IMG/VR virus record: IMGVR_UViG_3300017727_000005
Span: 1 to 63,636 of that record
DNA: 63,636 nt
Source: a virus
Strand: one strand, 5' to 3'
Shown: positions 1 through 63,636 of the stretch, piece after piece
How positions within the stretch are numbered: position 1 is the stretch's first letter
How the letters are laid out: each line of letters starts with the position of its first letter
Program-made: the position numbers and the translations under genes
Notes under the pieces: model-generated
The model's database searches: none
Seen by the model: the letters and a program-made list of their open reading frames with translations, nothing else
Told to the model about the DNA's origin: nothing

Positions 1-2
1 TA

Positions 3-2807
3 ACAGTAGTTGATAATAGAAGATATACAATGAGAGACATTGGTAAGTTAGAACAAAGAATTAAAAATATAGAATACTATACTCAGTTATCTCTACTAGA
101 ACAACAAGCAGTTAATACACAAATACAAGACGCAGCTACAGGTTTAGATAGATTTAAAAATGGTATTGTAGTAGATAGTTTCAAAGGTCATAATGTTGGT
201 GACACTTTATCAAGTGAATACAGATGTTCAGTTGATATGTCAGAAGGTGAGTTAAGACCAGAACATAATACAAACATTGTAAAACTTGTTGAGTTAGCCG
301 CAAATGATACAGACGCAGAAAGAACAACTGCTGGTTATCAAAAAACAGGTGACTTAATAACTTTACCATATACACATTCTAAGTTAACTGAAAATCCTTA
401 TGCAACTAAATCAGTTAACTGTAATCCATTCTTAGTATTTCAATATCAAGGTGATGTTGCATTAACACCAGATGTTGATGAATGGTACGATACAACTAGA
501 AGACCTGATTTAATTGTAAACGATAATAACTTATTTGATACAATGACTAATCTTGCAGGAACAAATAACAATTTAGGTACAGTTTGGAATAACTGGCAAA
601 CTAACTGGTCTGGTCGTTGGGCAAATACAACTTCAATAGCAAGACGAGAAGGTGGAAATATTAATACAACTACTACTACAGTAGGTGGAGATATTACAAC
701 AAGAAGTAGAACAGGTATTACTAGAGAAATTTCAGGTTCAAATGTTGTAAGACAATCTTTTGGTGAAAGAATTGTTGATGTTGCGTTCATACCTTTTATT
801 CGTTCTCAAACAATTACATTCACAGGTACAAGATTAAAACCAAACACAAGAGTTTATCCTTTCTTTGATAATGTAAATGTATCAACACATGTAACACCAT
901 CTGGTGGTGTATTAGGTGGTAACTTAGTTACTGGTACGACAGGTACAATTGAAGGAACATTTACAATACCAAATACAGCAAGTGAAAGATTTAGAACAGG
1001 TGATAGAATATTCAGATTAACAAGTTCGTCAACAAATGCAACAGATGAGGATTCTGTTGATACTTTTGCTCAAGGTACATATACTGCTCGTGGTTTACAA
1101 ACAACGACACAAGAAACAGTACAGTCAACTAGAGTACCAATTATTGGTAGACAAACTGTAAGTGAACAAGATACAAGAAGAACAACAGATACTTTTGGTA
1201 TAACACAAACGTCAGTTAGTGAAAATCCAGATCCATTAGCACAAACATTTAGTGTTGAAGAACCTAGTGGTGTATTCTTATCTAAAGTTGATGTATATTT
1301 TGAAGAAAAAGATGATACAGTTCCAATTAAAGTTTATCTAGTAGAAACTATTAATAGTAGACCTGGTCAAAGAATACTTCCTTTCTCAGAGGTTACGCTT
1401 CAATCAAGTCAAGTTCTTACAAGTGCAACTGCTTCGACAGCAACTACAGTAACATTCCCATCTCCTGTATTTTTACAAGGTGGTAAAGAATATGCAATCA
1501 TATTAAAACCTAACAGTCAAAAGTATAAAGCATGGGTAAGTAGATTAGGTGATACAGACGTTGGTGGTACAAGACGAGTAACACAACAACCTTTATTTGG
1601 TTCTTTATTCCGTTCTCAAAATGCAAAACTGTGGACAGAAGACCAAATGGAAGATTTAAAAATTACTTTATACAAAGCTGCATTTGATACAACTACAAAC
1701 GGTACATTGTCACTAACGAATGATGATATTGAAACTAAGACACTTGATAACAATGCTATTGAAACAAATGCTACTGCCGGTTCAGGTACAACATTTGGTG
1801 GCAACCCAGCGATAATTAAAATCAATCATCAACATCACGGCATGAATGATAATAAACCAAGTAAGGTTACAATCTCTGGTCTTGGTGGTTCAACTGACTA
1901 TAATGGTATTCAAGGTAGTGTAATTAATGGTACACATGATATTGCTAATGCAACTGAGGACAGTTATACAATTACATTAACTGGTGATACAGCAACATCA
2001 ACTGGTAGTGTTGGTGGTTCAACTATAGTTGCAACACAAGATAGAACATTTGAAAGTGTTATGCCTAAAATTGGTATGATGAATTTCCCAGATACTACTA
2101 CTGAACACAAAATTAAAACTACTTCAGCAACATCAATAGATGGTACAGAAGCGTCATATTCAACTGATAGTGCATTTACAAATATTGTACCAAATGAAAA
2201 CTTTTACTTTACAAGTGCAAGAGCAGTTGCTAGTTCTATAAACGAAACAACTCACTTATCAAGTACAAAATCTTTATTCTATGATATTGTATTAAATACT
2301 TCAAATGCTAATATATCTCCTGTGATTGACTTAGCAAGAACAAATATTTTCTGTACACATAACAGATTAGATAATCCAACTTCTAGTAATAGAACAGGAT
2401 TTGTTGCAGAAACAGACCCAACTGGTGGTAGTGCGGCTGCTAAATATATTACAAGAGAAATTTCTTTAGAAAACCCAGCAACAGCATTAGATATTAGAAT
2501 AGCTGCTAGTGTTTTCCCAACATCTTCAATTGAAGTTTTTAGAAAAGTTAAGTTTGAAGGTGATGATAGAGAAATGAAAGATATACCTTATGTACAAATG
2601 ACACAATCTAATACAGCAGTAAGTGCTGAAGGTAGAAGTCAATCACCATACAATGCAAACTTCAAAGAAGATTTTTCTGACTTTGAGTTTAGTGAAGAAG
2701 GTATTAATGAGTTTGCAACATTTAAAATTAAAATAGTTATGAAAGGAACTAACCCAGCATATCCTCCTCGTCTAACAGATATGAGAGCGATTGCTTTAGC
2801 AGTATAA
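3..2807 (+). CDS. DUF4815-type virion structural protein, 5' end outside window
   Basis: The reading frame is open from base 3 and continues without a stop through the first ATG at 30, so the gene begins outside the window. The segment around ATG 30 (YTMRDIGKLEQRIKNIEYY) looks like an internal conserved stretch rather than an N-terminus. The remaining ~934 residues are Thr/Ser/Asn-rich and beta-rich. They resemble the large DUF4815 structural proteins that cyanophages and pelagiphages carry next to their fibre genes. The product probably belongs to the baseplate or fibre-attachment apparatus. The next gene starts one base after the stop. The family name comes from recalled similarity; the exact place in the virion is inferred. 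Confidence 0.75.
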   Translation, partial: TVVDNRRYTMRDIGKLEQRIKNIEYYTQLSLLEQQAVNTQIQDAATGLDRFKNGIVVDSFKGHNVGDTLSSEYRCSVDMSEGELRPEHNTNIVKLVELAANDTDAERTTAGYQKTGDLITLPYTHSKLTENPYATKSVNCNPFLVFQYQGDVALTPDVDEWYDTTRRPDLIVNDNNLFDTMTNLAGTNNNLGTVWNNWQTNWSGRWANTTSIARREGGNINTTTTTVGGDITTRSRTGITREISGSNVVRQSFGERIVDVAFIPFIRSQTITFTGTRLKPNTRVYPFFDNVNVSTHVTPSGGVLGGNLVTGTTGTIEGTFTIPNTASERFRTGDRIFRLTSSSTNATDEDSVDTFAQGTYTARGLQTTTQETVQSTRVPIIGRQTVSEQDTRRTTDTFGITQTSVSENPDPLAQTFSVEEPSGVFLSKVDVYFEEKDDTVPIKVYLVETINSRPGQRILPFSEVTLQSSQVLTSATASTATTVTFPSPVFLQGGKEYAIILKPNSQKYKAWVSRLGDTDVGGTRRVTQQPLFGSLFRSQNAKLWTEDQMEDLKITLYKAAFDTTTNGTLSLTNDDIETKTLDNNAIETNATAGSGTTFGGNPAIIKINHQHHGMNDNKPSKVTISGLGGSTDYNGIQGSVINGTHDIANATEDSYTITLTGDTATSTGSVGGSTIVATQDRTFESVMPKIGMMNFPDTTTEHKIKTTSATSIDGTEASYSTDSAFTNIVPNENFYFTSARAVASSINETTHLSSTKSLFYDIVLNTSNANISPVIDLARTNIFCTHNRLDNPTSSNRTGFVAETDPTGGSAAAKYITREISLENPATALDIRIAASVFPTSSIEVFRKVKFEGDDREMKDIPYVQMTQSNTAVSAEGRSQSPYNANFKEDFSDFEFSEEGINEFATFKIKIVMKGTNPAYPPRLTDMRAIALAV

Positions 2808-2808
2808 T

Positions 2809-3027
2809 ATGACATATTTAAAAGTAGAAGGTCATCAACATATTGTAAGAGATACAAGTTCTAATGGTATAATAAATACTGATAAGAATGCTTATCAAAT
2901 ACATGTAAGACGTATTAGAGAAGCAAGACAATCTAGTAATGATTTAAGAAATGCGGTAAGAGATATAAATAATTTAAAACAAGAAATGTCTGAAATAAAA
3001 GGACTTTTATTAAAACTGGTAAAATAA
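2809..3027 (+). CDS. Small coiled-coil protein of the fibre cluster
   Basis: This 72-residue protein starts one base after the upstream structural gene and ends one base before the first fibre gene, so it is part of a tight late operon. Residues ~35-72 are heptad-like (RIREARQSSNDLRNAVRD, then NNLKQEMSEIKGLLLKLVK), ending in a predicted amphipathic helix. No enzymatic motif is visible. A role as a fibre trimerisation, attachment or chaperone factor is inferred only from position and the coiled coil. Confidence 0.7.
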   Translation: MTYLKVEGHQHIVRDTSSNGIINTDKNAYQIHVRRIREARQSSNDLRNAVRDINNLKQEMSEIKGLLLKLVK

Positions 3028-3028
3028 T

Positions 3029-4915
3029 ATGGCAGCAAGACAAGTAGCAGCAACGGCAACGATAGAACAATTAAGAACAACTTTTAATACTCTATCAGCG
3101 ACAGACTTTGGAGATATAGACCAACTTAGTTCATCTATAAGTGCAAGTAATCTTGTAGCGGCGATGAACGAGTTAGAGAGTGAAGTATCACCTTTTAATG
3201 CTTCATTTGTTGCAACACAAACAGATTTAGGTGCCGCTCCAGCAACTGGTGATAGTATAGTTATTAGAGATACTTCAGCAAGTGCATTAAAAGAAATGAC
3301 TATTGCTAATTTATTTACTAGTCCAGCAATAGATACAATTACTGCCGGTACATTTACATTAGACGCTTCAGCAGATATTAATATAGACGCTGGTGGCGGA
3401 GATATAATTTTAAAAGATGACGGTACTGAATTTGGTAGATTAACAAACAATGCAGGTCAATTATTAATTAAATCAAGTTCAAGTGCTACAACAGCATTAT
3501 CATTAAATGGTGCCAATGTTACTGTTGCAGGTAACTTAACTGTATCAGGTACTACAACAACTGTGGATTCATCTACTGTTAATTTACAAACTGGATTTAT
3601 ATTTGAAGGTTCAAGTGCTGATAGTTTTGAAACAACATTAACAGCAACTGACCCAACAGCAGATAGAACAATTACTTTACCAAACTTAACAGGTACAGTA
3701 TCATTAACGAGTGCAACAGAAACTTTAACAAATAAAACTTTAACATCACCAGTTCTTACAACACCTATATTTACAGGTGCAACTGACCAAAGAGGTTCAT
3801 TTGTATTTGAAGGTAGTACAGCAGACAGTTTTGAAACAACTGTAAGTGTTGTTGACCCAACAGCAGATAGAACAATAAACTTTCCAAATGTTTCTGGTAC
3901 TGTTTTAACAACAGGTAATTTTTCTGATATTACAACAGTAGGTACATTAACAGGTGCAAGTCCACTTGTATTTGAAGGTAACACAGCAAACAGTTTTGAA
4001 ACTACAATTGCAGTAACAGACGCTACTGCTGATAGAACAATTACATTACCAGATTTAACTGGTACAGTTTCTTTGATTACAGCAACTGAAACATTAACGA
4101 ACAAAACACTTACAACTCCAGTAATCGTTGAAGCTACTTCAGGTTCAACTATAACACTTAACGCTACAACTGATATTGTATTAGACGCTGATGGCGGTGA
4201 TGTGTTCTTTAAAGATGATGGAACAACTTTTGGTAGTGCAACAAACAATTCAGGTAACTTAATTGTTAAATCAGGTACTACAACAGCATTAACATTTAGT
4301 GGTGCTAACGTTGCAGGTGCAGGTACATTAAGTGCAACAACAATTACTGCTTCTACTGGACTAGAAACAAAAAATGGTGCTACTGGTGCCGGTTTTGTTA
4401 AGTTCTTTGAGGATAGTGATAACGGTTCAAACGCTGTAACACTTTTAGGTCCTGCTTCAACAGGTGATATTGATATTACATTACCAACTCAAGCAGGTAC
4501 AGTTGTTGTTTCTAATACAACTGATGGTAATGATGTTCAACTAGATAGTTTAGGACTGAATACTGCTGCCTCTGGTACTGCTGGAGAGTTGAGAGCAACA
4601 AATGATATAACTGCCTTTTATAGTTCAGATGTATCATTGAAGGAAAATATTGTAGAAATACCATCTGCCTTAGATATGGTAGATAAAATAAGAGGAGTTT
4701 TCTTTGATTGGAAAGATGACTATATAGAAAGTAAAGGCGGCGAAGACGGATACTTTATGAGAAAACGTGATGTAGGTTTAATTGCACAAGAAGTTGAGGC
4801 AGTTTTACCTGAGATTGTAGGTACTAGACAAGACGGTATTAAAGCAATCAAGTATGACAGATTAACTGCTTTACTATTGCAAGCGATTAAAGAATTGCAA
4901 GCGAAAATTAAATAA
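3029..4915 (+). CDS. Repetitive tail-fibre protein with C-terminal S74 chaperone domain
   Basis: This 628-residue protein is built from fibre repeats. Three copies of the FEGxxADSFETT...DPTADRTI.LPN module are visible, joined by TLTNKTLT and ITLDA..DI.LDADGGD segments. The last ~110 residues form a peptidase_S74 intramolecular chaperone: YSSDVSLKENI contains the Ser-Asp autocleavage site, followed by FFDWKDDY, RDVGLIAQEVEAVLPEIV and IKYDRLTALLLQAI. In this family the domain trimerises and cleaves itself off during fibre maturation. The C-terminal ~200 residues are closely paralogous to the end of the fibre at 10601-13804. Host receptor binding is inferred. Confidence 0.88.
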   Translation: MAARQVAATATIEQLRTTFNTLSATDFGDIDQLSSSISASNLVAAMNELESEVSPFNASFVATQTDLGAAPATGDSIVIRDTSASALKEMTIANLFTSPAIDTITAGTFTLDASADINIDAGGGDIILKDDGTEFGRLTNNAGQLLIKSSSSATTALSLNGANVTVAGNLTVSGTTTTVDSSTVNLQTGFIFEGSSADSFETTLTATDPTADRTITLPNLTGTVSLTSATETLTNKTLTSPVLTTPIFTGATDQRGSFVFEGSTADSFETTVSVVDPTADRTINFPNVSGTVLTTGNFSDITTVGTLTGASPLVFEGNTANSFETTIAVTDATADRTITLPDLTGTVSLITATETLTNKTLTTPVIVEATSGSTITLNATTDIVLDADGGDVFFKDDGTTFGSATNNSGNLIVKSGTTTALTFSGANVAGAGTLSATTITASTGLETKNGATGAGFVKFFEDSDNGSNAVTLLGPASTGDIDITLPTQAGTVVVSNTTDGNDVQLDSLGLNTAASGTAGELRATNDITAFYSSDVSLKENIVEIPSALDMVDKIRGVFFDWKDDYIESKGGEDGYFMRKRDVGLIAQEVEAVLPEIVGTRQDGIKAIKYDRLTALLLQAIKELQAKIK

Positions 4916-4935
4916 TAACTAACGGAGAATAAATC

Positions 4936-5172
4936 ATGGCTGAGAAAGCAAAAGAACAACCTAAAGATATTAATTTAGATATGGAACACCTTACAGTAAA
5001 AGGTAAGATACATGCTGAACAATATAACAATCTTAGAGCACAAAAAATCCAACATCAAGTTGAAATAGAAAAGATAGATGTCCTATTGGCATACTATACT
5101 AAAGTTATTCCAACTGAGGTGTTACCTGAAGACCAAAGACCAAAAAAAGAAACTGAAAAGAAAGATAAGTAA
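4936..5172 (+). CDS. Small charged protein of the fibre cluster
   Basis: This 78-residue protein is preceded by a good ribosome-binding site (GGAG, 4924-4927) and starts 20 bases after the fibre stop. It is helical and charged, with a long amphipathic stretch (residues ~20-60) and a Lys/Glu/Pro-rich tail. It has no signal peptide, membrane segment or catalytic motif. Its position between two fibre-type genes suggests an accessory structural or assembly role; I do not recognise a family. Confidence 0.7.
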   Translation: MAEKAKEQPKDINLDMEHLTVKGKIHAEQYNNLRAQKIQHQVEIEKIDVLLAYYTKVIPTEVLPEDQRPKKETEKKDK

Positions 5173-5173
5173 T

Positions 5174-5181
5174 TATAAATA
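5174..5181 (+). promoter_or_regulatory. T4-type late promoter (TATAAATA)
   Basis: TATAAATAG, a perfect match to the gp55-dependent late promoter of T4-like phages, lies 19 bases upstream of the start at 5200 in a short intergenic gap. A GGAG ribosome-binding site follows at 5191-5194. Confidence 0.75.
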
Positions 5182-5199
5182 GTCCCATAAGGAGAAATT

Positions 5200-5538
5200 A
5201 TGGCAGCTATTACTAATCTACTAATTGAACAAGGTGCAAACTTTTCAAGTACAATAACGCTTTTCAATGATGATGACACAGTATTTAACCTAACTGGATA
5301 CACAGCTGCAGGTCAAATACGAAAGTCATACTCATCAAGTTCAGCGTCAGCTACATTTACAATATCGTTTTCTGCTGATAGGTCAGAAGGACAAATAACA
5401 CTTTCTCTAACTTCTACTCAAACGGCTGCCGTTGAAGAAGGAAGATATGTGTATGATATTGAAGTAACATCAAGCGATAGTGTGGTAACAAGAGTATTGC
5501 AAGGAACCGTAACGGTGAGTCCAAATGTCACACGTTAA
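5200..5538 (+). CDS. Ig-like / BppU-N-like fibre-associated protein
   Basis: This 112-residue protein has an alternating beta pattern typical of a small beta-sandwich. A charged loop (TLFNDDDTVFNLTGY) is followed by QIRKSYSSSS, EGQITLSLTSTQTA and EEGRYVYDIEV. This resembles the N-terminal domain of phage baseplate upper proteins (BppU_N) and similar small proteins in marine phage fibre clusters. It has its own late promoter and lies between fibre genes, so it is probably an adaptor between baseplate and fibre. The fold assignment is by eye. Confidence 0.65.
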   Translation: MAAITNLLIEQGANFSSTITLFNDDDTVFNLTGYTAAGQIRKSYSSSSASATFTISFSADRSEGQITLSLTSTQTAAVEEGRYVYDIEVTSSDSVVTRVLQGTVTVSPNVTR

Positions 5539-5562
5539 TATATTATGTCATAAAGGGGTATT

Positions 5563-8500
5563 ATGGCAATTAAAGCAAAGATAACATCAACCAATAGCGC
5601 AGGTCCTCAAAAAGTTTCTGTTACAGTTCCCGCAGGTGGCGGTGCTGTTACATCTGTTACTGCTATAGGTGATTTAACAAACGTTACTGCTTCATCATTA
5701 CCTGACGGTGCTATTTTACAATATGCAACTGCCTCAGGTCAATTCGTATCAGGTGCGCCAATTGATGATGATACATTTCCTGCCGTAACGGCAACTGCTA
5801 AAAGTATTCACTCTGGTGAAAGTATTAGAAATTTTATTTTAGATGGCACAGCAACACTTACTAACAAGACAATAGATTTAGACGCCAACTCCTTAACAGG
5901 TACAATAACAGAATTTAATAGTGCATTACAAAGTGCTGACTTTGCTACTTTAGCAAATACAGAAACATTTACAAATAAAACTATAACACAACCAAAGATT
6001 GCTGAAATAGATTCCTTATCAAGTGGTGGTATTGTACTAGACGCTGATGCTGATATTACATTAGACGCTGATGGTGCAGATATAATTTTAAAAGACGGTG
6101 GTACTGAGTTTGGTAGATTTACAAACTCATCTGGTGAATTAGTAATTAAATCAAGTTCAAGTTCTACAACAGCATTAACATTTAGTGGTTCAAGTGCCAC
6201 GTTAGCAGGTAACTTAACAGTTACAGGTACATCTACATTCAATGGTGGTACAATTAATCTTGGTGACGCAGCTACAGATACAATTGCTTTCAATGGTACA
6301 ATTACTGGCAGTTTAGTATTTGAAGGTAGTACAAGTGATAGTTTTGAAACTACATTAACGCCAGGTAATCCAACTGCTGATATTACACTTACATTACCAT
6401 CAAGCGCTAGTGATACACTTGTAGGTAAAGCAACTACTGATACACTTACAAACAAATCAATAGATTTAGCAAACAATACTATAACAGGTTCAGTTGCAGA
6501 ATTTAATAGTGCATTACAAAGTGATAGTTTCGTTACACTTACAGGTTCAGAAACTTTATCAAACAAACAGTTTACAAATCCAGTTATAGCACATATAGAC
6601 GGTACTGGTGGTATAGAATTAGACGCAGTACAAGATATTACTTTAGACGCAGGTGGCGGAGATATATTTTTAAAAGATGATACAGCTGCTTTTGGTGCGT
6701 TAACAAATAGTTCAGGTAACTTAATAATTAAATCTGGTACTACAACTGCTATGACATTTAGTGGTGCTAATGTAACTATGGCAGGTAATGCTACAGTTGC
6801 AGGTAACTTAACAGTTCAAGGTACTACAACTACAGTTGACAGTTCATCTATAAATGTTCAGAATGCTTTAGTCTTTGAAGGTGCAACAGCAGATAGTTTT
6901 GAAACAACATTAACTACAGTTGACCCTACAGCAGATAGAACAGTATCATTACCAAATGCAACAGACACATTAATAGGTAAAGCAACTACTGATACATTAA
7001 CAAATAAAACTTTAACAACTCCTGTAATTGCAGAAATAGATTCCAATGCTTCTATAACTTTAGACGCTGCTACTGATATTATATTAGACGCAGGTGAACA
7101 AGACATAATTTTAAAAGATGACGGTACTGAGTTTGGTAGATTTACTAATAGTTCAGGTGAGTTAGTAATTAAATCAGGTTCAAGTTCTACAACGGCAATC
7201 TCAATGTCAGGTGCCAATGTTACAATTGCAGGTAATTTAGTAGTAACTGGTGCAACAGAAAATGATGGCAATATAACAATTGGTGACGCTGCTACAGATA
7301 CTATTACTTTTGGTGGTACTATTCAAGGTAGTTTAGTCTTTGAGGGTAGTACAGCAGACAGTTTTGAAACAACTTTAACACCAGGTAATCCTAGTGGAGA
7401 TATTACTCTTACATTACCGTCAAGTGCTACTGATACTATAGTTGCAAGAAACACTACAGACACATTAACAAACAAAACTTTAACAAGTCCAACAATCAAT
7501 GCAGGAACATTAAGTGGTGCATTTACTGGAACGGCAGACTTAACAGGACTAGTTCTTTCAGGTGCAAGTCCTCTTGTTTTTGAAGGTTCAACAAATAATA
7601 GTTTTGAAACAACTTTAGCAGTTACAGACCCAACAGCAGATAGAACAATTAGTTTACCTAACTCTACAGGTACTTTAGTTGTAACTGCTGATGTATCTGG
7701 TGACGCTACAATGGCAACATCTGGTGCATTAACATTAACAACAGTCAATAGTAACGTAGGTCAGTTTGGTAGTACAACATCAATACCAGTAGTAACAGTT
7801 AACGCAAAAGGTCTTGTTACTGCCTTATCAACAGCAACAATTGTAACAACATTAACTGTAGGTGCAGATAGTGGTTCAAATGACGCTGTTTCTTTGGCGA
7901 CAGACACACTTAATTATGAGGGTGGTGCAAACATTACAACAACGGTTTCTAATAACAATATAGCGATTGCCTTAGACGCTTCTCCATCAGTAACAGCATT
8001 AACAACAAGTGCTAATGTAAACGTTGGTGGTAGCATTGTATTTGAAGGTAGTACAGCAGATAGTTTTGAGACAACACTTGCAGTTACAGACCCTACAGCA
8101 GATAGAACAATAACTTTCCCTAACTCAACAGGTACAGTTGCGTTAACAAGCGATATTACTGGTGGTGGTCAAGCAGGTTCATTTACAAATTTAACATCTT
8201 CAGGTAATACTGTAGTTGGTAATGCAACTGGTGATACAGTAACATTTAACGCTAGAGTGGCGTCAGATTTTGTACCTAGTGCTAATGATACTCATAGTTT
8301 AGGTTCTGCTTCTTTAAAATGGGCAGCATTGCATGTATCAGGAAGTACAATCTTCTTAGGTAACGCACAATTATCCTCTACTGGAACAACAGTAGTATTA
8401 CCGGCGAATAGTAAGGTAGGTGATAGAGCGATTCCAGACGCTGACCCTATTACAGGTATTGTAACAAGAGGTGTGCCACTATTTACAAAAACTGGTGGTT

Positions 8501-8625
8501 TAGCTTCAGCTGCAGCCACTTTGAACTTTAAAGCGTCTGGTCGTTCAGACTTTGTATTTGAAGGATTTACTAAGGCAGATGGTACATCAATAACAACACA
8601 AGAGAGAGCATTATTTTCATTTTAA
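5563..8625 (+). CDS. Large repetitive tail-fibre protein
   Basis: This 1020-residue protein contains five copies of the ADSFETTL..(T/G)(D/N)P(T/S)(A/G)D.T...P module, alternating with DI.LDADG.DI.LKD and NL.IKSGTTTA...SGANVT segments. This is a modular beta-helical or beta-prism fibre shaft. Unlike its neighbours at 3029 and 10601 it has no S74 domain. The last ~110 residues are unique (SLGSASLKWAALHVSG to RALFSF) and could hold the tip or partner-binding domain. It starts at ATG 5563 behind an AAAGGGG-type ribosome-binding site. Repeat sequence is shared with three other genes, so the cluster is prone to recombination. Confidence 0.85.
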   Translation: MAIKAKITSTNSAGPQKVSVTVPAGGGAVTSVTAIGDLTNVTASSLPDGAILQYATASGQFVSGAPIDDDTFPAVTATAKSIHSGESIRNFILDGTATLTNKTIDLDANSLTGTITEFNSALQSADFATLANTETFTNKTITQPKIAEIDSLSSGGIVLDADADITLDADGADIILKDGGTEFGRFTNSSGELVIKSSSSSTTALTFSGSSATLAGNLTVTGTSTFNGGTINLGDAATDTIAFNGTITGSLVFEGSTSDSFETTLTPGNPTADITLTLPSSASDTLVGKATTDTLTNKSIDLANNTITGSVAEFNSALQSDSFVTLTGSETLSNKQFTNPVIAHIDGTGGIELDAVQDITLDAGGGDIFLKDDTAAFGALTNSSGNLIIKSGTTTAMTFSGANVTMAGNATVAGNLTVQGTTTTVDSSSINVQNALVFEGATADSFETTLTTVDPTADRTVSLPNATDTLIGKATTDTLTNKTLTTPVIAEIDSNASITLDAATDIILDAGEQDIILKDDGTEFGRFTNSSGELVIKSGSSSTTAISMSGANVTIAGNLVVTGATENDGNITIGDAATDTITFGGTIQGSLVFEGSTADSFETTLTPGNPSGDITLTLPSSATDTIVARNTTDTLTNKTLTSPTINAGTLSGAFTGTADLTGLVLSGASPLVFEGSTNNSFETTLAVTDPTADRTISLPNSTGTLVVTADVSGDATMATSGALTLTTVNSNVGQFGSTTSIPVVTVNAKGLVTALSTATIVTTLTVGADSGSNDAVSLATDTLNYEGGANITTTVSNNNIAIALDASPSVTALTTSANVNVGGSIVFEGSTADSFETTLAVTDPTADRTITFPNSTGTVALTSDITGGGQAGSFTNLTSSGNTVVGNATGDTVTFNARVASDFVPSANDTHSLGSASLKWAALHVSGSTIFLGNAQLSSTGTTVVLPANSKVGDRAIPDADPITGIVTRGVPLFTKTGGLASAAATLNFKASGRSDFVFEGFTKADGTSITTQERALFSF

Positions 8626-8636
8626 CACTAAAAGGA

Positions 8637-8644
8637 TATAAATA
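8637..8644 (+). promoter_or_regulatory. Late promoter directly before a fibre start codon
   Basis: TATAAATAG lies only 5 bases upstream of the ATG at 8650. Late transcription normally begins several bases downstream of this element, so the message would be leaderless or nearly so. The purine-rich AAAGGA at 8631-8636 would serve only read-through transcripts. Confidence 0.7.
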
Positions 8645-8649
8645 GTATT

Positions 8650-10551
8650 ATGGCAGATAAAGTACCAATAAGGACGGTCTTCGACAGTAGTGGAAACGCT
8701 ACTGGACTAGCAGAATATCAATCAGGAGAAACAGTAGGTTTCGTACACGGTGGTACAGGTTTAGCCGCTGTAGGAACTGCCGGTCAGGTATTAAGAGTAA
8801 ATGCAGGTGCAAACGGTTTAGAATACGGTGACGGTTTTTCTGCTAACGCAATCACATTAGACGCAGCTACAGACATTACATTAGACGCTGGTGGCGCAGA
8901 TATTATTTTAAAAGATGACGGTACTGAATTTGGTAGATTTAGTAACTCATCAGGACAACTTGTCATTAAATCAAGTGGTAGTGCTACTACTGCTATTTCA
9001 ATGTCAGGTGCAAATGTTACCATTGCAGGTAACTTAACAGTCACAGGTACAACTGAGGGTGATAGTAATATTACTTTAGGTGACGCTGCTACAGATACAG
9101 TAACCTTTGGTGGTACTATTGCAGGTAGTTTAGTATTTGAAGGTTCAAGTGCTGATAGTTTTGAAACTACTTTAGTACCAGGTAATCCAAGTGCTGATAT
9201 TAGTTTAACATTACCCGCTACTGCTAGTGATACATTAGCAGGTATTGCTTCAACACAAACACTTACAAATAAAACATTAACGACACCTGTTATTGCTGAA
9301 ATAGATAGTGGTTCTACAATTACATTAGACGCAACCACAGATATCGTATTAGACGCTGATGGTGGTGATGTATTCTTAAAAGACGCAGGTACAACTTATG
9401 GGTCATTAACAAATACATCTGGTAACTTAATAATCAAATCAGGTACTACAACAGCATTAACAATGAGTGGTGCAAACGTAACAGCTGCAAATGATTTATC
9501 AGTTGGTGGTGACTTAACAGTTACAGGTACATCTACATTTAACGGTGGTACAATTAATCTTGGTGATAGTGCTTCAGATACAGTTGTCTTCAATGGTCTT
9601 ATATCAGGAAGTATTGTCTTTGAAGGTTCAACAGTAGATAGTTTTGAAACTACTTTAACACCAGGTAATCCAAGTTCAGATATTACATTAACATTACCAA
9701 GTGCAGCTTCAGACCAATTAGTTGCAAGAAACACCACAGACACATTAACAAATAAAACTTTAACAAGTCCAACAGTTTCAGGTTTAACATTATCAGATAG
9801 TGCAATCAGTTTTGAAGGTTCTACTGCTAACTCATTTGAAACTTCTTTAACTGTAACAGACCCTACAGCAGATAGAACAATTACATTACCAAACGCAACT
9901 GGTACTCTTATATCTCATGGAATGTTTAGTGGTGACGCTACAGTAGCAACAAACGGTGCATTGACATTAGCAACAGTTAATTCAAACGTAGGTCAAGCAG
10001 GTAGTGCTACAGCAATACCAGTAGTAACAGTTAACGCAAAAGGACTTGTAACAGCAGTATCAACTGCCTCAATCACAACTACTTTAACAGTAGGTGCAGA
10101 TAGTGGGTCAAACGATACAATATCATTAGCAAGTGATACATTAGATTTTTCAGGTGGTAGTAATATCACTACAACAGTTTCAAACAATGATATCTCAATC
10201 GCTTTAGACGCAAGTCCAAGCGTTACCAACTTAACAGTTGGTGGTAACATTGTATTTGAAGGTTCAACAGCAGACAGTTTTGAGACTACTTTAGCAGTAA
10301 CAGACCCAACCGCTGATAGAACAATCACAATACCTAATAAAACAGGTACTGTGGCAATGACAATTGATACATCATTCCCACAATCAACACTAACAGAACA
10401 CCCAGCGGCGCAAGGAAATGCTGACTTAGCAGGAGGTGAGACACCTTTTCAAGCAATCGTTGACGCATTCCAAGTTATTACATCTGATTTGTATGACCAC
10501 ATGGAACCTAGAGGTTCTGTAGTTACAGTTGATTTAGGAAGTGTAGCATAA
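8650..10551 (+). CDS. Repetitive tail-fibre protein
   Basis: This 633-residue fibre has its own N-terminus (ADKVPIRTVFDSSG, then a Gly-rich VGFVHGGTG segment) and four SFETT/SFETS shaft modules like those of the flanking genes. The C-terminus (EHPAAQGNADLAGGETPFQ... DLYDHMEPRGSVVTVDLG) is non-repetitive and looks like an assembly or attachment domain. There is no S74 domain. It may pair with the S74-bearing fibres as a proximal segment. The long near-identical blocks shared with neighbouring genes are obvious in the DNA as well. Confidence 0.85.
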   Translation: MADKVPIRTVFDSSGNATGLAEYQSGETVGFVHGGTGLAAVGTAGQVLRVNAGANGLEYGDGFSANAITLDAATDITLDAGGADIILKDDGTEFGRFSNSSGQLVIKSSGSATTAISMSGANVTIAGNLTVTGTTEGDSNITLGDAATDTVTFGGTIAGSLVFEGSSADSFETTLVPGNPSADISLTLPATASDTLAGIASTQTLTNKTLTTPVIAEIDSGSTITLDATTDIVLDADGGDVFLKDAGTTYGSLTNTSGNLIIKSGTTTALTMSGANVTAANDLSVGGDLTVTGTSTFNGGTINLGDSASDTVVFNGLISGSIVFEGSTVDSFETTLTPGNPSSDITLTLPSAASDQLVARNTTDTLTNKTLTSPTVSGLTLSDSAISFEGSTANSFETSLTVTDPTADRTITLPNATGTLISHGMFSGDATVATNGALTLATVNSNVGQAGSATAIPVVTVNAKGLVTAVSTASITTTLTVGADSGSNDTISLASDTLDFSGGSNITTTVSNNDISIALDASPSVTNLTVGGNIVFEGSTADSFETTLAVTDPTADRTITIPNKTGTVAMTIDTSFPQSTLTEHPAAQGNADLAGGETPFQAIVDAFQVITSDLYDHMEPRGSVVTVDLGSVA

Positions 10552-10556
10552 TAGAT

Positions 10557-10573
10557 TATAAATAGTATAAATA
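10557..10573 (+). promoter_or_regulatory. Tandem late promoters
   Basis: Two perfect TATAAATA elements occur one base apart (10557-10564 and 10566-10573), 28-44 bases upstream of the largest fibre gene. A GGAG ribosome-binding site follows at 10592-10595. Confidence 0.7.
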
Positions 10574-10600
10574 TAGCATAGAATTAACTAGGAGAAAAAT

Positions 10601-13600
10601 ATGCCAACAGCATTACAATTAAGACGAGGTAACACGTCTCAAAATAATAGTTTTACAGGTGCTGTAGGTGAGGTAAGTGTAGATACTGATAAAGATACTC
10701 TTAGAGTCCATGACGGCTCGACAGCAGGTGGTTTTGAAGTAGTAACAACAACCGCTACACAAACACTCACAAACAAAACCTTAACGAGTCCAAATATTTC
10801 AGGCGCTTCTTTTACAGGTGCAAGTTTCACTTTTGAAGGTGCTTCAGACGACAGTTTTGAAACAACTCTAACTGTTACAGACCCAACAGCAGATAGAACA
10901 GTAACTATCCCTAACGCTACTACTACACTAGTAGGAAGAGATACAACTGATACTTTAACAAACAAAACTTTAACAACACCAGTTATCAACGAGATTGATG
11001 GTTCTACTATCACATTAGACGCTTCAGCAGATATTATATTAGACGCTGATGGTGCTAATGTAACTATAAAAGACGGTGGTACAACAACACTAGATTTTGT
11101 TAGTAACGGTGCAACAGATATTACACTAGACGCTCCAGGCGATGTTAAAATAGACGCTGATGGCGGAGACATAATCTTTATGGATGGTGGTGCTGTCTAT
11201 GGTAGTGCAACAAACAATTCAGGTAACTTGATTATCAAATCAGGAACTACAACAGCTGCAACATTTAGTGGTGCAAACGTAACATTGGCAGGTACAGTTG
11301 CTTCAGGTGCAATTACATCATCTGGTTCACTTACTGGTACTCAAGCAATATTATCAAATGCAAGTCCATTAGTATTTGAAGGTGCAACAGCAGATAGTTT
11401 TGAAACAACTATTGCAGTTACAGACCCAACAGCAGATAGAACACTTACATTACCAGACGCAACAGACACATTAGTGGGAAGAGCAACAACAGATACGTTG
11501 ACTAATAAAACACTAACTACTCCAGTTATTGCTGAAATAGATAGTGCTGGCAACTTTACAGTTGACGCAGCTACAGATATCATATTAGACGCAGATGGCG
11601 GAGATGTTTTCTTAAAAGACGCTGGTACTACTTACGGTTCATTAACGAACACAGGCGGTAACTTGATTATTAAATCAGGTACAACTACTGCTATGACCAT
11701 GTCAGGTGCAAACGTAACAATCGCAGGTAACTTAACAGTATCAGGTTCTACAACTACAGTTGATAGTTCAACAGTTAACTTACAAACAGGTTTCGTTTTT
11801 GAAGGTTCAACAGCAGACAGTTTTGAAACAACACTAGTTGCTACTGACCCAACAGCAGATAGAACAGTAACTATACCAGATTTAACTGGTACAGTTTCTT
11901 TAATAACTGCTACAGAAACATTAACAAATAAAACACTTACAACTCCCGTAATTGCAGAAATAGATAGTGGTTCAACAATCACACTTGACGCAACTACAGA
12001 CATTATCTTAGACGCTGATGGTGATAACATCACTTTGAAAGCGGGTGGTACAACTGCCTTAGATTTTGTTTTAAATGGTGCAACTGATATTACATTAGAC
12101 GCTCCAGGTGATATTAAGATAGACGCTGATGGCGGAGATATTTTCTTCCTAGACGCAGGTACTACTTATGGTAGTGCAACTAATAACTCTGGTAACTTAA
12201 TCATTAAATCAGGCACAACTACGGCGGCAACATTTGATGGTGCAAACGTAACATTAGCAGGGACAGTAGGTTCAGGTGCAATCACATCATCAAGTACAGT
12301 AACAGCAACAGGCGCAGTATTAAGTGGTTCTGTAGTATTTGAAGGTGCAAGTGCAGATAGTTTTGAAACAACATTAGGTGTAGTTGATCCAACTGCTGAC
12401 AGAGCAGTCAACATCGCTAACGTTGCAGGTACAATACAACCATTTGCTGCTGCTTCAACAGACCAAATTACGGCAACACCGGCAGAATTAAACTTAATTG
12501 ACGGTGGTACTGCTAGAGGTACTACAGCAATTGCAGACGGTGATGGTGTACTAATCAATGACGGCGGTACAATGAGAATGACTACAGTTCAAACTCTTGC
12601 TGCCTACCTTGATGACGAAATTACAGCAATGCCAAATCTTGTGTCAACAGGTGCTTTGGACTCTGGTACAATTACATCAGGTTTTGGTACTATAAACAAT
12701 GGTTCATCAACAATCACAACTACAGGTGCTTTGAGTGCAGGTGCAATCACAGCGGGTGGTAATTTATCACTAGGACAAAGTTATTCAGTTATCTTTGAAG
12801 GTTCTTCAAATGATAGTTTTGAAACAACATTAGGTGTAGTTGACCCAACTGCTGATAGAGCAATTAATCTTGCAAACGTAGCAGGTACTTTACAACCTTT
12901 TGCCGCTGCTAGTACAGACGCTATTAGTGCAACACCGGCAGAAATTAATTTAATAGATGGTGGTACTGCTAGAGGTACTACTGCTGTCGCTTCAGGTGAT
13001 GGTATATTAATTAATGATGGCGGTACTATGAGAATGACAAACGTTGATACAGTATCAACATATTTTGCAGGTCATAGTGTTGGTGGTGCAAACATAGTTA
13101 CTACTGGTGCCTTAAACTCTGGTACAATTACATCAGGTTTTGGTAACATAGATAACGGTTCATCTACATTAGATACAGGTGCCTTAACGGCAACTACAAT
13201 TGCAGGTACAACAGGTACATTCTCAACTGGACTAGAAACAAAAAATGCGGCTACTAGTGCTGGTTTTGTTAAGTTCTTTGAAGATAGTGATAACGGTACT
13301 AACGCAGTAACTTTAATAGGTCCTGCTTCAACAGGTGATATAACAATCACTTTACCAACTCAAGCAGGTACAGTTGTTGTATCAAACACAACAGACGGTA
13401 ATGACGTACAGTTAGACAGTTTAGGTCTTAATACTGCCGCTTCAGGTACTGCTGGTGAGTTAAGAGCAACAAACGATATTACTGCCTTCTACAGTTCAGA
13501 CGTAGCGCTTAAGGAAAACATTATCAACATTCCTTCTCCACTTGAAATGATTAAGAAAATCAACGGTGTATTCTTTGATTGGAAAGATAGTTTCATTGAG

Positions 13601-13804
13601 AGTAAAGGTGGCGAAGACGGATACTTTGTAAGAAAAAGAGACGTTGGTGTTATCGCACAAGATGTTGAAAAAGTTATGCCAGAAATCGTTGGTACAAGAC
13701 CTGACGGTATCAAAGCAGTTAAGTATGACAGACTAGTATCAGTATTGATTGAAGCTGTCAAAGAATTAACAGACGAAGTTAATACTTTAAAAAAGAATAA
13801 ATAA
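10601..13804 (+). CDS. Largest tail-fibre protein: Mtd-like N-terminus, repeats, S74 chaperone
   Basis: This 1067-residue protein begins with MPTALQLRRGN...VGEVSVDTDKDTLRVHDG, the short head domain shared by many phage fibres (like the Mtd N-terminus). It continues with five SFETT shaft modules and a duplicated ATPAELNLIDGGTARGTTA segment. It ends in a peptidase_S74 domain (YSSDVALKENI, FFDWKDSF, RDVGVIAQDVEKVMPEIV, VKYDRL). The S74 domain and the ~80 residues before it closely match the end of the 3029-4915 fibre. The complete architecture (attachment head, shaft, self-cleaving tip chaperone) makes this the best candidate for the receptor-binding long fibre. Confidence 0.88.
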   Translation: MPTALQLRRGNTSQNNSFTGAVGEVSVDTDKDTLRVHDGSTAGGFEVVTTTATQTLTNKTLTSPNISGASFTGASFTFEGASDDSFETTLTVTDPTADRTVTIPNATTTLVGRDTTDTLTNKTLTTPVINEIDGSTITLDASADIILDADGANVTIKDGGTTTLDFVSNGATDITLDAPGDVKIDADGGDIIFMDGGAVYGSATNNSGNLIIKSGTTTAATFSGANVTLAGTVASGAITSSGSLTGTQAILSNASPLVFEGATADSFETTIAVTDPTADRTLTLPDATDTLVGRATTDTLTNKTLTTPVIAEIDSAGNFTVDAATDIILDADGGDVFLKDAGTTYGSLTNTGGNLIIKSGTTTAMTMSGANVTIAGNLTVSGSTTTVDSSTVNLQTGFVFEGSTADSFETTLVATDPTADRTVTIPDLTGTVSLITATETLTNKTLTTPVIAEIDSGSTITLDATTDIILDADGDNITLKAGGTTALDFVLNGATDITLDAPGDIKIDADGGDIFFLDAGTTYGSATNNSGNLIIKSGTTTAATFDGANVTLAGTVGSGAITSSSTVTATGAVLSGSVVFEGASADSFETTLGVVDPTADRAVNIANVAGTIQPFAAASTDQITATPAELNLIDGGTARGTTAIADGDGVLINDGGTMRMTTVQTLAAYLDDEITAMPNLVSTGALDSGTITSGFGTINNGSSTITTTGALSAGAITAGGNLSLGQSYSVIFEGSSNDSFETTLGVVDPTADRAINLANVAGTLQPFAAASTDAISATPAEINLIDGGTARGTTAVASGDGILINDGGTMRMTNVDTVSTYFAGHSVGGANIVTTGALNSGTITSGFGNIDNGSSTLDTGALTATTIAGTTGTFSTGLETKNAATSAGFVKFFEDSDNGTNAVTLIGPASTGDITITLPTQAGTVVVSNTTDGNDVQLDSLGLNTAASGTAGELRATNDITAFYSSDVALKENIINIPSPLEMIKKINGVFFDWKDSFIESKGGEDGYFVRKRDVGVIAQDVEKVMPEIVGTRPDGIKAVKYDRLVSVLIEAVKELTDEVNTLKKNK

Positions 13805-13821
13805 TTTGAGGAGAAATTAAG

Positions 13822-14718
13822 ATGGCAACACCAAATGGACAGATAGGTTTATCAGACGTAAATGATGAATTAGGTGAAAGTTCAACGGCACAAATAAACA
13901 TGGGTTCAACACCTGTGAGAAGTTTAGCAGGTCAACCTAGTGGTGCTGTTGCTATGTCAGACTTACAAAATAAAACAAACACTTACACATTCACATATCT
14001 AGTTGTTGCAGGCGGCGGAGGCGGCGGCGAAAACCAAGGTGCTGGAGGTGGTGCAGGTGGTATGAGAACAGGATCAATAGAAACGGCACCAGGTAGTAAC
14101 TTCCCTGCTTCAATAGGTGGTGGCGGCGGACCAAACACAGGTTTTACAAATAGAGGTAATAATGGTTCAGCTTCATCATTTAACAGTATACCATCAACTG
14201 GTGGTGGTTCTGGTGGTGCAGAAAACTCCAGATCCGGTAATCCTGGTGGATCAGGCGGCGGTGGTAGTAATGGTACTGGTGGTGGTTCAGGTATTTCAGG
14301 ACAAGGTAATAGTGGTAGTACAGGTCCCGGCGGCGGCGGCGGTGGTGCTGGAGGTGGTAAATCAAACTCTGCTTCAGGTACAAGTGGTGGTAACGGAGCA
14401 TCTTTCCCAGGTGACGGTATCACTTATGCAGGCGGCGGCGGAGGTCACAGCCCTGGTAATGGTCCTGGTGGATCAGGCGGAGGTGGTCGAGGTCAACAAC
14501 AACACCCAGAAAATGCATCAGCAGTGTCAGGTACTTCTAACAGAGGTGGTGGTGGCGGAGGCATGCGTCATTGGAATGGTGCTGCCGGTTCAGGTGGTTC
14601 TGGTAGAGTTGTTATTGCTTATCCAGGTACTGCTCCAAAAGGTTCAGGTGGTACACAATCTATTGTAGGTAGTAATAGAGTTCACAGTTTTAATAGTCCA
14701 GGAACATATACAAGTTAA
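13822..14718 (+). CDS. Glycine-rich adhesin-like tail protein
   Basis: This 298-residue protein has a ~50-residue N-terminal module (ATPNGQIGLSDVNDELG..., ending in VAMSDLQNK) followed by TYTFTYLVVAGGGGGGE. It then has ~200 residues dominated by Gly, Ser and Asn in runs of 3-8 glycines. The tail closes with SGRVVIAYPG and VHSFNSPGTYT. Polyglycine blocks of this kind form polyglycine-II sandwiches in the distal gp38 adhesins of T-even relatives. A fibre-tip adhesin is therefore likely, but homology to gp38 is not demonstrated. Other frames stay open through the low-complexity DNA, but only this frame fits the ribosome-binding site (GGAG, 13810-13813). Confidence 0.75.
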   Translation: MATPNGQIGLSDVNDELGESSTAQINMGSTPVRSLAGQPSGAVAMSDLQNKTNTYTFTYLVVAGGGGGGENQGAGGGAGGMRTGSIETAPGSNFPASIGGGGGPNTGFTNRGNNGSASSFNSIPSTGGGSGGAENSRSGNPGGSGGGGSNGTGGGSGISGQGNSGSTGPGGGGGGAGGGKSNSASGTSGGNGASFPGDGITYAGGGGGHSPGNGPGGSGGGGRGQQQHPENASAVSGTSNRGGGGGGMRHWNGAAGSGGSGRVVIAYPGTAPKGSGGTQSIVGSNRVHSFNSPGTYTS

Positions 14719-14731
14719 TTAAGGAGAAATA

Positions 14732-15295
14732 ATGGCACATTTTGCGGAATTAGATAGTAACAAAAAAGTTTTAAGAGTAAACGTAGTAGATGACAGTAAT
14801 GTATCTGCTGATATGGCAGTTGACGGAGAAACTTGGTGTGCTAATAATATTTCTGAGGATCCTTCAATTGCATATGTAGATGGTGCTTATCCAGGTGTCG
14901 CATGGAAACAAACGTCATACAATCATAACTTTAGAAAAAGATTTGCATGTATTGATGGTTATTTTATTGATGATGGTGGTAATGGATACTTTACAGCAAT
15001 TAAACCACATTCTAATTGGGTATTAAGTTCAGTTGATGGTGCTTATTATGAACCAGTCGCACAACCAACTGTAACAACTTATGAAGATGGTGGTAAAACT
15101 TATGAGTATAATTTGAGTTGGGACCAAGACAATACAAGATGGATATGTCAAAAACTTAGGGAAAGTTCTCATCACGGTGGGTGGATAAGAAGTGCATTAG
15201 GTTCAGACGCAGATACGCCAGAAGTAATTACTTCTCCAACAACGGATCAAACAGTAGTAAGAATTTGGAACCCAGACGACAAAAGTTGGTCTTAA
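14732..15295 (+). CDS. Conserved fibre-cluster protein (MAHFAELD family)
   Basis: This 187-residue protein opens with MAHFAELDSNKKVLRVNVVDD and contains GVAWKQTSYNHNFRKRFACI and an aromatic, Trp-rich C-terminus. The pattern recalls small proteins (MAHFAKLD...) that recur beside fibre genes of marine T4-like phages, where the function is unassigned. It follows the Gly-rich gene by 13 bases with an AAGGAG ribosome-binding site. Its 3' end overlaps the convergent oxygenase gene by 4 bases, so no terminator fits between the two transcription units. A fibre assembly or virion role is inferred. Confidence 0.75.
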   Translation: MAHFAELDSNKKVLRVNVVDDSNVSADMAVDGETWCANNISEDPSIAYVDGAYPGVAWKQTSYNHNFRKRFACIDGYFIDDGGNGYFTAIKPHSNWVLSSVDGAYYEPVAQPTVTTYEDGGKTYEYNLSWDQDNTRWICQKLRESSHHGGWIRSALGSDADTPEVITSPTTDQTVVRIWNPDDKSWS

Positions 15296-15939
15296 TCTAA
15301 ATAATATTTAGCAATATGACCCGGTAAACCTAATACAGGTCTTCTATCAAATTTTAATTTTTTTGATTGAGGATCACTAGCGTCATTATAATGAAAGAAT
15401 ACTTGACCACAGATTTCGCCTTTAAATTCATCACGCCAATGTTCTAATTCACAACCACGATACATTAAACAATCACCTGGTTCTAAATCAACTTTAGTAC
15501 CTGGATTATTTGTACCACCTGTATTATCAACATAGATAGACCAAGGTTCACCACCTAAAAACATTGTAGCAGATATTTGACATGATGGTCTGTCTTTATG
15601 TCTTCTAAGTATATCACCATGTTTATATAATCTTGCATAAGTATATGTTTCAACAAGTTTATAGTCTATTTCTTTTTCTATAGTTTCTTTTTTTTCTGTA
15701 AGTATTGTGTCAAATAAAACATCACCATAATTTGCCCATGTATTCTTTACAGTAAGGTCATTCATATAACCATAATCTTCACTAAACGGAGATATTTGTT
15801 TATTTTCATGTAAGATATTAAATACTCTCCTTTTGTTTAATAAGTAACGATATCCTAATTCTGCCATTTCAGGACTAATTAAATTTTTTATTACTTGATA
15901 GTGTTTTTCTCTAAACATATTACCTTTCTCTATAGACAA
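15292..15939 (-). CDS. 2OG-Fe(II) oxygenase (array member 5)
   Basis: This 215-residue protein has the facial triad of the 2-oxoglutarate/Fe(II) dioxygenase fold. The HxD motif is H114-K-D116 in LRRHKDRPSCQ, and the distal histidine is H167 in ELEHWRDEF, after the PGDCLMY turn typical of the jelly-roll core. It is the last gene of a five-gene minus-strand operon and overlaps the preceding one by 20 bases. Substrates of phage members are unknown; peptidyl or nucleic-acid hydroxylation are both possible. The usual 2OG-binding Arg is not obvious, so a divergent cosubstrate site is possible. Confidence 0.8.
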   Translation of the reverse strand: MSIEKGNMFREKHYQVIKNLISPEMAELGYRYLLNKRRVFNILHENKQISPFSEDYGYMNDLTVKNTWANYGDVLFDTILTEKKETIEKEIDYKLVETYTYARLYKHGDILRRHKDRPSCQISATMFLGGEPWSIYVDNTGGTNNPGTKVDLEPGDCLMYRGCELEHWRDEFKGEICGQVFFHYNDASDPQSKKLKFDRRPVLGLPGHIAKYYLD

Positions 15940-16393
15940 AAAACGTCAAAGTCATTCTTGCATTTGTTATATTATCACCAAACGTATAATCTGGTGAATG
16001 TGTAATTTTTGAATTATATGCTACTAATTTATTGTATTTGTTTTCAATAATAGTTTGTATATTTTCTTTATTATATAGTATTGTACCAGAATTAGGTTTA
16101 GGATTAGGTGTAAGATATATTACACCTGCCCAATCAGATTTATCTGTATGTTTACTATATTTATCTTTAGTAATTATATCGCTTGTTTGATATGAAAAAT
16201 ACATTTCTACTTTAGCACGTTCTAAATTAAGTACCTCTAATATATCATTTGCAATAGTGTGATAATATTCTTCTGGTACATCTGCTCTAAACCCTCTATA
16301 AAAAGTGTTGTGTTCATTTGTTCTATATGTTGAGTTAAGTGCAACTTGCCTTACATCATTAACATTTTTTAAAAAGTTATTTTTGATCCACAT
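15920..16393 (-). CDS. 2OG-Fe(II) oxygenase, DUF6445-like (array member 4)
   Basis: This compact 157-residue protein has HxD at H82-T-D84 (KHTDKSDWAGVIYL), distal H132 (SKITHSPDY) and the 2OG-binding Arg at R146 (NARMTLTFF). All core residues of a 2OG-Fe(II) dioxygenase are therefore present. The short all-core architecture resembles the DUF6445-type family. It overlaps its upstream neighbour by 17 bases and its downstream neighbour by 20 bases, indicating translational coupling. The substrate is unknown. Confidence 0.8.
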   Translation of the reverse strand: MWIKNNFLKNVNDVRQVALNSTYRTNEHNTFYRGFRADVPEEYYHTIANDILEVLNLERAKVEMYFSYQTSDIITKDKYSKHTDKSDWAGVIYLTPNPKPNSGTILYNKENIQTIIENKYNKLVAYNSKITHSPDYTFGDNITNARMTLTFFVYRER

Positions 16394-16952
16394 AATCTCT
16401 AAAAGAAATCCAACCTGTTATAATATATTTTTCTTGTGTTAATGATGGTACACCTTTATGAGTATGAGTCCAACTTGCTGGCCAAATAAGTGTAAGACCT
16501 TTACGAGGTTGTATAATTCTTTTTTGATAAAAAAATTCAGTTTCACCTTCATCTGTTACATCATTTAAATAAGTCATAAAGACTAAGTGTCTTTTTGCCA
16601 TTGTTAAATCATTTGGATTATTAACATCTCTTTGCCAAGTATTTTCATAGTGCCAAATTTTAAAACCACCACCTGGTGGGTAATATTGTATGTTTGGACA
16701 TTCTAAAACATCATAATAATATTGGTCTTTGTCCGAAAATATATAAGTTTGTTTATATTTTTCAATACATACATTTAAATAATCATAATAATAAGGTATA
16801 TCTTTGCCAGCAACATCTATACTATCTTTAGTGTCTTTATCAATCATATCATAACCAGAAAGACCTTGTTTTTTCTTTCCGTTTTTGTGATGTTCAATAA
16901 GTCTATCACAAATACTATCGTCTATCTTATATTCACCTATAAACGTTGTCAT
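16377..16952 (-). CDS. 2OG-Fe(II) oxygenase, P4H-like (array member 3)
   Basis: This 191-residue protein has the prolyl-4-hydroxylase-like pattern QYYPPGGGFKIWHYEN. The metal ligands H101-Y-E103 use Glu in place of the usual Asp, a tolerated variant that may also change the chemistry. The distal histidine lies in WTHTHKG (H163 or H165) and the basic 2OG residue is probably K175 in EKYIITGW. TYLNDVTDEGETEFF matches the typical beta-hairpin of the family. It overlaps array member 2 by 4 bases (ATGA). Confidence 0.8.
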   Translation of the reverse strand: MTTFIGEYKIDDSICDRLIEHHKNGKKKQGLSGYDMIDKDTKDSIDVAGKDIPYYYDYLNVCIEKYKQTYIFSDKDQYYYDVLECPNIQYYPPGGGFKIWHYENTWQRDVNNPNDLTMAKRHLVFMTYLNDVTDEGETEFFYQKRIIQPRKGLTLIWPASWTHTHKGVPSLTQEKYIITGWISFRDYVDQK

Positions 16953-17515
16953 ACAATATTAAAATCCTTTAAATCAGTAACTACAAAATTACCAGCAACA
17001 CTATATCTTTCATTATTAGTTTTCATAACTTTATGAGGTAAACTAGATTTAAATATTAGTAGTGTACCTCTTTCTACTGGCATGTCAAAACTTTTCATAT
17101 TAAATATATTATATTTATCATACTTTGGGTCAAACAATTCTTCTTGCCCAAATGATTGAAACTGACAACTCATACCTTTATCTAAGTATAATACAAAACT
17201 ATACGTTGAGTTTTTATGATAGTGTACTTCGCCTTGTTGACCAGGTAAAAATTTAGTTCCCCACATTCTAGTCATTTTGATAGGTGTTTGAAAGAACATT
17301 ACATTATCATTAAATGCTTTTACTTGATGTTCTATATCTCTAGTTAAATCAGGTAGTCTATCCCATATCATATCATCTACAGATTGAAAACCATCAGGTT
17401 CTATTTGTTTATATTCTAAATCTTTTATTATCTGTATATCACTTTCGTGTATAGAAATTTTAGTAAATGCAAGAGGTTTAGCAAAAAGTGGTTGTATTTT
17501 TATTTCATCAAGCAT
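16949..17515 (-). CDS. Putative 2OG-Fe(II) oxygenase, HxH type (array member 2)
   Basis: This 188-residue protein resembles the 2OG-FeII_Oxy_5 type. The iron motif is H98-Y-H100 (EVHYHKNSTYSFVLYL), with distal H161 (SLPHKV) and R170 in ERYSVAGN. HxH replaces HxD/E, as in several members of this family, leaving an all-histidine metal site. It resembles the oxygenase at 40372 (EHTHSGDFSWVIYL). The gene begins 28 bases after member 1 and is coupled to member 3. Confidence 0.75.
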   Translation of the reverse strand: MLDEIKIQPLFAKPLAFTKISIHESDIQIIKDLEYKQIEPDGFQSVDDMIWDRLPDLTRDIEHQVKAFNDNVMFFQTPIKMTRMWGTKFLPGQQGEVHYHKNSTYSFVLYLDKGMSCQFQSFGQEELFDPKYDKYNIFNMKSFDMPVERGTLLIFKSSLPHKVMKTNNERYSVAGNFVVTDLKDFNIV

Positions 17516-17543
17516 GACTAATCTCTTATTTTACCGTAAAAAA

Positions 17544-18152
17544 TCATTTATATGGGTATCCTAAATTCCACATTACTAAACTATTTCTTGTACCAGATGT
17601 AACAGTTGTAACTCTATGAGTAACAAAAGACGGAAAGATACATATAGACCCTTTTGGTTTTATTTCATTACAAGTAAACTCACCATGTGGTGTTCTAAAC
17701 TGTAAATCACCACCCTCATATTCGTGTGGGTGATTTAGTTGTATTGTACATGATAATTTTCTTATCTTACCTTCATGTTGAGGGTGTCCGTTGTTATAAG
17801 GTTCAGCTTGTTGGTCAGCATGCCAATTATAATATTGATTTAATTTGTATCTTGTAAATTGTATAGTCTCAGAAAAGTCCCAATCAAAGTTCCAACCAGC
17901 TAGTCTATTTGCTTCGTGGACATATGGTTGTATTTCATTATAAATCCAAGGTTCTTCTAACCAAGATATATGACTGCTTCTATGCTGTTCGTTTTCTTTT
18001 TGTAACTCTTTGTTTACTTGTAGTTCCTCAGTATTCAGACCACCAGTGGAAGCAATAAGTTCTTGTTGATTGTTAGCAAAGCGTATAATATCATCACACA
18101 AATACTCAGGTATCACACTAGAATAATAATAATAGTAATTCTTTAATATCAT
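17544..18152 (-). CDS. 2OG-Fe(II) oxygenase, PiuC/PKHD-like (array member 1)
   Basis: This 202-residue protein is the most canonical of the array. HxD is H111-A-D113 (YYNWHADQQ), followed by LSCTIQLNHPHEYEGGDLQF, distal H179 (FPSFVTHRV) and the 2OG-binding Arg R189 in GTRNSLVMW. The spacing fits the PKHD-type hydroxylases common in marine phages. It is the first gene of the minus-strand array, and its start lies 32 bases from the divergent gp13 gene. The tiny divergent region holds a late-type promoter for gp13; no convincing minus-strand promoter is visible. Confidence 0.85.
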   Translation of the reverse strand: MILKNYYYYYSSVIPEYLCDDIIRFANNQQELIASTGGLNTEELQVNKELQKENEQHRSSHISWLEEPWIYNEIQPYVHEANRLAGWNFDWDFSETIQFTRYKLNQYYNWHADQQAEPYNNGHPQHEGKIRKLSCTIQLNHPHEYEGGDLQFRTPHGEFTCNEIKPKGSICIFPSFVTHRVTTVTSGTRNSLVMWNLGYPYK

Positions 18153-18168
18153 ATAGGTATATATAATG

Positions 18169-18176
18169 CATAAATA
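18169..18176 (+). promoter_or_regulatory. Probable late promoter for the neck genes
   Basis: CATAAATAG, one mismatch from TATAAATA, lies 8 bases upstream of the gp13 ATG at 18185 in the divergent region with the oxygenase array. A TATAAT-like sequence also occurs at 18162-18167. Confidence 0.55.
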
Positions 18177-18184
18177 GTATTATT

Positions 18185-19012
18185 ATGGCACAAAATAATC
18201 CAATAACTAGTAGAGAAACACTTAAACAATACTGCCTAAGAGCATTAGGTAAACCTGTTATTGAAATCAATGTAGAAGATGACCAAGTAGAAGATAGAAT
18301 AGACGAAGCAGTACAATACTTTGCTCAGTATCATTATGACGGTTCTGAAAGAATGTATTTAAAATATCAAGTTACACAAGATGATATTGATAGAGCAAGA
18401 GCAAATGAAACATTAACTACAGTCACAGATACAGCAGATTCCACAGTAACAGCAAGTTTTAAAGAAGGTAAGAATTATATACCTATGCCTTCAAATGTAA
18501 TGTCAGTATTACAAGTATTTCCTTTTACAGACAAAGCGGCATTAAATTTATTTGATGTCAGATATCAATTAAGATTAAATGACTTGTATGATTTTTCATC
18601 TACAAGTATTATACACTACGATATGACATTAAGACATTTAGATATGTTAGACCATATTCTAACAGGTGAAAGACCAGTTAGATACAATCAACACAAAAAC
18701 AGATTGTATATAGATATGGATTGGGCACATGATGTTAAAGCAGGTGACTTTATGATTATAGAATGCTATCGTAAATTAGACGGTTCAACATTTACTGATT
18801 TGTTTGATGATATATTCTTAAAAAAATATTTAATTCAATTAATCAAAAAACAATGGGGTACAAACTTATCTAAATTCCAGGGAGTTGCAATGCTGGGTGG
18901 TGTTCAAATGAATGGTGAACAAATTTACTCTCAAGCACAAGATGAAATCAACAAACTAGAAGAACAAATACAGTTAAGTTTTGAATTACCACCAAATTAT
19001 ATGGTAGGTTAA
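18185..19012 (+). CDS. 13: Neck protein gp13
   Basis: This 275-residue protein matches the T4 neck protein gp13 family: an N-terminal helical region (SRETLKQYCLRALGKPVIEINVEDD), a central beta region, and the conserved KKYLIQLIKKQWGTNLSKF helix. gp13 forms the ring that closes the portal after packaging and docks the tail. It opens the conserved 13-14-15-16-17 order. gp14 follows 3 bases after its stop. Confidence 0.9.
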   Translation: MAQNNPITSRETLKQYCLRALGKPVIEINVEDDQVEDRIDEAVQYFAQYHYDGSERMYLKYQVTQDDIDRARANETLTTVTDTADSTVTASFKEGKNYIPMPSNVMSVLQVFPFTDKAALNLFDVRYQLRLNDLYDFSSTSIIHYDMTLRHLDMLDHILTGERPVRYNQHKNRLYIDMDWAHDVKAGDFMIIECYRKLDGSTFTDLFDDIFLKKYLIQLIKKQWGTNLSKFQGVAMLGGVQMNGEQIYSQAQDEINKLEEQIQLSFELPPNYMVG

Positions 19013-19015
19013 TAA

Positions 19016-19888
19016 GTGAAAAATACATATTTCTCACACGGTACACACTCAGAAAAAACTCTCTATGAAGATTTAATCATAGAGCAGTTAAAAATATTTG
19101 GGCATGAAGTACACTATCTTCCTAGAACAACTGTAACGGAAGATAAAATATTAGGTGAAACGCCTGATAGTAAGTACACAGAAGCATATCAAATAGAAAT
19201 GTACATAGAAGACGTGAACGGTTTTGCCGGTCAAGGTGACTTGATTGGTAAGTTTGGTTTAGATATGAAAGACGAAATAACTTTCGTTGTTAGCAGACGT
19301 TCATTTGAGTTATTAGTTGACCAACCATCAAATACAATTTCAATAAACAGACCTAGAGAAGGTGACATTATTTACATGCCAACCTTTAAGAAATTCTTTC
19401 AAGTAGATTTTGTTGAAGATGAGGATCCAATGTATCAGATTAATGATTTACCTATCTTCAAACTTAAATCATCTGTTTGGGATTACTCACATGAATTAGT
19501 TGATACAGGTATTACTGAGATTGATGAAAAATTAGAAGACGAGAATTTAGATTTATTACAAAATCAAATAACACTAGAGATTGGTACAACATCTTCAGGT
19601 GCTTTACTTGCTGAAGTAACTGATGGTAATGTTGAGGCATTGTTAGCAGAAACAGGTGATTTAATTGTTGATGAAGTTGACGGTGACAATATTATCCTTG
19701 AGGATGACCCTCAATATGTTGACTATATAGTGTTAGAAGATAGCAACACAACAAACATGGCGGCTGATAGACCAGGCGCTGACAATATATCTTTTGATGA
19801 TGAAGCAGGATTAAACGATACAGACGCAAGTAACGATATCTTTGACTTCACAGAAAAGAATCCATTTGGTGACCCAAGTGACTTATAA
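19016..19888 (+). CDS. 14: Neck protein gp14
   Basis: This 290-residue protein starts at GTG 19016, three bases after the gp13 stop. The N-terminus (KNTYFSHGTHSEKTLYEDLIIEQLKIFG) and the segments GQGDLIGKFGLDMKDEITF and FVVSRRSFELL are typical of gp14, which forms the neck ring with gp13 and connects head and tail. The C-terminal third is acidic and Asp-rich (residues ~220-290) and looks lineage-specific. No ATG gives full-length homology, so the GTG start is preferred. Confidence 0.9.
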   Translation: MKNTYFSHGTHSEKTLYEDLIIEQLKIFGHEVHYLPRTTVTEDKILGETPDSKYTEAYQIEMYIEDVNGFAGQGDLIGKFGLDMKDEITFVVSRRSFELLVDQPSNTISINRPREGDIIYMPTFKKFFQVDFVEDEDPMYQINDLPIFKLKSSVWDYSHELVDTGITEIDEKLEDENLDLLQNQITLEIGTTSSGALLAEVTDGNVEALLAETGDLIVDEVDGDNIILEDDPQYVDYIVLEDSNTTNMAADRPGADNISFDDEAGLNDTDASNDIFDFTEKNPFGDPSDL

Positions 19889-19898
19889 GGAGTAAATA

Positions 19899-20714
19899 AT
19901 GTTTAAAGACGCACAATACCATGAACTAATTAGAAAAACGATAGTAGCGTTTGGTACATTGTTTAATGATTTGTACATATATCGTAGAGCGAGTACAGGA
20001 AAAATAAATCAAAAGATGAAAGTTCCACTTGCATACGGACCAAAACAAAAGTTCTTAGCTAGAATTGACCAAGATAGTACAAGAGGTGCTGATGATGTAA
20101 AAACAACGGCACTTACTTTACCACGAATTGGTTTTGAATTAACAGGTCTTACATATGACCCTAGCAGAAAACTAAATCGTATTCAAAAGTTTAAGAAAGT
20201 AAAAGGCGCAGATACTAAGTCAATGACTAATGTTTATATGCCTGTACCTTACAACGTTTCATTTACATTGTTTACTATGGCAAAAAATAGTGAAGACGCT
20301 TTACAAATTGTAGAACAAATATTACCAATGTTTCAACCTGACTATACAGTATCATTAAATGTAATGCCAAGTTTAGATATCGTAAGAGACGTTCCAATTA
20401 TTCTTAATGATGTAACATATGAAGACAGTTATGACGGAACTTTTACAGACAGACGAGTTTTAATGTACACTCTATCGTTTACAGCGAAGATGTATTTATA
20501 TGGACCTGTTTCAAGTACGAAAGTTATTAAACAAGTACAAGTAGACCAATATACAAACACAAGCACAGCAACGGCAAAAAGAGAACAACGATATGTTGTT
20601 ACTCCTAATCCTACAACTGCTGACGCTGATGATGATTTTGGTTTTAGTGAAACACGTTCTTTCTTCCAGGATGCTGACGAATATGATCCTGAAAGTGGTA
20701 CTGATAAACAATAA
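19899..20714 (+). CDS. 15: Tail sheath stabiliser / completion protein gp15
   Basis: This 271-residue protein begins MFKDAQYHELIRKTIVAFGTLF and contains PLAYGPKQKFLARIDQD, PRIGFELTGLTYDPSRK and the Arg-containing DRRVLMYTLSFTAKMYLYG region. All are recognisable gp15 features. gp15 caps the tail, stabilises the last sheath ring and joins it to the neck. A GGAG ribosome-binding site lies at 19889-19892. The C-terminal ~50 residues are acidic and variable. Confidence 0.9.
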   Translation: MFKDAQYHELIRKTIVAFGTLFNDLYIYRRASTGKINQKMKVPLAYGPKQKFLARIDQDSTRGADDVKTTALTLPRIGFELTGLTYDPSRKLNRIQKFKKVKGADTKSMTNVYMPVPYNVSFTLFTMAKNSEDALQIVEQILPMFQPDYTVSLNVMPSLDIVRDVPIILNDVTYEDSYDGTFTDRRVLMYTLSFTAKMYLYGPVSSTKVIKQVQVDQYTNTSTATAKREQRYVVTPNPTTADADDDFGFSETRSFFQDADEYDPESGTDKQ

Positions 20715-20732
20715 CTATTAGAAAGATAAATT

Positions 20733-21146
20733 ATGAAAAAAGTTGAGGATAAACTCAATGAGTTATTGGATATAACTGAAACTAAACAAGAGATTGTTCA
20801 ATCTACACCTGCTGTACCTAGACCTAATGAAAAAGAAGATATCACTAGTGATTATAAGTACAGTAGGGAAAACCTATATAACTTAGTAGAAAGAGGACAA
20901 GACGCAATAGATGGCATATTGACACTTGCAAAAGAAACAGACCATCCTAGAACATATGAAGTTGCAGGTCAATTAATTAAGAACGTGGGAGAAGTAACTG
21001 AAAAGTTACTACAGTTACAAGAGAAGATGAAAAAGTTAGGGGAAGAAACAAAAAAAGGACCTAGCAAAGTTGAAAATAATCTCTTTGTTGGGAGTACAGC
21101 AGAATTGCAGAAACTAATAAAAGATAATAAGAATGAAGACGGATAA
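20733..21146 (+). CDS. 16: Terminase small subunit gp16
   Basis: This 137-residue, almost entirely helical protein fits the T4 gp16 family. It has an acidic N-terminus, then YSRENLYNLVERGQDAIDGIL, AGQLIKNVGEVTEKLLQLQEKM and a C-terminal NNLFVGSTAELQKLI segment. gp16 oligomers recognise concatemeric DNA and stimulate the gp17 ATPase. The gene overlaps the inserted halogenase gene by 14 bases rather than abutting gene 17 directly. Confidence 0.87.
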   Translation: MKKVEDKLNELLDITETKQEIVQSTPAVPRPNEKEDITSDYKYSRENLYNLVERGQDAIDGILTLAKETDHPRTYEVAGQLIKNVGEVTEKLLQLQEKMKKLGEETKKGPSKVENNLFVGSTAELQKLIKDNKNEDG

Positions 21147-22524
21147 AAAAATATTAATAATTGGTGGTGGTACTGCTGGTTGGTTGACTGCCTTATATCT
21201 AACTAAAACTTTTCCTCAACATCATATTACATTAATGGAAAGTAAACCTATTGGTATCTTAGGTGCAGGTGAAGGTAGCACACCACATCTAACTTCTTTT
21301 TTACATATGTTAGATGTAGATTTACAAGAGTTGTTAAAAGAATGTAAAGGTACAATCAAACAAGGTATATCTTTTGAAAACTGGAATGGAGATGGTCAAA
21401 AATATTTTCATCCTTTTGCAGTACATAATGAATATAAACATTTTAGTATAGACAATTTGTTTAGTTATGATAGTTATGATTATTATTTAAAACATTTAAT
21501 TCACAAAAAAATGCCTTTGAAAGACCATACTTATGCGTCTATACAATCATATAAGAATGTTGTTGATACAAATAATATAGATACCTCTATACACTTTGAC
21601 GCACATCTTTTAGCAGATTATCTTAAAAAAATTACCAAAGTTGATAAACATATCTATGATGAAATTAAAACTACGAAACAAGATGAACATGGTAATATAA
21701 CTAAAATAAATGATATAGAATGTGATTTAGTTTTTGATTGCACAGGTTTTCGTAGAGAGTTAATTGGTAAGTTATATAAGTCAGAATGGAAAAGTTATCA
21801 GGATTGTTTACCAATTAAGAGAGCAATACCTTTCTTTCTACCACCTGAAGATAAACCTTACACACAAGCAATTGCAATGAAATATGGTTGGGTGTGGAAG
21901 ATACCTTTACAACATAGATGTGGTGCAGGTTATATATTTGATAGTGATTATATAACAGACGAAGAAGCATTTGCTGAAGCAAAAGAAATGTTTCCTAATA
22001 TAGAATATACAAGAACAATAAAGTTTGACGCAGGTAGATTTAAACAAACATGGATAAAAAATTGTATTGCAGTAGGTTTATCTTCTGGTTTTACAGAACC
22101 ACTTGAAGCAACATCTATTTGGATGGCAACTGAACAATTAAAATTACTTGAAACATTTATTGACGTTATGTTTACAAATGATGAAGATACTAAAAAAGAT
22201 TATAACGAAGTAATTGCAAATAATAACGATATGGTTATGGAGTTTTTACACTATCACTATATGACTAAAAGAGACGATAGTCCTTTTTGGAAAGAGTTTA
22301 GAAAGAAAAATGTTTTAGCTAAGTTTAATGCTAAGTTAGAACAAATACAAAAAGGTAATCTAAGATGGTATCATACAACAGGCGGAAAACTTACATCAAC
22401 ATTTAATCTTATGTCATGGTTACATGTAGGCGAAGGTCAAGGTCTTATTAAAGATATAAGTATTGAAGGATATGAAAACTTAAACCCAACAGTAGAAGAA
22501 TATGGCAGACACTTACCTAGGTAA
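21133..22524 (+). CDS. Flavin-dependent tryptophan-halogenase homologue between terminase genes
   Basis: This 463-residue protein has the tryptophan 7-halogenase architecture. An N-terminal FAD-binding Rossmann motif (IIGGGTAGW, residues 9-17) is followed by GEGSTPHL. K76 in GTIKQGISFENW aligns with the catalytic Lys79 of PrnA. The family signature WxWxIP is present as GWVWKIP, and E325 in TEPLEATS aligns with PrnA Glu346. PrnA's adjacent Ser347 is replaced by Ala326. The gene overlaps 16 by 14 bases and 17 by 23 bases, so it is embedded in the packaging operon. Halogenation needs FADH2 from a partner reductase, none of which is visible here. Substrate and actual halogenating activity are unknown. 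Confidence 0.85.
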   Translation: MKTDKKILIIGGGTAGWLTALYLTKTFPQHHITLMESKPIGILGAGEGSTPHLTSFLHMLDVDLQELLKECKGTIKQGISFENWNGDGQKYFHPFAVHNEYKHFSIDNLFSYDSYDYYLKHLIHKKMPLKDHTYASIQSYKNVVDTNNIDTSIHFDAHLLADYLKKITKVDKHIYDEIKTTKQDEHGNITKINDIECDLVFDCTGFRRELIGKLYKSEWKSYQDCLPIKRAIPFFLPPEDKPYTQAIAMKYGWVWKIPLQHRCGAGYIFDSDYITDEEAFAEAKEMFPNIEYTRTIKFDAGRFKQTWIKNCIAVGLSSGFTEPLEATSIWMATEQLKLLETFIDVMFTNDEDTKKDYNEVIANNNDMVMEFLHYHYMTKRDDSPFWKEFRKKNVLAKFNAKLEQIQKGNLRWYHTTGGKLTSTFNLMSWLHVGEGQGLIKDISIEGYENLNPTVEEYGRHLPR

Positions 22525-24139
22525 TCCTAATTTAAAAGCGGCTAATCAAAAGATACGTTTTACAAAAAAACAAGTAAGAGAGTTTCTTGCTTGTCAGGAG
22601 AATCCTGTTTACTTTATAGAAAACTACATTAAGATTGTTACACTAGACCACGGTCTACAACAATTCAAAATGTATAACTTTCAAAAAGAAATGGTAGATA
22701 CTTTCCATGATAATCGTTTTAGTATTTGTAAACTACCAAGACAGACTGGTAAGTCAACAACAATTATATCTTATCTATTACATTATGCTATTTTTAACGC
22801 AAACACAAATATTGCCATACTTGCAAACAAAGCTGCGATTGCAAGAGACCTATTAGGTCGTTTACAACTTGCATATGAGAATTTACCTAAGTGGTTACAA
22901 CAAGGTGTTATAAACTGGAACAAAGGTAGTTTAGAATTAGAAAATGGTAGTAGAATACTTGCAGCTGCTACATCATCAAGTGCCGTACGGGGTGGTTCTT
23001 ATAATGTAATATTCTTAGATGAGTTTGCTTATGTACCAAATAATATTGCAGAACAATTTTTTAGTTCAGTTTATCCTACAATATCTTCTGGTAAAAGTTC
23101 TAAAGTAATGATTGTATCTACACCACATGGTATGAATATGTTTTATAAAATGTGGAATGACGCAACAAACAAACGAAATAGTTATGTACCTATTGAAGTG
23201 CATTGGTCAGAGGTACCTGGTAGAGACGAAAAGTGGAAAGATGAAACAATAAAGAACACAAGTGAACAACAGTTTAGAACGGAGTTTGAATGTGAGTTTT
23301 TAGGTAGTGTAGATACATTAATTAATAGTGCTAAGTTAAGAACGTTATCACATAACACACCAATACAGTCTAACGCAGGTTTAGATATACACGAAATGCC
23401 TATTAATGGTCATAGATATGTTGTTACAGTTGATGTTGCAAGAGGTACAGTCAATGACTATTCTGCCTTTATAGTTACAGACGCAAGTCAAATACCTTAC
23501 AAAGTAGTTGCGAAGTATAAGAACAATGAAATTAAACCTTTAATCTTTCCTCAAGTAATTCATAAGATTGCAAAGTCATATAACAATGCAGAAATATTAG
23601 TTGAAGTAAATGATATTGGTGGTCAAGTTGCAGACACTTTACAGTTTGATTTAGAATATGACAATCTTATTATGGTTAATCAAAGAGGTCGTTCTGGTCA
23701 GATTGCAGGTACAGGATTTAGTGGTAAGAAATCACAACTAGGATTGCGTACAACTAAGGCGACAAAGAAAATAGGTTGTTCAAATTTAAAAGCAATGATA
23801 GAATTAGATAAGTATATAATCCAAGATTTTGATGTAATCGCAGAATTATCAACTTATGTATTAAAAGGTAAAGAAAAATACGAAGCAGAGGAAGGTAGTT
23901 CAGACGACTTAGTGACTTGCCTTGTTATGTTTGCCTGGTTGTCAAACCAAATGTATTTTAAAGAGCTAACAGACCAAGATATACGAGCAAGACTTGTAGA
24001 TGAACAACAAAATCAAATGGACCAAGACATGGCACCATTTGGATTTGTAGATGACGGAATAGAAAGTCCTGAAGGAGAAACATATAAGGACCCACATGGG
24101 ACTAGTTGGAGTCCTGTCAAATACAAGAGAGGTTGGTAA
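22502..24139 (+). CDS. 17: Terminase large subunit gp17
   Basis: This 545-residue DNA-packaging motor has an ATPase domain with Walker A RQTGKST (residues 80-86, K84) and Walker B VIFLDE (169-174). The SSAVRGGSY region and the coupling motif STPHG are also present. The nuclease domain has the RNase H-fold acidic residues in VTVDVARG (D311), VEVNDIGG (E368, D371) and the C-terminal SSDDLV. The start overlaps the halogenase by 23 bases; the N-terminus (ADTYLGNPNLKAANQKIRFTKKQV) fits phage homologues. It translocates DNA into proheads through the portal gp20. Confidence 0.95.
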   Translation: MADTYLGNPNLKAANQKIRFTKKQVREFLACQENPVYFIENYIKIVTLDHGLQQFKMYNFQKEMVDTFHDNRFSICKLPRQTGKSTTIISYLLHYAIFNANTNIAILANKAAIARDLLGRLQLAYENLPKWLQQGVINWNKGSLELENGSRILAAATSSSAVRGGSYNVIFLDEFAYVPNNIAEQFFSSVYPTISSGKSSKVMIVSTPHGMNMFYKMWNDATNKRNSYVPIEVHWSEVPGRDEKWKDETIKNTSEQQFRTEFECEFLGSVDTLINSAKLRTLSHNTPIQSNAGLDIHEMPINGHRYVVTVDVARGTVNDYSAFIVTDASQIPYKVVAKYKNNEIKPLIFPQVIHKIAKSYNNAEILVEVNDIGGQVADTLQFDLEYDNLIMVNQRGRSGQIAGTGFSGKKSQLGLRTTKATKKIGCSNLKAMIELDKYIIQDFDVIAELSTYVLKGKEKYEAEEGSSDDLVTCLVMFAWLSNQMYFKELTDQDIRARLVDEQQNQMDQDMAPFGFVDDGIESPEGETYKDPHGTSWSPVKYKRGW

Positions 24140-24150
24140 ATCTTGCATAT

Positions 24151-24158
24151 TATAAATA
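24151..24158 (+). promoter_or_regulatory. Late promoter for the tail genes
   Basis: TATAAATAG lies 62 bases upstream of gp18, in the 81-base gap after gene 17. An AAGAGGAG ribosome-binding site precedes the gp18 ATG. Confidence 0.75.
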
Positions 24159-24220
24159 GTTTCTGTAATTAACAATAATTACAAATTAATATATTAATTT
24201 AATTAAGAGGAGAAAACAAG

Positions 24221-26206
24221 ATGGCTTTTTTAGTTTCACCTGGTGTTCTCGTAACAGAAAAAGACCTTACTAACGTAGTACCAGCTGTATCATCATCTAT
24301 TGGTGGTTTAGTTGTAGTTAGTGAGAAAGGTCCAATGGATGAGATTACTTTAATCTCAAGCGAAGATGAATACGTTAGTACGTTTGGTAAACCAGACGCT
24401 AACACTTTTGAATATTTTTTTACGGCAGCCAACTTTTTACAATACGGAAATGCCCTAAGGGTAGTAAGAGCAGTCACTGGTAATCTGAACGCAGGTTCAA
24501 GTTCAGGTTTACAAGTTAAAAATACGACTGACTACTTAGACAATTATAGCGACGGTTCTGCTTCAGTAGGCTCATGGCTTGCAAGAGAAGCAGGAACTCA
24601 AGGTAACAACCTAAAAGTATCTATGTGTACAAATAGCAATGCATATGCAAGTGCTGGCGGTGCCTCAAACTTAGTTAATGACGCAAGTGCGGCTATTGGC
24701 GATACTACTATCACAATTGATGATGGTGGTGGAGACAAGATCCAAACAGGCGACATTGTTGAGTTTGGAGATATCTCTGGTAACTTCAATGCAGCTCCTT
24801 CTGGTCAATACTACAAAGTAACAGGCACTTCAGGTGCAGTTCTAACCATTGCAAGATTTAATCCTGCTTCTGGTAAAACTGAAACTGGCGGACTAAGACA
24901 CGCTGTTGCTGATAACGCATACTTTAGAAGATTTTGGGAATATTATTTCAATTTCTCAGCTGCACCAACATCAACAGATGATGTTGTTAACGCAGGTGGT
25001 TCTAATGATGAGTTACATATCGTAGTTGCAGACGAGGATGGCGGCATTTCGGGCACAGCAGGTACTATATTAGAAACACACGAAGGATTATCACAAGCTT
25101 CAGACGCTAAAGACGCTCAAGGTGATTCCAATTATTATGTTGACGCTCTATACAATAGAAGTCAATTTATATACTGGATGGACCATGAGACTACATTAGC
25201 AAATGCAGGTAGTTCAAAAGTAGGTCAAGCATTTGATAATACTGGTACTCAAGGCATAACAGTCTTTAGTTCTAGTCTTACAGGTGGTACAGACGATAAC
25301 GCACCAACTAACGGTGAATTAGCATTAGGTTATGATAAATTTGCTGATAGTGCAAGCGTTGACGTTAACTTACTTATGACTGGTCCTTCACATACAGGTG
25401 CTGACGCAACTGGAGATACCAAAGCAACTAAAGTTATTGACATAGTTGAAGCAAGAAAAGATTGTGTAGCATTTATTTCGCCTGCTAGAGCAGACGTTGT
25501 AAACGTAAGCGATCCTATTGCACAAACTGTTAATGTTAAAGCTTTTGCAGACGGTCTTGCTTCAAGTTCATATGCAGTTATTGATAGTGGATACAAATAC
25601 ATGTACGACAAATACAACGGCGTATATAGATATGTTCCATTAAACGGTGACATTGCTGGACTTTGTGCTAGAACAGACGCAGTTGCTGATAGTTGGTTCT
25701 CACCGGCTGGGTTTACAAGAGGTCAGATTAGAGGTGCAGTTAAACTTGCCTTTGATCCTAACCAAGCGCAAAGAGACGACTTATACAAAGCAAGAGTAAA
25801 TCCTGTGGTAACATTCCCAGGACAAGGTACTGTATTGTTTGGTGATAAGACAGCTCAAGCGAAACCTAGTGCTTTTGACAGAATAAATGTTAGAAGATTG
25901 TTCATAACTATGGAAAAGGCAATATCAACTGCTGCTAAATTCCAACTCTTTGAGTTCAATGATGAATTTACAAGAGCGAATTTCAGAAACTTGATAGAAC
26001 CATTCCTTAGAGACGTACAAGGTAGACGTGGTATCACAGACTTTAAAGTAGTGTGTGATGAAACAAACAATGTAAGTGCAGTTATAGATAGAAACGAATT
26101 TGTTGCAGACATATTTGTCAAACCAAATCGTTCTATTAACTTCATCAAACTTAACTTCGTAGCTACAAGAACAGGCGTTGCCTTTTCTGAAGTAGCAGGC
26201 GCATAG
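24221..26206 (+). CDS. 18: Contractile tail sheath protein gp18
   Basis: This 661-residue protein begins AFLVSPGVLVTEKDLTNVVPA, the sheath N-terminus. It contains the conserved C-terminal core INVRRLFITMEKAISTAAKFQLFEFND, RNLIEPFLRDVQGRRGITDFKVVCD and FVADIFVKPNRSINFIKLNFVAT. These strands form the inter-subunit mesh of contractile sheaths. The middle third is the variable outward-facing region. It has its own late promoter and is followed after 14 bases by the tube gene. The stop codon is TAG, which shows that amber is a normal terminator in this phage. Confidence 0.95.
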   Translation: MAFLVSPGVLVTEKDLTNVVPAVSSSIGGLVVVSEKGPMDEITLISSEDEYVSTFGKPDANTFEYFFTAANFLQYGNALRVVRAVTGNLNAGSSSGLQVKNTTDYLDNYSDGSASVGSWLAREAGTQGNNLKVSMCTNSNAYASAGGASNLVNDASAAIGDTTITIDDGGGDKIQTGDIVEFGDISGNFNAAPSGQYYKVTGTSGAVLTIARFNPASGKTETGGLRHAVADNAYFRRFWEYYFNFSAAPTSTDDVVNAGGSNDELHIVVADEDGGISGTAGTILETHEGLSQASDAKDAQGDSNYYVDALYNRSQFIYWMDHETTLANAGSSKVGQAFDNTGTQGITVFSSSLTGGTDDNAPTNGELALGYDKFADSASVDVNLLMTGPSHTGADATGDTKATKVIDIVEARKDCVAFISPARADVVNVSDPIAQTVNVKAFADGLASSSYAVIDSGYKYMYDKYNGVYRYVPLNGDIAGLCARTDAVADSWFSPAGFTRGQIRGAVKLAFDPNQAQRDDLYKARVNPVVTFPGQGTVLFGDKTAQAKPSAFDRINVRRLFITMEKAISTAAKFQLFEFNDEFTRANFRNLIEPFLRDVQGRRGITDFKVVCDETNNVSAVIDRNEFVADIFVKPNRSINFIKLNFVATRTGVAFSEVAGA

Positions 26207-26220
26207 AGAGGAAATAAAAA

Positions 26221-26748
26221 ATGGCAAACGTATCAGACTTTATCTCCAAACTTAAAGGCGGCGGAGCTAGACAAAATCAGTTTAAGGTTACAATGCCTTT
26301 CCCTGGTTTTGCTGCTGTTGGTGGCGAAACTGAGAACATGTCGTTCTTATGTTCTGCTACTCAACTTCCAAGTTCTGAGTTAGGAGAATTAACTGTAAAC
26401 TTTAGAGGTAGACCAATACATATGGCTGGTGATAGAACATTCCAAACTTGGAGTACAACTATTATCAACGATACTTCTTTTGATATCAGAAATGCTATTG
26501 AAAGATGGTCAAATGGTATTAACAACCATAGTGACAACGAAGGTTTAAACAACCCTACTGATTATCAAGTGGACGCATTTATCGACCACTTAGATAGAAA
26601 TGGTAATACAATCAAATCGTACACATTTAGAGGATTATTTCCTTTAACAATAGGTACAGTTGATTTGAACTATGATCCAGTAAGTGCGTTAGAGACTTTT
26701 GAATGTACATGGAGATACCAATACTGGGAAAGTAACACTACAACGTAA
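26221..26748 (+). CDS. 19: Tail tube protein gp19
   Basis: This 175-residue protein has the gp19 beta-barrel pattern: ARQNQFKVTMPFPGF, SFLCSATQLPSSELGELTVNFRGRPIHMAGDRTFQTW and TDYQVDAFIDHLDRNG. It ends in FECTWRYQYWE. It polymerises into the inner tube within the gp18 sheath. Located directly after gp18 with a GAGAGGA ribosome-binding site. A paralogous tube-fold protein is encoded at 33210. Confidence 0.93.
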   Translation: MANVSDFISKLKGGGARQNQFKVTMPFPGFAAVGGETENMSFLCSATQLPSSELGELTVNFRGRPIHMAGDRTFQTWSTTIINDTSFDIRNAIERWSNGINNHSDNEGLNNPTDYQVDAFIDHLDRNGNTIKSYTFRGLFPLTIGTVDLNYDPVSALETFECTWRYQYWESNTTT

Positions 26749-26757
26749 TGTTGTGAA

Positions 26758-26785
26758 TTTATAGCGGTCTCCGGGCCGCTATAAA
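26758..26785 (+). terminator. Strong hairpin after gp19
   Basis: A perfect 10-bp inverted repeat (TTTATAGCGG / CCGCTATAAA) with an 8-base loop lies 9 bases after the gp19 stop. No T-run follows. The right arm overlaps the late promoter of gene 20, so this may act as an attenuator or mRNA-stability element rather than a classic terminator. Confidence 0.65.
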
Positions 26786-26787
26786 TA
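26780..26787 (+). promoter_or_regulatory. Late promoter for gene 20
   Basis: TATAAATAG lies 30 bases upstream of the GTG start of gene 20. Its left half forms part of the 3' arm of the hairpin at 26758-26785. Confidence 0.7.
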
Positions 26788-26817
26788 GAAATAAAAGATA
26801 ATGAAAAGGAGAATGTA

Positions 26818-28347
26818 GTGGCAGAATTTTTTGGCTTTGAAATCAAAAGAGCAAGCACCAAAACAACTAGTCAAACGTTTACAGCACCATCAGCTGATGA
26901 TGGCGTTCAAACGATTATGGGTGGTGGACATTATGGTACTTACTTAGATATTGAAGGAAAAGTAAACAACGAAGCAGATTTAATTAGAAGGTATAGAGAG
27001 GTTGCTATGCAACCTGAGTGTGACCAAGCGATTGAAGATGTTATCAATGAAGGTATAGTAATTGATGACAATAGAGAAACAATCAGACTGAACATGCATA
27101 CAGTACCTTTCTCAACAGGTATAAAAAAGAAGATAGAAGAAGAATTTAATAATATTATTTCGTTATTGGAATTTGAACAAAAAGGACATGACATATTTCG
27201 TAGATGGTATGTTGATGGTAGAATAGTATATCATAAGATAATAGACCCTAAAAATATAAAAGGTGGTATTACTGAATTAAGATATATTGATCCTAGAAAA
27301 ATTAAGAAAGTTCGTAAACCTAAGAAGACTGAGGGCGAACAAAGTTTTAAACCTAAAGACCAAAACGCACCACCAGTTGTAGATTTTGAAGAATTTTATA
27401 TTTACAATGAGAAAGGTGTACAACCGGGAGCAAGTTCAACACAAGGTTTAGCAATTAGTAAAGATAGTATTGCTTTCTGTCCGTCAGGAATGATTGACCA
27501 ACAAAGAAACATGATACTATCACATTTACATAAGGCAATTAAACCTGTCAATCAATTAAGAATGATTGAAGATAGTATTGTTATATACAGAATATCCAGA
27601 GCGCCTGAAAGAAGAATATTTTACATTGATGTAGGTAACTTACCAAAAGCAAAAGCAGAGCAATATCTAAAAGATGTAATGAACAGATATAGAAACAAAC
27701 TTGTCTATGACGCAAGTACAGGTGAAATAAGAGACGATAGACAATACATGTCTATGTTAGAAGACTTTTGGTTACCAAGACGAGAAGGTGGTAGAGGTAC
27801 AGAAATTACTACACTACCAGGTGGTTCTAACTTAGGTGAAGTAGAAGATATCAAATACTTTCAAAAGAAACTTTACAAGTCATTAAACGTTCCTGTATCC
27901 AGATTAGAAGCTGAAGGTAGTTTTAATATGGGTAGAGCAACTGAGATTAATAGAGACGAGTTAAAGTTTAGTAAATTTGTTGATAGACTAAGAACAAGAT
28001 TTAATGCTTTGTTCCATGATTTATTGAAAACACAATTAATACTAAAAGGTATTATATCAATAGAAGATTGGGAAAACAGTTTAGCAAGAACAATCAGATA
28101 CAACTATGTAAATGACGGTTACTATGCTGAAATAAAAGAAGCAGAAATGTTAAAAGAAAGAATGGAAATTTATCGTAACTTGAAAGATAGTGAATTGATA
28201 GGTAACGTTTATTCTAAAGAGTGGGCAATGAAGAATGTTTTAAAAATGACTGACATTGACATTGACGAAGAAAAATCTAAAATAGAAAAAGAAAAGGAGG
28301 CGGAAGCGCCACCAGAAGGAGAAGATGATGACACAGGACAATTCTAA
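26818..28347 (+). CDS. 20: Portal protein gp20
   Basis: This 509-residue protein starts at GTG 26818 behind an AAGGAG ribosome-binding site. It shows the T4-like portal core: ADLIRRYREVAMQPECDQAI, IRYIDPRKIKKVRK-type wing segments, the stem/crown region LPKAKAEQYLKDVMNRYRNK, and FNMGRATEINRDELKFSKF. The portal dodecamer nucleates the prohead, gates packaging with gp17 and later binds gp13/gp14. The acidic C-terminus overlaps the following scaffold gene by 23 bases. Confidence 0.95.
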   Translation: MAEFFGFEIKRASTKTTSQTFTAPSADDGVQTIMGGGHYGTYLDIEGKVNNEADLIRRYREVAMQPECDQAIEDVINEGIVIDDNRETIRLNMHTVPFSTGIKKKIEEEFNNIISLLEFEQKGHDIFRRWYVDGRIVYHKIIDPKNIKGGITELRYIDPRKIKKVRKPKKTEGEQSFKPKDQNAPPVVDFEEFYIYNEKGVQPGASSTQGLAISKDSIAFCPSGMIDQQRNMILSHLHKAIKPVNQLRMIEDSIVIYRISRAPERRIFYIDVGNLPKAKAEQYLKDVMNRYRNKLVYDASTGEIRDDRQYMSMLEDFWLPRREGGRGTEITTLPGGSNLGEVEDIKYFQKKLYKSLNVPVSRLEAEGSFNMGRATEINRDELKFSKFVDRLRTRFNALFHDLLKTQLILKGIISIEDWENSLARTIRYNYVNDGYYAEIKEAEMLKERMEIYRNLKDSELIGNVYSKEWAMKNVLKMTDIDIDEEKSKIEKEKEAEAPPEGEDDDTGQF

Positions 28348-28543
28348 CCCAACAAGAGATATGATTGACGCTTTGCAAAAAGGCGATAACTTAGGTGCTG
28401 AAACGGCATTTAAATCTGCTTTATCAAATAAAGTAGGTACTGAGTTAGATGACAAACGTAAAGACGTTGCGTCAACAATTATGGCAAAAGAACCGGAAAC
28501 AAACAATGATAACGCTGAACAATCTACGGAAATTGACGACTGA
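28325..28543 (+). CDS. 67: Prohead core protein, gp67-like
   Basis: This 72-residue protein (TRDMIDALQKGDNLGAETAF, then LDDKRKDVASTIM) matches the small helical gp67-like prohead core proteins found after gene 20 in marine T4-like phages. It probably contributes to the scaffold and is degraded by gp21. It starts inside the 3' end of gene 20 behind an AAGGAG site; either of two adjacent ATGs (28325 or 28328) could be used. Confidence 0.75.
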   Translation: MMTQDNSNPTRDMIDALQKGDNLGAETAFKSALSNKVGTELDDKRKDVASTIMAKEPETNNDNAEQSTEIDD

Positions 28544-28754
28544 AAAAAACGAACATAAACGTTCACTAGTCTATAAGAAATTAGCGCCAAAATCAAAAGA
28601 GGCGGTAGATGACGTATATACTCAGCTTGAAAAGAAACCGGGACAAGTGTTAATGAATTTTAGTAAAGTTATGAATGACGTTACTAAGAAGTATAAAGTA
28701 CAAAGAAAAGATATCGAAGCCTATTTTAAAAAAGAAACTGGCATAACCATATAA
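28506..28754 (+). CDS. Small basic head protein, gp68 position
   Basis: This 82-residue reading uses ATG 28506; the frame is open upstream to ATG 28449, but that would extend the overlap with the preceding gene to 95 bases. Residues are basic and helical (RSLVYKKLAPKSKEAVDDVYTQL, NFSKVMNDVTKKYKVQRKDI). It occupies the position of T4 gene 68, a prohead core protein, but sequence similarity is not evident to me. A head-assembly role is inferred from synteny. Confidence 0.6.
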   Translation: MITLNNLRKLTTEKNEHKRSLVYKKLAPKSKEAVDDVYTQLEKKPGQVLMNFSKVMNDVTKKYKVQRKDIEAYFKKETGITI

Positions 28755-28770
28755 ACAAAAAGGAGTAGAA

Positions 28771-29175
28771 ATGGCGGTAGTAAACAAAAGAACATTAGTG
28801 GATAGTGGTACTAGACATGTAGTAATGTTTGAAATTAACAATGCAACAAATGACGCAGTACAAGTAATTGACGCTTCAGCATTGACAGGACATGTTTCAA
28901 ACCCTACACTAGACATTAGTTCTATTAAATGGAATACAACAGCTGCGACAAGCGACGTTGCAATAGAATTTGACGCAGGCACAGATAGTCATGCTATATC
29001 ACTACATGGTAGTGGCGAGTATGGGTATCATGGTAAACAACCAAACATATCAAACCCAGAAGCAACAGGTGTAACTGGTGATATTGTTATTACAAATGCG
29101 AGTGCTGTAACAGGTACTTTTATTTTAGAAGTTAAAAAGACTAAAGGTTATACTGCCTCAGGACAGACTAGATAA
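28771..29175 (+). CDS. Beta-sandwich head-cluster protein A
   Basis: This 134-residue beta-rich protein (VNKRTLVDSGTRHVVMFEI, SSIKWNTTAATSDVAIEFDA, TGDIVITNASAVTGTFILEV) resembles the following gene in layout: an N-terminal strand pair, a central strand, TGDI.., and a final strand. Small proteins of this type recur beside capsid genes in marine phages, and decoration or minor structural roles are suspected. It shares its last A with the next start codon (TAATG). Confidence 0.65.
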   Translation: MAVVNKRTLVDSGTRHVVMFEINNATNDAVQVIDASALTGHVSNPTLDISSIKWNTTAATSDVAIEFDAGTDSHAISLHGSGEYGYHGKQPNISNPEATGVTGDIVITNASAVTGTFILEVKKTKGYTASGQTR

Positions 29176-29561
29176 TGGCTGATACAGTATCAACTCAAAC
29201 TATAACAGACGTTGCAGGTTCTAAAACTGTAATGAAGTTTACGAACAAATCTGATGGTACAGGAGAGAGTTTAGTAGAGAAGATGACGAGTGCAAATTTA
29301 AATCACTTGTCAACTTCTACTAAAATTGCTAGAGTGATTTATAGTGTAAACACTACGGACCCTAAGGGGTCCGTAGAAATCCTATTTGAAGGAACTACTA
29401 ACGCAACGGCGCTGTTTTTATCTGGTCAAGGCACGATAGATTTACAGACGCCGGCAATACAAATAGCTAACAATGCAGGTACTCCTACAGGTGATATTCT
29501 GTTCTCTACGCACAATTTCGTAAACGGAGACAGTTATTCTATCATTTTAGAGGTACGATAA
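29175..29561 (+). CDS. Beta-sandwich head-cluster protein B
   Basis: This 128-residue probable paralogue of the preceding protein is typical of a marine-phage structural family: SKTVMKFTNKSDGTGES, ILFEGTTNATALFLSGQGTIDL, PTGDILFSTHNFVNGDSYSIILEVR. A capsid decoration or surface role is inferred from its position between the portal/core genes and the protease. The coding sequence contains an unusually strong GC-rich hairpin (29352-29375). Confidence 0.68.
   Translation: MADTVSTQTITDVAGSKTVMKFTNKSDGTGESLVEKMTSANLNHLSTSTKIARVIYSVNTTDPKGSVEILFEGTTNATALFLSGQGTIDLQTPAIQIANNAGTPTGDILFSTHNFVNGDSYSIILEVR
29352..29375 (+). repeat. GC-rich perfect inverted repeat inside a CDS
   Basis: CTACGGACCC and GGGTCCGTAG form a perfect 10-bp stem around a TAAG loop. 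It lies within the coding region of the preceding feature and is far richer in GC than its surroundings. No T-run follows. Confidence 0.8.
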
Positions 29562-29569
29562 CATAAATA
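29562..29569 (+). promoter_or_regulatory. Near-consensus late promoter for gene 21
   Basis: CATAAATAG, one mismatch from TATAAATA, lies 19 bases upstream of the gene 21 start, followed by an AAAGGA ribosome-binding site. Confidence 0.55.
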
Positions 29570-29588
29570 GGACTAAAGGAATAAACAT

Positions 29589-30245
29589 ATGAAACTAATT
29601 ACAGAGGAACTTACTGACGTTAAATTGCTTGCAGAAGCAGATGAAAACGGCAAAAAGTCACACAAAATAAAGGGGATATTCATGCAGGCGAATATTAAGA
29701 ACCGTAATGGTCGTGTTTATCCTATGGAAGTTTTAGAAAACGAAGTAAACAGATATAGAAAAGAATTTATCAATAAAAAGAGAGCATTTGGTTAGTTAGG
29801 ACATCCTGACGGACCAACTGTAAACTTAGAGAGAGTGTCACACTTAATTACATCATTAGAAGGCGACGGCAAAGGTAACTACATTGGCGAAGCAAAAGTG
29901 ACTGATACACCTTATGGTAAGATTGTGAAGTCTTTGATAGACGAAGGCGCACAACTAGGAGTTTCATCAAGGGGCATGGGTTCTTTGGAGAATAAAGGCG
30001 GTACTAACTATGTAAAATCAGACTTTTACTTAGCAACTGCTGCCGACATTGTAGCAGACCCATCTGCTCCATCAGCATTTGTACAAGGTGTTATGGAAGG
30101 TAAAGAGTGGGTATGGGACAATGGTATCGTTAAAGAAAAAGATATTTCTGAGATACAACAAGAGATTGAAGCTGCTCGTAGTTTTGAGTTAGCTGAAAAA
30201 CAAACTGCTGCTTTTGAAAAATTTATGCGAAAAGTTGCAAAATAA
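29589..30245 (+). pseudogene. 21: Prohead protease gene 21 interrupted by an in-frame amber codon
   Basis: One frame encodes a 218-residue T4-type prohead protease, close to the ~212-residue T4 protein, but TAG at 29793-29795 splits it after codon 68. The flanks join exactly: ...NKKRAFG, stop, LGHPDGPTVNLERVSH. Homologues have a Glu there (GELGHP), so a single GAG-to-TAG change explains it. The catalytic His (LGHPDG) and Ser (GVSSRGMGS) both lie beyond the stop. The downstream part has no good start before ATG 29835, which would lose the His. gp21 is essential for capsid maturation. Sequencing error, a defective genome or amber read-through are the options. Confidence 0.85.
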
Positions 30246-30251
30246 TAAATA
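30244..30251 (+). promoter_or_regulatory. Near-consensus late promoter for gene 22
   Basis: AATAAATAG, one mismatch from TATAAATA, overlaps the stop of gene 21 and lies 48 bases upstream of gene 22. Confidence 0.5.
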
Positions 30252-30299
30252 GTAGTACGCAAATTAATTAATTAATTTTGACTTATAGGAGAGTTAAAA

Positions 30300-31574
30300 A
30301 TGGAAGAAAATAAAACAATCGTTTCTGAAGCTCCTAAGGGTGCAGACGCTCCAAAAGCAGGCGCAGGTAAAGCTGAGCCAATGCAGAAAATGGGTGATTT
30401 TGAAGATGGCGGAAAAGCAGTGACTTCTCCAACAGACACAAGTTCAACTGACCATGCAAAAAAAGCTAAAAAAGATACGTCCGCTCCTACGAAAGGCGCA
30501 GCTACAGCAGAACCAATGCAAAAATTGAATGCTGAAGATGAAAAAGAAAACGATAAAGTAAAAAAAGAAGCGGCACATGATGACGCTGATGAAAAAGAAG
30601 ACGATAAAGAAAAAGAAATGTCTGAAATGCCGAAAACAAAAGCTGGTATAATTCAAGCTATGTATGACGCAATGGGCAAAAAGAAAAAATCAGACTTAGC
30701 CGCTTCATACGGAAAAATGATGGCAGCTATGAATGGCGACGAAGATGAAAAAGACATGGACGAAGCTAAACATTCTGATGAAGAAGATAAAGAGAAAAAA
30801 GAAAAAATGGAAAAAAGAGTTAAAGACATTGACGTAAAAGAAGATGTTGCTGCTCTAGTTTCTGGTGATGACACTTTATCTGAAACTTTTAAAGACAAAG
30901 CTGCTACTATCTTTGAAGCTGCTGTTAAATCAAAAGTGAAAACTGAGATTAGCAGATTAGAAGATGAGTATTCTGCTGAGTTATCTGAAGCAACTGAAAC
31001 ATTCAAAAACGATTTAACAAACAAAGTTGACAATTACTTAAACTATGTTGTTGAACAATGGATGTCAGAAAACGAACTTGCTATTGAAAAAGGTATCAAG
31101 GGAGAAATTGCTGAAGACTTTATTGGTGGTTTAAAACAATTATTTGAAGACCATTACATTGATATACCAGATGAAAAGTATGACGTACTTGAAGCTAAAG
31201 AAAACGAAGTTGAAGAGCTGAAAGCTAAGTTAAACGAAACAACTGAGAAATCAATGGAAATGAAAAAACAAATTAACGAATTTTCAAAAGATGAAATTTT
31301 AGACGAAGTAACTTCAGGTCTTGCAGACACGGAAGTTGAGAAACTAAAATCATTAATTGAAGATGTTAGTTACGACGGTGCAGACGAGTATAAGAAAAAG
31401 TTAACTACTATTAAAGAAAGTTACTTTGGAAATGCTAAATCAGCACCTGCTGAAACGGTAAACGTTGACGCACAATCTAACTCCGAAGATGGTAACACAG
31501 TAACAGATATGTCTGATAGCATGTCTCGTTATACGGATGCAATCAGTAGGGTAAAAAGTAGAGATATCTACTAA
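30300..31574 (+). CDS. 22: Prohead core scaffold protein gp22
   Basis: This 424-residue, very charged helical protein has a Lys/Glu/Asp-rich N-terminal third with a repeated AEPMQK motif, then long coiled-coil-like helices (residues ~180-360) and a variable acidic tail. It lies between the protease and the major capsid gene, as gp22 does in T4-like phages. gp22 forms the internal core that shapes the prohead and is cleaved by gp21. A TAGGAGAG ribosome-binding site is present. Confidence 0.88.
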   Translation: MEENKTIVSEAPKGADAPKAGAGKAEPMQKMGDFEDGGKAVTSPTDTSSTDHAKKAKKDTSAPTKGAATAEPMQKLNAEDEKENDKVKKEAAHDDADEKEDDKEKEMSEMPKTKAGIIQAMYDAMGKKKKSDLAASYGKMMAAMNGDEDEKDMDEAKHSDEEDKEKKEKMEKRVKDIDVKEDVAALVSGDDTLSETFKDKAATIFEAAVKSKVKTEISRLEDEYSAELSEATETFKNDLTNKVDNYLNYVVEQWMSENELAIEKGIKGEIAEDFIGGLKQLFEDHYIDIPDEKYDVLEAKENEVEELKAKLNETTEKSMEMKKQINEFSKDEILDEVTSGLADTEVEKLKSLIEDVSYDGADEYKKKLTTIKESYFGNAKSAPAETVNVDAQSNSEDGNTVTDMSDSMSRYTDAISRVKSRDIY

Positions 31575-31600
31575 CAATTAAAAACTAAGGAGAGACTTAA

Positions 31601-32863
31601 ATGTTTAATTCGCAAAACTTACAAGAGAAATGGTCTCCAGTTCTTAATCATGCGGACTTGCCAAAAATTGACAATCCGTACAAAAGAGCTGTGACATCAG
31701 TAATCTTGGAAAACCAAGAAAAAGCGGCGAAAGAAGACAAAGCATTCTTAGGTGAAATTGCAAACGTAACAGGTAGCGCAGTTGCTAACTGGGACCCTAT
31801 TTTGATTTCACTTGTAAGAAGAGCAATGCCAAATCTTATTGCCTACGACATCTGTGGTGTACAACCAATGACTGGTCCAACTGGTCTTATCTTCGCTATG
31901 AAGAGCAGATTTACTTCTAACTCAGGAACTGAAGCTTTATTTAATGAAGCGGATTCAGATTTCTCTGGAACTGGAACACATTCAGCAACATTGAATCCTG
32001 GTTTAATGAACGACACAACAACATCCGTTACTGCTGGTACTGGTATTGCAACAGCGACTGCTGAAGCTTCATCATCATTTGCAGAAATGGCATTCTCAAT
32101 TGAGAAATCAACTGTAACAGCTAAGACTAGACAGTTAAAAGCTGAGTACACAATGGAACTTGCACAAGACCTTAAAGCAATTCACGGCTTAGACGCTGAA
32201 ACTGAACTTGCTAACATTCTTTCTGCTGAGATCCTTGCTGAAATCAATAGAGAAGTTGTAAGAACAATTTACGAAAAAGCTAAAAAAGGTGCTAACACTA
32301 ATACAACTACATCTGGTACTTTTGATTTAGATACGGACTCTAACGGTAGATGGTCTGTTGAAAAATTCAAAGGACTAATGTTCCAAGTTGAAAGAGACGC
32401 TAACGTAATTGCACAAGAAACGAGAAGAGGAAGAGGTAACATTGTTATTTGTTCTTCAGACGTTGCTTCTGCTTTACAAATGGCGGGTATCTTAGATTAC
32501 GCTCCTGCGTTAAACAACAGTTTAAATGTTGATGACACAGGTAACACTTTTGCTGGTACTCTAAACGGTAGATACAAAGTGTACATTGACCCTTATGCGT
32601 CAAACAACACAGCGGCACAATACTACACAGTAGGTTATAAAGGTACTTCACCTTATGACGCTGGTATGTTCTATTGTCCGTATGTACCTCTACAAATGGT
32701 TAGAGCAGTTGGTGAGAACACTTTCCAACCAAAAATTGGTTTCAAAACAAGATACGGTCTTGTAAGAAATCCATTTGCGGAAGCAAGTGCTCAAGCTTCT
32801 GACACAGGTACTGACCAAGCAAACATCTATTACAGAATGGTTAAAGTTACTAACCTAATGTAA
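31601..32863 (+). CDS. 23: Major capsid protein gp23
   Basis: This 420-residue HK97-fold capsid protein of the gp23 type contains LISLVRRAMPNLIAYDICGVQPMTGPTGLIFAM, VTAKTRQLKAEYTMELAQDLKAIHGLDAE and ANILSAEILAEINREVV. It also has GNIVICSSDVASAL and QPKIGFKTRYGLVRNPF near the C-terminus. The N-terminal propeptide (FNSQNLQEKWSPVL) is the usual gp21 substrate. A strong terminator follows directly, so gene 23 ends a transcription unit. Confidence 0.96.
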   Translation: MFNSQNLQEKWSPVLNHADLPKIDNPYKRAVTSVILENQEKAAKEDKAFLGEIANVTGSAVANWDPILISLVRRAMPNLIAYDICGVQPMTGPTGLIFAMKSRFTSNSGTEALFNEADSDFSGTGTHSATLNPGLMNDTTTSVTAGTGIATATAEASSSFAEMAFSIEKSTVTAKTRQLKAEYTMELAQDLKAIHGLDAETELANILSAEILAEINREVVRTIYEKAKKGANTNTTTSGTFDLDTDSNGRWSVEKFKGLMFQVERDANVIAQETRRGRGNIVICSSDVASALQMAGILDYAPALNNSLNVDDTGNTFAGTLNGRYKVYIDPYASNNTAAQYYTVGYKGTSPYDAGMFYCPYVPLQMVRAVGENTFQPKIGFKTRYGLVRNPFAEASAQASDTGTDQANIYYRMVKVTNLM

Positions 32864-32890
32864 TATTACCTTTGCGGTGTAAATTATAAA

Positions 32891-32923
32891 GAGAGGGGAA
32901 TTAATTTTCCCCTCTTTTTTTTT
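32891..32923 (+). terminator. Rho-independent terminator after gene 23
   Basis: GAGGGGAA / TTCCCCTC (32893-32900 and 32907-32914), extendable by two pairs, with a 6-base loop and a following run of nine T. This is the clearest terminator in the window. Confidence 0.93.
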
Positions 32924-32925
32924 GG

Positions 32926-32933
32926 AATAAATA
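32926..32933 (+). promoter_or_regulatory. Possible late promoter
   Basis: AATAAATAA, a near match to the late element, lies 5 bases before the ATG at 32939, immediately after the gene 23 terminator. A downstream unit would need its own promoter here. Confidence 0.4.
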
Positions 32934-32938
32934 ATCAT

Positions 32939-33196
32939 ATGAAAATACTAATACAATATCTCTGGATAACAATCATATCGCTTATCATATTAGTGTGTGC
33001 TATGATGATACCTACATCTAAGGATCCTTTACCTTTAGAAGAAAAAATGGATGAGATAAGAGAAAAAGAAAAAGTATTAACAGATACAGAAAAAGAATTA
33101 AAGAAATTATCAGACGATAAAGCGTGGGAAGAGGTAGATGAGACAACAACTATCATAACACCACTACCTAAACCAGGGACAGACATTAGGGGTTAG
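32939..33196 (+). CDS. Small membrane-anchored protein
   Basis: This 85-residue protein has an N-terminal hydrophobic helix (ILIQYLWITIISLIILVCAM, residues 3-22) followed by a charged helical segment (EEKMDEIREKEKVLTDTEKELKKL) and a Pro-rich tail. It is probably a single-pass inner-membrane protein with a soluble coiled coil; the Cys at residue 20 makes a lipoprotein reading possible but not convincing. It lies after the gene 23 terminator. I recognise no family. Confidence 0.65.
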   Translation: MKILIQYLWITIISLIILVCAMMIPTSKDPLPLEEKMDEIREKEKVLTDTEKELKKLSDDKAWEEVDETTTIITPLPKPGTDIRG

Positions 33197-33209
33197 ACTA
33201 AATAGTAAT

Positions 33210-33812
33210 ATGACAGATAGTACAATAACTACTAAACAACCAAGTGGTGCAGGTTTAGATTACGCTGATCCTACTAAGTTTAAATTTCAGATGGTAAAAT
33301 TACCACTTGTAGAGTTTAATACAGTAGCAGCTCAAATACCAGATGTATCATTATCAGAATTAAATCAACCTACTCGTTTACAACAACTGAAAATACCAGG
33401 TAATGATATGACGTTTAGTGATTTAACAATTACTTTCTTAGTTGATGAAGAATTACAAAACTATAGAAAAGTACATGAGTGGATGGCAGCTTTAGCACAA
33501 GTTGATAGTGATGAGAAATTTCAAGCACTATTAGCAGAAGGACAAGATAGAATGCCAAACTCTCAAACAAGAGGCATACAAAGTGAACCAGGTAAATCTG
33601 GTTTAGCAACACCTGATGGTGCAATATACTCAGACGCAAAACTAGTACACTTAACAAATAGAAACATACCTAAAGTAGAGATATCATTTATAGATTGTTA
33701 TCCTAAAGCTTTAAGTGCAATAGAATATAATCAAAACAATACAGATGTTGAATATATCACAGCACAGGTAACATTTGGTTATAAGTACCACGAGTATTCT
33801 ACACCATTTTAA
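33210..33812 (+). CDS. Tail-tube-fold structural protein (gp19/gp54-like)
   Basis: This 200-residue protein has a phage tube-like pattern: KFKFQMVKLPLVEFNTVAAQIP, VSLSELNQPTRLQQLKIPGNDMTFSDLTITFLVDEELQNY and KVEISFIDCYPKALSAIEY. The same order of strands is seen in gp19. It is therefore probably a tube-initiator or terminator-type paralogue, comparable in concept to T4 gp54, although the exact assignment is uncertain. It ends just before the early promoter of the uvsY unit. Confidence 0.7.
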   Translation: MTDSTITTKQPSGAGLDYADPTKFKFQMVKLPLVEFNTVAAQIPDVSLSELNQPTRLQQLKIPGNDMTFSDLTITFLVDEELQNYRKVHEWMAALAQVDSDEKFQALLAEGQDRMPNSQTRGIQSEPGKSGLATPDGAIYSDAKLVHLTNRNIPKVEISFIDCYPKALSAIEYNQNNTDVEYITAQVTFGYKYHEYSTPF

Positions 33813-33820
33813 TTAAAAAC

Positions 33821-33849
33821 TTGCCAAATTGGCAAAAACGTGATATAAT
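33821..33849 (+). promoter_or_regulatory. Early-type promoter with overlapping palindrome
   Basis: -35 TTGCCA (33821-33826), 17-base spacer, -10 TATAAT (33844-33849) in the context CGTGATATAAT. The -35 is half of a 7-bp palindrome TTGCCAA-A-TTGGCAA (33821-33835), which could be an operator. The first start codon is 3 bases after the -10. Confidence 0.8.
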
Positions 33850-33852
33850 ATT

Positions 33853-33963
33853 ATGATGAAATATATAAATGAATTGAGATTTAAACTAGAAATATTGTGG
33901 ATTGACCACCCACATAAAATTATGTTTAGTTTAGGTTTTATTATTGGAGCAATTTTACTATGA
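33853..33963 (+). CDS. 36-residue single-pass membrane peptide upstream of uvsY
   Basis: ATG 33853 (or 33856) opens a short frame ending in TGA at 33961-33963, which overlaps the uvsY start as ATGA. The peptide has a charged first half (YINELRFKLEILWIDHPH) and a hydrophobic C-terminal helix (FSLGFIIGAILL), so it may be a tiny membrane protein. The -10 of the promoter ends only 3 bases upstream, so a transcript from it would be leaderless or start inside the frame. The coupling to uvsY supports translation. No function is known. Confidence 0.5.
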   Translation: MMKYINELRFKLEILWIDHPHKIMFSLGFIIGAILL

Positions 33964-34388
33964 ACTTAGAAGAACTACAAACACAAGCAGAAAAAGATTT
34001 AAAGATAGACGATACTGAACTAGATAGAGAAAGTTTAGCAACACCAATCTTACACGCCAAATACCTTAAACACTTTTCCACATACTCACTTATGTTAACA
34101 AAAGCAAAAAGTGAATACTCACAACTATACAAAAGCAAATGGTTGTTTTACTTAGGTAAAGCAGAACCAGAGGCATACAAAGATAATAACTTTGAATTAA
34201 AAGTATTACGACAAGATGTAGGTACATTTATTGACGCTGATACTGATATTATTAAACAGAAACAAAAAGTAGATTACTTAAACGTAGTAAACAGTTACCT
34301 AGAGAATATACTTAAACAAATATCTAATCGTGGTTTTCAGATAAAGAACGCAATAGATTGGAAAAAATTTACGGAAGGCGGAATATAA
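33960..34388 (+). CDS. uvsY: Recombination mediator UvsY
   Basis: This 142-residue protein aligns with T4 UvsY: NLEELQTQAEKDLKIDDTEL at the N-terminus and the C-terminal NRGFQIKNAIDWKKFTEGG, matching T4's SRGFAIKHIQDMRAFEAG. UvsY forms hexamers that load the UvsX recombinase onto gp32-coated single-stranded DNA. Length is as expected (T4: 137). It is coupled to the tiny upstream frame by ATGA. Confidence 0.9.
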   Translation: MNLEELQTQAEKDLKIDDTELDRESLATPILHAKYLKHFSTYSLMLTKAKSEYSQLYKSKWLFYLGKAEPEAYKDNNFELKVLRQDVGTFIDADTDIIKQKQKVDYLNVVNSYLENILKQISNRGFQIKNAIDWKKFTEGGI

Positions 34389-34389
34389 T

Positions 34390-35220
34390 ATGATTTTTTG
34401 CATTGGTAATGGCGAAAGTCGTAAAGACTTTGATTTAGAAACATTAAGACCACATGGTAAAATATATGGTGCTAACGGACTGTATAGAGATTTTACACCT
34501 GATATATTACTTGCAATGGATTATAATATATGCCATGAGATATATCGTAGTGGTTACGCATTTGAAAATATATGTTATCTAAGACAATGGTCAAAGAACC
34601 CAGCAACTGTATATGAAAACTTATTTAAGAGAGAAACAGTTGATAAGTTTATAGGTAAAGATATTGCAGAACCTAAATTAACTCATTTAGATGAACACGA
34701 ATGGGAAGGTGAAAAGAAGAAATTTTTTGTTTGTTGGGCAAACAATAGAGACTTAATGGCAAAACTAAGAGAAGATAGAATAAAGAATGGTTGGAATGAA
34801 GATGATTTAAAACTATATCTATCTAAAGACCAAGAAGGTTATCTAATTACATGGACAAAGAGAAAAGACAAAGTACAAGGTCTTGGTAAGTATTACTATG
34901 AAAAGACTAATGCAGGTACTTTGATTGCTTTGATGGCGTCTGATAAAGATAGTAAGATATATCTAATAGGTTATGATTATTATAGTGAGACTGAACAAGT
35001 CAATAACATATACAAAGGTACAAAAGGTTATGTAGGTAAGAGTGCAAGTGCAATCAAACCTAAGAACTGGTTAGACCATACTGAAAAATTATGTAAGAAA
35101 TATCCTCAACATGAATATGTACATGTAGGTAAACCTATTGATAAATTCAAAGACATACCAAACTTGACTAATATCTCATATGCAGAATTAAATGAGCGAA
35201 TTAAAAATAACAAAGTTTAA
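34390..35220 (+). CDS. Putative DUF115/MptE-like protein
   Basis: This 276-residue protein begins with a nucleotide-binding-like loop (IFCIGNGESRKDFDLETL), then HGKIYGANGLYRDFTPDILLAMDY, and a later strand KIYLIGYDYYSE. This order (GNG-S, GAN-LYRDF, D) resembles DUF115-type proteins related to 6-hydroxymethylpterin pyrophosphokinase and some sugar transferases. No complete catalytic set can be named. It lies between uvsY and uvsW and overlaps uvsW by 29 bases, so it belongs to the recombination operon. Confidence 0.55.
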   Translation: MIFCIGNGESRKDFDLETLRPHGKIYGANGLYRDFTPDILLAMDYNICHEIYRSGYAFENICYLRQWSKNPATVYENLFKRETVDKFIGKDIAEPKLTHLDEHEWEGEKKKFFVCWANNRDLMAKLREDRIKNGWNEDDLKLYLSKDQEGYLITWTKRKDKVQGLGKYYYEKTNAGTLIALMASDKDSKIYLIGYDYYSETEQVNNIYKGTKGYVGKSASAIKPKNWLDHTEKLCKKYPQHEYVHVGKPIDKFKDIPNLTNISYAELNERIKNNKV

Positions 35221-36655
35221 CGAATCCTATATTAAGTGTACAAGTGAAGATTTAGGACTGTTACAGTCTTTATCTGATTTTTTTACATTTCAAGTACCAG
35301 GTGCCAGCTTTATGCCGTCTGTAAGAGCAAGACGTTGGGACGGTAAAATAAGAATGTTTAGTAAAGCAACTGGTAAAATTTACTATGGGTTACTACCGTA
35401 TATAAACGAATTTTGTCGCCGGAACGCACATACAATCACACACGAAGCACCTGAAACCATTGGTGTGAACCATCCTACCAATCTTTTTTCCAAGTATATT
35501 GATGGTTTATCTATACCTAACATCAAACCAAGAGAATATCAAATAGGAGCGGTTCAACATGCAATCAATAATAAACGTGCTGTATTAGTATCGCCAACTG
35601 CTTCAGGTAAGTCTCTAATCATCTATTGTATTATACGAATGATAAGAGAAAGTGATGGAAAAATATTATTAGTAGTACCAACTACATCACTAGTAGAACA
35701 AATGTATAAAGACTTTATATCATATGGGTATGACGCAGAAACAAATGTACAAAGAAAGTATTATGGTTATGAGATAGATGAAGATAAGAAGATAGTTGTA
35801 TCTACATGGCAATCTCTGGCAACATTTGATAAGAAATACTTTGAACAGTTTGATTGTGTAATAGGTGATGAAGCACACTTATATAAATCAAAAGAATTAC
35901 AAAAGATTATGGCAGCTTGCATTAATGCCAAGTTTAGAATAGGTACAACTGGTACACTAGATGATAGTAAAGTACACAAGTTAGTATTAGAAGGTCTCTT
36001 TGGACCTGTTCACTATGTTACAACTACAAAAGAATTAATAGATAAGAAACAATTAGCGGATTTAAAAATAGAATGTATTGTCTTAAAATATCCAAAAGAA
36101 GAATGTATGCAAATAAAAAATGCTAAGTTCCAAGACGAGATTGACTATATAGTAACACACGAAAGAAGAAATAAGTTTTTAACTAATCTGGCAATCGACC
36201 AAAAAGGTAATACTCTAGTTCTATTTCAGTATGTAGAAAAACATGGAAAACCTTTACATGACCAAATAAAGGCAAAAGCAAAAGACCGTAAAGTATTTTT
36301 TGTTTACGGCGGAACAGAAACAAATGATAGAGAAAGAATTAGAGCAATCACAGAAAAGTTGGACAACACGATTATTGTCGCTTCTTACGGGACGTATAGC
36401 ACTGGTATCAATATTCGTAACTTACACAACATTATTTTTAGTAGCCCTACTAAATCACCTATAAGAGTTTTACAATCTATAGGTCGTGGTTTAAGATTAG
36501 GTGAGCAGAAAGATACTGCTAAAGTGTATGATATATCTGACGATTTTACTTATAAAGAAAAGAAGAACTTTACAATCCAGCACTTTTTGGAAAGGATAAA
36601 TATTTACAATGAACAACAGTTTGATTATGATATACACACGGTGGACTTGATATGA
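35192..36655 (+). CDS. uvsW: UvsW-type recombination helicase
   Basis: This 487-residue superfamily 2 helicase has a T4 UvsW-like N-terminal domain (SVRARRWDGKIRMF) and Walker A SPTASGKS (K140). The DEAH box is at 226-229, followed by the GTTGTLDD motif. The C-terminal motifs include ASYGTYSTGINIRNLHNI and QSIGRGLRLG. UvsW remodels replication forks and branched recombination intermediates and helps switch from origin- to recombination-dependent replication. The gene is coupled at both ends (29-base and 4-base overlaps). Confidence 0.94.
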   Translation: MSELKITKFNESYIKCTSEDLGLLQSLSDFFTFQVPGASFMPSVRARRWDGKIRMFSKATGKIYYGLLPYINEFCRRNAHTITHEAPETIGVNHPTNLFSKYIDGLSIPNIKPREYQIGAVQHAINNKRAVLVSPTASGKSLIIYCIIRMIRESDGKILLVVPTTSLVEQMYKDFISYGYDAETNVQRKYYGYEIDEDKKIVVSTWQSLATFDKKYFEQFDCVIGDEAHLYKSKELQKIMAACINAKFRIGTTGTLDDSKVHKLVLEGLFGPVHYVTTTKELIDKKQLADLKIECIVLKYPKEECMQIKNAKFQDEIDYIVTHERRNKFLTNLAIDQKGNTLVLFQYVEKHGKPLHDQIKAKAKDRKVFFVYGGTETNDRERIRAITEKLDNTIIVASYGTYSTGINIRNLHNIIFSSPTKSPIRVLQSIGRGLRLGEQKDTAKVYDISDDFTYKEKKNFTIQHFLERINIYNEQQFDYDIHTVDLI

Positions 36656-37125
36656 GAACTCCAAAGAAAGGAAGTAAAGTGACTACTAACCCTAAAGAGA
36701 CTATTAAGAAGATACCAACACCTAGAATAGTAAAGTTAAATTCAGGTGAACAACTTGTTGCCATAGTAATGGTACAAGATAACTCAGATTTTATAAGATT
36801 AGAAGAACCTTACATTATACAGTTACACCCACATGACTTTTTGGGAGACTATATGATGGAAGAAAAGATGACAATTAAACCTTGGTTATTCAAGTCTAAA
36901 GATAAAGTAATATCTATACATAAAAATAATATTTTATGTTTTGCAGTTCCTACAGATGATATTTCTGAGTATTATATGAATATTCGTAGTGGAAAACTAA
37001 GACAATCGCCTGAAGAAATAAAGAAACACAGAGCCGCTGCTTTTGGTAAATTGTTAGACCAATTGGGCGATGTTGAGTATGACGAGACACAAGACTACTT
37101 AATGGGTAAGAAGACAGTACACTAA
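36652..37125 (+). CDS. Sm-like small beta-barrel protein
   Basis: This 157-residue protein has a central segment resembling an Sm/Lsm barrel (RIVKLNSGEQLVAIVMVQDNSDF then IRLEEPYIIQL, and a later strand DKVISIHKNNILCFAVPTDD). Sm-like folds bind U-rich RNA or act as protein scaffolds, so an RNA role is possible but unproven. The C-terminal ~50 residues are charged. The start overlaps the uvsW stop (ATGA). Similar proteins recur near uvsW/55 in marine T4-like phages. Confidence 0.6.
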   Translation: MRTPKKGSKVTTNPKETIKKIPTPRIVKLNSGEQLVAIVMVQDNSDFIRLEEPYIIQLHPHDFLGDYMMEEKMTIKPWLFKSKDKVISIHKNNILCFAVPTDDISEYYMNIRSGKLRQSPEEIKKHRAAAFGKLLDQLGDVEYDETQDYLMGKKTVH

Positions 37126-37237
37126 GGTAACTCTAAGGTAATCTATCTCTGAAGGAGGCACATGCCTATTATATACCATTTTGTTCAAATTGTCAAGCGC
37201 TTAAACCAAAAAAAATGAAAATAATTTATTACTACAA

Positions 37238-37272
37238 AATCTAGTATAACAGCTTGACTTTTTTACTAGATT
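37238..37272 (+). repeat. 9-bp inverted repeat bracketing the gene 55 -35 box
   Basis: AATCTAGTA (37238-37246) and TACTAGATT (37264-37272) are perfect inverted copies flanking the -35 element at 37254-37259. This is the layout expected of an operator, though it could also form a hairpin in read-through RNA. Confidence 0.75.
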
Positions 37273-37282
37273 GTGATATAAT
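37254..37282 (+). promoter_or_regulatory. Early-type promoter for gene 55
   Basis: GCTTGACT provides -35 TTGACT (37254-37259). After a 17-base spacer, TTGTGATATAAT provides -10 TATAAT (37277-37282). An AAAAAGGA ribosome-binding site follows before ATG 37311, so this member of the promoter family has a normal leader. Confidence 0.85.
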
Positions 37283-37310
37283 AGGGTAATATTTTAAAAA
37301 GGAATATAAT

Positions 37311-37868
37311 ATGAAAAATACACAACCAATCAAGGTTCCTAAAAAGAAAGAGCATTATGTCTCTAATAAAGAATTTTTAGTTGCCATGAAAGAATATAAA
37401 TTAAAGTGTATAGCGGCAGAAAAGAAAAAGAAACCTAGACCACCAATAACTGATTACATTGGTGAGTGTTTTCTAAAGATTGCTAATCATTTATCATATA
37501 GACCAAACTTCATTAATTACACTTATAAAGAAGATATGATATCTGATGGTATAGAAAATTGTTTACAATATGTTTCTAACTTTGATCCAACAAAATCAAA
37601 TAATCCATTTGCTTACTTTACACAAATAATATACTACGCATTTATAAGAAGAATCCAAAAAGAAAAGAAACAAACAATTATTAAACAGAAACTAATAATG
37701 AAGTCTGGTTTAGATGAGTTAGTTTCACAAGAAGCAGATAATACAGAATATCAAAACGCATATGCTGACTTTTTAAGAAAGAATATGGTAGAGATAGCAC
37801 CTGATAAACCAAAAGAAAAGAAACCAAGGAAGAAAAAAGTATCTAAACTAGAATACTTTATGCAATGA
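37311..37868 (+). CDS. 55: Late-transcription sigma factor gp55
   Basis: This 185-residue protein is the same length as T4 gp55. It contains the sigma-region-2-like core: YKEDMISDGIENCLQYVSNFDPTKSNNPFAYFTQIIYYAFIRRIQKEKK. gp55 lets host RNA polymerase recognise TATAAATA late promoters, stimulated by the gp45 clamp. Many such promoters are present in this window. The C-terminus is Lys-rich. The gene overlaps the second halogenase homologue by 4 bases (ATGA). Confidence 0.92.
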   Translation: MKNTQPIKVPKKKEHYVSNKEFLVAMKEYKLKCIAAEKKKKPRPPITDYIGECFLKIANHLSYRPNFINYTYKEDMISDGIENCLQYVSNFDPTKSNNPFAYFTQIIYYAFIRRIQKEKKQTIIKQKLIMKSGLDELVSQEADNTEYQNAYADFLRKNMVEIAPDKPKEKKPRKKKVSKLEYFMQ

Positions 37869-39355
37869 AAAATATTATAGTTGTGGGTGGTGGTAGTGCA
37901 GGCTGGATGTCAGCAGCTACACTCATTCGTACCTTTCCTGATAAAAATATAACTGTAATAGAAAGTCCAGATGTATCTACAGTTGGTGTAGGTGAAAGTA
38001 CATTAGGTCATATCAATGGTTGGTTAAATTATCTCAACATTGAAGACAAAGACTTTATGCCTTACTGTGACGCTAGTTATAAGTTATCAATTAAATTTAC
38101 AGACTTCTATAAAAAAGGTGCAGGTTCATTTCATTACCCATTTGGCAGACCATATTATTGGGACGATAAAGAAAGAAACAAATGGTACTTTAGAAAACAA
38201 TTATTAAATTTACCTAATAGTGATTATGCTGAGTGCATGTCACCCAATGTATTAATTTCTAATGCTAATAAAATAAGTGATATTAATGATATTTTACCTA
38301 ACTACAATTTTAAAACAGATACCGCTTATCATTTTGACGCCACTAAATTTGGTTTATGGTTAAAAGAACATTATTGTTTACCAAGAGGTGTGAAACATGT
38401 ATTAGAAAATGTAAATCTTGTACAACAAAATGATAATGGTGTATCACATATCAATTCACATGAATGTGATTTAGTCATAGACTGTACAGGTTTTAAATCT
38501 ATGATATTAAATAAAGTTGGTGGTGATTTTATATCTTACAATGATATATTACCTAATGATAGTGCATGGGCAACAAGAATGCCATACACAAACAAAGAAC
38601 AACAACTAGAACCATATACAAATTGTACGGCGATAGATAATGGTTGGGTGTGGAATATACCTAGTTGGGAAAGAATTGGTACTGGTTATGTTTATTCAAG
38701 TAAATATATCAATGATGATGACGCATTAATACAATTTAAACAATACTTAGGTAGAGACGATTTAGAATTTAAAAACATCCGTATGAGAGTTGGCAGACAA
38801 AAAGAAATGTGGATAAAAAATGTATGTTCAATTGGTTTATCTGCCGGATTTATAGAACCATTAGAGAGCACAGGTCTTTTACAAACACATACGTTTATAA
38901 TGAAACTAGTATCTAATTTAGAACGAGGTGATTTTTCACAATGGGATAGAGACACACACAACTTAGAGTGTAATAGTATTTTTGATGAGTATGTTACATT
39001 TGTTGCCATGCATTATGCCTTATCATTAAGAGACGATACACCATATTGGCAAGATGTAAGAAAAAGAAGTTTGGTACATTTAAAAGAAGTACAATCTTTA
39101 ATGAATGCCAAAATGCAAGATTACTATTTTAACCCATTAGGTGGTATGCATTATATAGCAACAGGTTTAAATTGGCAGGCAGTATCATTATTAGATGTAG
39201 AACAATTATTGTATGACCCGGATACAAAAGAGATAAACGAAGAATGGACAAATCATTTAGAACAAAACAAACAAGATTGGCAAAAAATAGTAAATACTAT
39301 GCCATCTTTATATCAATATTTAAAAGACAACATATATGAAAATCGCCCTAGTTAA
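37865..39355 (+). CDS. Second flavin-dependent tryptophan-halogenase homologue
   Basis: This 496-residue protein has the FAD motif VVGGGSAGW (residues 6-14) and GVGESTLGH. K73 in ASYKLSIKF aligns with PrnA Lys79. The family motif is GWVWNIP, and IEPLEST contains E334 and S335, equivalents of PrnA Glu346/Ser347. All landmark residues of flavin-dependent tryptophan halogenases are thus present, more completely than in the copy at 21133. It is coupled to gp55 (4-base overlap) and gp47 (20-base overlap). Free tryptophan, a peptide or another aromatic could be the substrate; none can be assigned. Confidence 0.87.
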   Translation: MKNIIVVGGGSAGWMSAATLIRTFPDKNITVIESPDVSTVGVGESTLGHINGWLNYLNIEDKDFMPYCDASYKLSIKFTDFYKKGAGSFHYPFGRPYYWDDKERNKWYFRKQLLNLPNSDYAECMSPNVLISNANKISDINDILPNYNFKTDTAYHFDATKFGLWLKEHYCLPRGVKHVLENVNLVQQNDNGVSHINSHECDLVIDCTGFKSMILNKVGGDFISYNDILPNDSAWATRMPYTNKEQQLEPYTNCTAIDNGWVWNIPSWERIGTGYVYSSKYINDDDALIQFKQYLGRDDLEFKNIRMRVGRQKEMWIKNVCSIGLSAGFIEPLESTGLLQTHTFIMKLVSNLERGDFSQWDRDTHNLECNSIFDEYVTFVAMHYALSLRDDTPYWQDVRKRSLVHLKEVQSLMNAKMQDYYFNPLGGMHYIATGLNWQAVSLLDVEQLLYDPDTKEINEEWTNHLEQNKQDWQKIVNTMPSLYQYLKDNIYENRPS

Positions 39356-40379
39356 CGACACACATTTTGGATGTCGTAATGACAATCCAAATTACCATGA
39401 ATACATGTATAAGTTTTGGCAAAAACAATTCTTTCCATACTTAGAACAAAACGATATCAAAACAATTATTCATTTAGGTGATATATTAGATAGACGTAAG
39501 TATGTAAACTTTAAAACACTTACTGATTTTAATAATAAGATAGTAAGTCAATTTAAGAAATATGATACACACTTTATAGTAGGTAACCATGATACCTATT
39601 ACAAGAACACAAATGAAGTAAACGCACCTAAAGAATTGTTAAGTCAGTTTAAAGTTTATTCAGACCCACAAAAGATTACAATTGCAGGACATGATATATT
39701 GATTATACCATGGGTAACACCTGAAAACTACGATAGAACTAAAATGATGTTAGAACAAGAAACAGCAGACATTGTTATGGGTCATTTAGAGATTAAAGGT
39801 TTTGAAATGCATACTGGACATCATTCAGATGTAGGTGTAGAAAAAGAAATGTTTAAAAGATTTGAAACAGTATTATCTGGTCACTTTCATAAGAAATCAG
39901 ATGATGGTCATATATTTTACCTTGGTTGTCAATATGAAATGACTTGGTCAGATTATAAATGTCCTAAACACTTTCACATTTACGATACAGAAACAAGAGA
40001 ACTTACACCAATACGAAACCCTTTAACAATACATCATAAAATATATTACAATGATGAAACTACAGATTATAAGAACTTTGATTTTAATGAATGTAATAAC
40101 AAATACATTAAACTTATAGTAGAAAAGAAATCAGACTACTTTATGTTTGATAAATTTGTTGATGATATTTACCAAAAGTCTAATGTATATGATTTAAAAA
40201 TTATAGAAGATTATTCAGACTTAGACGCTTCAACAGTAAATGATGATATAGTTGAAAAGACGGAAGATACACCAACTTTACTTGATACCTATATAGAACA
40301 AACAGATACGAATTTAAATAAAGATAGATTAAAAACCTTAATGAAAAGTTTATATACGGAGGCATTTGACTATGAGTAA
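39336..40379 (+). CDS. 47: SbcD-like recombination nuclease gp47
   Basis: This 347-residue calcineurin-type phosphoesterase has the metal-binding motifs NDTHFG (D8, H10), GDILDRR and GNHD, then GHLEIKG and SGHFHKK. It pairs with gp46 as the Mre11/Rad50-type complex that resects DNA ends for recombination-dependent replication and helps degrade host DNA. Genes 47 and 46 are separated here by an inserted oxygenase gene. The start lies inside the 3' end of the halogenase gene. Confidence 0.93.
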   Translation: MKIALVNDTHFGCRNDNPNYHEYMYKFWQKQFFPYLEQNDIKTIIHLGDILDRRKYVNFKTLTDFNNKIVSQFKKYDTHFIVGNHDTYYKNTNEVNAPKELLSQFKVYSDPQKITIAGHDILIIPWVTPENYDRTKMMLEQETADIVMGHLEIKGFEMHTGHHSDVGVEKEMFKRFETVLSGHFHKKSDDGHIFYLGCQYEMTWSDYKCPKHFHIYDTETRELTPIRNPLTIHHKIYYNDETTDYKNFDFNECNNKYIKLIVEKKSDYFMFDKFVDDIYQKSNVYDLKIIEDYSDLDASTVNDDIVEKTEDTPTLLDTYIEQTDTNLNKDRLKTLMKSLYTEAFDYE

Positions 40380-41085
40380 TTACGACCACAAATATGAATA
40401 TAAAAATATGTACTTTGGTCCTTACATCTATCATTGTAAATTAGACCCACAATTTTGTAAAGATTTATTAGAACAAGGTGATAAAACTACAGATAGATAT
40501 TTACAAGAAGACGGTACATATACTAATCAAATTATTAAAGATAGTTTAGCAGGTGATTTAAAAACAGGACATGAAAGACAATTTGATGGCAAACAACAAA
40601 GATGGTTTAATAAAAGTTTAAAAGATGTGTTTACACATTATACAAAAGAACGTATGAACTTTCATAACTATATTTTTGTACCAGATTATGTAATAGAGAA
40701 CGTATGGATTAATTATCAACATGCCAATGAATATCAACCTGAACATACACATTCTGGTGACTTTAGTTGGGTAATCTATTTACAGATACCAGAGGGCATG
40801 AAAGCAGAAAGAGAAAATTATAAAAAGAAAGGTCCTGGTCCTGGTTGTATTGCATTTAGTTATGGCGAGACAAGTGGCAATCCAGATGTAACTTTTCCTT
40901 GGGTAACAAATATTCACATGGGAGTACCTGAAGCAAATGAAATGTATATCTTTCCGTCTCAGTTAAAACATGCTGTGCCACCATTTAAGTGTGATGGTGT
41001 AAGAATATCAGTAAGTGGTAATGGTGCGTTTCAAAGACCAGATAGTAAACTATATGTTATGGGAGAAAAAAGATACGAAGTATGA
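40372..41085 (+). CDS. 2OG-Fe(II) oxygenase inserted between genes 47 and 46
   Basis: This 237-residue protein starts at ATG 40372, nine bases after GGAGG and inside the end of gene 47; a TTG at 40366 is in frame but less likely. The metal motif is H125-T-H127 (QPEHTHSGDFSWVIYL), with distal H200 (SQLKHAVPPF) and R211 (GVRISVSG), as in 2OG-FeII_Oxy_5 proteins. It overlaps both neighbours, so it is expressed with the recombination nuclease. It resembles array member 2 at 16949. The substrate is unknown. Confidence 0.8.
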   Translation: MSNYDHKYEYKNMYFGPYIYHCKLDPQFCKDLLEQGDKTTDRYLQEDGTYTNQIIKDSLAGDLKTGHERQFDGKQQRWFNKSLKDVFTHYTKERMNFHNYIFVPDYVIENVWINYQHANEYQPEHTHSGDFSWVIYLQIPEGMKAERENYKKKGPGPGCIAFSYGETSGNPDVTFPWVTNIHMGVPEANEMYIFPSQLKHAVPPFKCDGVRISVSGNGAFQRPDSKLYVMGEKRYEV

Positions 41086-42794
41086 TAGTATTTGAAAAGA
41101 TTAAATGGAAGAACTTTCTTTCAACAGGACAACAAGGTATAGAAATAGATTTAAACAAAGACGAAACAACACTTATTATAGGTCATAACGGTGCAGGTAA
41201 GTCAACTATACTTGACGCATTGTGTTTTGCTTTATTTAATAAAGCTTTTAGAGATATAAAGAAAGAACAATTAATTAACAGTATTAACTTAGGTGGTACT
41301 GAGATAGAAGTAAACTTTACCATTGCACAAAACAAGTATAGAGTAGTACGAGGTATTAAACCTAATATATTTCAGATATACTTAAATGGTGAAATGATAA
41401 ACCAAGAAGCAACTATAGCTGACCAACAAAAACATTTAGAGAATAATATACTTAAATTTAACTATAGAAGTTTTACTCAGGTAGTAATCTTAGGTAGTAG
41501 TACATTTGTTCCTTTTATGGAATTGAAGTCACCACATAGACGAGAGGTAGTAGAAGACATTTTAGATATTAAGATATTTTCAGTAATGAATATGTTAGTT
41601 AAAATGCAAATCAAAGAAGTTACTGAACAGATAAGAGATATTGATAGAGATATACAAATAACAAAGAGTAAGGTAGAAACTCAACAACAATATTTACAAG
41701 ATACAGGTAAACAGAATATAAAAGTTATAGATGATTATAATTCTAAGATAGAAGATAATAAACAAGCAATAGACAAGTATTCAACACATGTTGATGGTAT
41801 CAATAAACAGATAACAAATATTAAAACAACAATACTAGATGAAGATAAGGTAAGACAACAAGTTAAGAAACTGAATAGTTTTGAAACACAATTTGAAAGT
41901 AAAGTAAATCAATGTACAAAACATAAGAAGTTTTATGAACTCAATGATAACTGTCCTACTTGTCAACAAAGTATTGACCCACAATTTAAATCAGAAAAGA
42001 TTGCTGATGAAAACAAATCACTTATTAAATTTAATCAGGCATTAGCAGATGTTGCCAAAGAGATTACAACTAAACAAAATAGATTACAAGTAATTGCTAG
42101 TGTACACGAAGAAATAAAAGTATTAGAGATTGATAGTGTTAAGTATGAACAATCAAAAAATGAGTTACACAATATTAACACAAAACTGGCACATAATATT
42201 GAACAGTTATCACAACAAAGTGAAGACACAGGTAAAGCAAAAGGTAAGTTAGAAGAATTAGAAAATCAATTACAAGAATATGAAAATTCAATAAGAACTA
42301 AAAAAGAAGAAACTGATTACCTACAAGCGGCAAGAGTAATGTTAGCAGATACAGGTATCAAAACAAAAGTTATTAAACAATACTTGCCTATTATGAACCA
42401 GTTAATTAACAAGTATCTTGCTAGTATGGATTTCTTTGTTAACTTTAAATTAGATGATGAGTTTAAAGAAATAATAAGAAGTAGATTTAGAGACGATTTT
42501 AGTTATACAAGTTTTAGTGAAGGTGAGAAGATGAGAATAAATCTTGCATTGTTATTTACATGGCGTGCTATTGCTAAAATGAAAAACAGTATATCAACAA
42601 ATCTATTATTACTAGATGAAATATTTGATAGTAGTTTAGACGGACAAGGCACAGACGATTTCTTAAAGATACTAAACACACTAGAAGGTGAGAATGTTTT
42701 TATTATATCTCACAAGACAGATATTATGGCAGACAAATTTAAACAACAAATAAGGTTTGAGAAAGATAAGAACTTTACAAGGATAGTAGAATGA
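41082..42794 (+). CDS. 46: SbcC/Rad50-like ATPase gp46
   Basis: This 570-residue SMC-like protein has Walker A GHNGAGKS (K40) and long coiled-coil arms (~residues 170-400). The arms are interrupted by a zinc hook CPTC (NDNCPTCQQS). The ABC signature is FSEGEKMRINLAL and Walker B is LLLLDEIFDSSLD. With gp47 it forms the DNA end-resection complex. It is coupled to neighbours on both sides by 4-base overlaps. Confidence 0.94.
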   Translation: MIVFEKIKWKNFLSTGQQGIEIDLNKDETTLIIGHNGAGKSTILDALCFALFNKAFRDIKKEQLINSINLGGTEIEVNFTIAQNKYRVVRGIKPNIFQIYLNGEMINQEATIADQQKHLENNILKFNYRSFTQVVILGSSTFVPFMELKSPHRREVVEDILDIKIFSVMNMLVKMQIKEVTEQIRDIDRDIQITKSKVETQQQYLQDTGKQNIKVIDDYNSKIEDNKQAIDKYSTHVDGINKQITNIKTTILDEDKVRQQVKKLNSFETQFESKVNQCTKHKKFYELNDNCPTCQQSIDPQFKSEKIADENKSLIKFNQALADVAKEITTKQNRLQVIASVHEEIKVLEIDSVKYEQSKNELHNINTKLAHNIEQLSQQSEDTGKAKGKLEELENQLQEYENSIRTKKEETDYLQAARVMLADTGIKTKVIKQYLPIMNQLINKYLASMDFFVNFKLDDEFKEIIRSRFRDDFSYTSFSEGEKMRINLALLFTWRAIAKMKNSISTNLLLLDEIFDSSLDGQGTDDFLKILNTLEGENVFIISHKTDIMADKFKQQIRFEKDKNFTRIVE

Positions 42795-43798
42795 AAATAA
42801 CAATTGCTAGATTAAGAAGTGGAACAAATTACAAAGAACCGTTATTAGATATTATGGATTCTTTTTATGAGTTATATAAAAAATATCAAATACAAAGACC
42901 ACAACATCAATATGGATATTACAACTTTGGTTTTGGTTTTGCAAACAGACAAAAAATGGATGATATTAAAGATAGTGATGTTATTCTAATACCAAGTGAG
43001 AATGAGTTTACATTCCATATCAAAAATTTTCAGGACAATAGACAAGTATTTCGTAGTAACGAAAAGGTACAAGAGATAGGTGCCATGTTGGCAGACAAAC
43101 ATATTATTATAATGAGAAGTGATAGAGCAGATAATGAAGAACTATACAGAAACAAAACATTTAAAGGATTTGATATAGGTAAGGTAAGTATATTAGATGA
43201 AATAGATATTGAAGGTGGCATACATGCTATGAAGTATCATTTTATCACAGACGCAATACCACCTAAACTAGAAGAAGGTACAAGAGCATATGATTTTGTA
43301 TATTGGGGTACAGACAAAAGAAAGACGGCAGATAATGTTGATAGTGGAGATATAAGACACACTTTCTTTAAACAAATATACAAAGAGAAAAAAATTAGTG
43401 CATACTGGATTGGTAAGTTTTCAGGTGTACAAAGAGATAAGAAAATAGATAAGATGAGAAATCTATTACCACACTTAACAAATGGTAAAACAACAATGTG
43501 TTTTAACTGGATGAGTGAGACAGCAACAACAAGTAGATACCACGAAGCATTAGCATGTGGCATAATACCATTTGTTCATATGAAATATGACGTAAACAAT
43601 ACAATAGTTGGAAACGAATGGCAAAGGGTAACAGATGTAGAACATTTATATTCTAAAATTGAAGAAATGAGAACAAATAATAGCTGGCAAGAAAAGTATA
43701 ATGAGATATTAGAAGACTATAAACGAAGAACATTGAAGTCAAAAGAGTGGTATTACAACGCTTTTCAATCAAGGCTTGACAATTTGATTAATTTGTGA
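42791..43798 (+). CDS. Putative GT-B-type glycosyltransferase
   Basis: This 335-residue protein has no full-length family I can name with certainty. TSRYHEALACGIIPFVHM in the C-terminal half is the nucleotide-sugar-binding signature region of GT-B or exostosin-like glycosyltransferases (E-A-L-x-C-G-x-x-P). KHIIIMRSDRADNEELYRN and YDFVYWGTDKRKT look like Rossmann strands. Possible acceptors include modified bases in phage DNA or virion proteins. No base-hydroxymethylating gene lies in the window. It is coupled to gp46. Confidence 0.6.
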   Translation: MKITIARLRSGTNYKEPLLDIMDSFYELYKKYQIQRPQHQYGYYNFGFGFANRQKMDDIKDSDVILIPSENEFTFHIKNFQDNRQVFRSNEKVQEIGAMLADKHIIIMRSDRADNEELYRNKTFKGFDIGKVSILDEIDIEGGIHAMKYHFITDAIPPKLEEGTRAYDFVYWGTDKRKTADNVDSGDIRHTFFKQIYKEKKISAYWIGKFSGVQRDKKIDKMRNLLPHLTNGKTTMCFNWMSETATTSRYHEALACGIIPFVHMKYDVNNTIVGNEWQRVTDVEHLYSKIEEMRTNNSWQEKYNEILEDYKRRTLKSKEWYYNAFQSRLDNLINL

Positions 43799-43804
43799 TA
43801 GGAT
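43776..43804 (+). promoter_or_regulatory. Early-type promoter before the DUF4338-like gene
   Basis: GCTTGACA gives -35 TTGACA (43776-43781). The 17-base spacer contains a direct AATTTG repeat. TTGTGATAGGAT gives -10 TAGGAT (43799-43804). ATG 43817 is 12 bases downstream, so the expected leader is ~5 bases. Confidence 0.78.
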
Positions 43805-43816
43805 ATAGACTATATT

Positions 43817-45073
43817 ATGGCAGAAAAAATTATAGACCCTTTATTAGAAAAGCAATGGGAGACCTTTCAACAAGAAAACCCTACACCTTACGAACATATA
43901 GATACAAACGAACTTAAAGAACGTTTAATTACTGAACTAGGTTATGTGTCTGGTATGACGGTAGAAGAATATACGTTATATCAAAAATGGTGTGAAGTTA
44001 AAAACAAGTATCCTGCTCAGACAGTAAACACTTTATTTGGCGAAGAAAGTCAATTAGTAGATTTATCAAAAGACAAACTATTAACTCATGTAAAGAACAA
44101 TATATGGTCACCTCAGGATCCTATGGATTTTGAGAAGTTACAACCAGAACTAATCTATACAAAAGATAGTCCAGAATTACCACAATTGTGGAACGCAATA
44201 AGAACATTTGCCTCTACAATGAAAAACAATAACAATATAGGTCGTAATCTAAACTTTATAGTAAGAGATAAACCAACAAAGAAATATCTAGGTGTCATTT
44301 GTATATCAAGTGACTTTTTAGATTTAACACCTAGAGATAGTTACATAGGTTGGGATAGAGAACGTAAAACTAAAAAGATGATTAATCACACGGCGATAGG
44401 TAGTACGATTGTGCCACTACAACCACTAGGTTATAATTACACAGGTGGTAAGTTACTTGCGTTGATGTGTTTATCAGATAAAGTACAAGAGACATGGAAA
44501 AAAGAATATGGCGATACAATGGTTGGTGTTACAACTACAAGTTTATATGGTAGTTTTAGTCAATATCAAAATTTAAGACATTGGAAGAAAAGAGGTCATA
44601 GTGCAGGTAGTGTATCATACGAAGCAACAAAACCTACTATTCAAATGTTAAGAAAGTGGATTATGGAAAATCACACCAGAAAATACTTTGAATGGTATAG
44701 TGCTACAAAACCTACAGGTCAACCATATAAGAGAGACCACAGAAATAGAAGTCATACATTTGCATATAGTAAACTAGGTATACCAAAAGAGTTAACAAAG
44801 TCAGACCACAGTAGAGGTATCTATTTTTCCACACTATATGATAATACAAGAGAATTTTTACGAGAAGAAATACCTGAAGATAAACTAGTCAAAAGTTTTG
44901 AGAGTAGCGTTGACGCATTATCAGAATTATGGCGAGAACGTTATGCTAGAAAGCGTATTAAATCATTGATTGACCAAACAAGGACAAACATGGAGACGCT
45001 TTACTATGATGACTTGATACATTTAACATGGGAAGAAACCAAGGAAAAGTATCTAAAACAGGTAGGAAGATAA
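43817..45073 (+). CDS. DruA/DUF4338-like protein, copy 1
   Basis: This 418-residue protein has a central block (residues ~145-250) resembling DUF4338, the DruA protein of Druantia defence islands. It contains LNFIVRDKPTKKYLGVICISS, RDSYIGWDRER, then IVPLQPLGYNYTGGKLLA and VTTTSLYG. No nuclease or ATPase motif is visible, and no DruE-like helicase is present. A second, more divergent copy is encoded at 56241. Phage use (defence, counter-defence or a housekeeping role) is unknown. Its own early promoter suggests expression at the start of infection. Confidence 0.65.
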   Translation: MAEKIIDPLLEKQWETFQQENPTPYEHIDTNELKERLITELGYVSGMTVEEYTLYQKWCEVKNKYPAQTVNTLFGEESQLVDLSKDKLLTHVKNNIWSPQDPMDFEKLQPELIYTKDSPELPQLWNAIRTFASTMKNNNNIGRNLNFIVRDKPTKKYLGVICISSDFLDLTPRDSYIGWDRERKTKKMINHTAIGSTIVPLQPLGYNYTGGKLLALMCLSDKVQETWKKEYGDTMVGVTTTSLYGSFSQYQNLRHWKKRGHSAGSVSYEATKPTIQMLRKWIMENHTRKYFEWYSATKPTGQPYKRDHRNRSHTFAYSKLGIPKELTKSDHSRGIYFSTLYDNTREFLREEIPEDKLVKSFESSVDALSELWRERYARKRIKSLIDQTRTNMETLYYDDLIHLTWEETKEKYLKQVGR

Positions 45074-45082
45074 GAACAAAAC

Positions 45083-45148
45083 AAGAACATAGGCTGTGCG
45101 ATATGACGCACCAGCAATAAATCGTTGATTTATAAAGGTTCTTTTTTT
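45083..45148 (+). terminator. Three-way-junction-like structure with T-run
   Basis: Closing stem AAGAAC (45083-45088) / GTTCTT (45138-45143) encloses two hairpins: GCTGTGCG...CGCA-C-CAGC (45093-45115, one bulge) and ATAAATC-gtt-GATTTAT (45117-45133). The T-run continues to 45148. It follows the DUF4338-like gene and precedes a new promoter, so termination is the likely function. Confidence 0.65.
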
Positions 45149-45168
45149 GTATTTTATGCCAATATATG

Positions 45169-45197
45169 TTGACTTTTTAACCAAATTGGTATAGGAT
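45169..45197 (+). promoter_or_regulatory. Early-type promoter of the VWA gene
   Basis: -35 TTGACT (45169-45174), 17-base spacer containing the palindrome ACCAAATTGGT, -10 TAGGAT (45192-45197). ATG 45210 is 12 bases downstream within the recurring TATATTATG box. Confidence 0.75.
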
Positions 45198-45209
45198 ATA
45201 CAGTATATT

Positions 45210-47552
45210 ATGAAAACGAGGTCAAATATGAATACTATTTCAAAAGAGCAAAAATCAAATCTTGCTAAATTACTTGCAACAGAAAATCTAAATGTAGAAC
45301 ACCGTAAAGTTAAGACAGCACACTTTGTACCTAAGACTAGAACTTTATGTCTTCCAATATGGGACAATATGTCTAATGACCTTTATGACTTATTATGTGG
45401 ACACGAAGTTGGTCACGCATTATGGACTCCTGCTGATGAGACAAAATTAAACGAAGCAAAAAAGAAATACAATATTCCTCATTCTTACATGAATGTTATT
45501 GAAGATATCAGAATTGATAAGAAGATGAAATTAAAATACCCTGGTCTTAGAAAATCATACTTTAACGGTTACAAAGAATTAGTTGCTAGAGACTTTTTTG
45601 GTAAGATTGGTGACGAAGCAAACAATATGAGATTTATTGATAGACTTAATGTGTTTACAAAATCTGGTCACTTAGAAAATACTATTGAGTTTAATGACCA
45701 AGAAAAATCATTTATTGAAAAATCAAATCACTTAGAAACTTTTGATGATGTAATTGACCTTGCAAAACAAATATTCAAATATTCTGGTGAAGAAAATTAC
45801 GATAAAGAAAAAGACCCTTTATATCAACAGTTAAAAGAAATAGAACAAGATAAACTTGACCAAGATGAATTAGATAATCAATCAGAGCAATCTGATAGTT
45901 CAGATAGTCAGGATCCAGGTGACCAAGAACAAGAACAATCTGGTGGCGATAAAGAAGAAGATAAACAAGAAGACAATACTTCTGGTAGTTCACAAGGTAA
46001 TGAAGACAAACCTGAAAACGATAATAAACAAAAAGTAGATGGTGACAAAGGTCACATGGGTGGTCATAATCCAGATTATCAACCTGAAAAAATTACTCCT
46101 TCAAAAAGTGACGGTTCATTAACTGATGAAGTATTTAATGAAGCAATGAAGTCTTTATCAAATATGTCTGAGAATACTAGAGACCGTATGTATGTTACAT
46201 TACCAAGTCTTAATGAGGATGACGTTATTGTATCTACAAAACAAATTGCTAAGATATACAAAGATTACTATGTAAAATATCAATCAACTCCTAGATTGTT
46301 AGCAAATAGTGTGAATAGATTTAAAGAGTGGAAGAAATCACAATCTGGTACAATCTCTTATATGGCAAAAGAGTTTGAAATGAAAAAAGCGGCAGATAAT
46401 TATAAAAAGTCTATGACAAGTAAAACTGGTATTATCAATATGAATAAAATTCACTCATATAAATTCAATGATGATATATTCAAAAAAATTCAAGTAGAAC
46501 CAGGTGCCAAAAATCATGGTATGATTATGTTTATAGATTGGTCTGGATCCATGTCTCAAAATATTGATGACACAATCAAACAAACTTTAAACTTAGTAAT
46601 GTTTTGTAAAGCAGTTCAAATACCTTTTAGAGTATTTGCTTTTTCAGATATTACTAGAGCTGCGTTCTATAAAAAAGACGCTGATGATGATTATGGTTAT
46701 TCAAGTAGAGCAACAAGAGATATTAATAACAATCCTTTTAAACATAAACACGGTGACTTGTTTATTGAAAACGTAAACTTAATTGAGTGGTTATCAAGTG
46801 ACCAAAAAACTCCTGAGTATAATGAGAATATGTTAAACTTATATAGATTTGGTGAGTATCATACTCAATATTATAATCATAGAAGAAATTATGACAGTTA
46901 TGAAGAACCAATTGATATACCTAGTTGTATGAGACTTGGCGGTACTCCTTTGGATCCTGCTGTAGTTGCTTCTATAACTATTGTTAAAAACTTTATTGCT
47001 AAACATAAGATACAAAAAATGAATACAATCTTTTTAACTGATGGTTGTGGTCATTCAATGTATAATACTGTTGTTGAAGTAGATGGCAAGTTAGAATTAG
47101 ATTATGGTGCTGAAAGAGCAGATTTAGTTATTAAAAATTCAATTACTAGAAAAAACTATCCTTATGAAAGTCATAGATTTACAAAATCAACTGCTGTTAT
47201 ATTTGATATGTTAAGACATGCTACTGGTACTAACGTTGTAGGTTTCTATGTTACAAGTAGAAATAATGCTAGTTACTATGATATATCAAATTTCTTACCA
47301 GAAGGTGCCGGTTATAATGGTGTTGACGCTGTAAGAAAACAAATGCGTAAAGATAAAGTTGGTACTATTGTTGGTAATGGTTATGATGAATTGTTTATCA
47401 TTCCAAAAAAGAATTTAAAGATAGTTGACGAAGAAGCGAAGATTGATCCAGATATGTCAATTGCTAAAATGAAATCAGAATTTGGTAAGACTTTAAAAAC
47501 TAAAAAGATATCCAGAGTTTTACTGAATAAATTTGTGGAAAGAGTTGCCTAA
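45210..47552 (+). CDS. CobT-like VWA protein with HExxH motif
   Basis: This 780-residue protein starts with a helical region containing a zincin-like motif CGHEVGHALW (H65, E66, H69). A long acidic Gln/Asp/Ser-rich linker follows (~residues 215-300). The C-terminus is a von Willebrand A domain with MIDAS residues in FIDWSGSMS (D443, S445, S447). VWA proteins of this kind act with MoxR AAA+ ATPases, one of which is encoded just downstream. The CobT resemblance led to cobalt-chelatase labels in marine phages, but the HExxH motif argues for a chaperone or peptidase-like function. ATG 45228 behind GAGG is an alternative start. Confidence 0.8.
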   Translation: MKTRSNMNTISKEQKSNLAKLLATENLNVEHRKVKTAHFVPKTRTLCLPIWDNMSNDLYDLLCGHEVGHALWTPADETKLNEAKKKYNIPHSYMNVIEDIRIDKKMKLKYPGLRKSYFNGYKELVARDFFGKIGDEANNMRFIDRLNVFTKSGHLENTIEFNDQEKSFIEKSNHLETFDDVIDLAKQIFKYSGEENYDKEKDPLYQQLKEIEQDKLDQDELDNQSEQSDSSDSQDPGDQEQEQSGGDKEEDKQEDNTSGSSQGNEDKPENDNKQKVDGDKGHMGGHNPDYQPEKITPSKSDGSLTDEVFNEAMKSLSNMSENTRDRMYVTLPSLNEDDVIVSTKQIAKIYKDYYVKYQSTPRLLANSVNRFKEWKKSQSGTISYMAKEFEMKKAADNYKKSMTSKTGIINMNKIHSYKFNDDIFKKIQVEPGAKNHGMIMFIDWSGSMSQNIDDTIKQTLNLVMFCKAVQIPFRVFAFSDITRAAFYKKDADDDYGYSSRATRDINNNPFKHKHGDLFIENVNLIEWLSSDQKTPEYNENMLNLYRFGEYHTQYYNHRRNYDSYEEPIDIPSCMRLGGTPLDPAVVASITIVKNFIAKHKIQKMNTIFLTDGCGHSMYNTVVEVDGKLELDYGAERADLVIKNSITRKNYPYESHRFTKSTAVIFDMLRHATGTNVVGFYVTSRNNASYYDISNFLPEGAGYNGVDAVRKQMRKDKVGTIVGNGYDELFIIPKKNLKIVDEEAKIDPDMSIAKMKSEFGKTLKTKKISRVLLNKFVERVA

Positions 47553-47663
47553 ATGAAAAAAATGACTAAGTGCGACATGTTGACACAGCAATTAATTTGG
47601 AAAGCGTTGAAATATAAAGGTTTTTTATTTGAAATAACGCTTGACTTTAACAACAAAGTGTGA
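47553..47663 (+). CDS. Possible 36-residue ORF between the VWA and MoxR genes
   Basis: ATG 47553 follows the VWA stop directly (TAAATG) and opens 36 codons ending in TGA at 47661-47663: a basic peptide (KKMTKCDMLTQQLIWKALKY, then FLFEITLDFNNKV). It runs through the -35 of the next promoter. Translational coupling is possible, but there is no independent evidence that it is made. Confidence 0.35.
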   Translation: MKKMTKCDMLTQQLIWKALKYKGFLFEITLDFNNKV

Positions 47664-47669
47664 TAGGAT
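47641..47669 (+). promoter_or_regulatory. Early-type promoter of the MoxR-like gene
   Basis: GCTTGACT gives -35 TTGACT (47641-47646). After a 17-base spacer, GTGTGATAGGAT gives -10 TAGGAT (47664-47669). ATG 47681 is 11 bases downstream, in the same TATATTATG box as three sister promoters. Confidence 0.8.
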
Positions 47670-47680
47670 ATAGTTATATT

Positions 47681-48880
47681 ATGAAAAAAAGTGAAAGGAC
47701 TACAATTATGTTAAACGAGAAACAAAAAAAGTTTGTTGACCTTGCGGTTAAAGAACTTGGTACTGATACAGTAACAAGAAAGCAAGTACAAGAAATTGAA
47801 ACAAAATTTAACCTTACTGGTAACAGTTGGTTAGTAAATTCAGGAGATTACAAAGTGGGCAGAGGCGTATATAAATTACCTACTGACGGTGTTGTAAACC
47901 CTAGTAAGAATATCAAACAGAAATTGCCTAAGACTAAAGCAGTTGCTGAGACAGTTACTTTAAAAGAGACTGCTCAAAATACTGAGAGTTTAGTTCCTAA
48001 TAAAGAGGCAACTTTCGTATCATTTGGTAATTACAAAGATATTAAGAATATTGTAAAATCTAAAATATTCTATCCTACATTTATCACAGGTCTTTCTGGT
48101 AACGGTAAGACTTTAGGTGTTACTCAAGCGTGTGCTGAGTTAAAAAGAGAATTAATTAGAGTTAACATAACTGTTGAAACGGACGAAGATGATTTACTTG
48201 GTGGTTTCAGACTAGTTGACGGTGCTACAGTATGGCATGACGGTCCTGTTGTTGACGCTATGAAGCGTGGTGCTCTTCTATTGTTAGATGAGATTGACCT
48301 TGCTTCAAACAAAATTATGTGTTTGCAACCTATCTTAGAAGGTAACGGAGTGTTCCTTAAAAAGATTGGTAAATTTGTTGAACCTGCTGAAGGTTTCAAC
48401 ATTGTTGCTACTGCCAATACTAAGGGTAAAGGTAGTGAAGACGGAAGATTTATTGGTACTAATATACTCAATGAAGCATTCCTTGAAAGATTTCCTGTTA
48501 CATTTGAACAAGAGTATCCTCCTGTAAAAGTAGAACAGAAAATTTTAGATAACGTTATGTCCGCTTATGCTTTAAAGGATCCTAAGTTTACTGAGAACCT
48601 TGTTAAATGGGCAGATGTTATTAGAAAAACTTTTTATGATGGCGGTGTTGATGAGATTATTGCTACTAGAAGACTAGTGCATATCATTAATGCTTTTGCT
48701 ATCTTTAAGAATAAACTTAAAGCTGTTCAAGTTTGTGTAAACAGATTTGATGACGATACTAAAAACAGTTTCTTAGATTTATATTCTAAAGTTGACGCTG
48801 GTGTTAACATGGAAGATATATCTGGAAATGCGAATGATGTTGACGCAATAAACATGGAAGAGGAAACTCCAAGTGTTTAA
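47681..48880 (+). CDS. cobS: MoxR/CobS-like AAA+ ATPase
   Basis: This 399-residue protein has Walker A GLSGNGKT (K143), then TVETDEDDLLGGFRLVDG, Walker B GALLLLDEIDLAS and the sensor region FNIVATANTKGKGSEDGRFIGT. ILNEAFLERFPVTFEQEYP is typical of MoxR/CobS ATPases. It is commonly called cobS in cyanophages. Pairing with the upstream VWA protein indicates a MoxR-VWA machine. ATG 47681 fits the promoter box; ATG 47708, behind AAAGGA, would remove nine residues. A GTG at 47660 overlaps the -10 and is unlikely. Confidence 0.88.
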   Translation: MKKSERTTIMLNEKQKKFVDLAVKELGTDTVTRKQVQEIETKFNLTGNSWLVNSGDYKVGRGVYKLPTDGVVNPSKNIKQKLPKTKAVAETVTLKETAQNTESLVPNKEATFVSFGNYKDIKNIVKSKIFYPTFITGLSGNGKTLGVTQACAELKRELIRVNITVETDEDDLLGGFRLVDGATVWHDGPVVDAMKRGALLLLDEIDLASNKIMCLQPILEGNGVFLKKIGKFVEPAEGFNIVATANTKGKGSEDGRFIGTNILNEAFLERFPVTFEQEYPPVKVEQKILDNVMSAYALKDPKFTENLVKWADVIRKTFYDGGVDEIIATRRLVHIINAFAIFKNKLKAVQVCVNRFDDDTKNSFLDLYSKVDAGVNMEDISGNANDVDAINMEEETPSV

Positions 48881-48907
48881 TAAAAACATTCATAATGTAG
48901 ACCTCGT

Positions 48908-48936
48908 ATCCGTGGGCAGCAATGTCCACGGATTTA
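48908..48936 (+). terminator. Terminator-like hairpin before the tRNA-like gene
   Basis: ATCCGTGG (48908-48915) and CCACGGAT (48926-48933) form a perfect 8-bp stem with a 10-base loop, followed by TT and an A-rich stretch. The T-run is short, so termination may be partial and allow read-through into the tRNA and bS21. Confidence 0.65.
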
Positions 48937-48942
48937 AAACAA

Positions 48943-49016
48943 GCGGGTGTGGTATAGAAGTATTACGCCAGTTTACCAAACTGGAAATGCAGGAGCGTTA
49001 CCTGCCATCCGCTCCA
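48943..49016 (+). tRNA. Aberrant tRNA-Gly(ACC)-like gene with encoded CCA
   Basis: The 74 bases fold as a cloverleaf. The acceptor GCGGGTG / CATCCGC has one G-U pair, discriminator T and encoded CCA. The anticodon arm CCAGT-TTACCAA-ACTGG has anticodon ACC (48975-48977). The T stem is GCAGG / CCTGC. Glycine identity elements (G1-C72, C2-G71, G3-C70, U73, C35, C36) are all present. Unusual features are A34, a D-loop lacking the GG pair, and a T-loop AGCGTTA instead of TTCRANY. It could decode the abundant GGT codons, or be a degenerate or non-ribosomal tRNA. It lies 15 bases before bS21. Confidence 0.7.
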
Positions 49017-49030
49017 ATAAAAGGAACATT

Positions 49031-49234
49031 ATGTCAATAACTGTTGTAGTAAAAAACAATAATGTTGAAAAAGCAATCAGACAGCTTAAGAAAAAACTTA
49101 TGAGAGAAGGTGTAGTGAGAGAGTTGAAGACAAGACAATACTATGAAAAACCATCAGAAAAAAAACTCAGATTAAAAAAGGAAAACATTAAGCGTGTCCT
49201 GAAAAACAAAAAAATAAGGGAAAGGGAACAATAA
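49031..49234 (+). CDS. rpsU: Phage-encoded ribosomal protein bS21
   Basis: This 67-residue protein aligns with bacterial S21: MSITVVVKNNNVEKAIRQLK, GVVRELKTRQYYEKPSEKK, KKENIKRVLKNKKIRERE. The RxYYEKPSEK core corresponds to E. coli RREFYEKPTTERK. S21 sits near the 3' end of 16S rRNA and affects initiation on the Shine-Dalgarno helix. Phage copies are known, including in pelagiphages, and may tune host ribosomes to phage messages. The start is ATG 49031 behind AAGGA; the longer open frame from 48947 runs through the tRNA and is rejected. Confidence 0.9.
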   Translation: MSITVVVKNNNVEKAIRQLKKKLMREGVVRELKTRQYYEKPSEKKLRLKKENIKRVLKNKKIREREQ

Positions 49235-49235
49235 G

Positions 49236-49571
49236 ATGTTAAACTTTATAAAAGATTTCATTAGCGATAGTGAAAAGACGACCAAGACAAACAAGAAAAC
49301 GAAAGGAAAAGTTGTTATGGGAAGAGCTAAAATAGCGAATAGCACTAAATTTCTTAACTCAATGTTAAGAGGTGCAAGTGTGTCATGGACTGACGCACAA
49401 AATAAATTTAACTTAAAGAGACCAAGAGCGGTTGTTGATAAGTTAAGAGAAGAAGGATATTGTGTATATATCAATAAATCTTCTAATGGTACTAGTTACA
49501 GAATTGGTACACCTTCAAAAGCGATTGTAGCCGCTGGCTTAATGGCGCTTGAGGGACAAGCATACGCATAA
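49236..49571 (+). CDS. Small HTH-like protein
   Basis: This 111-residue protein has a basic N-terminus and a C-terminal domain with a helix-turn-helix-like pattern. SMLRGASVSWTDAQNKFNLKRPRAVVDKLREEGYCVYINK is compatible with a winged helix (helix, recognition helix at PRAVVDKL, wing). ATG 49318, after AAAGGAAAAG, would give an 84-residue form beginning MGRAKIAN that fits the domain better. DNA or RNA regulation is possible. It starts immediately after bS21 and may be co-expressed with it. Confidence 0.6.
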   Translation: MLNFIKDFISDSEKTTKTNKKTKGKVVMGRAKIANSTKFLNSMLRGASVSWTDAQNKFNLKRPRAVVDKLREEGYCVYINKSSNGTSYRIGTPSKAIVAAGLMALEGQAYA

Positions 49572-49576
49572 ATAGT

Positions 49577-49665
49577 TTATCTAGGTAGCTCGTAAATCCT
49601 AGGTAAGTCTTGCCTCTCGTAAATGCAAGACATTGAGTTTGGCAGTATCTCTTTAAAAACTGCCA
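49577..49665 (+). ncRNA. Array of three stem-loops upstream of hsp20
   Basis: Three consecutive hairpins occur. The first is CTAGG (49581-49585) / CCTAG (49598-49602), extendable by weak pairs. The second is GTCTTGC (49607-49613) / GCAAGAC (49625-49631). The third is TGGCAGT (49640-49646) / ACTGCCA (49659-49665). The 11-12-base loops are similar: the first two contain identical CTCGTAAAT and the third has CTCTTTAAA. Stems differ but loops are conserved, which implies a repeated RNA recognition motif rather than terminators; no T-run follows. Confidence 0.65.
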
Positions 49666-49673
49666 CTTGAAAT

Positions 49674-49745
49674 ATGAAATTTAATGATTATATAAATACT
49701 TACGAAGCATGCCATAAGGGTGTTTCAATTTATATAAAAAAATAA
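49674..49745 (+). CDS. Possible 23-residue leader peptide before hsp20
   Basis: ATG 49674 opens a 23-codon frame (begins KFNDYINTYEACHKG) ending 26 bases upstream of hsp20. There is no clear ribosome-binding site. The late promoter at 49691 lies within it. Translation is uncertain. Confidence 0.25.
   Translation: MKFNDYINTYEACHKGVSIYIKK
49691..49698 (+). promoter_or_regulatory. Late promoter for hsp20
   Basis: TATAAATA is a perfect late element 73 bases before the hsp20 ATG. A further near match (CATAAATAG, 49567-49574) lies before the hairpin array. The two could give hsp20 messages with and without the array. Confidence 0.65.
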
Positions 49746-49771
49746 CTTTGCTTTAACAAAAGGAGGTTCAA

Positions 49772-50218
49772 ATGACCAATTACAAAGCACTATCTATTTT
49801 TAATTCACTTAAACCATTTACTGTAGGGTATGATGATTTATTTTCGCATTTTGACGAAATGACAACTCATCTTCCTCACTTGACAGCAAATAATTTCCCA
49901 CCATACAATATTGTTAAACATGACAGTAACAAGTATGATGTTGAAATGGCATTAGCAGGATATAGTAAAGATGATGTTATAGTTGAATACGAAAACAATC
50001 AATTAACAATTAAATCAAAACCATATCCTAAAGACGAAGAAAAGGAAGATACAGAAACAATACACAAAGGTATTGCTAAAAGATATTTCTCTAAAGTCTT
50101 TACGATTGCTGATGACGTTGAAGTCAAAGGTGCAGAACTAAAAGATGGTTTGCTTAAAGTAGGTTTAGAACGAATTGTTCCAGACCACAAGAAAGCAAAA
50201 ACTTTTGAGATTAAGTAA
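49772..50218 (+). CDS. hsp20: Small heat-shock protein Hsp20 (IbpA type)
   Basis: This 148-residue alpha-crystallin chaperone begins with LSIFNSLKPFTVGYDDLFSHFDEM, the IbpA-like N-terminus. The core contains YDVEMALAGYSKDDVIVEYENNQLTIKS, the GIAKRYFSKVFTIADDVEVKGAELKDGLLKVGL region and a C-terminal tail. Hsp20 is a signature gene of marine T4-like phages and probably holds aggregation-prone virion or host proteins. A strong AAGGAGG site, a late promoter and the hairpin array precede it; a terminator follows. Confidence 0.95.
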   Translation: MTNYKALSIFNSLKPFTVGYDDLFSHFDEMTTHLPHLTANNFPPYNIVKHDSNKYDVEMALAGYSKDDVIVEYENNQLTIKSKPYPKDEEKEDTETIHKGIAKRYFSKVFTIADDVEVKGAELKDGLLKVGLERIVPDHKKAKTFEIK

Positions 50219-50225
50219 ATAGATG

Positions 50226-50248
50226 GGGCGGCTTAATCGCCGCCCTTT
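50226..50248 (+). terminator. Terminator after hsp20
   Basis: GGGCGGC (50226-50232) / GCCGCCC (50239-50245) with a 6-base loop TTAATC, followed by TTTAATTAATTT. The stem is strong; the T-run is short but followed by AT-rich sequence. Confidence 0.85.
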
Positions 50249-50262
50249 AATTAATTTCAGGC

Positions 50263-50291
50263 TTGACAAAAGTATGATTTTATGATAGAAT
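50263..50291 (+). promoter_or_regulatory. Early-type promoter of the replisome operon
   Basis: GCTTGACA gives -35 TTGACA (50263-50268). After a 17-base spacer, TTATGATAGAAT gives -10 TAGAAT (50286-50291). ATG 50299 is 7 bases further, so the transcript should start at or next to the start codon. Confidence 0.8.
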
Positions 50292-50298
50292 GTATATT

Positions 50299-50610
50299 AT
50301 GAACTATAAATTTAAAGAAAAAATTATCTTAGATGATGTGATGAATTATATTGATAACACTTACGGTGGTCATTATGCACAAAGTCAAAGACAATCTACG
50401 GAAAACATTATTGACCAAGGACATGGTGATGGTTTCTGTATGGGTAATATTATGAAATATACCCAAAGATATGGCAAAAAAGAAGGCAAGAATAAGGCAG
50501 ACCTTATGAAAGTTATTCATTATGCCATAATACAATTGTCCCAAGACCACTACAAAGAAGAAGAACGTCCTCTTGGTAGTGTGATGTCTGAAAAACTTAA
50601 TAATAACTAA
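50299..50610 (+). CDS. DUF3310 protein
   Basis: This 103-residue protein contains GHGDGFCMGNIMKYTQRYGKKEGKNKADLMKVIHYAI, a clear match to DUF3310 (phage nucleotide-kinase-like small proteins) with the GN-x-KY-x-RYGKK core. The function of the family is not established; links to nucleotide metabolism have been suggested. An ATG at 50290 lies within the -10 element, so ATG 50299 is chosen. It opens the operon that continues with the clamp and clamp loader. Confidence 0.8.
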   Translation: MNYKFKEKIILDDVMNYIDNTYGGHYAQSQRQSTENIIDQGHGDGFCMGNIMKYTQRYGKKEGKNKADLMKVIHYAIIQLSQDHYKEEERPLGSVMSEKLNNN

Positions 50611-50622
50611 GGAGAATATATA

Positions 50623-51291
50623 ATGCAATTAAGTGAAAGTACAAAAGAGATACTTAAAAACTTTTCTGAGATTAATCCAAACTTGATGATTAAACCAGGT
50701 AAACAATTAAAGACTATCTCTACAATGAAGAATATCCTTGCTACAGCAAATGTAAGTGAAGATTTTCCACAAGATATCGCCATCTATGACTTGAATGAGT
50801 TTTTAGGTGTAATGTCTTTATTTACAAAACCACAGTTTGCCTTTGATGACAAATCGTTATCTATTGGTGAAGAAGGTACATCAACAAAGTCAAAATATTA
50901 CTTTGCTGATCCTTCAATCTTAACTGTTCCACAAAAAGATGTAAAAATGCCTGACGCAGAGGTACAGTTTACTCTAACTGAAACAGATTTAACTAAAGTG
51001 AAGAAAGCGGCGTCAATGTTACAATTGCCAGATATCGCTATTACTTCTAAAGGTAGTGATATCACATTATCAGCAATTGATAAAAAGAATGATACTGCTA
51101 ATAACTTTAGTATTAAAGTTGGTGAAACAAACTCTAAATTTGAGTTTCATTTTAAAACAGAACATTTAAAAATGTTACCTGGTGATTACAATGTATCTAT
51201 CTCATCAAAATTAATTAGTAATTTTAAACACAAATCAAAACCAATTCAATACTGGATTGCTTTAGAAAACACAAGTAAATTTACTGGCTAA
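50623..51291 (+). CDS. 45: Sliding clamp gp45
   Basis: This 222-residue protein has the gp45 pattern: MQLSESTKEILKNFSEINPN, NVSEDFPQDIAIYDLNEFLGV, FDDKSLSIG and the C-terminal PIQYWIALENTSKF. The trimeric clamp tethers gp43 and also activates gp55-dependent late transcription. An AAGGAG ribosome-binding site precedes it. Being with gp44, gp62, RegA and gp43, it follows the T4 replication gene order. Confidence 0.94.
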   Translation: MQLSESTKEILKNFSEINPNLMIKPGKQLKTISTMKNILATANVSEDFPQDIAIYDLNEFLGVMSLFTKPQFAFDDKSLSIGEEGTSTKSKYYFADPSILTVPQKDVKMPDAEVQFTLTETDLTKVKKAASMLQLPDIAITSKGSDITLSAIDKKNDTANNFSIKVGETNSKFEFHFKTEHLKMLPGDYNVSISSKLISNFKHKSKPIQYWIALENTSKFTG

Positions 51292-51309
51292 TTAGATGAG
51301 GATTATATT

Positions 51310-52254
51310 ATGGAAAACTTTTTATGGGTCGAACAATATCGACCAAGTAAGATTGATGAATGTATCTTACCTACAGAAATTAAGAATACATTTAAACAGA
51401 TAGTAAAACAAGGAGAAATACCTAACTTATTATTATCTGGTACAGCAGGTACAGGTAAAACTACAATTGCGAAAGCATTATGTAACGAACTTGATTGTGA
51501 TGTAATGATGATTAATGGTTCAGACGAAGGTCGTTCCATTGACATTGTAAGAAATCAAATCAAGTCATTTGCCAGTACGGTTTCATTAAACGAAAGCAAT
51601 AAACCAAAAGTAGTTATTGTTGACGAAGCAGACTATATGAATGCTGAGTCCGTGCAACCTGCATTAAGAAACTTTATAGAAACATTTAGTAATAACTGTA
51701 GATTTATTTTTACATGTAACTATAAAAACAAAATCATACCTGCTATCCACAGTAGATGTACTGTTATCAATTTTTCTGTTCAGAAAAAAGATAAAGAAAA
51801 GTTAGCAGGTTTATTTCACAAACGATTATCCACAATACTAGAACAAGAAAACATTGAGTTTGATCCTAAAGTATTGGCAGAATTAATTATAAAATTCTAT
51901 CCAGACTTTAGAAGAACTATCAATGAATTACAACGTTATAGTGTAAGTGGTAAAATAGACACAGGAATACTTGTAAGTATTGCTGAAATGAATATCCAAG
52001 GTCTTAACAAAGCGTTATCTAATAAACACTTTGGTGACATGAGAAAATGGGTAGTAGATAACATTGACAAGGATCCTACTGGTCTATATAAAGAACTATA
52101 TCAAAACTTCTATGAAGTATTAAAACCTGAAACAATACCTGCTATGATTATATTACTAGCAGAGTATCAGTATAAGAATGCTTTTGTAGCTGATCCTGAA
52201 TTGAATATGGTCGCTTGCCTAACTGAAATAATGGGCGAGTGTAAATTCAAATGA
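51310..52254 (+). CDS. 44: Clamp loader large subunit gp44
   Basis: This 314-residue AAA+ ATPase has Walker A GTAGTGKT (K50), Walker B VVIVDEAD (DEAD at 105-108) and the SRC arginine-finger motif (148-150). VEQYRPSKIDECILP at the N-terminus is typical of clamp loaders. Four gp44 with one gp62 load gp45 at primer-template junctions. It overlaps the next gene by 4 bases (ATGA). Confidence 0.95.
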   Translation: MENFLWVEQYRPSKIDECILPTEIKNTFKQIVKQGEIPNLLLSGTAGTGKTTIAKALCNELDCDVMMINGSDEGRSIDIVRNQIKSFASTVSLNESNKPKVVIVDEADYMNAESVQPALRNFIETFSNNCRFIFTCNYKNKIIPAIHSRCTVINFSVQKKDKEKLAGLFHKRLSTILEQENIEFDPKVLAELIIKFYPDFRRTINELQRYSVSGKIDTGILVSIAEMNIQGLNKALSNKHFGDMRKWVVDNIDKDPTGLYKELYQNFYEVLKPETIPAMIILLAEYQYKNAFVADPELNMVACLTEIMGECKFK

Positions 52255-52709
52255 TAGGTTTAGGGTACTTAGACTATTGTCAAAAACGTATAGACGAAGG
52301 ATTATCAACTCAACAAACTAAAAACAATAGTGGTTTTGAGGATCCAGGTAAAGAACGTTTTGTTGTTTACTTTGCACGAACTCATATTATAGACCATCAA
52401 ACTGGTGTTGAAGCTAGAGGTTTACTTAAAATAGGTCGTGCCAAATTTGCAACAGCACTTCAAAGAAGTCGTAATCAACCTGGTTGTGATTTTCGTATCT
52501 ATGCAGAAATAGTTTGTGAAACAAATAATCAAATAAAAAAACTAGAAAAGATAGTAGAAGAATTTTTAGTTGATAGACATGTTGAATTAACCCAAAATCA
52601 AAGAGAACTATATAATATAAAAGATGATGAAATAAGACCTACGATTGAGGCGATACTTAATCATGTGTATTATTTTGAACCTAAAGAGGTGTGTTATTAT
52701 GGAATATAA
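52251..52709 (+). CDS. GIY-YIG-superfamily-like protein (T5orf172/MUG113 type)
   Basis: This 152-residue protein lies between the clamp-loader genes. The segment RFVVYFARTHI..., then GLLKIGRAKFATALQRSRN and a helix with EKIVEEFLVDRH, resembles the T5orf172/MUG113 branch of the GIY-YIG nucleases: a YxAR strand, KIG followed by spaced Arg, then a Glu-containing helix. A complete catalytic Tyr/Arg/Glu set is likely but not certain. It is coupled at its 5' end and overlaps the gp62 start by 11 bases. A free-standing homing endonuclease origin or a conserved repair role are both possible. Confidence 0.65.
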   Translation: MIGLGYLDYCQKRIDEGLSTQQTKNNSGFEDPGKERFVVYFARTHIIDHQTGVEARGLLKIGRAKFATALQRSRNQPGCDFRIYAEIVCETNNQIKKLEKIVEEFLVDRHVELTQNQRELYNIKDDEIRPTIEAILNHVYYFEPKEVCYYGI

Positions 52710-53088
52710 ATTAACAGATTACTTAACATCTATTAACTGGTCTAAAAAGAAGTTAATGGATACAGATGATAAAACATGGGAAAAGAAATACCCACCTTTT
52801 ATTATAAACAAAGGTCTTTCATATTTTGTTGATACAGTTATGTTTGCTAATGAAATGAATAGACTACACCATGCCACAAAGCATATGCAATTTGCGTTTT
52901 TACTAAATACTATTAGACCTCAAAAAAGGTTTAGTAAGTGGATGAAGGCTAGTAAGTTAGCAAACCTAGAGCTGGTTAAGCAATATTACGGATATAGCAA
53001 CAAAAAAGCACAAGTAGCACTCAATTTACTCACTAAAAAACAGGTTGAATATATTAAAGACAAACTACATAAAGGTGGGAAAAAATGA
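52699..53088 (+). CDS. 62: Clamp loader small subunit gp62
   Basis: This 129-residue protein matches the gp62 core: LLNTIRPQKRFSKWMKASKL corresponds to T4's AAVPRGKRYGKWAK, and KQYYGYSNKKAQVALNLL to the following helix. It is shorter than T4 gp62 (187), as in marine relatives. ATG 52699 behind GAGGTG is preferred over the upstream ATG 52645, which would add 18 unusual hydrophobic residues overlapping the previous gene. It overlaps regA by 4 bases. Confidence 0.88.
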   Translation: MEYKLTDYLTSINWSKKKLMDTDDKTWEKKYPPFIINKGLSYFVDTVMFANEMNRLHHATKHMQFAFLLNTIRPQKRFSKWMKASKLANLELVKQYYGYSNKKAQVALNLLTKKQVEYIKDKLHKGGKK

Positions 53089-53546
53089 GTGAATTTGTAG
53101 AATGGAAACCAGAAAGTATGCTCGAGGTCAAACTCAAAGAGCCAGATGATTTCCTAAAAATTAGAGAGACGTTAACACGAATAGGTGTTGCAAGTAGAAA
53201 AGAACGTAAGATATTCCAATCTTGTCATATATTACATAAACAAGGTAGATATTTTATTGTACACTTCAAAGAATTATTTGCTTTAGATGGTAAGAAAAGC
53301 AATATAATGACTAATGATATTGAACGAAGAAATACTATATCTCAATTATTAAGTGATTGGGGTTTAATTGAATTGGTTGGTACTATAACAGAAAAGGCAC
53401 CATTATCACAAATTAAAGTTTTACCTTACAAGGATAAAAAAGAGTGGATATTGGAACCTAAGTATAACATTGGTAAGAAACCAGAACAAGAAGGAAAAGA
53501 TAATGATAGAATGGAAAGCAAGAGAGCAGATACTCAAAGCGCTTAA
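53085..53546 (+). CDS. regA: RegA translational repressor
   Basis: This 153-residue protein aligns closely with T4 RegA: LKEPDDFLKIRETLTRIGVA, KIFQSCHILHKQGRYFIVHFKELF, IERRNTISQLLSDWGLIELV and the EWILEPKYNIG end. RegA binds initiation regions of early messages, including clamp and clamp-loader genes, and represses translation. It carries ~14 extra N-terminal residues (MSEFVEWKPESMLE) and a longer charged C-terminus than T4 RegA (122). Confidence 0.93.
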   Translation: MSEFVEWKPESMLEVKLKEPDDFLKIRETLTRIGVASRKERKIFQSCHILHKQGRYFIVHFKELFALDGKKSNIMTNDIERRNTISQLLSDWGLIELVGTITEKAPLSQIKVLPYKDKKEWILEPKYNIGKKPEQEGKDNDRMESKRADTQSA

Positions 53547-53718
53547 GTCACATGCTCAAGGTCATATAGACAAGCATGTTGCTAATGTAGAAATACATAT
53601 AAGAAATGCCACAGGTGTGGCAGAGCACAGCGACCATGTGGAAACAATTGAAAAAGAGTTGAAGCACATTGCTGAATATGATGACCAACTAGAAATGTTA
53701 AATAAGTATTTTAACTAA
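53503..53718 (+). CDS. Small helical protein between regA and gene 43
   Basis: ATG 53503 follows AGAAGGAAAAG and opens 71 codons; a longer in-frame start at 53470 would extend further into regA. The product is helical and His/Glu-rich (REQILKALKSHAQGHIDKHV, VETIEKELKHIAEYDDQLEML). No family is recognised. It overlaps regA by 44 bases and ends just before the gene 43 promoter, so it closes the 45-44-62-regA operon. Confidence 0.6.
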   Translation: MIEWKAREQILKALKSHAQGHIDKHVANVEIHIRNATGVAEHSDHVETIEKELKHIAEYDDQLEMLNKYFN

Positions 53719-53725
53719 AAAGAGC

Positions 53726-53754
53726 TTGACTTTTTAAGTCAATTGTGATATAAT
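53726..53754 (+). promoter_or_regulatory. Early-type promoter of DNA polymerase, with palindrome
   Basis: GCTTGACT gives -35 TTGACT (53726-53731). After a 17-base spacer, ATTGTGATATAAT gives -10 TATAAT (53749-53754). The -35 is half of the perfect inverted repeat TTGACTT-ttt-AAGTCAA (53726-53742), a possible operator. The start codon is 12 bases after the -10. Confidence 0.88.
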
Positions 53755-53766
53755 ATATTATTGTTT

Positions 53767-56244
53767 ATGCGAGATTTTTATACTAATGTTTCACCTTACG
53801 GCGATGAATTACTTGTCCGTGGTTTTCAAAACGGAGAGAGATTTGAAGATAGACTACATTATGTACCTTCAATTTATCATCCTTACAAATCACCTGGCAA
53901 AACAAAGTACAAGTCACTAGACGGTACTCCACTTGTTGCTCGTAAATGTAAAACTGTCAAAGAAGCAAGAATGCTTATCAAACGGTATGAAGAGCATCCT
54001 AATTTTATATACGGGACAGATAGATGGCAATATCAATACATTGCTGACTATTATCAAGGTACAGTAGAATACGACAAAAGCAAATTACGAATTTATACAA
54101 TAGATATTGAAGTAGAAAGTGAACATGGATTTCCTAATCCAGATGACGCTGACGAAAAAATGATTTGTATTACAATTAAAGACCAAATTAAAAAATCTAT
54201 ATTAGTTTGGGGTCTTGCTGATTATACAGTTAAACAAAAGAATGTTAATTATATTAAATGTAAAGATGAAAAAGATTTACTTAAAAACTTCTTAGGTTTC
54301 TGGAAACAATATACGCCAGATATTCTAACAGGTTGGAATAGTAAATACTTTGATGTACCTTATCTTATTAATAGAACTAAAAAAGTATTAGGCGAACACT
54401 CAATTAAAAGATATTCGCCATGGGATATTGTTGACGAAGACAAAGCATATCATAACGGTAGACAAGTTACATTTTTTAGATTGTTAGGTATTGCACAACT
54501 TGACTATCTACAACTCTATGCTAAATTTACAATTAAGAACCAAGAACGATATACACTTGACCATATTGCATTTGTAGAACTTGGCGAACAAAAAGATAAA
54601 AACCCATATGACACTTTTAAAGAATGGTATCAAAATGATATACAATCTTTTATTGATTATAATATTGTTGATGTAGAACTAGTTGATAAACTAGAAGATA
54701 GATTACAACTGATTGAGCTTGCAATCACTATGTCTTATAATGCAAAAGCAAACTTTGAAGATGTATTCTCACAAGTTAGAATGTGGGACACAATCATATT
54801 CAACGAATTATTAAAAGATGATATTATTGTACCAATGAGAAAGATTGGTAGTATTCAAGCAAAAGAACTTGTAGGTGCATATGTTAAGGATCCTAAAGTA
54901 GGTTTCCATGATTGGGTTGTATCGTTTGACTTGAACTCACTATATCCACATTTGATTATGCAATACAATATTAGTCCTGAAACTATACTACCAGAACAAA
55001 AAGATATATTGATTGATGACTTACTTGAAAAGAAAGTTGACACGTCTGACGGTAACTGTATTGCTGCCAATGGCACAATGTATAAACGAGACGTACAAGG
55101 TATGTTGCCACGAATTATACAAAAAGAATATAACGATAGAGTTATTTACAAAAAGAAAATGTTAGAAGCAGAACAAATGTATGCTAACACAAAAGATAAG
55201 AAGTATGAAAAACTGGCAAGAAAGTTTTATATCATACAACACTCTAAAAAAATATCCTTGAATAGTGCTTATGGTGCAATTGGTAACAAATACTTTAGAT
55301 ATTATGACCATAGACAAGCAGAAGCGATTACTATGTCTGGTCAATTAAACATTAAATGGATTGAAAAAAGATTAAACGAATACTTTAACAAGTTATATAA
55401 TACAGATGATGATTATATCATTGCGTCTGATACAGATAGTGTGTACATCAATATGGCACCACTTGTTAAGATGACAGGTGCAACTGATAAAGATAAAATT
55501 GTAAAAGCATTAGACACATTTTGTAGTGAAAGACTAGAACCATATATTGCAAAAGTATATAAAGAACTTGGCGATTATATGAACGTTAGTGAAAACAAAA
55601 TGGTTATGAAACGAGAGGCGATTGCTGATAGAGGTATCTGGACTGCCAAGAAAAGATATGTTCTAAATGTTCATAATTCTGAGGGTGTTCAATATTCTGA
55701 ACCTAAACTTAAAATTATGGGCATTGAAGCAGTAAAAACTTCAACGCCATTACCTGTTAGAGAAAAGTTAAGAGAGAGTTTTAAAATATTAATGTCTGGT
55801 AATGAAACACAAATGAAAGACTTTGTAATAAAATTTAAACGTGACTTTGAACATATGACGCCAGAACAGATTGGTTTCCCTCGTAGTATTAACAACATAG
55901 AAAAATATTCTGACACAACATCTATATACAAGAAAGGTACACCAATGCATGTCAAAGGTGCATTGTTATATAATCACTTATTAAAAACTAATAAAGTGGC
56001 ACATAAGTACCAACGAATATACAATGGCGATAAAGGTAAGTTTGTACATCTAAGAAAGAATATATGGAATGCAAATGTAATTACTTTCATTGCAGATTTG
56101 CCAAAAGAATTTGATATGCATAAAATTATAGATTATGATTTACAGTTTAATAAATCATTTATGGAACCATTACGATTTATACTTGAAGCAATCAAGTGGC
56201 GAGTTGACGCAAGCGAAACAAGTAACCTAGAGGATTTCTTTTGA
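53767..56244 (+). CDS. 43: DNA polymerase gp43
   Basis: This 825-residue family B polymerase has exonuclease motifs TIDIEVE (D113, E115), TGWNSKYFDVPYL and YNIVDVELV. The polymerase motifs are A DLNSLYP (D388), B KKISLNSAYGAIGN and C ASDTDSVYI (D555, D557). The C-terminus carries a clamp-binding tail (NLEDFF). MRDFYTNVSPYG matches the T4 start (MKEFYIS), so ATG 53767 is chosen over the in-frame TTG at 53761. Both proofreading and polymerase sites are intact. Confidence 0.97.
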   Translation: MRDFYTNVSPYGDELLVRGFQNGERFEDRLHYVPSIYHPYKSPGKTKYKSLDGTPLVARKCKTVKEARMLIKRYEEHPNFIYGTDRWQYQYIADYYQGTVEYDKSKLRIYTIDIEVESEHGFPNPDDADEKMICITIKDQIKKSILVWGLADYTVKQKNVNYIKCKDEKDLLKNFLGFWKQYTPDILTGWNSKYFDVPYLINRTKKVLGEHSIKRYSPWDIVDEDKAYHNGRQVTFFRLLGIAQLDYLQLYAKFTIKNQERYTLDHIAFVELGEQKDKNPYDTFKEWYQNDIQSFIDYNIVDVELVDKLEDRLQLIELAITMSYNAKANFEDVFSQVRMWDTIIFNELLKDDIIVPMRKIGSIQAKELVGAYVKDPKVGFHDWVVSFDLNSLYPHLIMQYNISPETILPEQKDILIDDLLEKKVDTSDGNCIAANGTMYKRDVQGMLPRIIQKEYNDRVIYKKKMLEAEQMYANTKDKKYEKLARKFYIIQHSKKISLNSAYGAIGNKYFRYYDHRQAEAITMSGQLNIKWIEKRLNEYFNKLYNTDDDYIIASDTDSVYINMAPLVKMTGATDKDKIVKALDTFCSERLEPYIAKVYKELGDYMNVSENKMVMKREAIADRGIWTAKKRYVLNVHNSEGVQYSEPKLKIMGIEAVKTSTPLPVREKLRESFKILMSGNETQMKDFVIKFKRDFEHMTPEQIGFPRSINNIEKYSDTTSIYKKGTPMHVKGALLYNHLLKTNKVAHKYQRIYNGDKGKFVHLRKNIWNANVITFIADLPKEFDMHKIIDYDLQFNKSFMEPLRFILEAIKWRVDASETSNLEDFF

Positions 56245-57365
56245 TATTAAATAACCAAGACGCTACATGGGCAATGAATTACTTTATAGAATACTTTGGT
56301 CAATATGAAAGAATAGACCAATATCTTAAAGAACAAAAATTAGAACAAGTTAAAAATTTTCCATTTCAATTACCTGGTATGGCAGACGAAGACGAGTTTT
56401 TTGCTAACTTTGAAATATCTCCTGAAGATATGAAATTTAGCGTGACGATACCTAATGGTCAAATATTTGATAGAATGTTAAACAAAACATCTAGTCATAC
56501 TAACATGTCAAGTATACCTGGTAAGTCAATTAGATTATTAGTTACAGAAACAACTACAAATACTATTGTAGGTTTTATTAGACTTGGTAGTCCTGTGATT
56601 AATAGTAAACCACGAAATGTTTATCTTGGTAGACCTTTACAAACTACAGACATGGATGAAATGGGTAGATTTAACAATAGTGCCATTATGGGATTTGTAA
56701 TTGTACCTACACAACCATTTGGTTATAATTATCTTGGTGGTAAACTATTAGCGGCGATATGCTGTAGTCATCATGTGAGAGATATACTAAATATGAAATA
56801 TAACACTAACATATGTTTATTTGAAACAACAAGTTTATATGGTAGTAGTAAATCATCAAGTCAGTATGATGGTATGAAACCTTATTTAAGATTTAAAGGT
56901 TTGACAGATAGTCACTTCTTACCATTATTACATGGTGAAGCATTTAAGAAAATGAATGCCTGGTTTACAGAAAGAAACGGAGAACCTTTAGTTGACGCTG
57001 ACGCAAGTAGTAGAAAACTAAAAATACAAACAAAGATGGTATCTATAATTAAGGAATCCTTAAAACAATATGACGCCAATCTATATGATAAGTTTAGTAA
57101 GTTTGTAAATAAAACTAGAGACTTAACTGAACAGAAAAGATTTTACATGTCTGATTACGGATATGAAAATGTACCACAATATCTTAAAAGAGAAACAGAC
57201 GAACTTAAAAAAGGTATACATTACGATAAGTTTACATTAGAGAATACAATCAAATGGTGGCAAAAACTTGCTACTAAAAGATTTAATAAACTTAAACAAA
57301 ACAATAACATAAGAAATGAACTTGAAATCTGGCATGATAAAGCAGAAATACAAATTATACGATAA
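56241..57365 (+). CDS. DruA/DUF4338-like protein, copy 2
   Basis: This 374-residue protein starts at TTG 56241, six bases after GAGGA and overlapping the gene 43 stop by 4 bases; ATG 56274 is the first alternative. Its core parallels the protein at 43817. VTETTTNTIVGFIRLGS, NVYLGRPLQ, IVPTQPFGYNYLGGKLLA and LFETTSLYG-S-SQYD line up with the corresponding segments. Both resemble DruA/DUF4338. The GW of copy 1 (IGWDRER) is replaced, suggesting functional divergence. Linkage to the polymerase implies a role near replication. Confidence 0.65.
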   Translation: MILNNQDATWAMNYFIEYFGQYERIDQYLKEQKLEQVKNFPFQLPGMADEDEFFANFEISPEDMKFSVTIPNGQIFDRMLNKTSSHTNMSSIPGKSIRLLVTETTTNTIVGFIRLGSPVINSKPRNVYLGRPLQTTDMDEMGRFNNSAIMGFVIVPTQPFGYNYLGGKLLAAICCSHHVRDILNMKYNTNICLFETTSLYGSSKSSSQYDGMKPYLRFKGLTDSHFLPLLHGEAFKKMNAWFTERNGEPLVDADASSRKLKIQTKMVSIIKESLKQYDANLYDKFSKFVNKTRDLTEQKRFYMSDYGYENVPQYLKRETDELKKGIHYDKFTLENTIKWWQKLATKRFNKLKQNNNIRNELEIWHDKAEIQIIR

Positions 57366-57825
57366 TTATTTACCTGAGAAAGATATAAAATGGTTAGAAG
57401 ACCTTTTACTATCAGCAAACTTTCCTTATTACTATCAAAGTAGTATTACAAAGAATGATAGTGAGTTTATGTTATCACATAGTCTTATTACAGGATCCTA
57501 TAGCAATAGTGATTGGGCAGAACCTATTGTATCTAAATTAATGGAAAAGATTCCACATGAACAAATTATCCGTGCTAAAGTTAACTTTTATCCTAGAACA
57601 CATGAAATAGTAAAACATAACTTTCATACAGATAGAGATAACTTTCCAGTTAAAGCGGCATTATTTTATGTTAATAATAATGACGGATATACAAGTTTTG
57701 AAGATGATGGTTTTATATCATCTATCAGAAATAGAATGTTGCTTTTCAACGGAAAAGAAAGGCATAGAAGCACCACATGTACGAATGCTAATGCCAGAAT
57801 AAACATTAATATTAATTATAATTAA
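57316..57825 (+). CDS. 2OG-Fe(II) oxygenase downstream of gene 43
   Basis: This 169-residue protein has H104-T-D106 (HNFHTDRDNF), distal H150 (GKERHRSTT) and R161 (NARININI), a complete 2OG-Fe(II) dioxygenase set. The N-terminus (YDNYLPEKDIKWLEDLLLSANFPYYYQ) is the common start of this marine-phage family. It overlaps the upstream gene by 50 bases; ATG 57334 is an in-frame alternative that still overlaps. The substrate is unknown. Confidence 0.82.
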   Translation: MNLKSGMIKQKYKLYDNYLPEKDIKWLEDLLLSANFPYYYQSSITKNDSEFMLSHSLITGSYSNSDWAEPIVSKLMEKIPHEQIIRAKVNFYPRTHEIVKHNFHTDRDNFPVKAALFYVNNNDGYTSFEDDGFISSIRNRMLLFNGKERHRSTTCTNANARINININYN

Positions 57826-57827
57826 GC

Positions 57828-57856
57828 TTGACTATTTGAAAGGAGTATGATATAAT
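57828..57856 (+). promoter_or_regulatory. Early-type promoter overlapping a start codon
   Basis: GCTTGACT gives -35 TTGACT (57828-57833). After a 17-base spacer containing AGGAG, GTATGATATAAT gives -10 TATAAT (57851-57856). The -10 overlaps ATG 57855, so a transcript from this promoter would have to use ATG 57867, while read-through RNA can use ATG 57855. Confidence 0.75.
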
Positions 57857-58076
57857 GGAACAAATAATGAAAAAAGCACAAGAACAAATGATAACAAATG
57901 AAGATTATCTTACAATGGTTAAGATAATACAAGCAACACTTCAAAGAGGTGCAATTAAACCTGAAGAAATGACAGCAGTAGGTCAATTGTATGAGAAGTT
58001 AAAATTTCATTTGCTTAAAGTAGAAAACGAACAAAAGGAGAAAACAGATGGCGGACTTTCTAAAACAAATAATTAA
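57855..58076 (+). CDS. Small helical protein upstream of uvsX
   Basis: This 73-residue protein ([37 protein letters not shown]) is helical and charged with no recognised family. ATG 57855 has an AGGAG site nine bases upstream but sits on the -10 element; ATG 57867 is the likely start for promoter-derived RNA (69 residues). It overlaps uvsX by 29 bases and may serve translational coupling to it. Confidence 0.6.
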
Positions 58077-59067
58077 AGAAACTGGCAATGAATATGCGAG
58101 TGTAGTAAGTGAAGGTGTTGAAGCAGGTGATGTAGATAGTTTCATAGACACAGGTTCGTATATGTTTAATGCCTTACTATCAGGTAGTATTAATGGTGGT
58201 TTACCAAGTAATAAAATTACGGCGATTGCAGGTGAAAGTGCAACAGGTAAAACTTTCTTTGTACTAGGTATGGTAAAAGAATTTTTACAGAATAATAAAA
58301 ATGCAGGTGTAATTTACTTTGAAAGTGAAAGTGCATTAACAAAAAAACTTATTGAAGATAGAGGTATTGATAGTGAACGCATGGTAATTATGCCTGTAAC
58401 TACAGTACAAGAGTTTAGACATCAAGCATTAACAGTATTAGAAAAATACAATGAACAAGATGAAGCAGATAGACAACCATTGTTGTTAGTATTAGATAGT
58501 CTTGGTATGTTGTCAACAACAAAAGAAGTAGAAGACACAGCAGAGGGTAAAGAAACTAGAGATATGACTAGAGCACAAATACTTAAAGCTGCGTTTAGAG
58601 TATTAACATTAAAACTAGGTAGAACAAAAGTACCTATGATTATTACTAATCATACATATGACGTAGTTGGTGCATATATGCCAATGAAAGAAATGGGTGG
58701 CGGTTCAGGTTTGAAATATGCTGCTAGTACAATTGTATATCTATCTAAGAAAAAAGAAAAAGAAGGTACAGACGTAGTTGGTAATATCATACATTGTAAA
58801 ACTCAAAAGTCCAGATTGTCAAAAGAAAACATGATGGTTGATGTAAGATTAAGATACGATACTGGTTTAGATAAACACTATGGTTTGGTTGACTTAGCAG
58901 TTAAACATGGTATATTCAAACAAGTATCTACAAGAATAGAACTACCAGACGGTACTAAACAATATGCGAAAAGCATATATGCTGATCCAGAAAAATATTT
59001 TACTAAAGATGTAATGAAACAATTAGACGAAGCTGCAGACAAAGAATATAGTTATGGAAACTCCTAA
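58048..59067 (+). CDS. uvsX: UvsX recombinase (RecA family)
   Basis: This 339-residue recombinase has Walker A GESATGKT (62-69, K68) and a strand [15 protein letters not shown]. Walker B is [10 protein letters not shown], and the later [18 protein letters not shown] covers the DNA-binding/loop region. UvsX forms filaments loaded by UvsY for strand exchange and recombination-dependent replication. It starts behind AAGGAG within the preceding gene. Confidence 0.95.
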
Positions 59068-59350
59068 TTATACATACATGGAAAATCCTAAAAGTGACCT
59101 TACAGGTTTTAGGATTACTGATGGTGTGTATAAAGACGTTGTTTATACTTATGGCAAAGTCCAACCTGTTGAAGAAAACGATAAGTTGAGATTAAAGTTT
59201 GAATATAACGTTGTAGAGAATCCAAGTGGTGTAGAAACGGAAGATAAAAATTTCATTAATGTCATTGGTGACATATTAACAATAGAGGTAGAAAAAGATG
59301 GTAACAGCAGAGAGAATAGAACGGACAGCGCTCAAAAATCTAATACATAA
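59054..59350 (+). CDS. Conserved small protein between uvsX and gene 41
   Basis: This 98-residue protein is beta-rich: [51 protein letters not shown], and [14 protein letters not shown]. Similar small proteins occupy this position in related marine phages, but the function is unknown. It overlaps uvsX by 14 bases and gene 41 by 53 bases. The overlap encodes its charged tail ([15 protein letters not shown]), which probably evolved under the constraint of gene 41. Confidence 0.65.
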
Positions 59351-60701
59351 CGAAGTATATACAAGAAAGGTATTACCTTTTATTAGACCAGAATACTTTG
59401 AAGACCGTAATGAGCGTATTGTTTTTTCTCAAATATTAAAGTTTGTTGAACAATACAACAAACAACCTACAAAAGAAACTCTACAAATAGATATTGGTAA
59501 ACGTAAAGACTTAAACGAAAAAGAACACCAATCTATTGTAGATTTAATCTCTACACTTAATAAAGAAGACATTGACATTGATTGGTTAACAAATACTACA
59601 GAAAAGTTTTGTAAAGACCGTGCCATTCATAACGCAGTTATGGAAGGTATTCATATCTTAGATGGTAAGAATAAAAATCAAACACCAGAAGCAATACCCG
59701 AAATAATGAAAGACGCCCTTTCTGTGTCGTTTGATAAAAATGTTGGGCATGATTACTTGTCTGATATAGAAAAAAGATTTGATTATTACCATAAGAAAGA
59801 AAACAGAATACCTTTTGATTTAGATTTCTTTAACAAAGTTACAAAAGGTGGTTTACCAAATAAAACACTTAATGTTGCTCTTGCAGGTACGGGTGTTGGT
59901 AAAACTTTATTCATGTGTCATCAAGCTGCCGCTGCCTTATCTGATAATAAGAATGTATTGTATATCACAATGGAAATGGCAGAGGAAAGAATTGCTGAAA
60001 GAATAGACGCTAACTTATTAAATGTGTCTATGGAAGATTTACATATGTTAAATAAGAAAATGTTTAACGACAAGATTGTACAATTACAAGGCAAAACAAC
60101 AGGTACAGTTATCATCAAAGAATATCCAACTGCTAGTGCAGGTGCAAATCATTATCGTGCATTAGTAAATGAATTGGCATTAAAGAAAAGTTTTAAACCA
60201 GATATTATATTCATAGACTATATTAATATTTGTGCTTCAAGTAGATTTAAAGCAGGCAGTAATGTAAACAGTTATACTTACATTAAAGCAATCGCTGAAG
60301 AATTAAGAGGATTGGCAGTAGAATTAAATGTGCCAATTGTAACGGCAACACAAACCACAAGAACTGGTTTTGTATCCACAGATGTAGGTTTAGAAGACAC
60401 GTCTGAAAGTTTTGGTTTACCAGCAACAGCAGACTTTATGTTTGCGTTGATTAGTAGTGAAGAATTAGAAAAGGCAGGTCAAATGCTTGTCAAACAATTA
60501 AAGAACAGATATAACGATCCAACAATGAATAGAAAGTTTATTATTGGCGTTGATAGAAGTAGAATGAAATTGTTTGATATAGAACAAGCGGCACAAAATC
60601 TAATACAACCAGAGCAGAAGGAGAAATATGTCCAACACAACCCTACGAAGGAAGAAACACCGGAACAAAAATATAAAAAGTTCCAAGACTTCCAATACTA
60701 G
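59298..60701 (+). CDS. 41: Replicative helicase gp41 (DnaB-like)
   Basis: This 467-residue helicase has an N-terminal helical domain and Walker A GTGVGKT (197-203, K202). Later motifs are YITMEMAEERIAERIDANLL, Walker B DIIFIDYINICA and VPIVTATQTTRTGF with a conserved Gln. Hexameric gp41 unwinds the fork and works with the gp61 primase. The start at ATG 59298 is behind GAGG inside the previous gene. The 3' end overlaps the next gene by 74 bases. Its stop is TAG. Confidence 0.94.
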   Translation: MVTAERIERTALKNLIHNEVYTRKVLPFIRPEYFEDRNERIVFSQILKFVEQYNKQPTKETLQIDIGKRKDLNEKEHQSIVDLISTLNKEDIDIDWLTNTTEKFCKDRAIHNAVMEGIHILDGKNKNQTPEAIPEIMKDALSVSFDKNVGHDYLSDIEKRFDYYHKKENRIPFDLDFFNKVTKGGLPNKTLNVALAGTGVGKTLFMCHQAAAALSDNKNVLYITMEMAEERIAERIDANLLNVSMEDLHMLNKKMFNDKIVQLQGKTTGTVIIKEYPTASAGANHYRALVNELALKKSFKPDIIFIDYINICASSRFKAGSNVNSYTYIKAIAEELRGLAVELNVPIVTATQTTRTGFVSTDVGLEDTSESFGLPATADFMFALISSEELEKAGQMLVKQLKNRYNDPTMNRKFIIGVDRSRMKLFDIEQAAQNLIQPEQKEKYVQHNPTKEETPEQKYKKFQDFQY

Positions 60702-60897
60702 TTATCACTTAGAAGTTAAATCTAAGAAGAAAGGTAACAAGATAGTATTTGAAGTATGGCAAACTGATAGAAACGGTAATATAGGCAGAATACAAACCTT
60801 TGCCTTTCGTAAAGACGCCAAACATCTAGCAGACTTTCACAATGAAAAACAACCTTGGAAAGTAAATGGTGGTCTTCCTAAGTTTTTCTACGACTAA
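60628..60897 (+). CDS. Small basic protein overlapping gene 41
   Basis: This 89-residue protein starts at ATG 60628 behind AAGGAG, 74 bases inside the 3' end of gene 41. The N-terminal part is extremely basic (LRRKKHRNKNIKSSK). The rest forms a small alpha/beta unit (YHLEVKSKKKGNKIVFEVW, RIQTFAFRKDAKHLADFHNEKQPW). Nucleic-acid binding is plausible from charge. I recognise no family. Confidence 0.65.
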   Translation: MSNTTLRRKKHRNKNIKSSKTSNTSYHLEVKSKKKGNKIVFEVWQTDRNGNIGRIQTFAFRKDAKHLADFHNEKQPWKVNGGLPKFFYD

Positions 60898-60931
60898 ATA
60901 GTAACATAACTATTATGGAGGCATTGATAAA

Positions 60932-61990
60932 ATGTTAAGTTTTAATACATACTCAAACTTATCTGAAGCACGAAGTCGTGGTGAAGAAATGGAAGAACTG
61001 ATTATTGCAGCTGTCAACAATCAGAAAGAACCTAAATCTAAGTTTGGTATACCTACAGGCGCAGGTAAAAATGTTGCCAAATTTCTCAAAGCAAAAGGTA
61101 TTAGAGGTAAAGGACAAGTCCTTGGTGCAGATACTATTAATGTAACACCAGAATGGACTAGTTATTGGCCGGGTGGTTCAGTACCAGGTTCTACTAAAAC
61201 ACCTAAAACAGACTTCACAATAGGAAATAATAAAATCTCCCTTAAATCAGGTAGTGCTGCTCAGTTAATGAGTGGTGGTCGTAATGAGAGTATTGCAACT
61301 TTCTATACAGCATTAAAGAGTGTAGAAGGTATGCAGAAAAAAGTTGTTAACAAATTAACAGATATGTTTGAAGGATTGGCACCTGCTTCAGTTGCAGGTA
61401 GTGAATTGGGAAAAGAAATTAAAAAAGGTAAAGATAAGGCAGTTATGAAAGCAAACGCTGCTCATAAAGAATTAATGGGTGAACTCAAAGCTATCTTTGC
61501 AAAGAACAAAGTCTTTTCAAATGCTTTTGCTTATGAAGCAATGTCTGGTGATACCAAGTTTGGTAAAAAATCTCCAGGTAGTTGTACTCATTTTCTTACA
61601 GTATCATTTGATGGTAAGAAAGCACATTTAAAAAAAGTAAGTGATAAAGCATATGTACAGAAAATTGCTGACCAAATGAAAGTGTCAGTAAGGTTTAAAT
61701 CATCATCACAAAAAGTTGGTGGTAAAAAGACAGGCAAATACAAGTATTGGTCTGCCGTAGGGTTAATAGTTGACAAACTGGAAGAAGAAATGAGACCTAT
61801 TGAGGGACAATTATTACACGAAGGTGTATTAGATAAACTCAAAGATATCTATGGAAAAGTAAAAGACTTTATAGTTAACTTATTCAAAAAGATAATGGAA
61901 TATATTTCAAAAGGTTTTAATAATCTAATTGATTTTTTAGATTTAGAACCACAAGTAGATGTTGACCCAACGGTAAGAACAGATGTATAA
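60932..61990 (+). CDS. PD-(D/E)XK-nuclease-like protein
   Basis: This 352-residue protein begins with a helix rich in Glu (EEMEELIIAAVNN). The segment TPKTDFTIGNNKISLKSG (D94, K105) and QLMSGGRNES follow. The order E, D-x(8)-(S)LK, Q fits a PD-(D/E)XK phosphodiesterase core with Ser in place of the last acidic residue. The C-terminal region has an amphipathic or hydrophobic helix (YGKVKDFIVNLFKKIMEYIS). It may be a nuclease or recombination accessory. The family call is by eye. It overlaps the ligase-like gene by 8 bases. Confidence 0.55.
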   Translation: MLSFNTYSNLSEARSRGEEMEELIIAAVNNQKEPKSKFGIPTGAGKNVAKFLKAKGIRGKGQVLGADTINVTPEWTSYWPGGSVPGSTKTPKTDFTIGNNKISLKSGSAAQLMSGGRNESIATFYTALKSVEGMQKKVVNKLTDMFEGLAPASVAGSELGKEIKKGKDKAVMKANAAHKELMGELKAIFAKNKVFSNAFAYEAMSGDTKFGKKSPGSCTHFLTVSFDGKKAHLKKVSDKAYVQKIADQMKVSVRFKSSSQKVGGKKTGKYKYWSAVGLIVDKLEEEMRPIEGQLLHEGVLDKLKDIYGKVKDFIVNLFKKIMEYISKGFNNLIDFLDLEPQVDVDPTVRTDV

Positions 61991-63215
61991 CGATTTATTA
62001 GTAGAAGATAAAAACACACACCTAGAACATTTAGAAGATGATATCATCAATAATGGTTATGCAGGTGGAGAAAATGCAGTAAACTTTCTTAAAGCAACAG
62101 CAGACTTATTATCAGGTAATTCAACTAAGAGTGTAAACGTAACTGTTAAATGGGACGGTGCACCAGCAATAGTTTGTGGACCTAGTCCAGAAAATGGCAA
62201 ATTCTTTGTAGGTACAAAATCAGTATTCAACAAAACACCTAAAATAAATTATACAGTACAAGATATTAAAAACAATCACACAGGTGAAGTTGCAAATATT
62301 TTACAAGATTGTTTAAGATACCTTTCTACACTAGGTCTTAAAGAGATATTACAAGGTGACTTATTGTATAGACAAGGTACAGTAAAGAAAACAACTTACA
62401 AATCATCAAGTGGTAAATCTGAACAGATGTTATCCTTTCAACCTAATACTATTGTTTATATGGTACCAGAAGCGTCTGGTTTAGGTCGTAAAATTAATTC
62501 AAGTAAATTAGGTATTATATTCCACACAACTTATAAAGGGTCTAGTTTTGATAAGTTAAGTGCCAAGTTTGGTGCTAATGTATCAAAACTAAGAAGAAGT
62601 CCAAGTGTCTTCTTTGATGACGCAAGTTATAAAGATGTATCTGGTGTTGCCACAATGACAATTGGCGAAATGCAATCTTTTCAAAAGATATTAAACATGG
62701 CAGGTGGGTCATTAAAAAAATCAAAAGAATTATTAAACAAAATTAAAACGGAAACAAATACACTATCAGTAGGTGTACAATTAAAAACATATCTAAACAG
62801 TTTTATTAGAGCTGCAACTGATTTACCTAGTACAAAAGAAACAGCAAATAAATTTAGAAAGTTTTTTTTAGATAGAACACAAAAAGAAATTGATAGTAAG
62901 AAAACTGATAAAGGTAAAGAGAAATATATTATAGTGCAAAAAGAAGGACTTAAATTTATTGATAGTCAAAACGAAAAGATATATTTTGCATGTGCTACAT
63001 ATAAGACTTTACAGAGAGCAAAACAAGTTTTAATAGATAAGTTAAACAAAGCAAAATCAATAGGAACATATAAGACAACACCAAAAGGATTACAAGTAAC
63101 TAATCCAGAAGGTTATGTTGCTGTTGACAAATCAGGCAAAGCAGTTAAGTTAGTTGATAGATTAGAGTTTAGTGTACAAAACTTTACTGCTGCTAAAAAT
63201 TGGGATAAAAAATAA
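61983..63215 (+). CDS. Nucleotidyltransferase/polynucleotide-ligase-like protein (DUF6267 type)
   Basis: This 410-residue protein contains VKWDGAPAIV (K56-W-D58-G59), the motif I signature KxDG of covalent nucleotidyltransferases. It is followed by KFFVGTKSVFN (resembling motif Ia) and LKEILQGDLLY (like motif III, with Asp for the usual Glu). Similar DUF6267 proteins occur in marine T4-like phages. A DNA/RNA ligase or capping-type chemistry is possible; motifs IV and V are not certain. The gene follows the PD-(D/E)XK-like gene, so the two may form an end-processing pair. Confidence 0.6.
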   Translation: MYNDLLVEDKNTHLEHLEDDIINNGYAGGENAVNFLKATADLLSGNSTKSVNVTVKWDGAPAIVCGPSPENGKFFVGTKSVFNKTPKINYTVQDIKNNHTGEVANILQDCLRYLSTLGLKEILQGDLLYRQGTVKKTTYKSSSGKSEQMLSFQPNTIVYMVPEASGLGRKINSSKLGIIFHTTYKGSSFDKLSAKFGANVSKLRRSPSVFFDDASYKDVSGVATMTIGEMQSFQKILNMAGGSLKKSKELLNKIKTETNTLSVGVQLKTYLNSFIRAATDLPSTKETANKFRKFFLDRTQKEIDSKKTDKGKEKYIIVQKEGLKFIDSQNEKIYFACATYKTLQRAKQVLIDKLNKAKSIGTYKTTPKGLQVTNPEGYVAVDKSGKAVKLVDRLEFSVQNFTAAKNWDKK

Positions 63216-63619
63216 TGGCTAAAAAAGGACTCTGGTATTATATGAACAAGAGACGAAAAGAGGGTAAACCTAAACGTAAACCAGGCGAAAAAGGTTATCC
63301 AGGTGCAGGTGCATTTGATAGAGCAAATAACGAAGACGCTCAAACTCTTGCTATGAAAGACAAAGACGCATACAAAAAAGATAATCTATTAGGCACACCT
63401 GAATTAACAAACAAATATAAAAAAGATACACCAGGACAAAAGGTGGAAGGTTTTAAAGAATTTATAATGAAATATTTAGAACAGGCACCTAATACTGCTG
63501 ACGCAATGAAAAGACACAAAGCAGGTAAAGCAGGTTTTACAGATAAAGCACATTTGAAAGCAAAAGGTTTAATACCTCGTTCAGATGGAGAAAAAAGAAA
63601 GAGTGATAAGTACAAATAA
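63215..63619 (+). CDS. Basic conserved protein (KKGLWYYMNKRR family)
   Basis: This 134-residue, strongly basic protein begins KKGLWYYMNKRRKEGKPKRK and continues with EKGYPGAGAFDRANNEDA. Similar openings occur in small conserved marine phage proteins of unknown function. The C-terminus (MKRHKAGKAGFTDKAHLKAK) is also Lys/His-rich. Nucleic-acid binding is inferred from charge. It shares one base with the preceding stop (TAATG) and with the following start. Confidence 0.65.
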   Translation: MAKKGLWYYMNKRRKEGKPKRKPGEKGYPGAGAFDRANNEDAQTLAMKDKDAYKKDNLLGTPELTNKYKKDTPGQKVEGFKEFIMKYLEQAPNTADAMKRHKAGKAGFTDKAHLKAKGLIPRSDGEKRKSDKYK

Positions 63620-63636
63620 TGATTACGTTTAAAGAA
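63619..63636 (+). CDS. Start of the next gene, truncated by the window end
   Basis: ATG 63619 overlaps the previous stop (TAATG) and opens MITFKE before the window ends. Many marine T4-like phage genes begin with M-x-TFKEF, so a real coupled start is likely. Nothing more can be said. Confidence 0.55.

Follow-up and report, generated by a model that had tools for sequence, protein, structure and literature searches.

A flavin-dependent halogenase as probable exchangeable cargo between the terminase genes of an HTVC008M-like Pelagibacter phage

Genes 16 and 17 are adjacent in T4, and the presence of a halogenase gene between their counterparts, terS and terL, raises the question of whether this gene is a settled part of the packaging operon or a passenger, and whether it still encodes a working enzyme. 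The locus is located in a 63.6-kb virus record, referred to in its whole length as the window (Table 1), which is closely related to Pelagibacter phage HTVC008M (98% identity for TerL and 93% for the halogenase). The first-pass annotation of a complete halogenase homologue overlapping both terminase genes was confirmed by the ORF coordinates; residues 6-440 match Pfam PF04820 (359 bits, E 4.8e-107), and the gene matches PHROG 2928 "tryptophan halogenase" at 452 bits. Together with gp13, gp14, and gp15, the terS, halogenase, and terL genes constitute one closely packed run, with gaps of 3-18 bp in its gp13-gp15 part.

Table 1. Features of the window referred to in this study.
Feature	Coordinates	Strand	Assignment or remark
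Flavin-dependent halogenase (cargo gene), 463 aa	21133-22524	+	PF04820; PHROG 2928
terS (gp16, terminase small subunit)	20733-21146	+	PF11053; phrog_445, 1.1e-51
terL (gp17, terminase large subunit)	22502-24139	+	Terminase_6N/6C, PF03237/PF17289
terS/halogenase overlap, 14 bp	21133-21146	+	Halogenase start codon inside the last terS codons (junction alignment)
Halogenase/terL overlap, 23 bp	22502-22524	+	
gp13, gp14, gp15 (neck, tail-sheath stabiliser)	18185-20714	+	PHROGs 211, 460, 227
Five-gene minus-strand cluster inside the plus-strand structural module	15292-18152	-	2OG-Fe(II) oxygenase (three genes), DUF6445 protein, unassigned protein
Second halogenase	37865-39355	+	VirX1 clade; PF04820, 331 bits
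2OG-Fe(II) oxygenase between gp47 and gp46	40366-41085	+	Overlaps both neighbours
Two DruA-domain ORFs	43817-45073; 56241-57365	+	PF14236, 74 and 39 bits

The terS-terL interval and its contents

The assumption that genes 16 and 17 usually sit side by side does not hold for much of this phage family, in which terS-terL gaps of 2-10 kb occur in a published hypervariable region that is occupied in many marine relatives. The position "between gp16 and gp17" has been described as a variable-gene hot-spot (Sullivan et al., 2010; PMC3037559), where its first identification is credited to Millard (2009), and it was drawn as a hypervariable region in a 2016 review (PMC4928673). Judged from matched tblastn positions, the interval is approximately 2 kb in HTVC008M and Melnitz, 2.8 kb in Sf-CH5, 3.4 kb in S-T4, 4.2 kb in P-TIM68, 7-8 kb in S-B43 and S-B05, and 9.7 kb in S-SCSM1; it is short (~0.2 kb) in Mosig.

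IMG/VR relatives of the window TerL, which are mostly metagenomic contigs and include several fragments, were classed by their content between terS and terL. Among close relatives (TerL 83-98% identical) the junction is empty, contains a 2OG-Fe(II) oxygenase gene (2OG) together with the halogenase, as in the isolate HTVC008M, or contains 2OG only, and the window itself carries the halogenase only. One well-supported TerL clade of 24 rows includes 10 empty, nine 2OG plus halogenase, three halogenase-only, and two 2OG-only junctions. At least 11 state changes are required on the TerL tree, and the empty allele is present in at least 23 contigs. Beyond that clade, the slot holds genes encoding PAP2-family proteins, adenylate kinase, 2-hydroxyacid dehydrogenase, nuclease, F5/8-type-C and laminin-G (lectin-like) proteins, and a tail fibre. 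Halogenase genes are also found on the other side of terS (gp15-halogenase-terS) in other phages, including the phage contig L089, and belong to three separate lineages in the halogenase tree. Because related viruses fill, swap, or empty the same spot with other genes or none, the halogenase is a passenger gene in a known variable site and no fixed part of the packaging machinery. A cellular origin was considered and provisionally set aside, as one scan of genome contigs gave only six loci, all in metagenome-assembled or uncultured genomes.

Overlaps, deletions, and allele history

Although the overlaps of 14 and 23 bases are real, the earlier conclusion that they signify stable embedding is contradicted by the alternative alleles. 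As a special sign of embedding they were rejected, since, over the first 49 kb of the window, 13 of the 39 neighbours on the same strand overlap and such overlaps alone are unremarkable. One group of empty alleles has a terS that reads ...AAAAATGGAAAAGACATATCTAGGTAA, ending 23 bp inside terL; in other empty alleles terS ends 11 bp inside terL. The window halogenase stops at the same AGGTAA as terS of the former group, with its ATG within the 3' end of terS. Three cargo genes share the 14-bp terS overlap, namely the window halogenase, the HTVC008M-type 2OG gene, and the tail-fibre gene of cyanophage P-TIM68, which begins with it (L097:1574-1587). The overlaps are therefore a property of the slot, not proof of stability, and are presumably kept for translational coupling.

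A search of related genomes for the same insertion showed that HTVC008M shares the halogenase, yet empty, 2OG-only, and scar alleles were recovered as well. Contig L109 (TerL 87% identical) is arranged as terS-2OG-terL and, compared with L021, which carries both 2OG and halogenase, lacks 1353 nt (451 codons, in frame). The first and last halogenase codons are fused there into a scar of 19 codons, MDTMANKINEDYERLIHVR and stop; this scar allele occurs in three contigs from three metagenomes, so that a lineage without the halogenase also argues against stable embedding. The window differs from L012 by 568 missing nt, with the 2OG gene gone and the halogenase start moved onto the terS ATG. Since this junction recurs in three further contigs and the window-type halogenases nest within a 2OG-bearing clade of the halogenase tree, the simplest reading is that the window lineage once had a halogenase and 2OG-Fe(II) oxygenase pair and then lost the oxygenase, which HTVC008M still has, by the 568-bp deletion. 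In some relatives, an empty junction may be the ancestral condition and not a loss. As far as the literature searched shows, the anatomy of the junction, its alternative alleles, and the scar left in frame are new.

With its start codon within the 3' end of terS and its stop codon 23 bp into terL, the halogenase is probably made late, alongside the packaging proteins, via coupled translation. Plus-strand TATAAATA sites were identified at positions 2964, 5174, 8637, 10557, 10566, 24151, 26780, and 49691. As a total, eight sites do not exceed chance; all of them lie no more than 150 bp ahead of a gene start, a zone comprising 11.7% of positions, and this placement would be as expected of T4-type late promoters. 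One site is just past terL and none is within the gp13-terL run.

Predicted substrate and integrity of the enzyme

The halogenase has a FAD motif, GGGTAG, at residues 11-16 that agrees with GxGxxG, and WVWKIP at 253-258 agrees with the WxWxIP signature. The catalytic Lys (K76) and Glu (E325), whose presence accords with PF04820 variant A, are conserved in 86/86 and 85/86 relatives, respectively, in an 86-sequence alignment, which bears out the earlier description of these residues and of the signature as intact. An AF2 model (mean pLDDT 93.2; four rows from GenBank records were left out of the input) superimposes on SttH over 444/463 residues (VIA-align, Z 50.5, rmsd 2.0 Å), indicating a full-length halogenase fold. 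Structural modelling had been proposed as a check for a blocked halide tunnel or FAD site, and the whole fold of the model answers it only in part.

Two features would suit a genuine L-tryptophan halogenase of the PrnA/PyrH kind, one that converts the free amino acid into halotryptophan inside infected cells: the solved structures closest in fold are those of Trp 5- and 6-halogenases (VIA-align, Z ~50), and H93 and F95 of the HPF motif, residues that touch the indole ring in Trp halogenases (PMC8269204, PMC5945002), are kept and near invariant among relatives. However, a profile alignment to five PDB sequences (column counts) identified neither YYHGFxxYS, the Trp-anchoring loop motif of Trp halogenases (motif table, PMC8269204), which is replaced by GGKLTSTFNLMSW, nor the Tyr and Glu residues that anchor tryptophan by its amino and carboxyl groups (compared with PMC8269204 and PMC5945002), represented in RebH by Y454, Y455, and E461 (PMC5945002). 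Thal, PyrH, and PrnA have Lys-Glu-Ser, and the window enzyme has A326 in place of the Ser that follows the catalytic Glu in Trp halogenases. BrvH, which lacks the same anchors, accepts indole and refuses tryptophan (PMC5945002), and VirX1 is likewise without the lid and has a broad substrate scope (PMC7948982). With the residues gripping its amino and carboxyl groups missing, free tryptophan is probably not the substrate, and an L-tryptophan halogenase is unlikely; because the YYHGFxxYS loop is lacking, the substrate is probably another electron-rich aromatic. In light of BrvH and VirX1, "tryptophan halogenase" is, on this alignment, a family name and makes no statement on substrate.

The place of the gene in the late structural run would be accounted for if the enzyme halogenated peptides or proteins and, together with phage 2OG oxygenases, tailored a protein of the virion or of the host envelope. 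The position of the gene within that run, its repeated pairing with 2OG oxygenases, the alignment of the lanthipeptide Trp halogenase MibH to the model (Z 38.6), and the suggestion of the BrvH authors that its open pocket may accept large substrates (PMC5945002) agree with this proposal, which nevertheless appears doubtful: slot position tells little about function because unrelated enzymes (PAP2, adenylate kinase, dehydrogenase) are housed there too, and relatives without the halogenase retain the same structural genes. Under a simple null model, 18 of 52 clusters have a 2OG gene immediately upstream of the halogenase versus 7.3 expected, with no excess downstream in the same clusters. Phage halogenase genes adjoin a carbamoyltransferase gene in L042 and sulfotransferase-like genes in L033 and L049 (weak matches, below the Pfam cut-off), and such neighbours hint at tailoring chemistry. 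It is quite improbable that the halogenase and its 2OG partner, elsewhere with carbamoyltransferase or sulfotransferase genes, form a late system halogenating and hydroxylating a peptide, protein, or envelope component; if true, it would represent a new kind of phage-made modification. Additional 2OG-Fe(II) oxygenase genes are present elsewhere in the window, and the minus-strand cluster containing three of them differs in gene content from HTVC008M. Protection of the host or stabilisation of metabolites by phage-made halogenated compounds was speculated by earlier authors (PMC2984593, PMC10452541).

The Ser-to-Ala change beside the Glu that was singled out in the first-pass annotation is present but not peculiar to this gene. 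Because the residue after the catalytic Glu is Ala in 60 of 86 relatives and Ser in 26, A326 is normal in this viral subfamily, and the change was rejected as a mark of decay. The dN/dS of the halogenase is 0.20-0.28 versus group members, indicating purifying selection (0.06-0.16 for the neighbours terS, terL, gp13, and gp15), and the frame is open and full-length in those group contigs spanning the gene. Given these values and the confident model (pLDDT 93, Z ~50), the window halogenase is probably a working FADH2/O2/halide-dependent enzyme; no assayed enzyme of this viral subfamily was found in the literature. The halogenase of phage S-PM2 (L003:4998-6473) may be inactive because Gln replaces its catalytic Glu (EPLQATS). 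A decayed or non-catalytic flavoprotein, retained for another role or by drift, is very unlikely for the window gene, since the alanine next to Glu, the loss of the gene from close relatives, and the Gln-bearing S-PM2 relative are outweighed by the conserved K76 and E325, the low dN/dS, the open frame, and Ala being the norm of the subfamily.

We thus favour, at a probability of roughly 0.8, an enzymatically competent flavin-dependent halogenase carried as exchangeable cargo in the hypervariable gp16-gp17 slot of an HTVC008M-like Pelagibacter phage, a reading based on homology, motifs, position, alternative site states, and selection, from which we infer expression timing, reaction, and substrate class. 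The enzyme would draw FADH2 from a flavin reductase of the host and would consume O2 together with bromide or chloride from seawater; hypohalous acid would form at the flavin and travel through the tunnel to K76/E325, where an electron-rich aromatic held by H93, F95, and W429 would be halogenated. The benefit to the phage would most likely be the chemical alteration of a peptide or small molecule inside infected cells. Phage halogenases are widespread in the ocean, and this locus offers for comparison a close relative in culture (HTVC008M on Pelagibacter ubique HTCC1062) and natural alleles that either have or lack the halogenase, the in-frame deletion among them. Where essential genes meet at this presumably translationally coupled junction, cargo is exchangeable, with start and stop overlaps retained.

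Comparison with known systems

The gene is a real viral halogenase of an already published kind, probably active, and its location is a published hotspot. Its direct orthologue, which shares 93% identity and occupies the same terS-terL interval, is the HTVC008M halogenase (I899_gp079, NC_020484); unlike the window, HTVC008M has a 193-aa 2OG-Fe(II) oxygenase between terS and the halogenase. In the literature searched, no paper links HTVC008M with a halogenase, and the text of the pelagimyophage survey never mentions one.

VirX1 of cyanophage Syn10 (PDB 6QGM), the first characterised viral halogenase, shares the fold of the window gene (Z 37.4, rmsd 3.0 over 440) and its motifs, with K and E conserved, and both are without the Trp-halogenase lid or loop motif. 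VirX1 differs in sequence (~28% identical), clade, genome position, and the Ser beside Glu. The second halogenase of the window, which belongs to the VirX1 clade, is flanked by a gp55-like late sigma factor gene (4-bp overlap) and gp47/SbcD (20-bp overlap). HTVC008M is without it and has a 42-aa ORF (gp100) there, which was rejected as a halogenase deletion scar because it is an unrelated lipoprotein-like peptide. The relatives L177 and L179 have no terS-terL halogenase yet keep the second one at 60-77% identity. The window also encodes two DruA-domain ORFs, and no other Druantia genes were recognised among the window ORFs scanned.

The indole-active enzymes BrvH and Xcc4156 align to the model over 442-444 residues (Z 47.5-47.6). 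BrvH, whose pocket is open, and the window gene keep the indole-contact residues and lack the amino-acid anchors, whereas BrvH and Xcc4156 are 28% identical to the window gene and are bacterial chromosomal enzymes.

The T4-like cyanophage gp16-gp17 region (Millard, 2009, cited in PMC3037559 and PMC4928673) is the same interval with variable metabolic cargo. Different from that region, the Pelagibacter-phage clade of the window has small cargo with start and stop overlaps with both terminase genes, and its empty and scar alleles are traceable.

Follow-up and report, generated by a model that had tools for sequence, protein, structure and literature searches.

The window, i.e., the whole 63.6-kb stretch of viral DNA analysed here (IMG/VR record IMGVR_UViG_3300017727_000005), belongs to a T4-like phage that infects SAR11 and resembles Pelagibacter phage HTVC008M, with which it shares 98.9% identity over 356 bp. 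HTVC008M was isolated on SAR11 strain HTCC1062, as was phage Mosig; the host of the window phage is, from the identity of the phage, a Gram-negative SAR11 bacterium. A tRNA gene sits in the window between the gene of a CobS-like ATPase (PHROG 249, 47660..48880) and the bS21 (rpsU) gene (49031..49234, ATG start at 49031), all on the plus strand. From the 5' to the 3' end, the ATPase gene is followed, on the same strand, by a conserved leader element, TCATAATGTAGACCTC (48890..48905), an 11-bp hairpin (48908..48933), a complete tRNA-Gly(ACC) cloverleaf with U73 and an encoded CCA (48943..49016), and the AGG and ACATTATG of bS21, start codon included (49022..49033).

ARAGORN calls a tRNA-Gly(acc) at exactly 48943-49016 and no second tRNA over the whole window. 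The Rfam family RF00005 matches at 48943-49013 with 49.5 bits for a gathering score of 29, both calls bearing out the sequence-only reading of a real tRNA-Gly(ACC) with an encoded CCA. The cloverleaf is of standard dimensions: a 7-bp acceptor stem (one G-U), a 3-bp D-stem plus a T-T, a 5-bp anticodon stem and a 5-bp T-stem. The consensus letters G18, T54, T55 and A58, which RF00005 membership does not require, are replaced by A18, A54, G55 and T58; the element is filed as a tRNA because the curated score is reached and because cellular tRNAs of SAR11 have the same change. Glycine identity elements comprise G1-C72, C2-G71, G3-C70, C35, C36 and U73, and all of them are present in the window tRNA and its relatives. 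The three base pairs and U73 are invariant over 57 Gly sequences, which is in part a product of the selection: the anticodon served to pick the set, and the ends were prescribed by one of the search patterns. When folded, the 74-mer reaches a z-score of -2.4, with 6 of 200 shuffles folding equally well. A scan for U8, perfect acceptor, anticodon and T stems and an encoded CCA returns a single cloverleaf gene in the whole HTVC008M genome, that same tRNA-Gly(ACC).

The tRNA at 48943-49016 is not only real but conserved. Among 80 viral loci bearing bS21, ARAGORN sees a tRNA upstream of this gene in 13, and scanning the 300 nt in front of it yields a cloverleaf in 15 loci, each with an ACC anticodon and the altered elbow described below (L002 is too short upstream to judge). 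In these 15 loci, found via bS21 and not via the tRNA, the anticodon (48975..48977 in the window) and its loop, U73 and CCA are identical while the stems change in pairs; six distinct sequences of the clade display exchanged pairs at 6-67, 7-66 and 49-65. A set of 21 viral stretches was chosen by the 19-nt anticodon arm alone, and is therefore unselected on acceptor or T-stem: 20 have 7/7 acceptor and 5/5 T-stem pairs, and the remaining one (L095), without full stems, is a chance match. Over the 57 Gly sequences, two-sided changes occur at 14 of the 21 stem pairs, with 266 cells versus a shuffle mean of 70; this count takes columns 12-21 as the third D-stem pair, rather than 12-22, and its paired percentages are high by construction, since the scanner demanded perfect stems. 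The proposal that relatives with unpreserved stems would speak against the tRNA has thus been answered in its favor. A chance cloverleaf is ruled out, as the strict scan of 287 sequences, made up of the window plus 286 loci of which some overlap, yields 326 hits, as against 0 in each of 5 first-order resampled sets. Among the scanned loci are a copy of the window stretch (L001), L082 and stretches that overlap within a contig; such copies drop out in counts of unique sequences.

The tRNA is embedded in a leader, and a pairing between the 5' element of this leader and the start of bS21 is predicted. The core of TCATAATGTAGACCTC is found upstream of bS21 in 51 of the 80 loci, 15 with the tRNA and 36 without it, and in the loci inspected for it, tRNA-less relatives included, a hairpin comes after the element. 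To note, AUGUAG, a start-stop, is part of the element, and in many loci the bS21 start region is complementary to it. In the MFE fold of 48880-49035, 8+3 bases of the element (within 48891-48904) pair with the AGG and ACAUUAUG at the bS21 start, enclosing the hairpin and the tRNA; the fold of the whole leader stretch, tRNA included, has a z-score of -5.9. All nine tRNA-clade loci tested keep a predicted pairing of 8-9 of the 9 start-region bases with the element (shuffle P 0.000-0.036), even though their start-region sequences differ. Such folds raise the possibility that the tRNA acts as a processing switch: the element would pair across it with the SD and start codon of bS21, and excision by RNase P and a 3' nuclease would cut the leader off from the message and free bS21 translation. 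The Melnitz phage, with a different tRNA (tRNA-Arg, of canonical elbow) 13 nt before its bS21, is consistent with this idea (PMC9004378).

This mechanism nevertheless appears unlikely. Besides the 36 tRNA-less bS21 loci that carry the element, pairing is predicted in many of the 16 such loci tested, with 7 of the 9 start-region bases paired in nine, 6 in one, 3 in two and 0 in four, and duplex energies in five of them are as low as in the tRNA clade. Since it is also predicted in loci devoid of the tRNA, the pairing of element and start would be independent of it. Within the tRNA clade, the start region of L094 has, by eye, no complement to ACATTATG; bS21 was not found near the tRNA in 4 of the 20 stretches with this anticodon arm; and the mechanism is built wholly on predicted folds. 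A role as bS21-specific leader element can be rejected, the tRNA being upstream of bS21 in 15 of 80 loci only and occurring elsewhere, as in those 4 stretches and in phage Mosig (MT647606; L467:1484-1579), where a tRNA-Gly(ACC) with the same elbow change is located between the Hsp20 and sliding clamp genes, within the annotated 31-residue hypothetical protein Mosig_000011. Of the earlier suggestion of a structural leader for bS21, the location inside a leader predicted to pair with the bS21 start stands, while the specific tie to the tRNA does not. The start-region pairing looks like a general feature of the leader, into which, according to these fold predictions, a tRNA has been set in one clade.

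The suggestion that a GGU-reading tRNA would suit this phage has gained ground. GGU accounts for 976 of the 1281 glycine codons (76%) in the 46 window ORFs of at least 150 aa, in agreement with its having been singled out as the main glycine codon, and for 73% in HTVC008M, as compared to 38% in 313 ORFs of 120 Pelagibacter loci, a value identical whether 47 of these loci or all 120 are used. A search pattern for tRNA-Gly(ACC) is matched in 0 of 297 SAR11-family genomes, the pattern demanding U32 and fixed ends and hence passing over ACC tRNAs of other make as well as some known tRNA-Gly, e.g., the UCC tRNA of genome G016. Of 41 genomes, 37 have a pattern-fitting tRNA-Gly, all with GCC and three with UCC in addition; in G016 and G019, the tRNA-Gly found are GCC and UCC only. 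The phage tRNA would then supply an isoacceptor not found in the host clade, whose ACC anticodon would form Watson-Crick pairs with the dominant GGU codon of the phage. G-U wobble should already enable the host tRNA-Gly(GCC) to read GGU, so that a need of the phage for tRNA-Gly(ACC) is not implied.

Conversion of A34 to inosine, considered earlier, is unlikely. Bacterial TadA is described as deaminating only tRNA-Arg in the introduction of PMC3711424, and the ACG anticodon of this sole bacterial target is replaced here by ACC; for this reason, A34 probably stays unmodified. The same introduction mentions an engineered E. coli tRNA-Gly in which A34 allowed all four GGN codons to be read, GGA to the smallest extent. 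The A34 of the phage tRNA may likewise read GGN codons other than GGU.

The elbow is the most unusual part of the molecule. Textbooks treat the G18-Psi55 contact and the TPsiC loop as constants of tRNAs, and tRNA finders look for them among other features. In the window, the D-loop is AGAAGTA (48956..48962), which aligns with homologues as A14 G15 A16 A18 G19 T20 A21: G18 alone is replaced and G19 is kept, contrary to the first impression of a D-loop deprived of both. The T-loop was read correctly as AGCGTTA (48994..49000, i.e., A54 G55 C56 G57 T58 T59 A60) in place of TTCRANY. As judged from these alignments, the elbow is exchanged, not lost: the outer contact G19-C56 is kept, the inner G18-Psi55 would give way to A18 facing G55, in a geometry that we infer, and the 54-58 contact goes from U-A to A-U in the window and to G-G in sister tRNAs. 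Neither Psi55 nor Gm18 can be present in an A18/G55 elbow.

A pattern for the window D-loop and T-loop, leaving the anticodon free, occurs in at least 120 viral stretches. From the loci collected, 72 unique matches were obtained, at least one of them by chance, with anticodons ACC (26), UCC (26), GGU (Thr, 9) and others; these and the following viral figures hold among the matches listed and are not population frequencies, and the anticodon counts are biased by the searches. The 326 scanned tRNAs reduce to 184 unique sequences, 93 with a TTC[AG]A T-loop and 91 without. G55-C56 is present in 84 of the latter, whose anticodons correspond to 12 amino acids (Gly, Thr, Cys, Phe, Ile, Glu, Pro, His, Asp, Val, Asn and Gln). 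Elbow positions are exact in the 106 unique viral tRNAs with a 7-nt D-loop. In these, positions 18/55 are A/G in 74, G/T in 30, A/T in 1 and T/T in 1; positions 54/58 are T/A in 40, G/G in 40, A/T in 21, T/T in 4 and G/A in 1; and positions 19/56 are G/C in 101, A/T in 3 and T/C in 2. Much of this set having been retrieved with two search patterns, a second count was made on 106 tRNAs that match neither: the D-loop contains AG in 20 of 23 tRNAs with G55-C56, the other 3 being devoid of it, and GG in 79 of 81 with T55-C56. Pairing of Y20 with G55 in place of A18 was considered and rejected, since position 20 does not track position 55, T prevailing there whether 55 is T (29) or G (65).

The exchange can be followed between close homologues. 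Two tRNA-Pro of 82% identity differ in both loops, that of phage GiJojo being canonical and that of locus L169 having GACAGCA/GGCAGCA, and half-rewired forms combine AACAGCA or AAGAGCA with TGCGATT. A single-family origin is rejected, the 95 clusters at 80% core identity being 18 purely rewired, 69 canonical, 5 other and 3 mixed (clusters, not tree events). ARAGORN detects 93/93 canonical and 21/84 rewired sequences, while Rfam, in eight loci, detects 14/14 and 6/17, respectively. In the other isolated phages inspected (GiJojo, BillNye, MP1 and P59, out of several hundred matches), the tRNAs read have canonical T-loops; other isolates may carry rewired tRNAs. No mention of an A18/G55 elbow in phages or SAR11 was found in the literature surveyed, of which coverage is partial. 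Two variants are to be noted. Loci L357, L381 and L352 encode a rewired phage tRNA-Gly one base shorter, with the anticodon arm CTAGC TCCCAAG CTAGA, perhaps a tRNA-Gly(CCC). In L112, L137 and six further copies, a tRNA-Gly(ACC) with D-loop AATGATA and T-loop TTTGATT exchanges G19-C56 for A19-U56.

The same elbow is used by the host clade, which rules out a phage-only feature. The SAR11 genome G016, a single 1.32-Mb contig, contains 32 tRNAs by Rfam, of which three are rewired: Val(GAC) (AATAGTA/AGCGTAA), Phe (AGGAGTA/TGCGAAT) and His (AATAGCA/AGCGTAA). The tRNA-His and tRNA-Phe are the only genes found there for these identities, and so must decode. A pattern with a 5-nt variable loop finds a rewired tRNA-Phe or -Val in 26 of 60 SAR11-family genomes, a further match in G040 being due to chance; in G015, G024 and G033, the tRNA-Val combines AAAAGTA with AGCGTTA, the loop pair of the sister phage tRNAs. 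The strict pattern with a 4-nt variable loop, which recovers 63 of the 84 rewired viral tRNAs, matches 3 of 79 SAR11-family genomes, always in tRNA-His, and 0 of 299 Pseudomonadota genomes (its canonical counterpart: 28/31). A class search over 114 genomes other than G003 gave one match, a CAT-anticodon tRNA in G682. Homologous host tRNAs may differ in both loops, the tRNA-Phe of G019 having AGTTGGTA/TTCAATT and that of G016 AGGAGTA/TGCGAAT. In G019, of which the whole contig was read, Phe, Val(GAC) and Thr(GGT) are canonical and tRNA-His is rewired (AGTTAGTTA/TGCAACT). The tRNA-Thr(GGT) of G016 (L508, G016:C1:1024800-1025200) has, by eye, the T-loop GTCAGTA, with G54/G58, U55 and a GG D-loop, a 54-58 exchange in the absence of the 18-55 exchange. 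ARAGORN misses tRNA-His in the three stretches tried (L471-L473; in G016 the gene is near C1 1020142-1020215), and some SAR11 genomes would consequently appear to lack this tRNA.

The Psi55 synthase domain of TruB (PF01509) is detected in 20 of 60 SAR11-family genomes and in 14 of 14 control genomes, absence meaning here no PF01509 match, which is weak evidence where a genome is partial. Among the 40 genomes that lack a match, 18 have a rewired tRNA-Phe, as compared to 0 of the 20 with a match (Fisher p = 0.0002); rewired Phe or Val is present in 23 of 40 and 3 of 20, respectively (p = 0.002), whereas rewired tRNA-Val(GAC) shows no link (10 of 40 and 3 of 20, p = 0.51); all three tests ignore kinship. 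As tRNA-His is already rewired in the TruB-positive G019, the loss of TruB would not be the starting point of the exchange, but it may have widened it.

Two other readings of the elbow have to be weighed. Rewiring could represent an escape from tRNases of host defence or of competitors that recognise the T-loop or the Psi55 elbow. T-loop-cutting toxins exist, and large phage arrays mix rewired with canonical tRNAs, which would be expected if only a part of the tRNAs were targets. SAR11 genomes possess the same elbow, however, so that the phage would not simply evade what host tRNAs suffer, and this explanation is improbable. The alternatives of a decaying relic and of a tRNA-Gly that uses EF-Tu poorly and acts as a decoy or outside translation are disfavoured as very improbable: the elbow departs from the consensus and ARAGORN misses 63 of the 84 rewired tRNAs, but anticodon loop, U73 and CCA are identical in 15/15 loci while stems compensate, and the sole tRNA-His and tRNA-Phe found in G016 use this elbow. 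The notion of lost elbow contacts is likewise disfavoured, since G19-C56 is kept, 18/55 changes in concert and the same elbow serves tRNA-Phe, -Val and -His in SAR11 genomes; for these reasons, neither a decoy nor a parallel with non-ribosomal tRNA-Gly is needed.

With a probability of roughly three in four, the T4-like SAR11 phage of the window encodes a functional elongator tRNA-Gly(ACC), its elbow rewired and not lost. Elongator activity is suggested by the covariation of the stems and by the use of the same elbow in host tRNAs; the gene is presumably expressed and its product charged, and it most likely decodes the dominant GGU codon of the phage, as far as codon use and anticodon tell. 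The tRNA is a member of a wider class with this elbow, common to phage and host genomes. Phage and host tRNAs probably share an elbow that is independent of modification, as many SAR11 genomes have no detectable TruB. On a broader scale, the odds seem even that an alternative elbow (A18/G55, G19-C56 kept, 54-58 exchanged) working without Psi55 is common to SAR11, their phages and certain other large phages, that it spread to more host tRNAs after TruB loss, that the phages either acquired it from the hosts or evolved it to match them, and that standard finders miss most such phage tRNAs and one host tRNA-His; the cause of the elbow change, any role of TruB loss included, we infer.

The repeated natural exchange of G18-Psi55 in abundant bacteria and their phages offers a test case for the tolerance of tRNAs to the loss of the Psi55 synthase, and with a bacterial-type tRNA-Gly that naturally has A34, decoding by this base in its unmodified form would become testable in a virus. 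Furthermore, tRNA counts are too low for some marine phages, as HTVC008M is listed with 0 tRNAs in Table 1 of PMC7029224, and the Mosig copy lies inside an annotated protein; no tRNA is annotated in the RefSeq record of HTVC008M.

The closest known relatives of the window tRNA are the tRNA-Gly(UCC) of T4-like phages and bacteria, which resemble it in the acceptor and D-arm and have the same glycine positions; over its first 23 nt, a sister tRNA shows 91% identity to T4 tRNA-Gly (E = 7, weak alone). Whereas these have U34, G18/U55 and U54/A58, the window tRNA has A34, A18/G55 and an exchanged 54/58. With the SAR11 tRNA-Val(GAC), -Phe and -His it shares A18-G19 facing G55-C56, and the tRNA-Val of G015, G024 and G033 have the same T-loop and a D-loop, AAAAGTA, that differs at position 15 only. 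Unlike the window tRNA, the rewired SAR11 tRNAs have another identity and anticodon, and Val and Phe a 5-nt variable loop. The staphylococcal non-ribosomal tRNA-Gly serves peptidoglycan synthesis by the FemXAB pathway in a Gram-positive host, with lowered EF-Tu binding, while the host of the window phage is a Gram-negative SAR11. The G54-G58 of the sister tRNAs has also been selected in E. coli suppressor libraries. The ACC anticodon is shared with 14 unique viral tRNA-Gly of canonical T-loop, among the matches listed. The engineered E. coli tRNA-Gly has the same A34 (PMC3711424), that of the window being natural, and in eukaryotes tRNA-Gly(ACC) is rare and a poor deaminase substrate according to PMC6720975. 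As in eukaryotic tRNA-Ala, the T54-A58 pair is replaced, there by a purine-purine A54/A58; the passage of PMC7566577 on this tRNA mentions no change at 18/55, which is exchanged here. Lastly, tRNA-Pyl and type II mitochondrial tRNAs resemble the window tRNA in being devoid of the GG and T-Psi-C consensus, but (PMC7609411) they lose or replace the contacts between the D- and T-loops, whereas the window tRNA combines stems of normal length with a conserved G19-C56.
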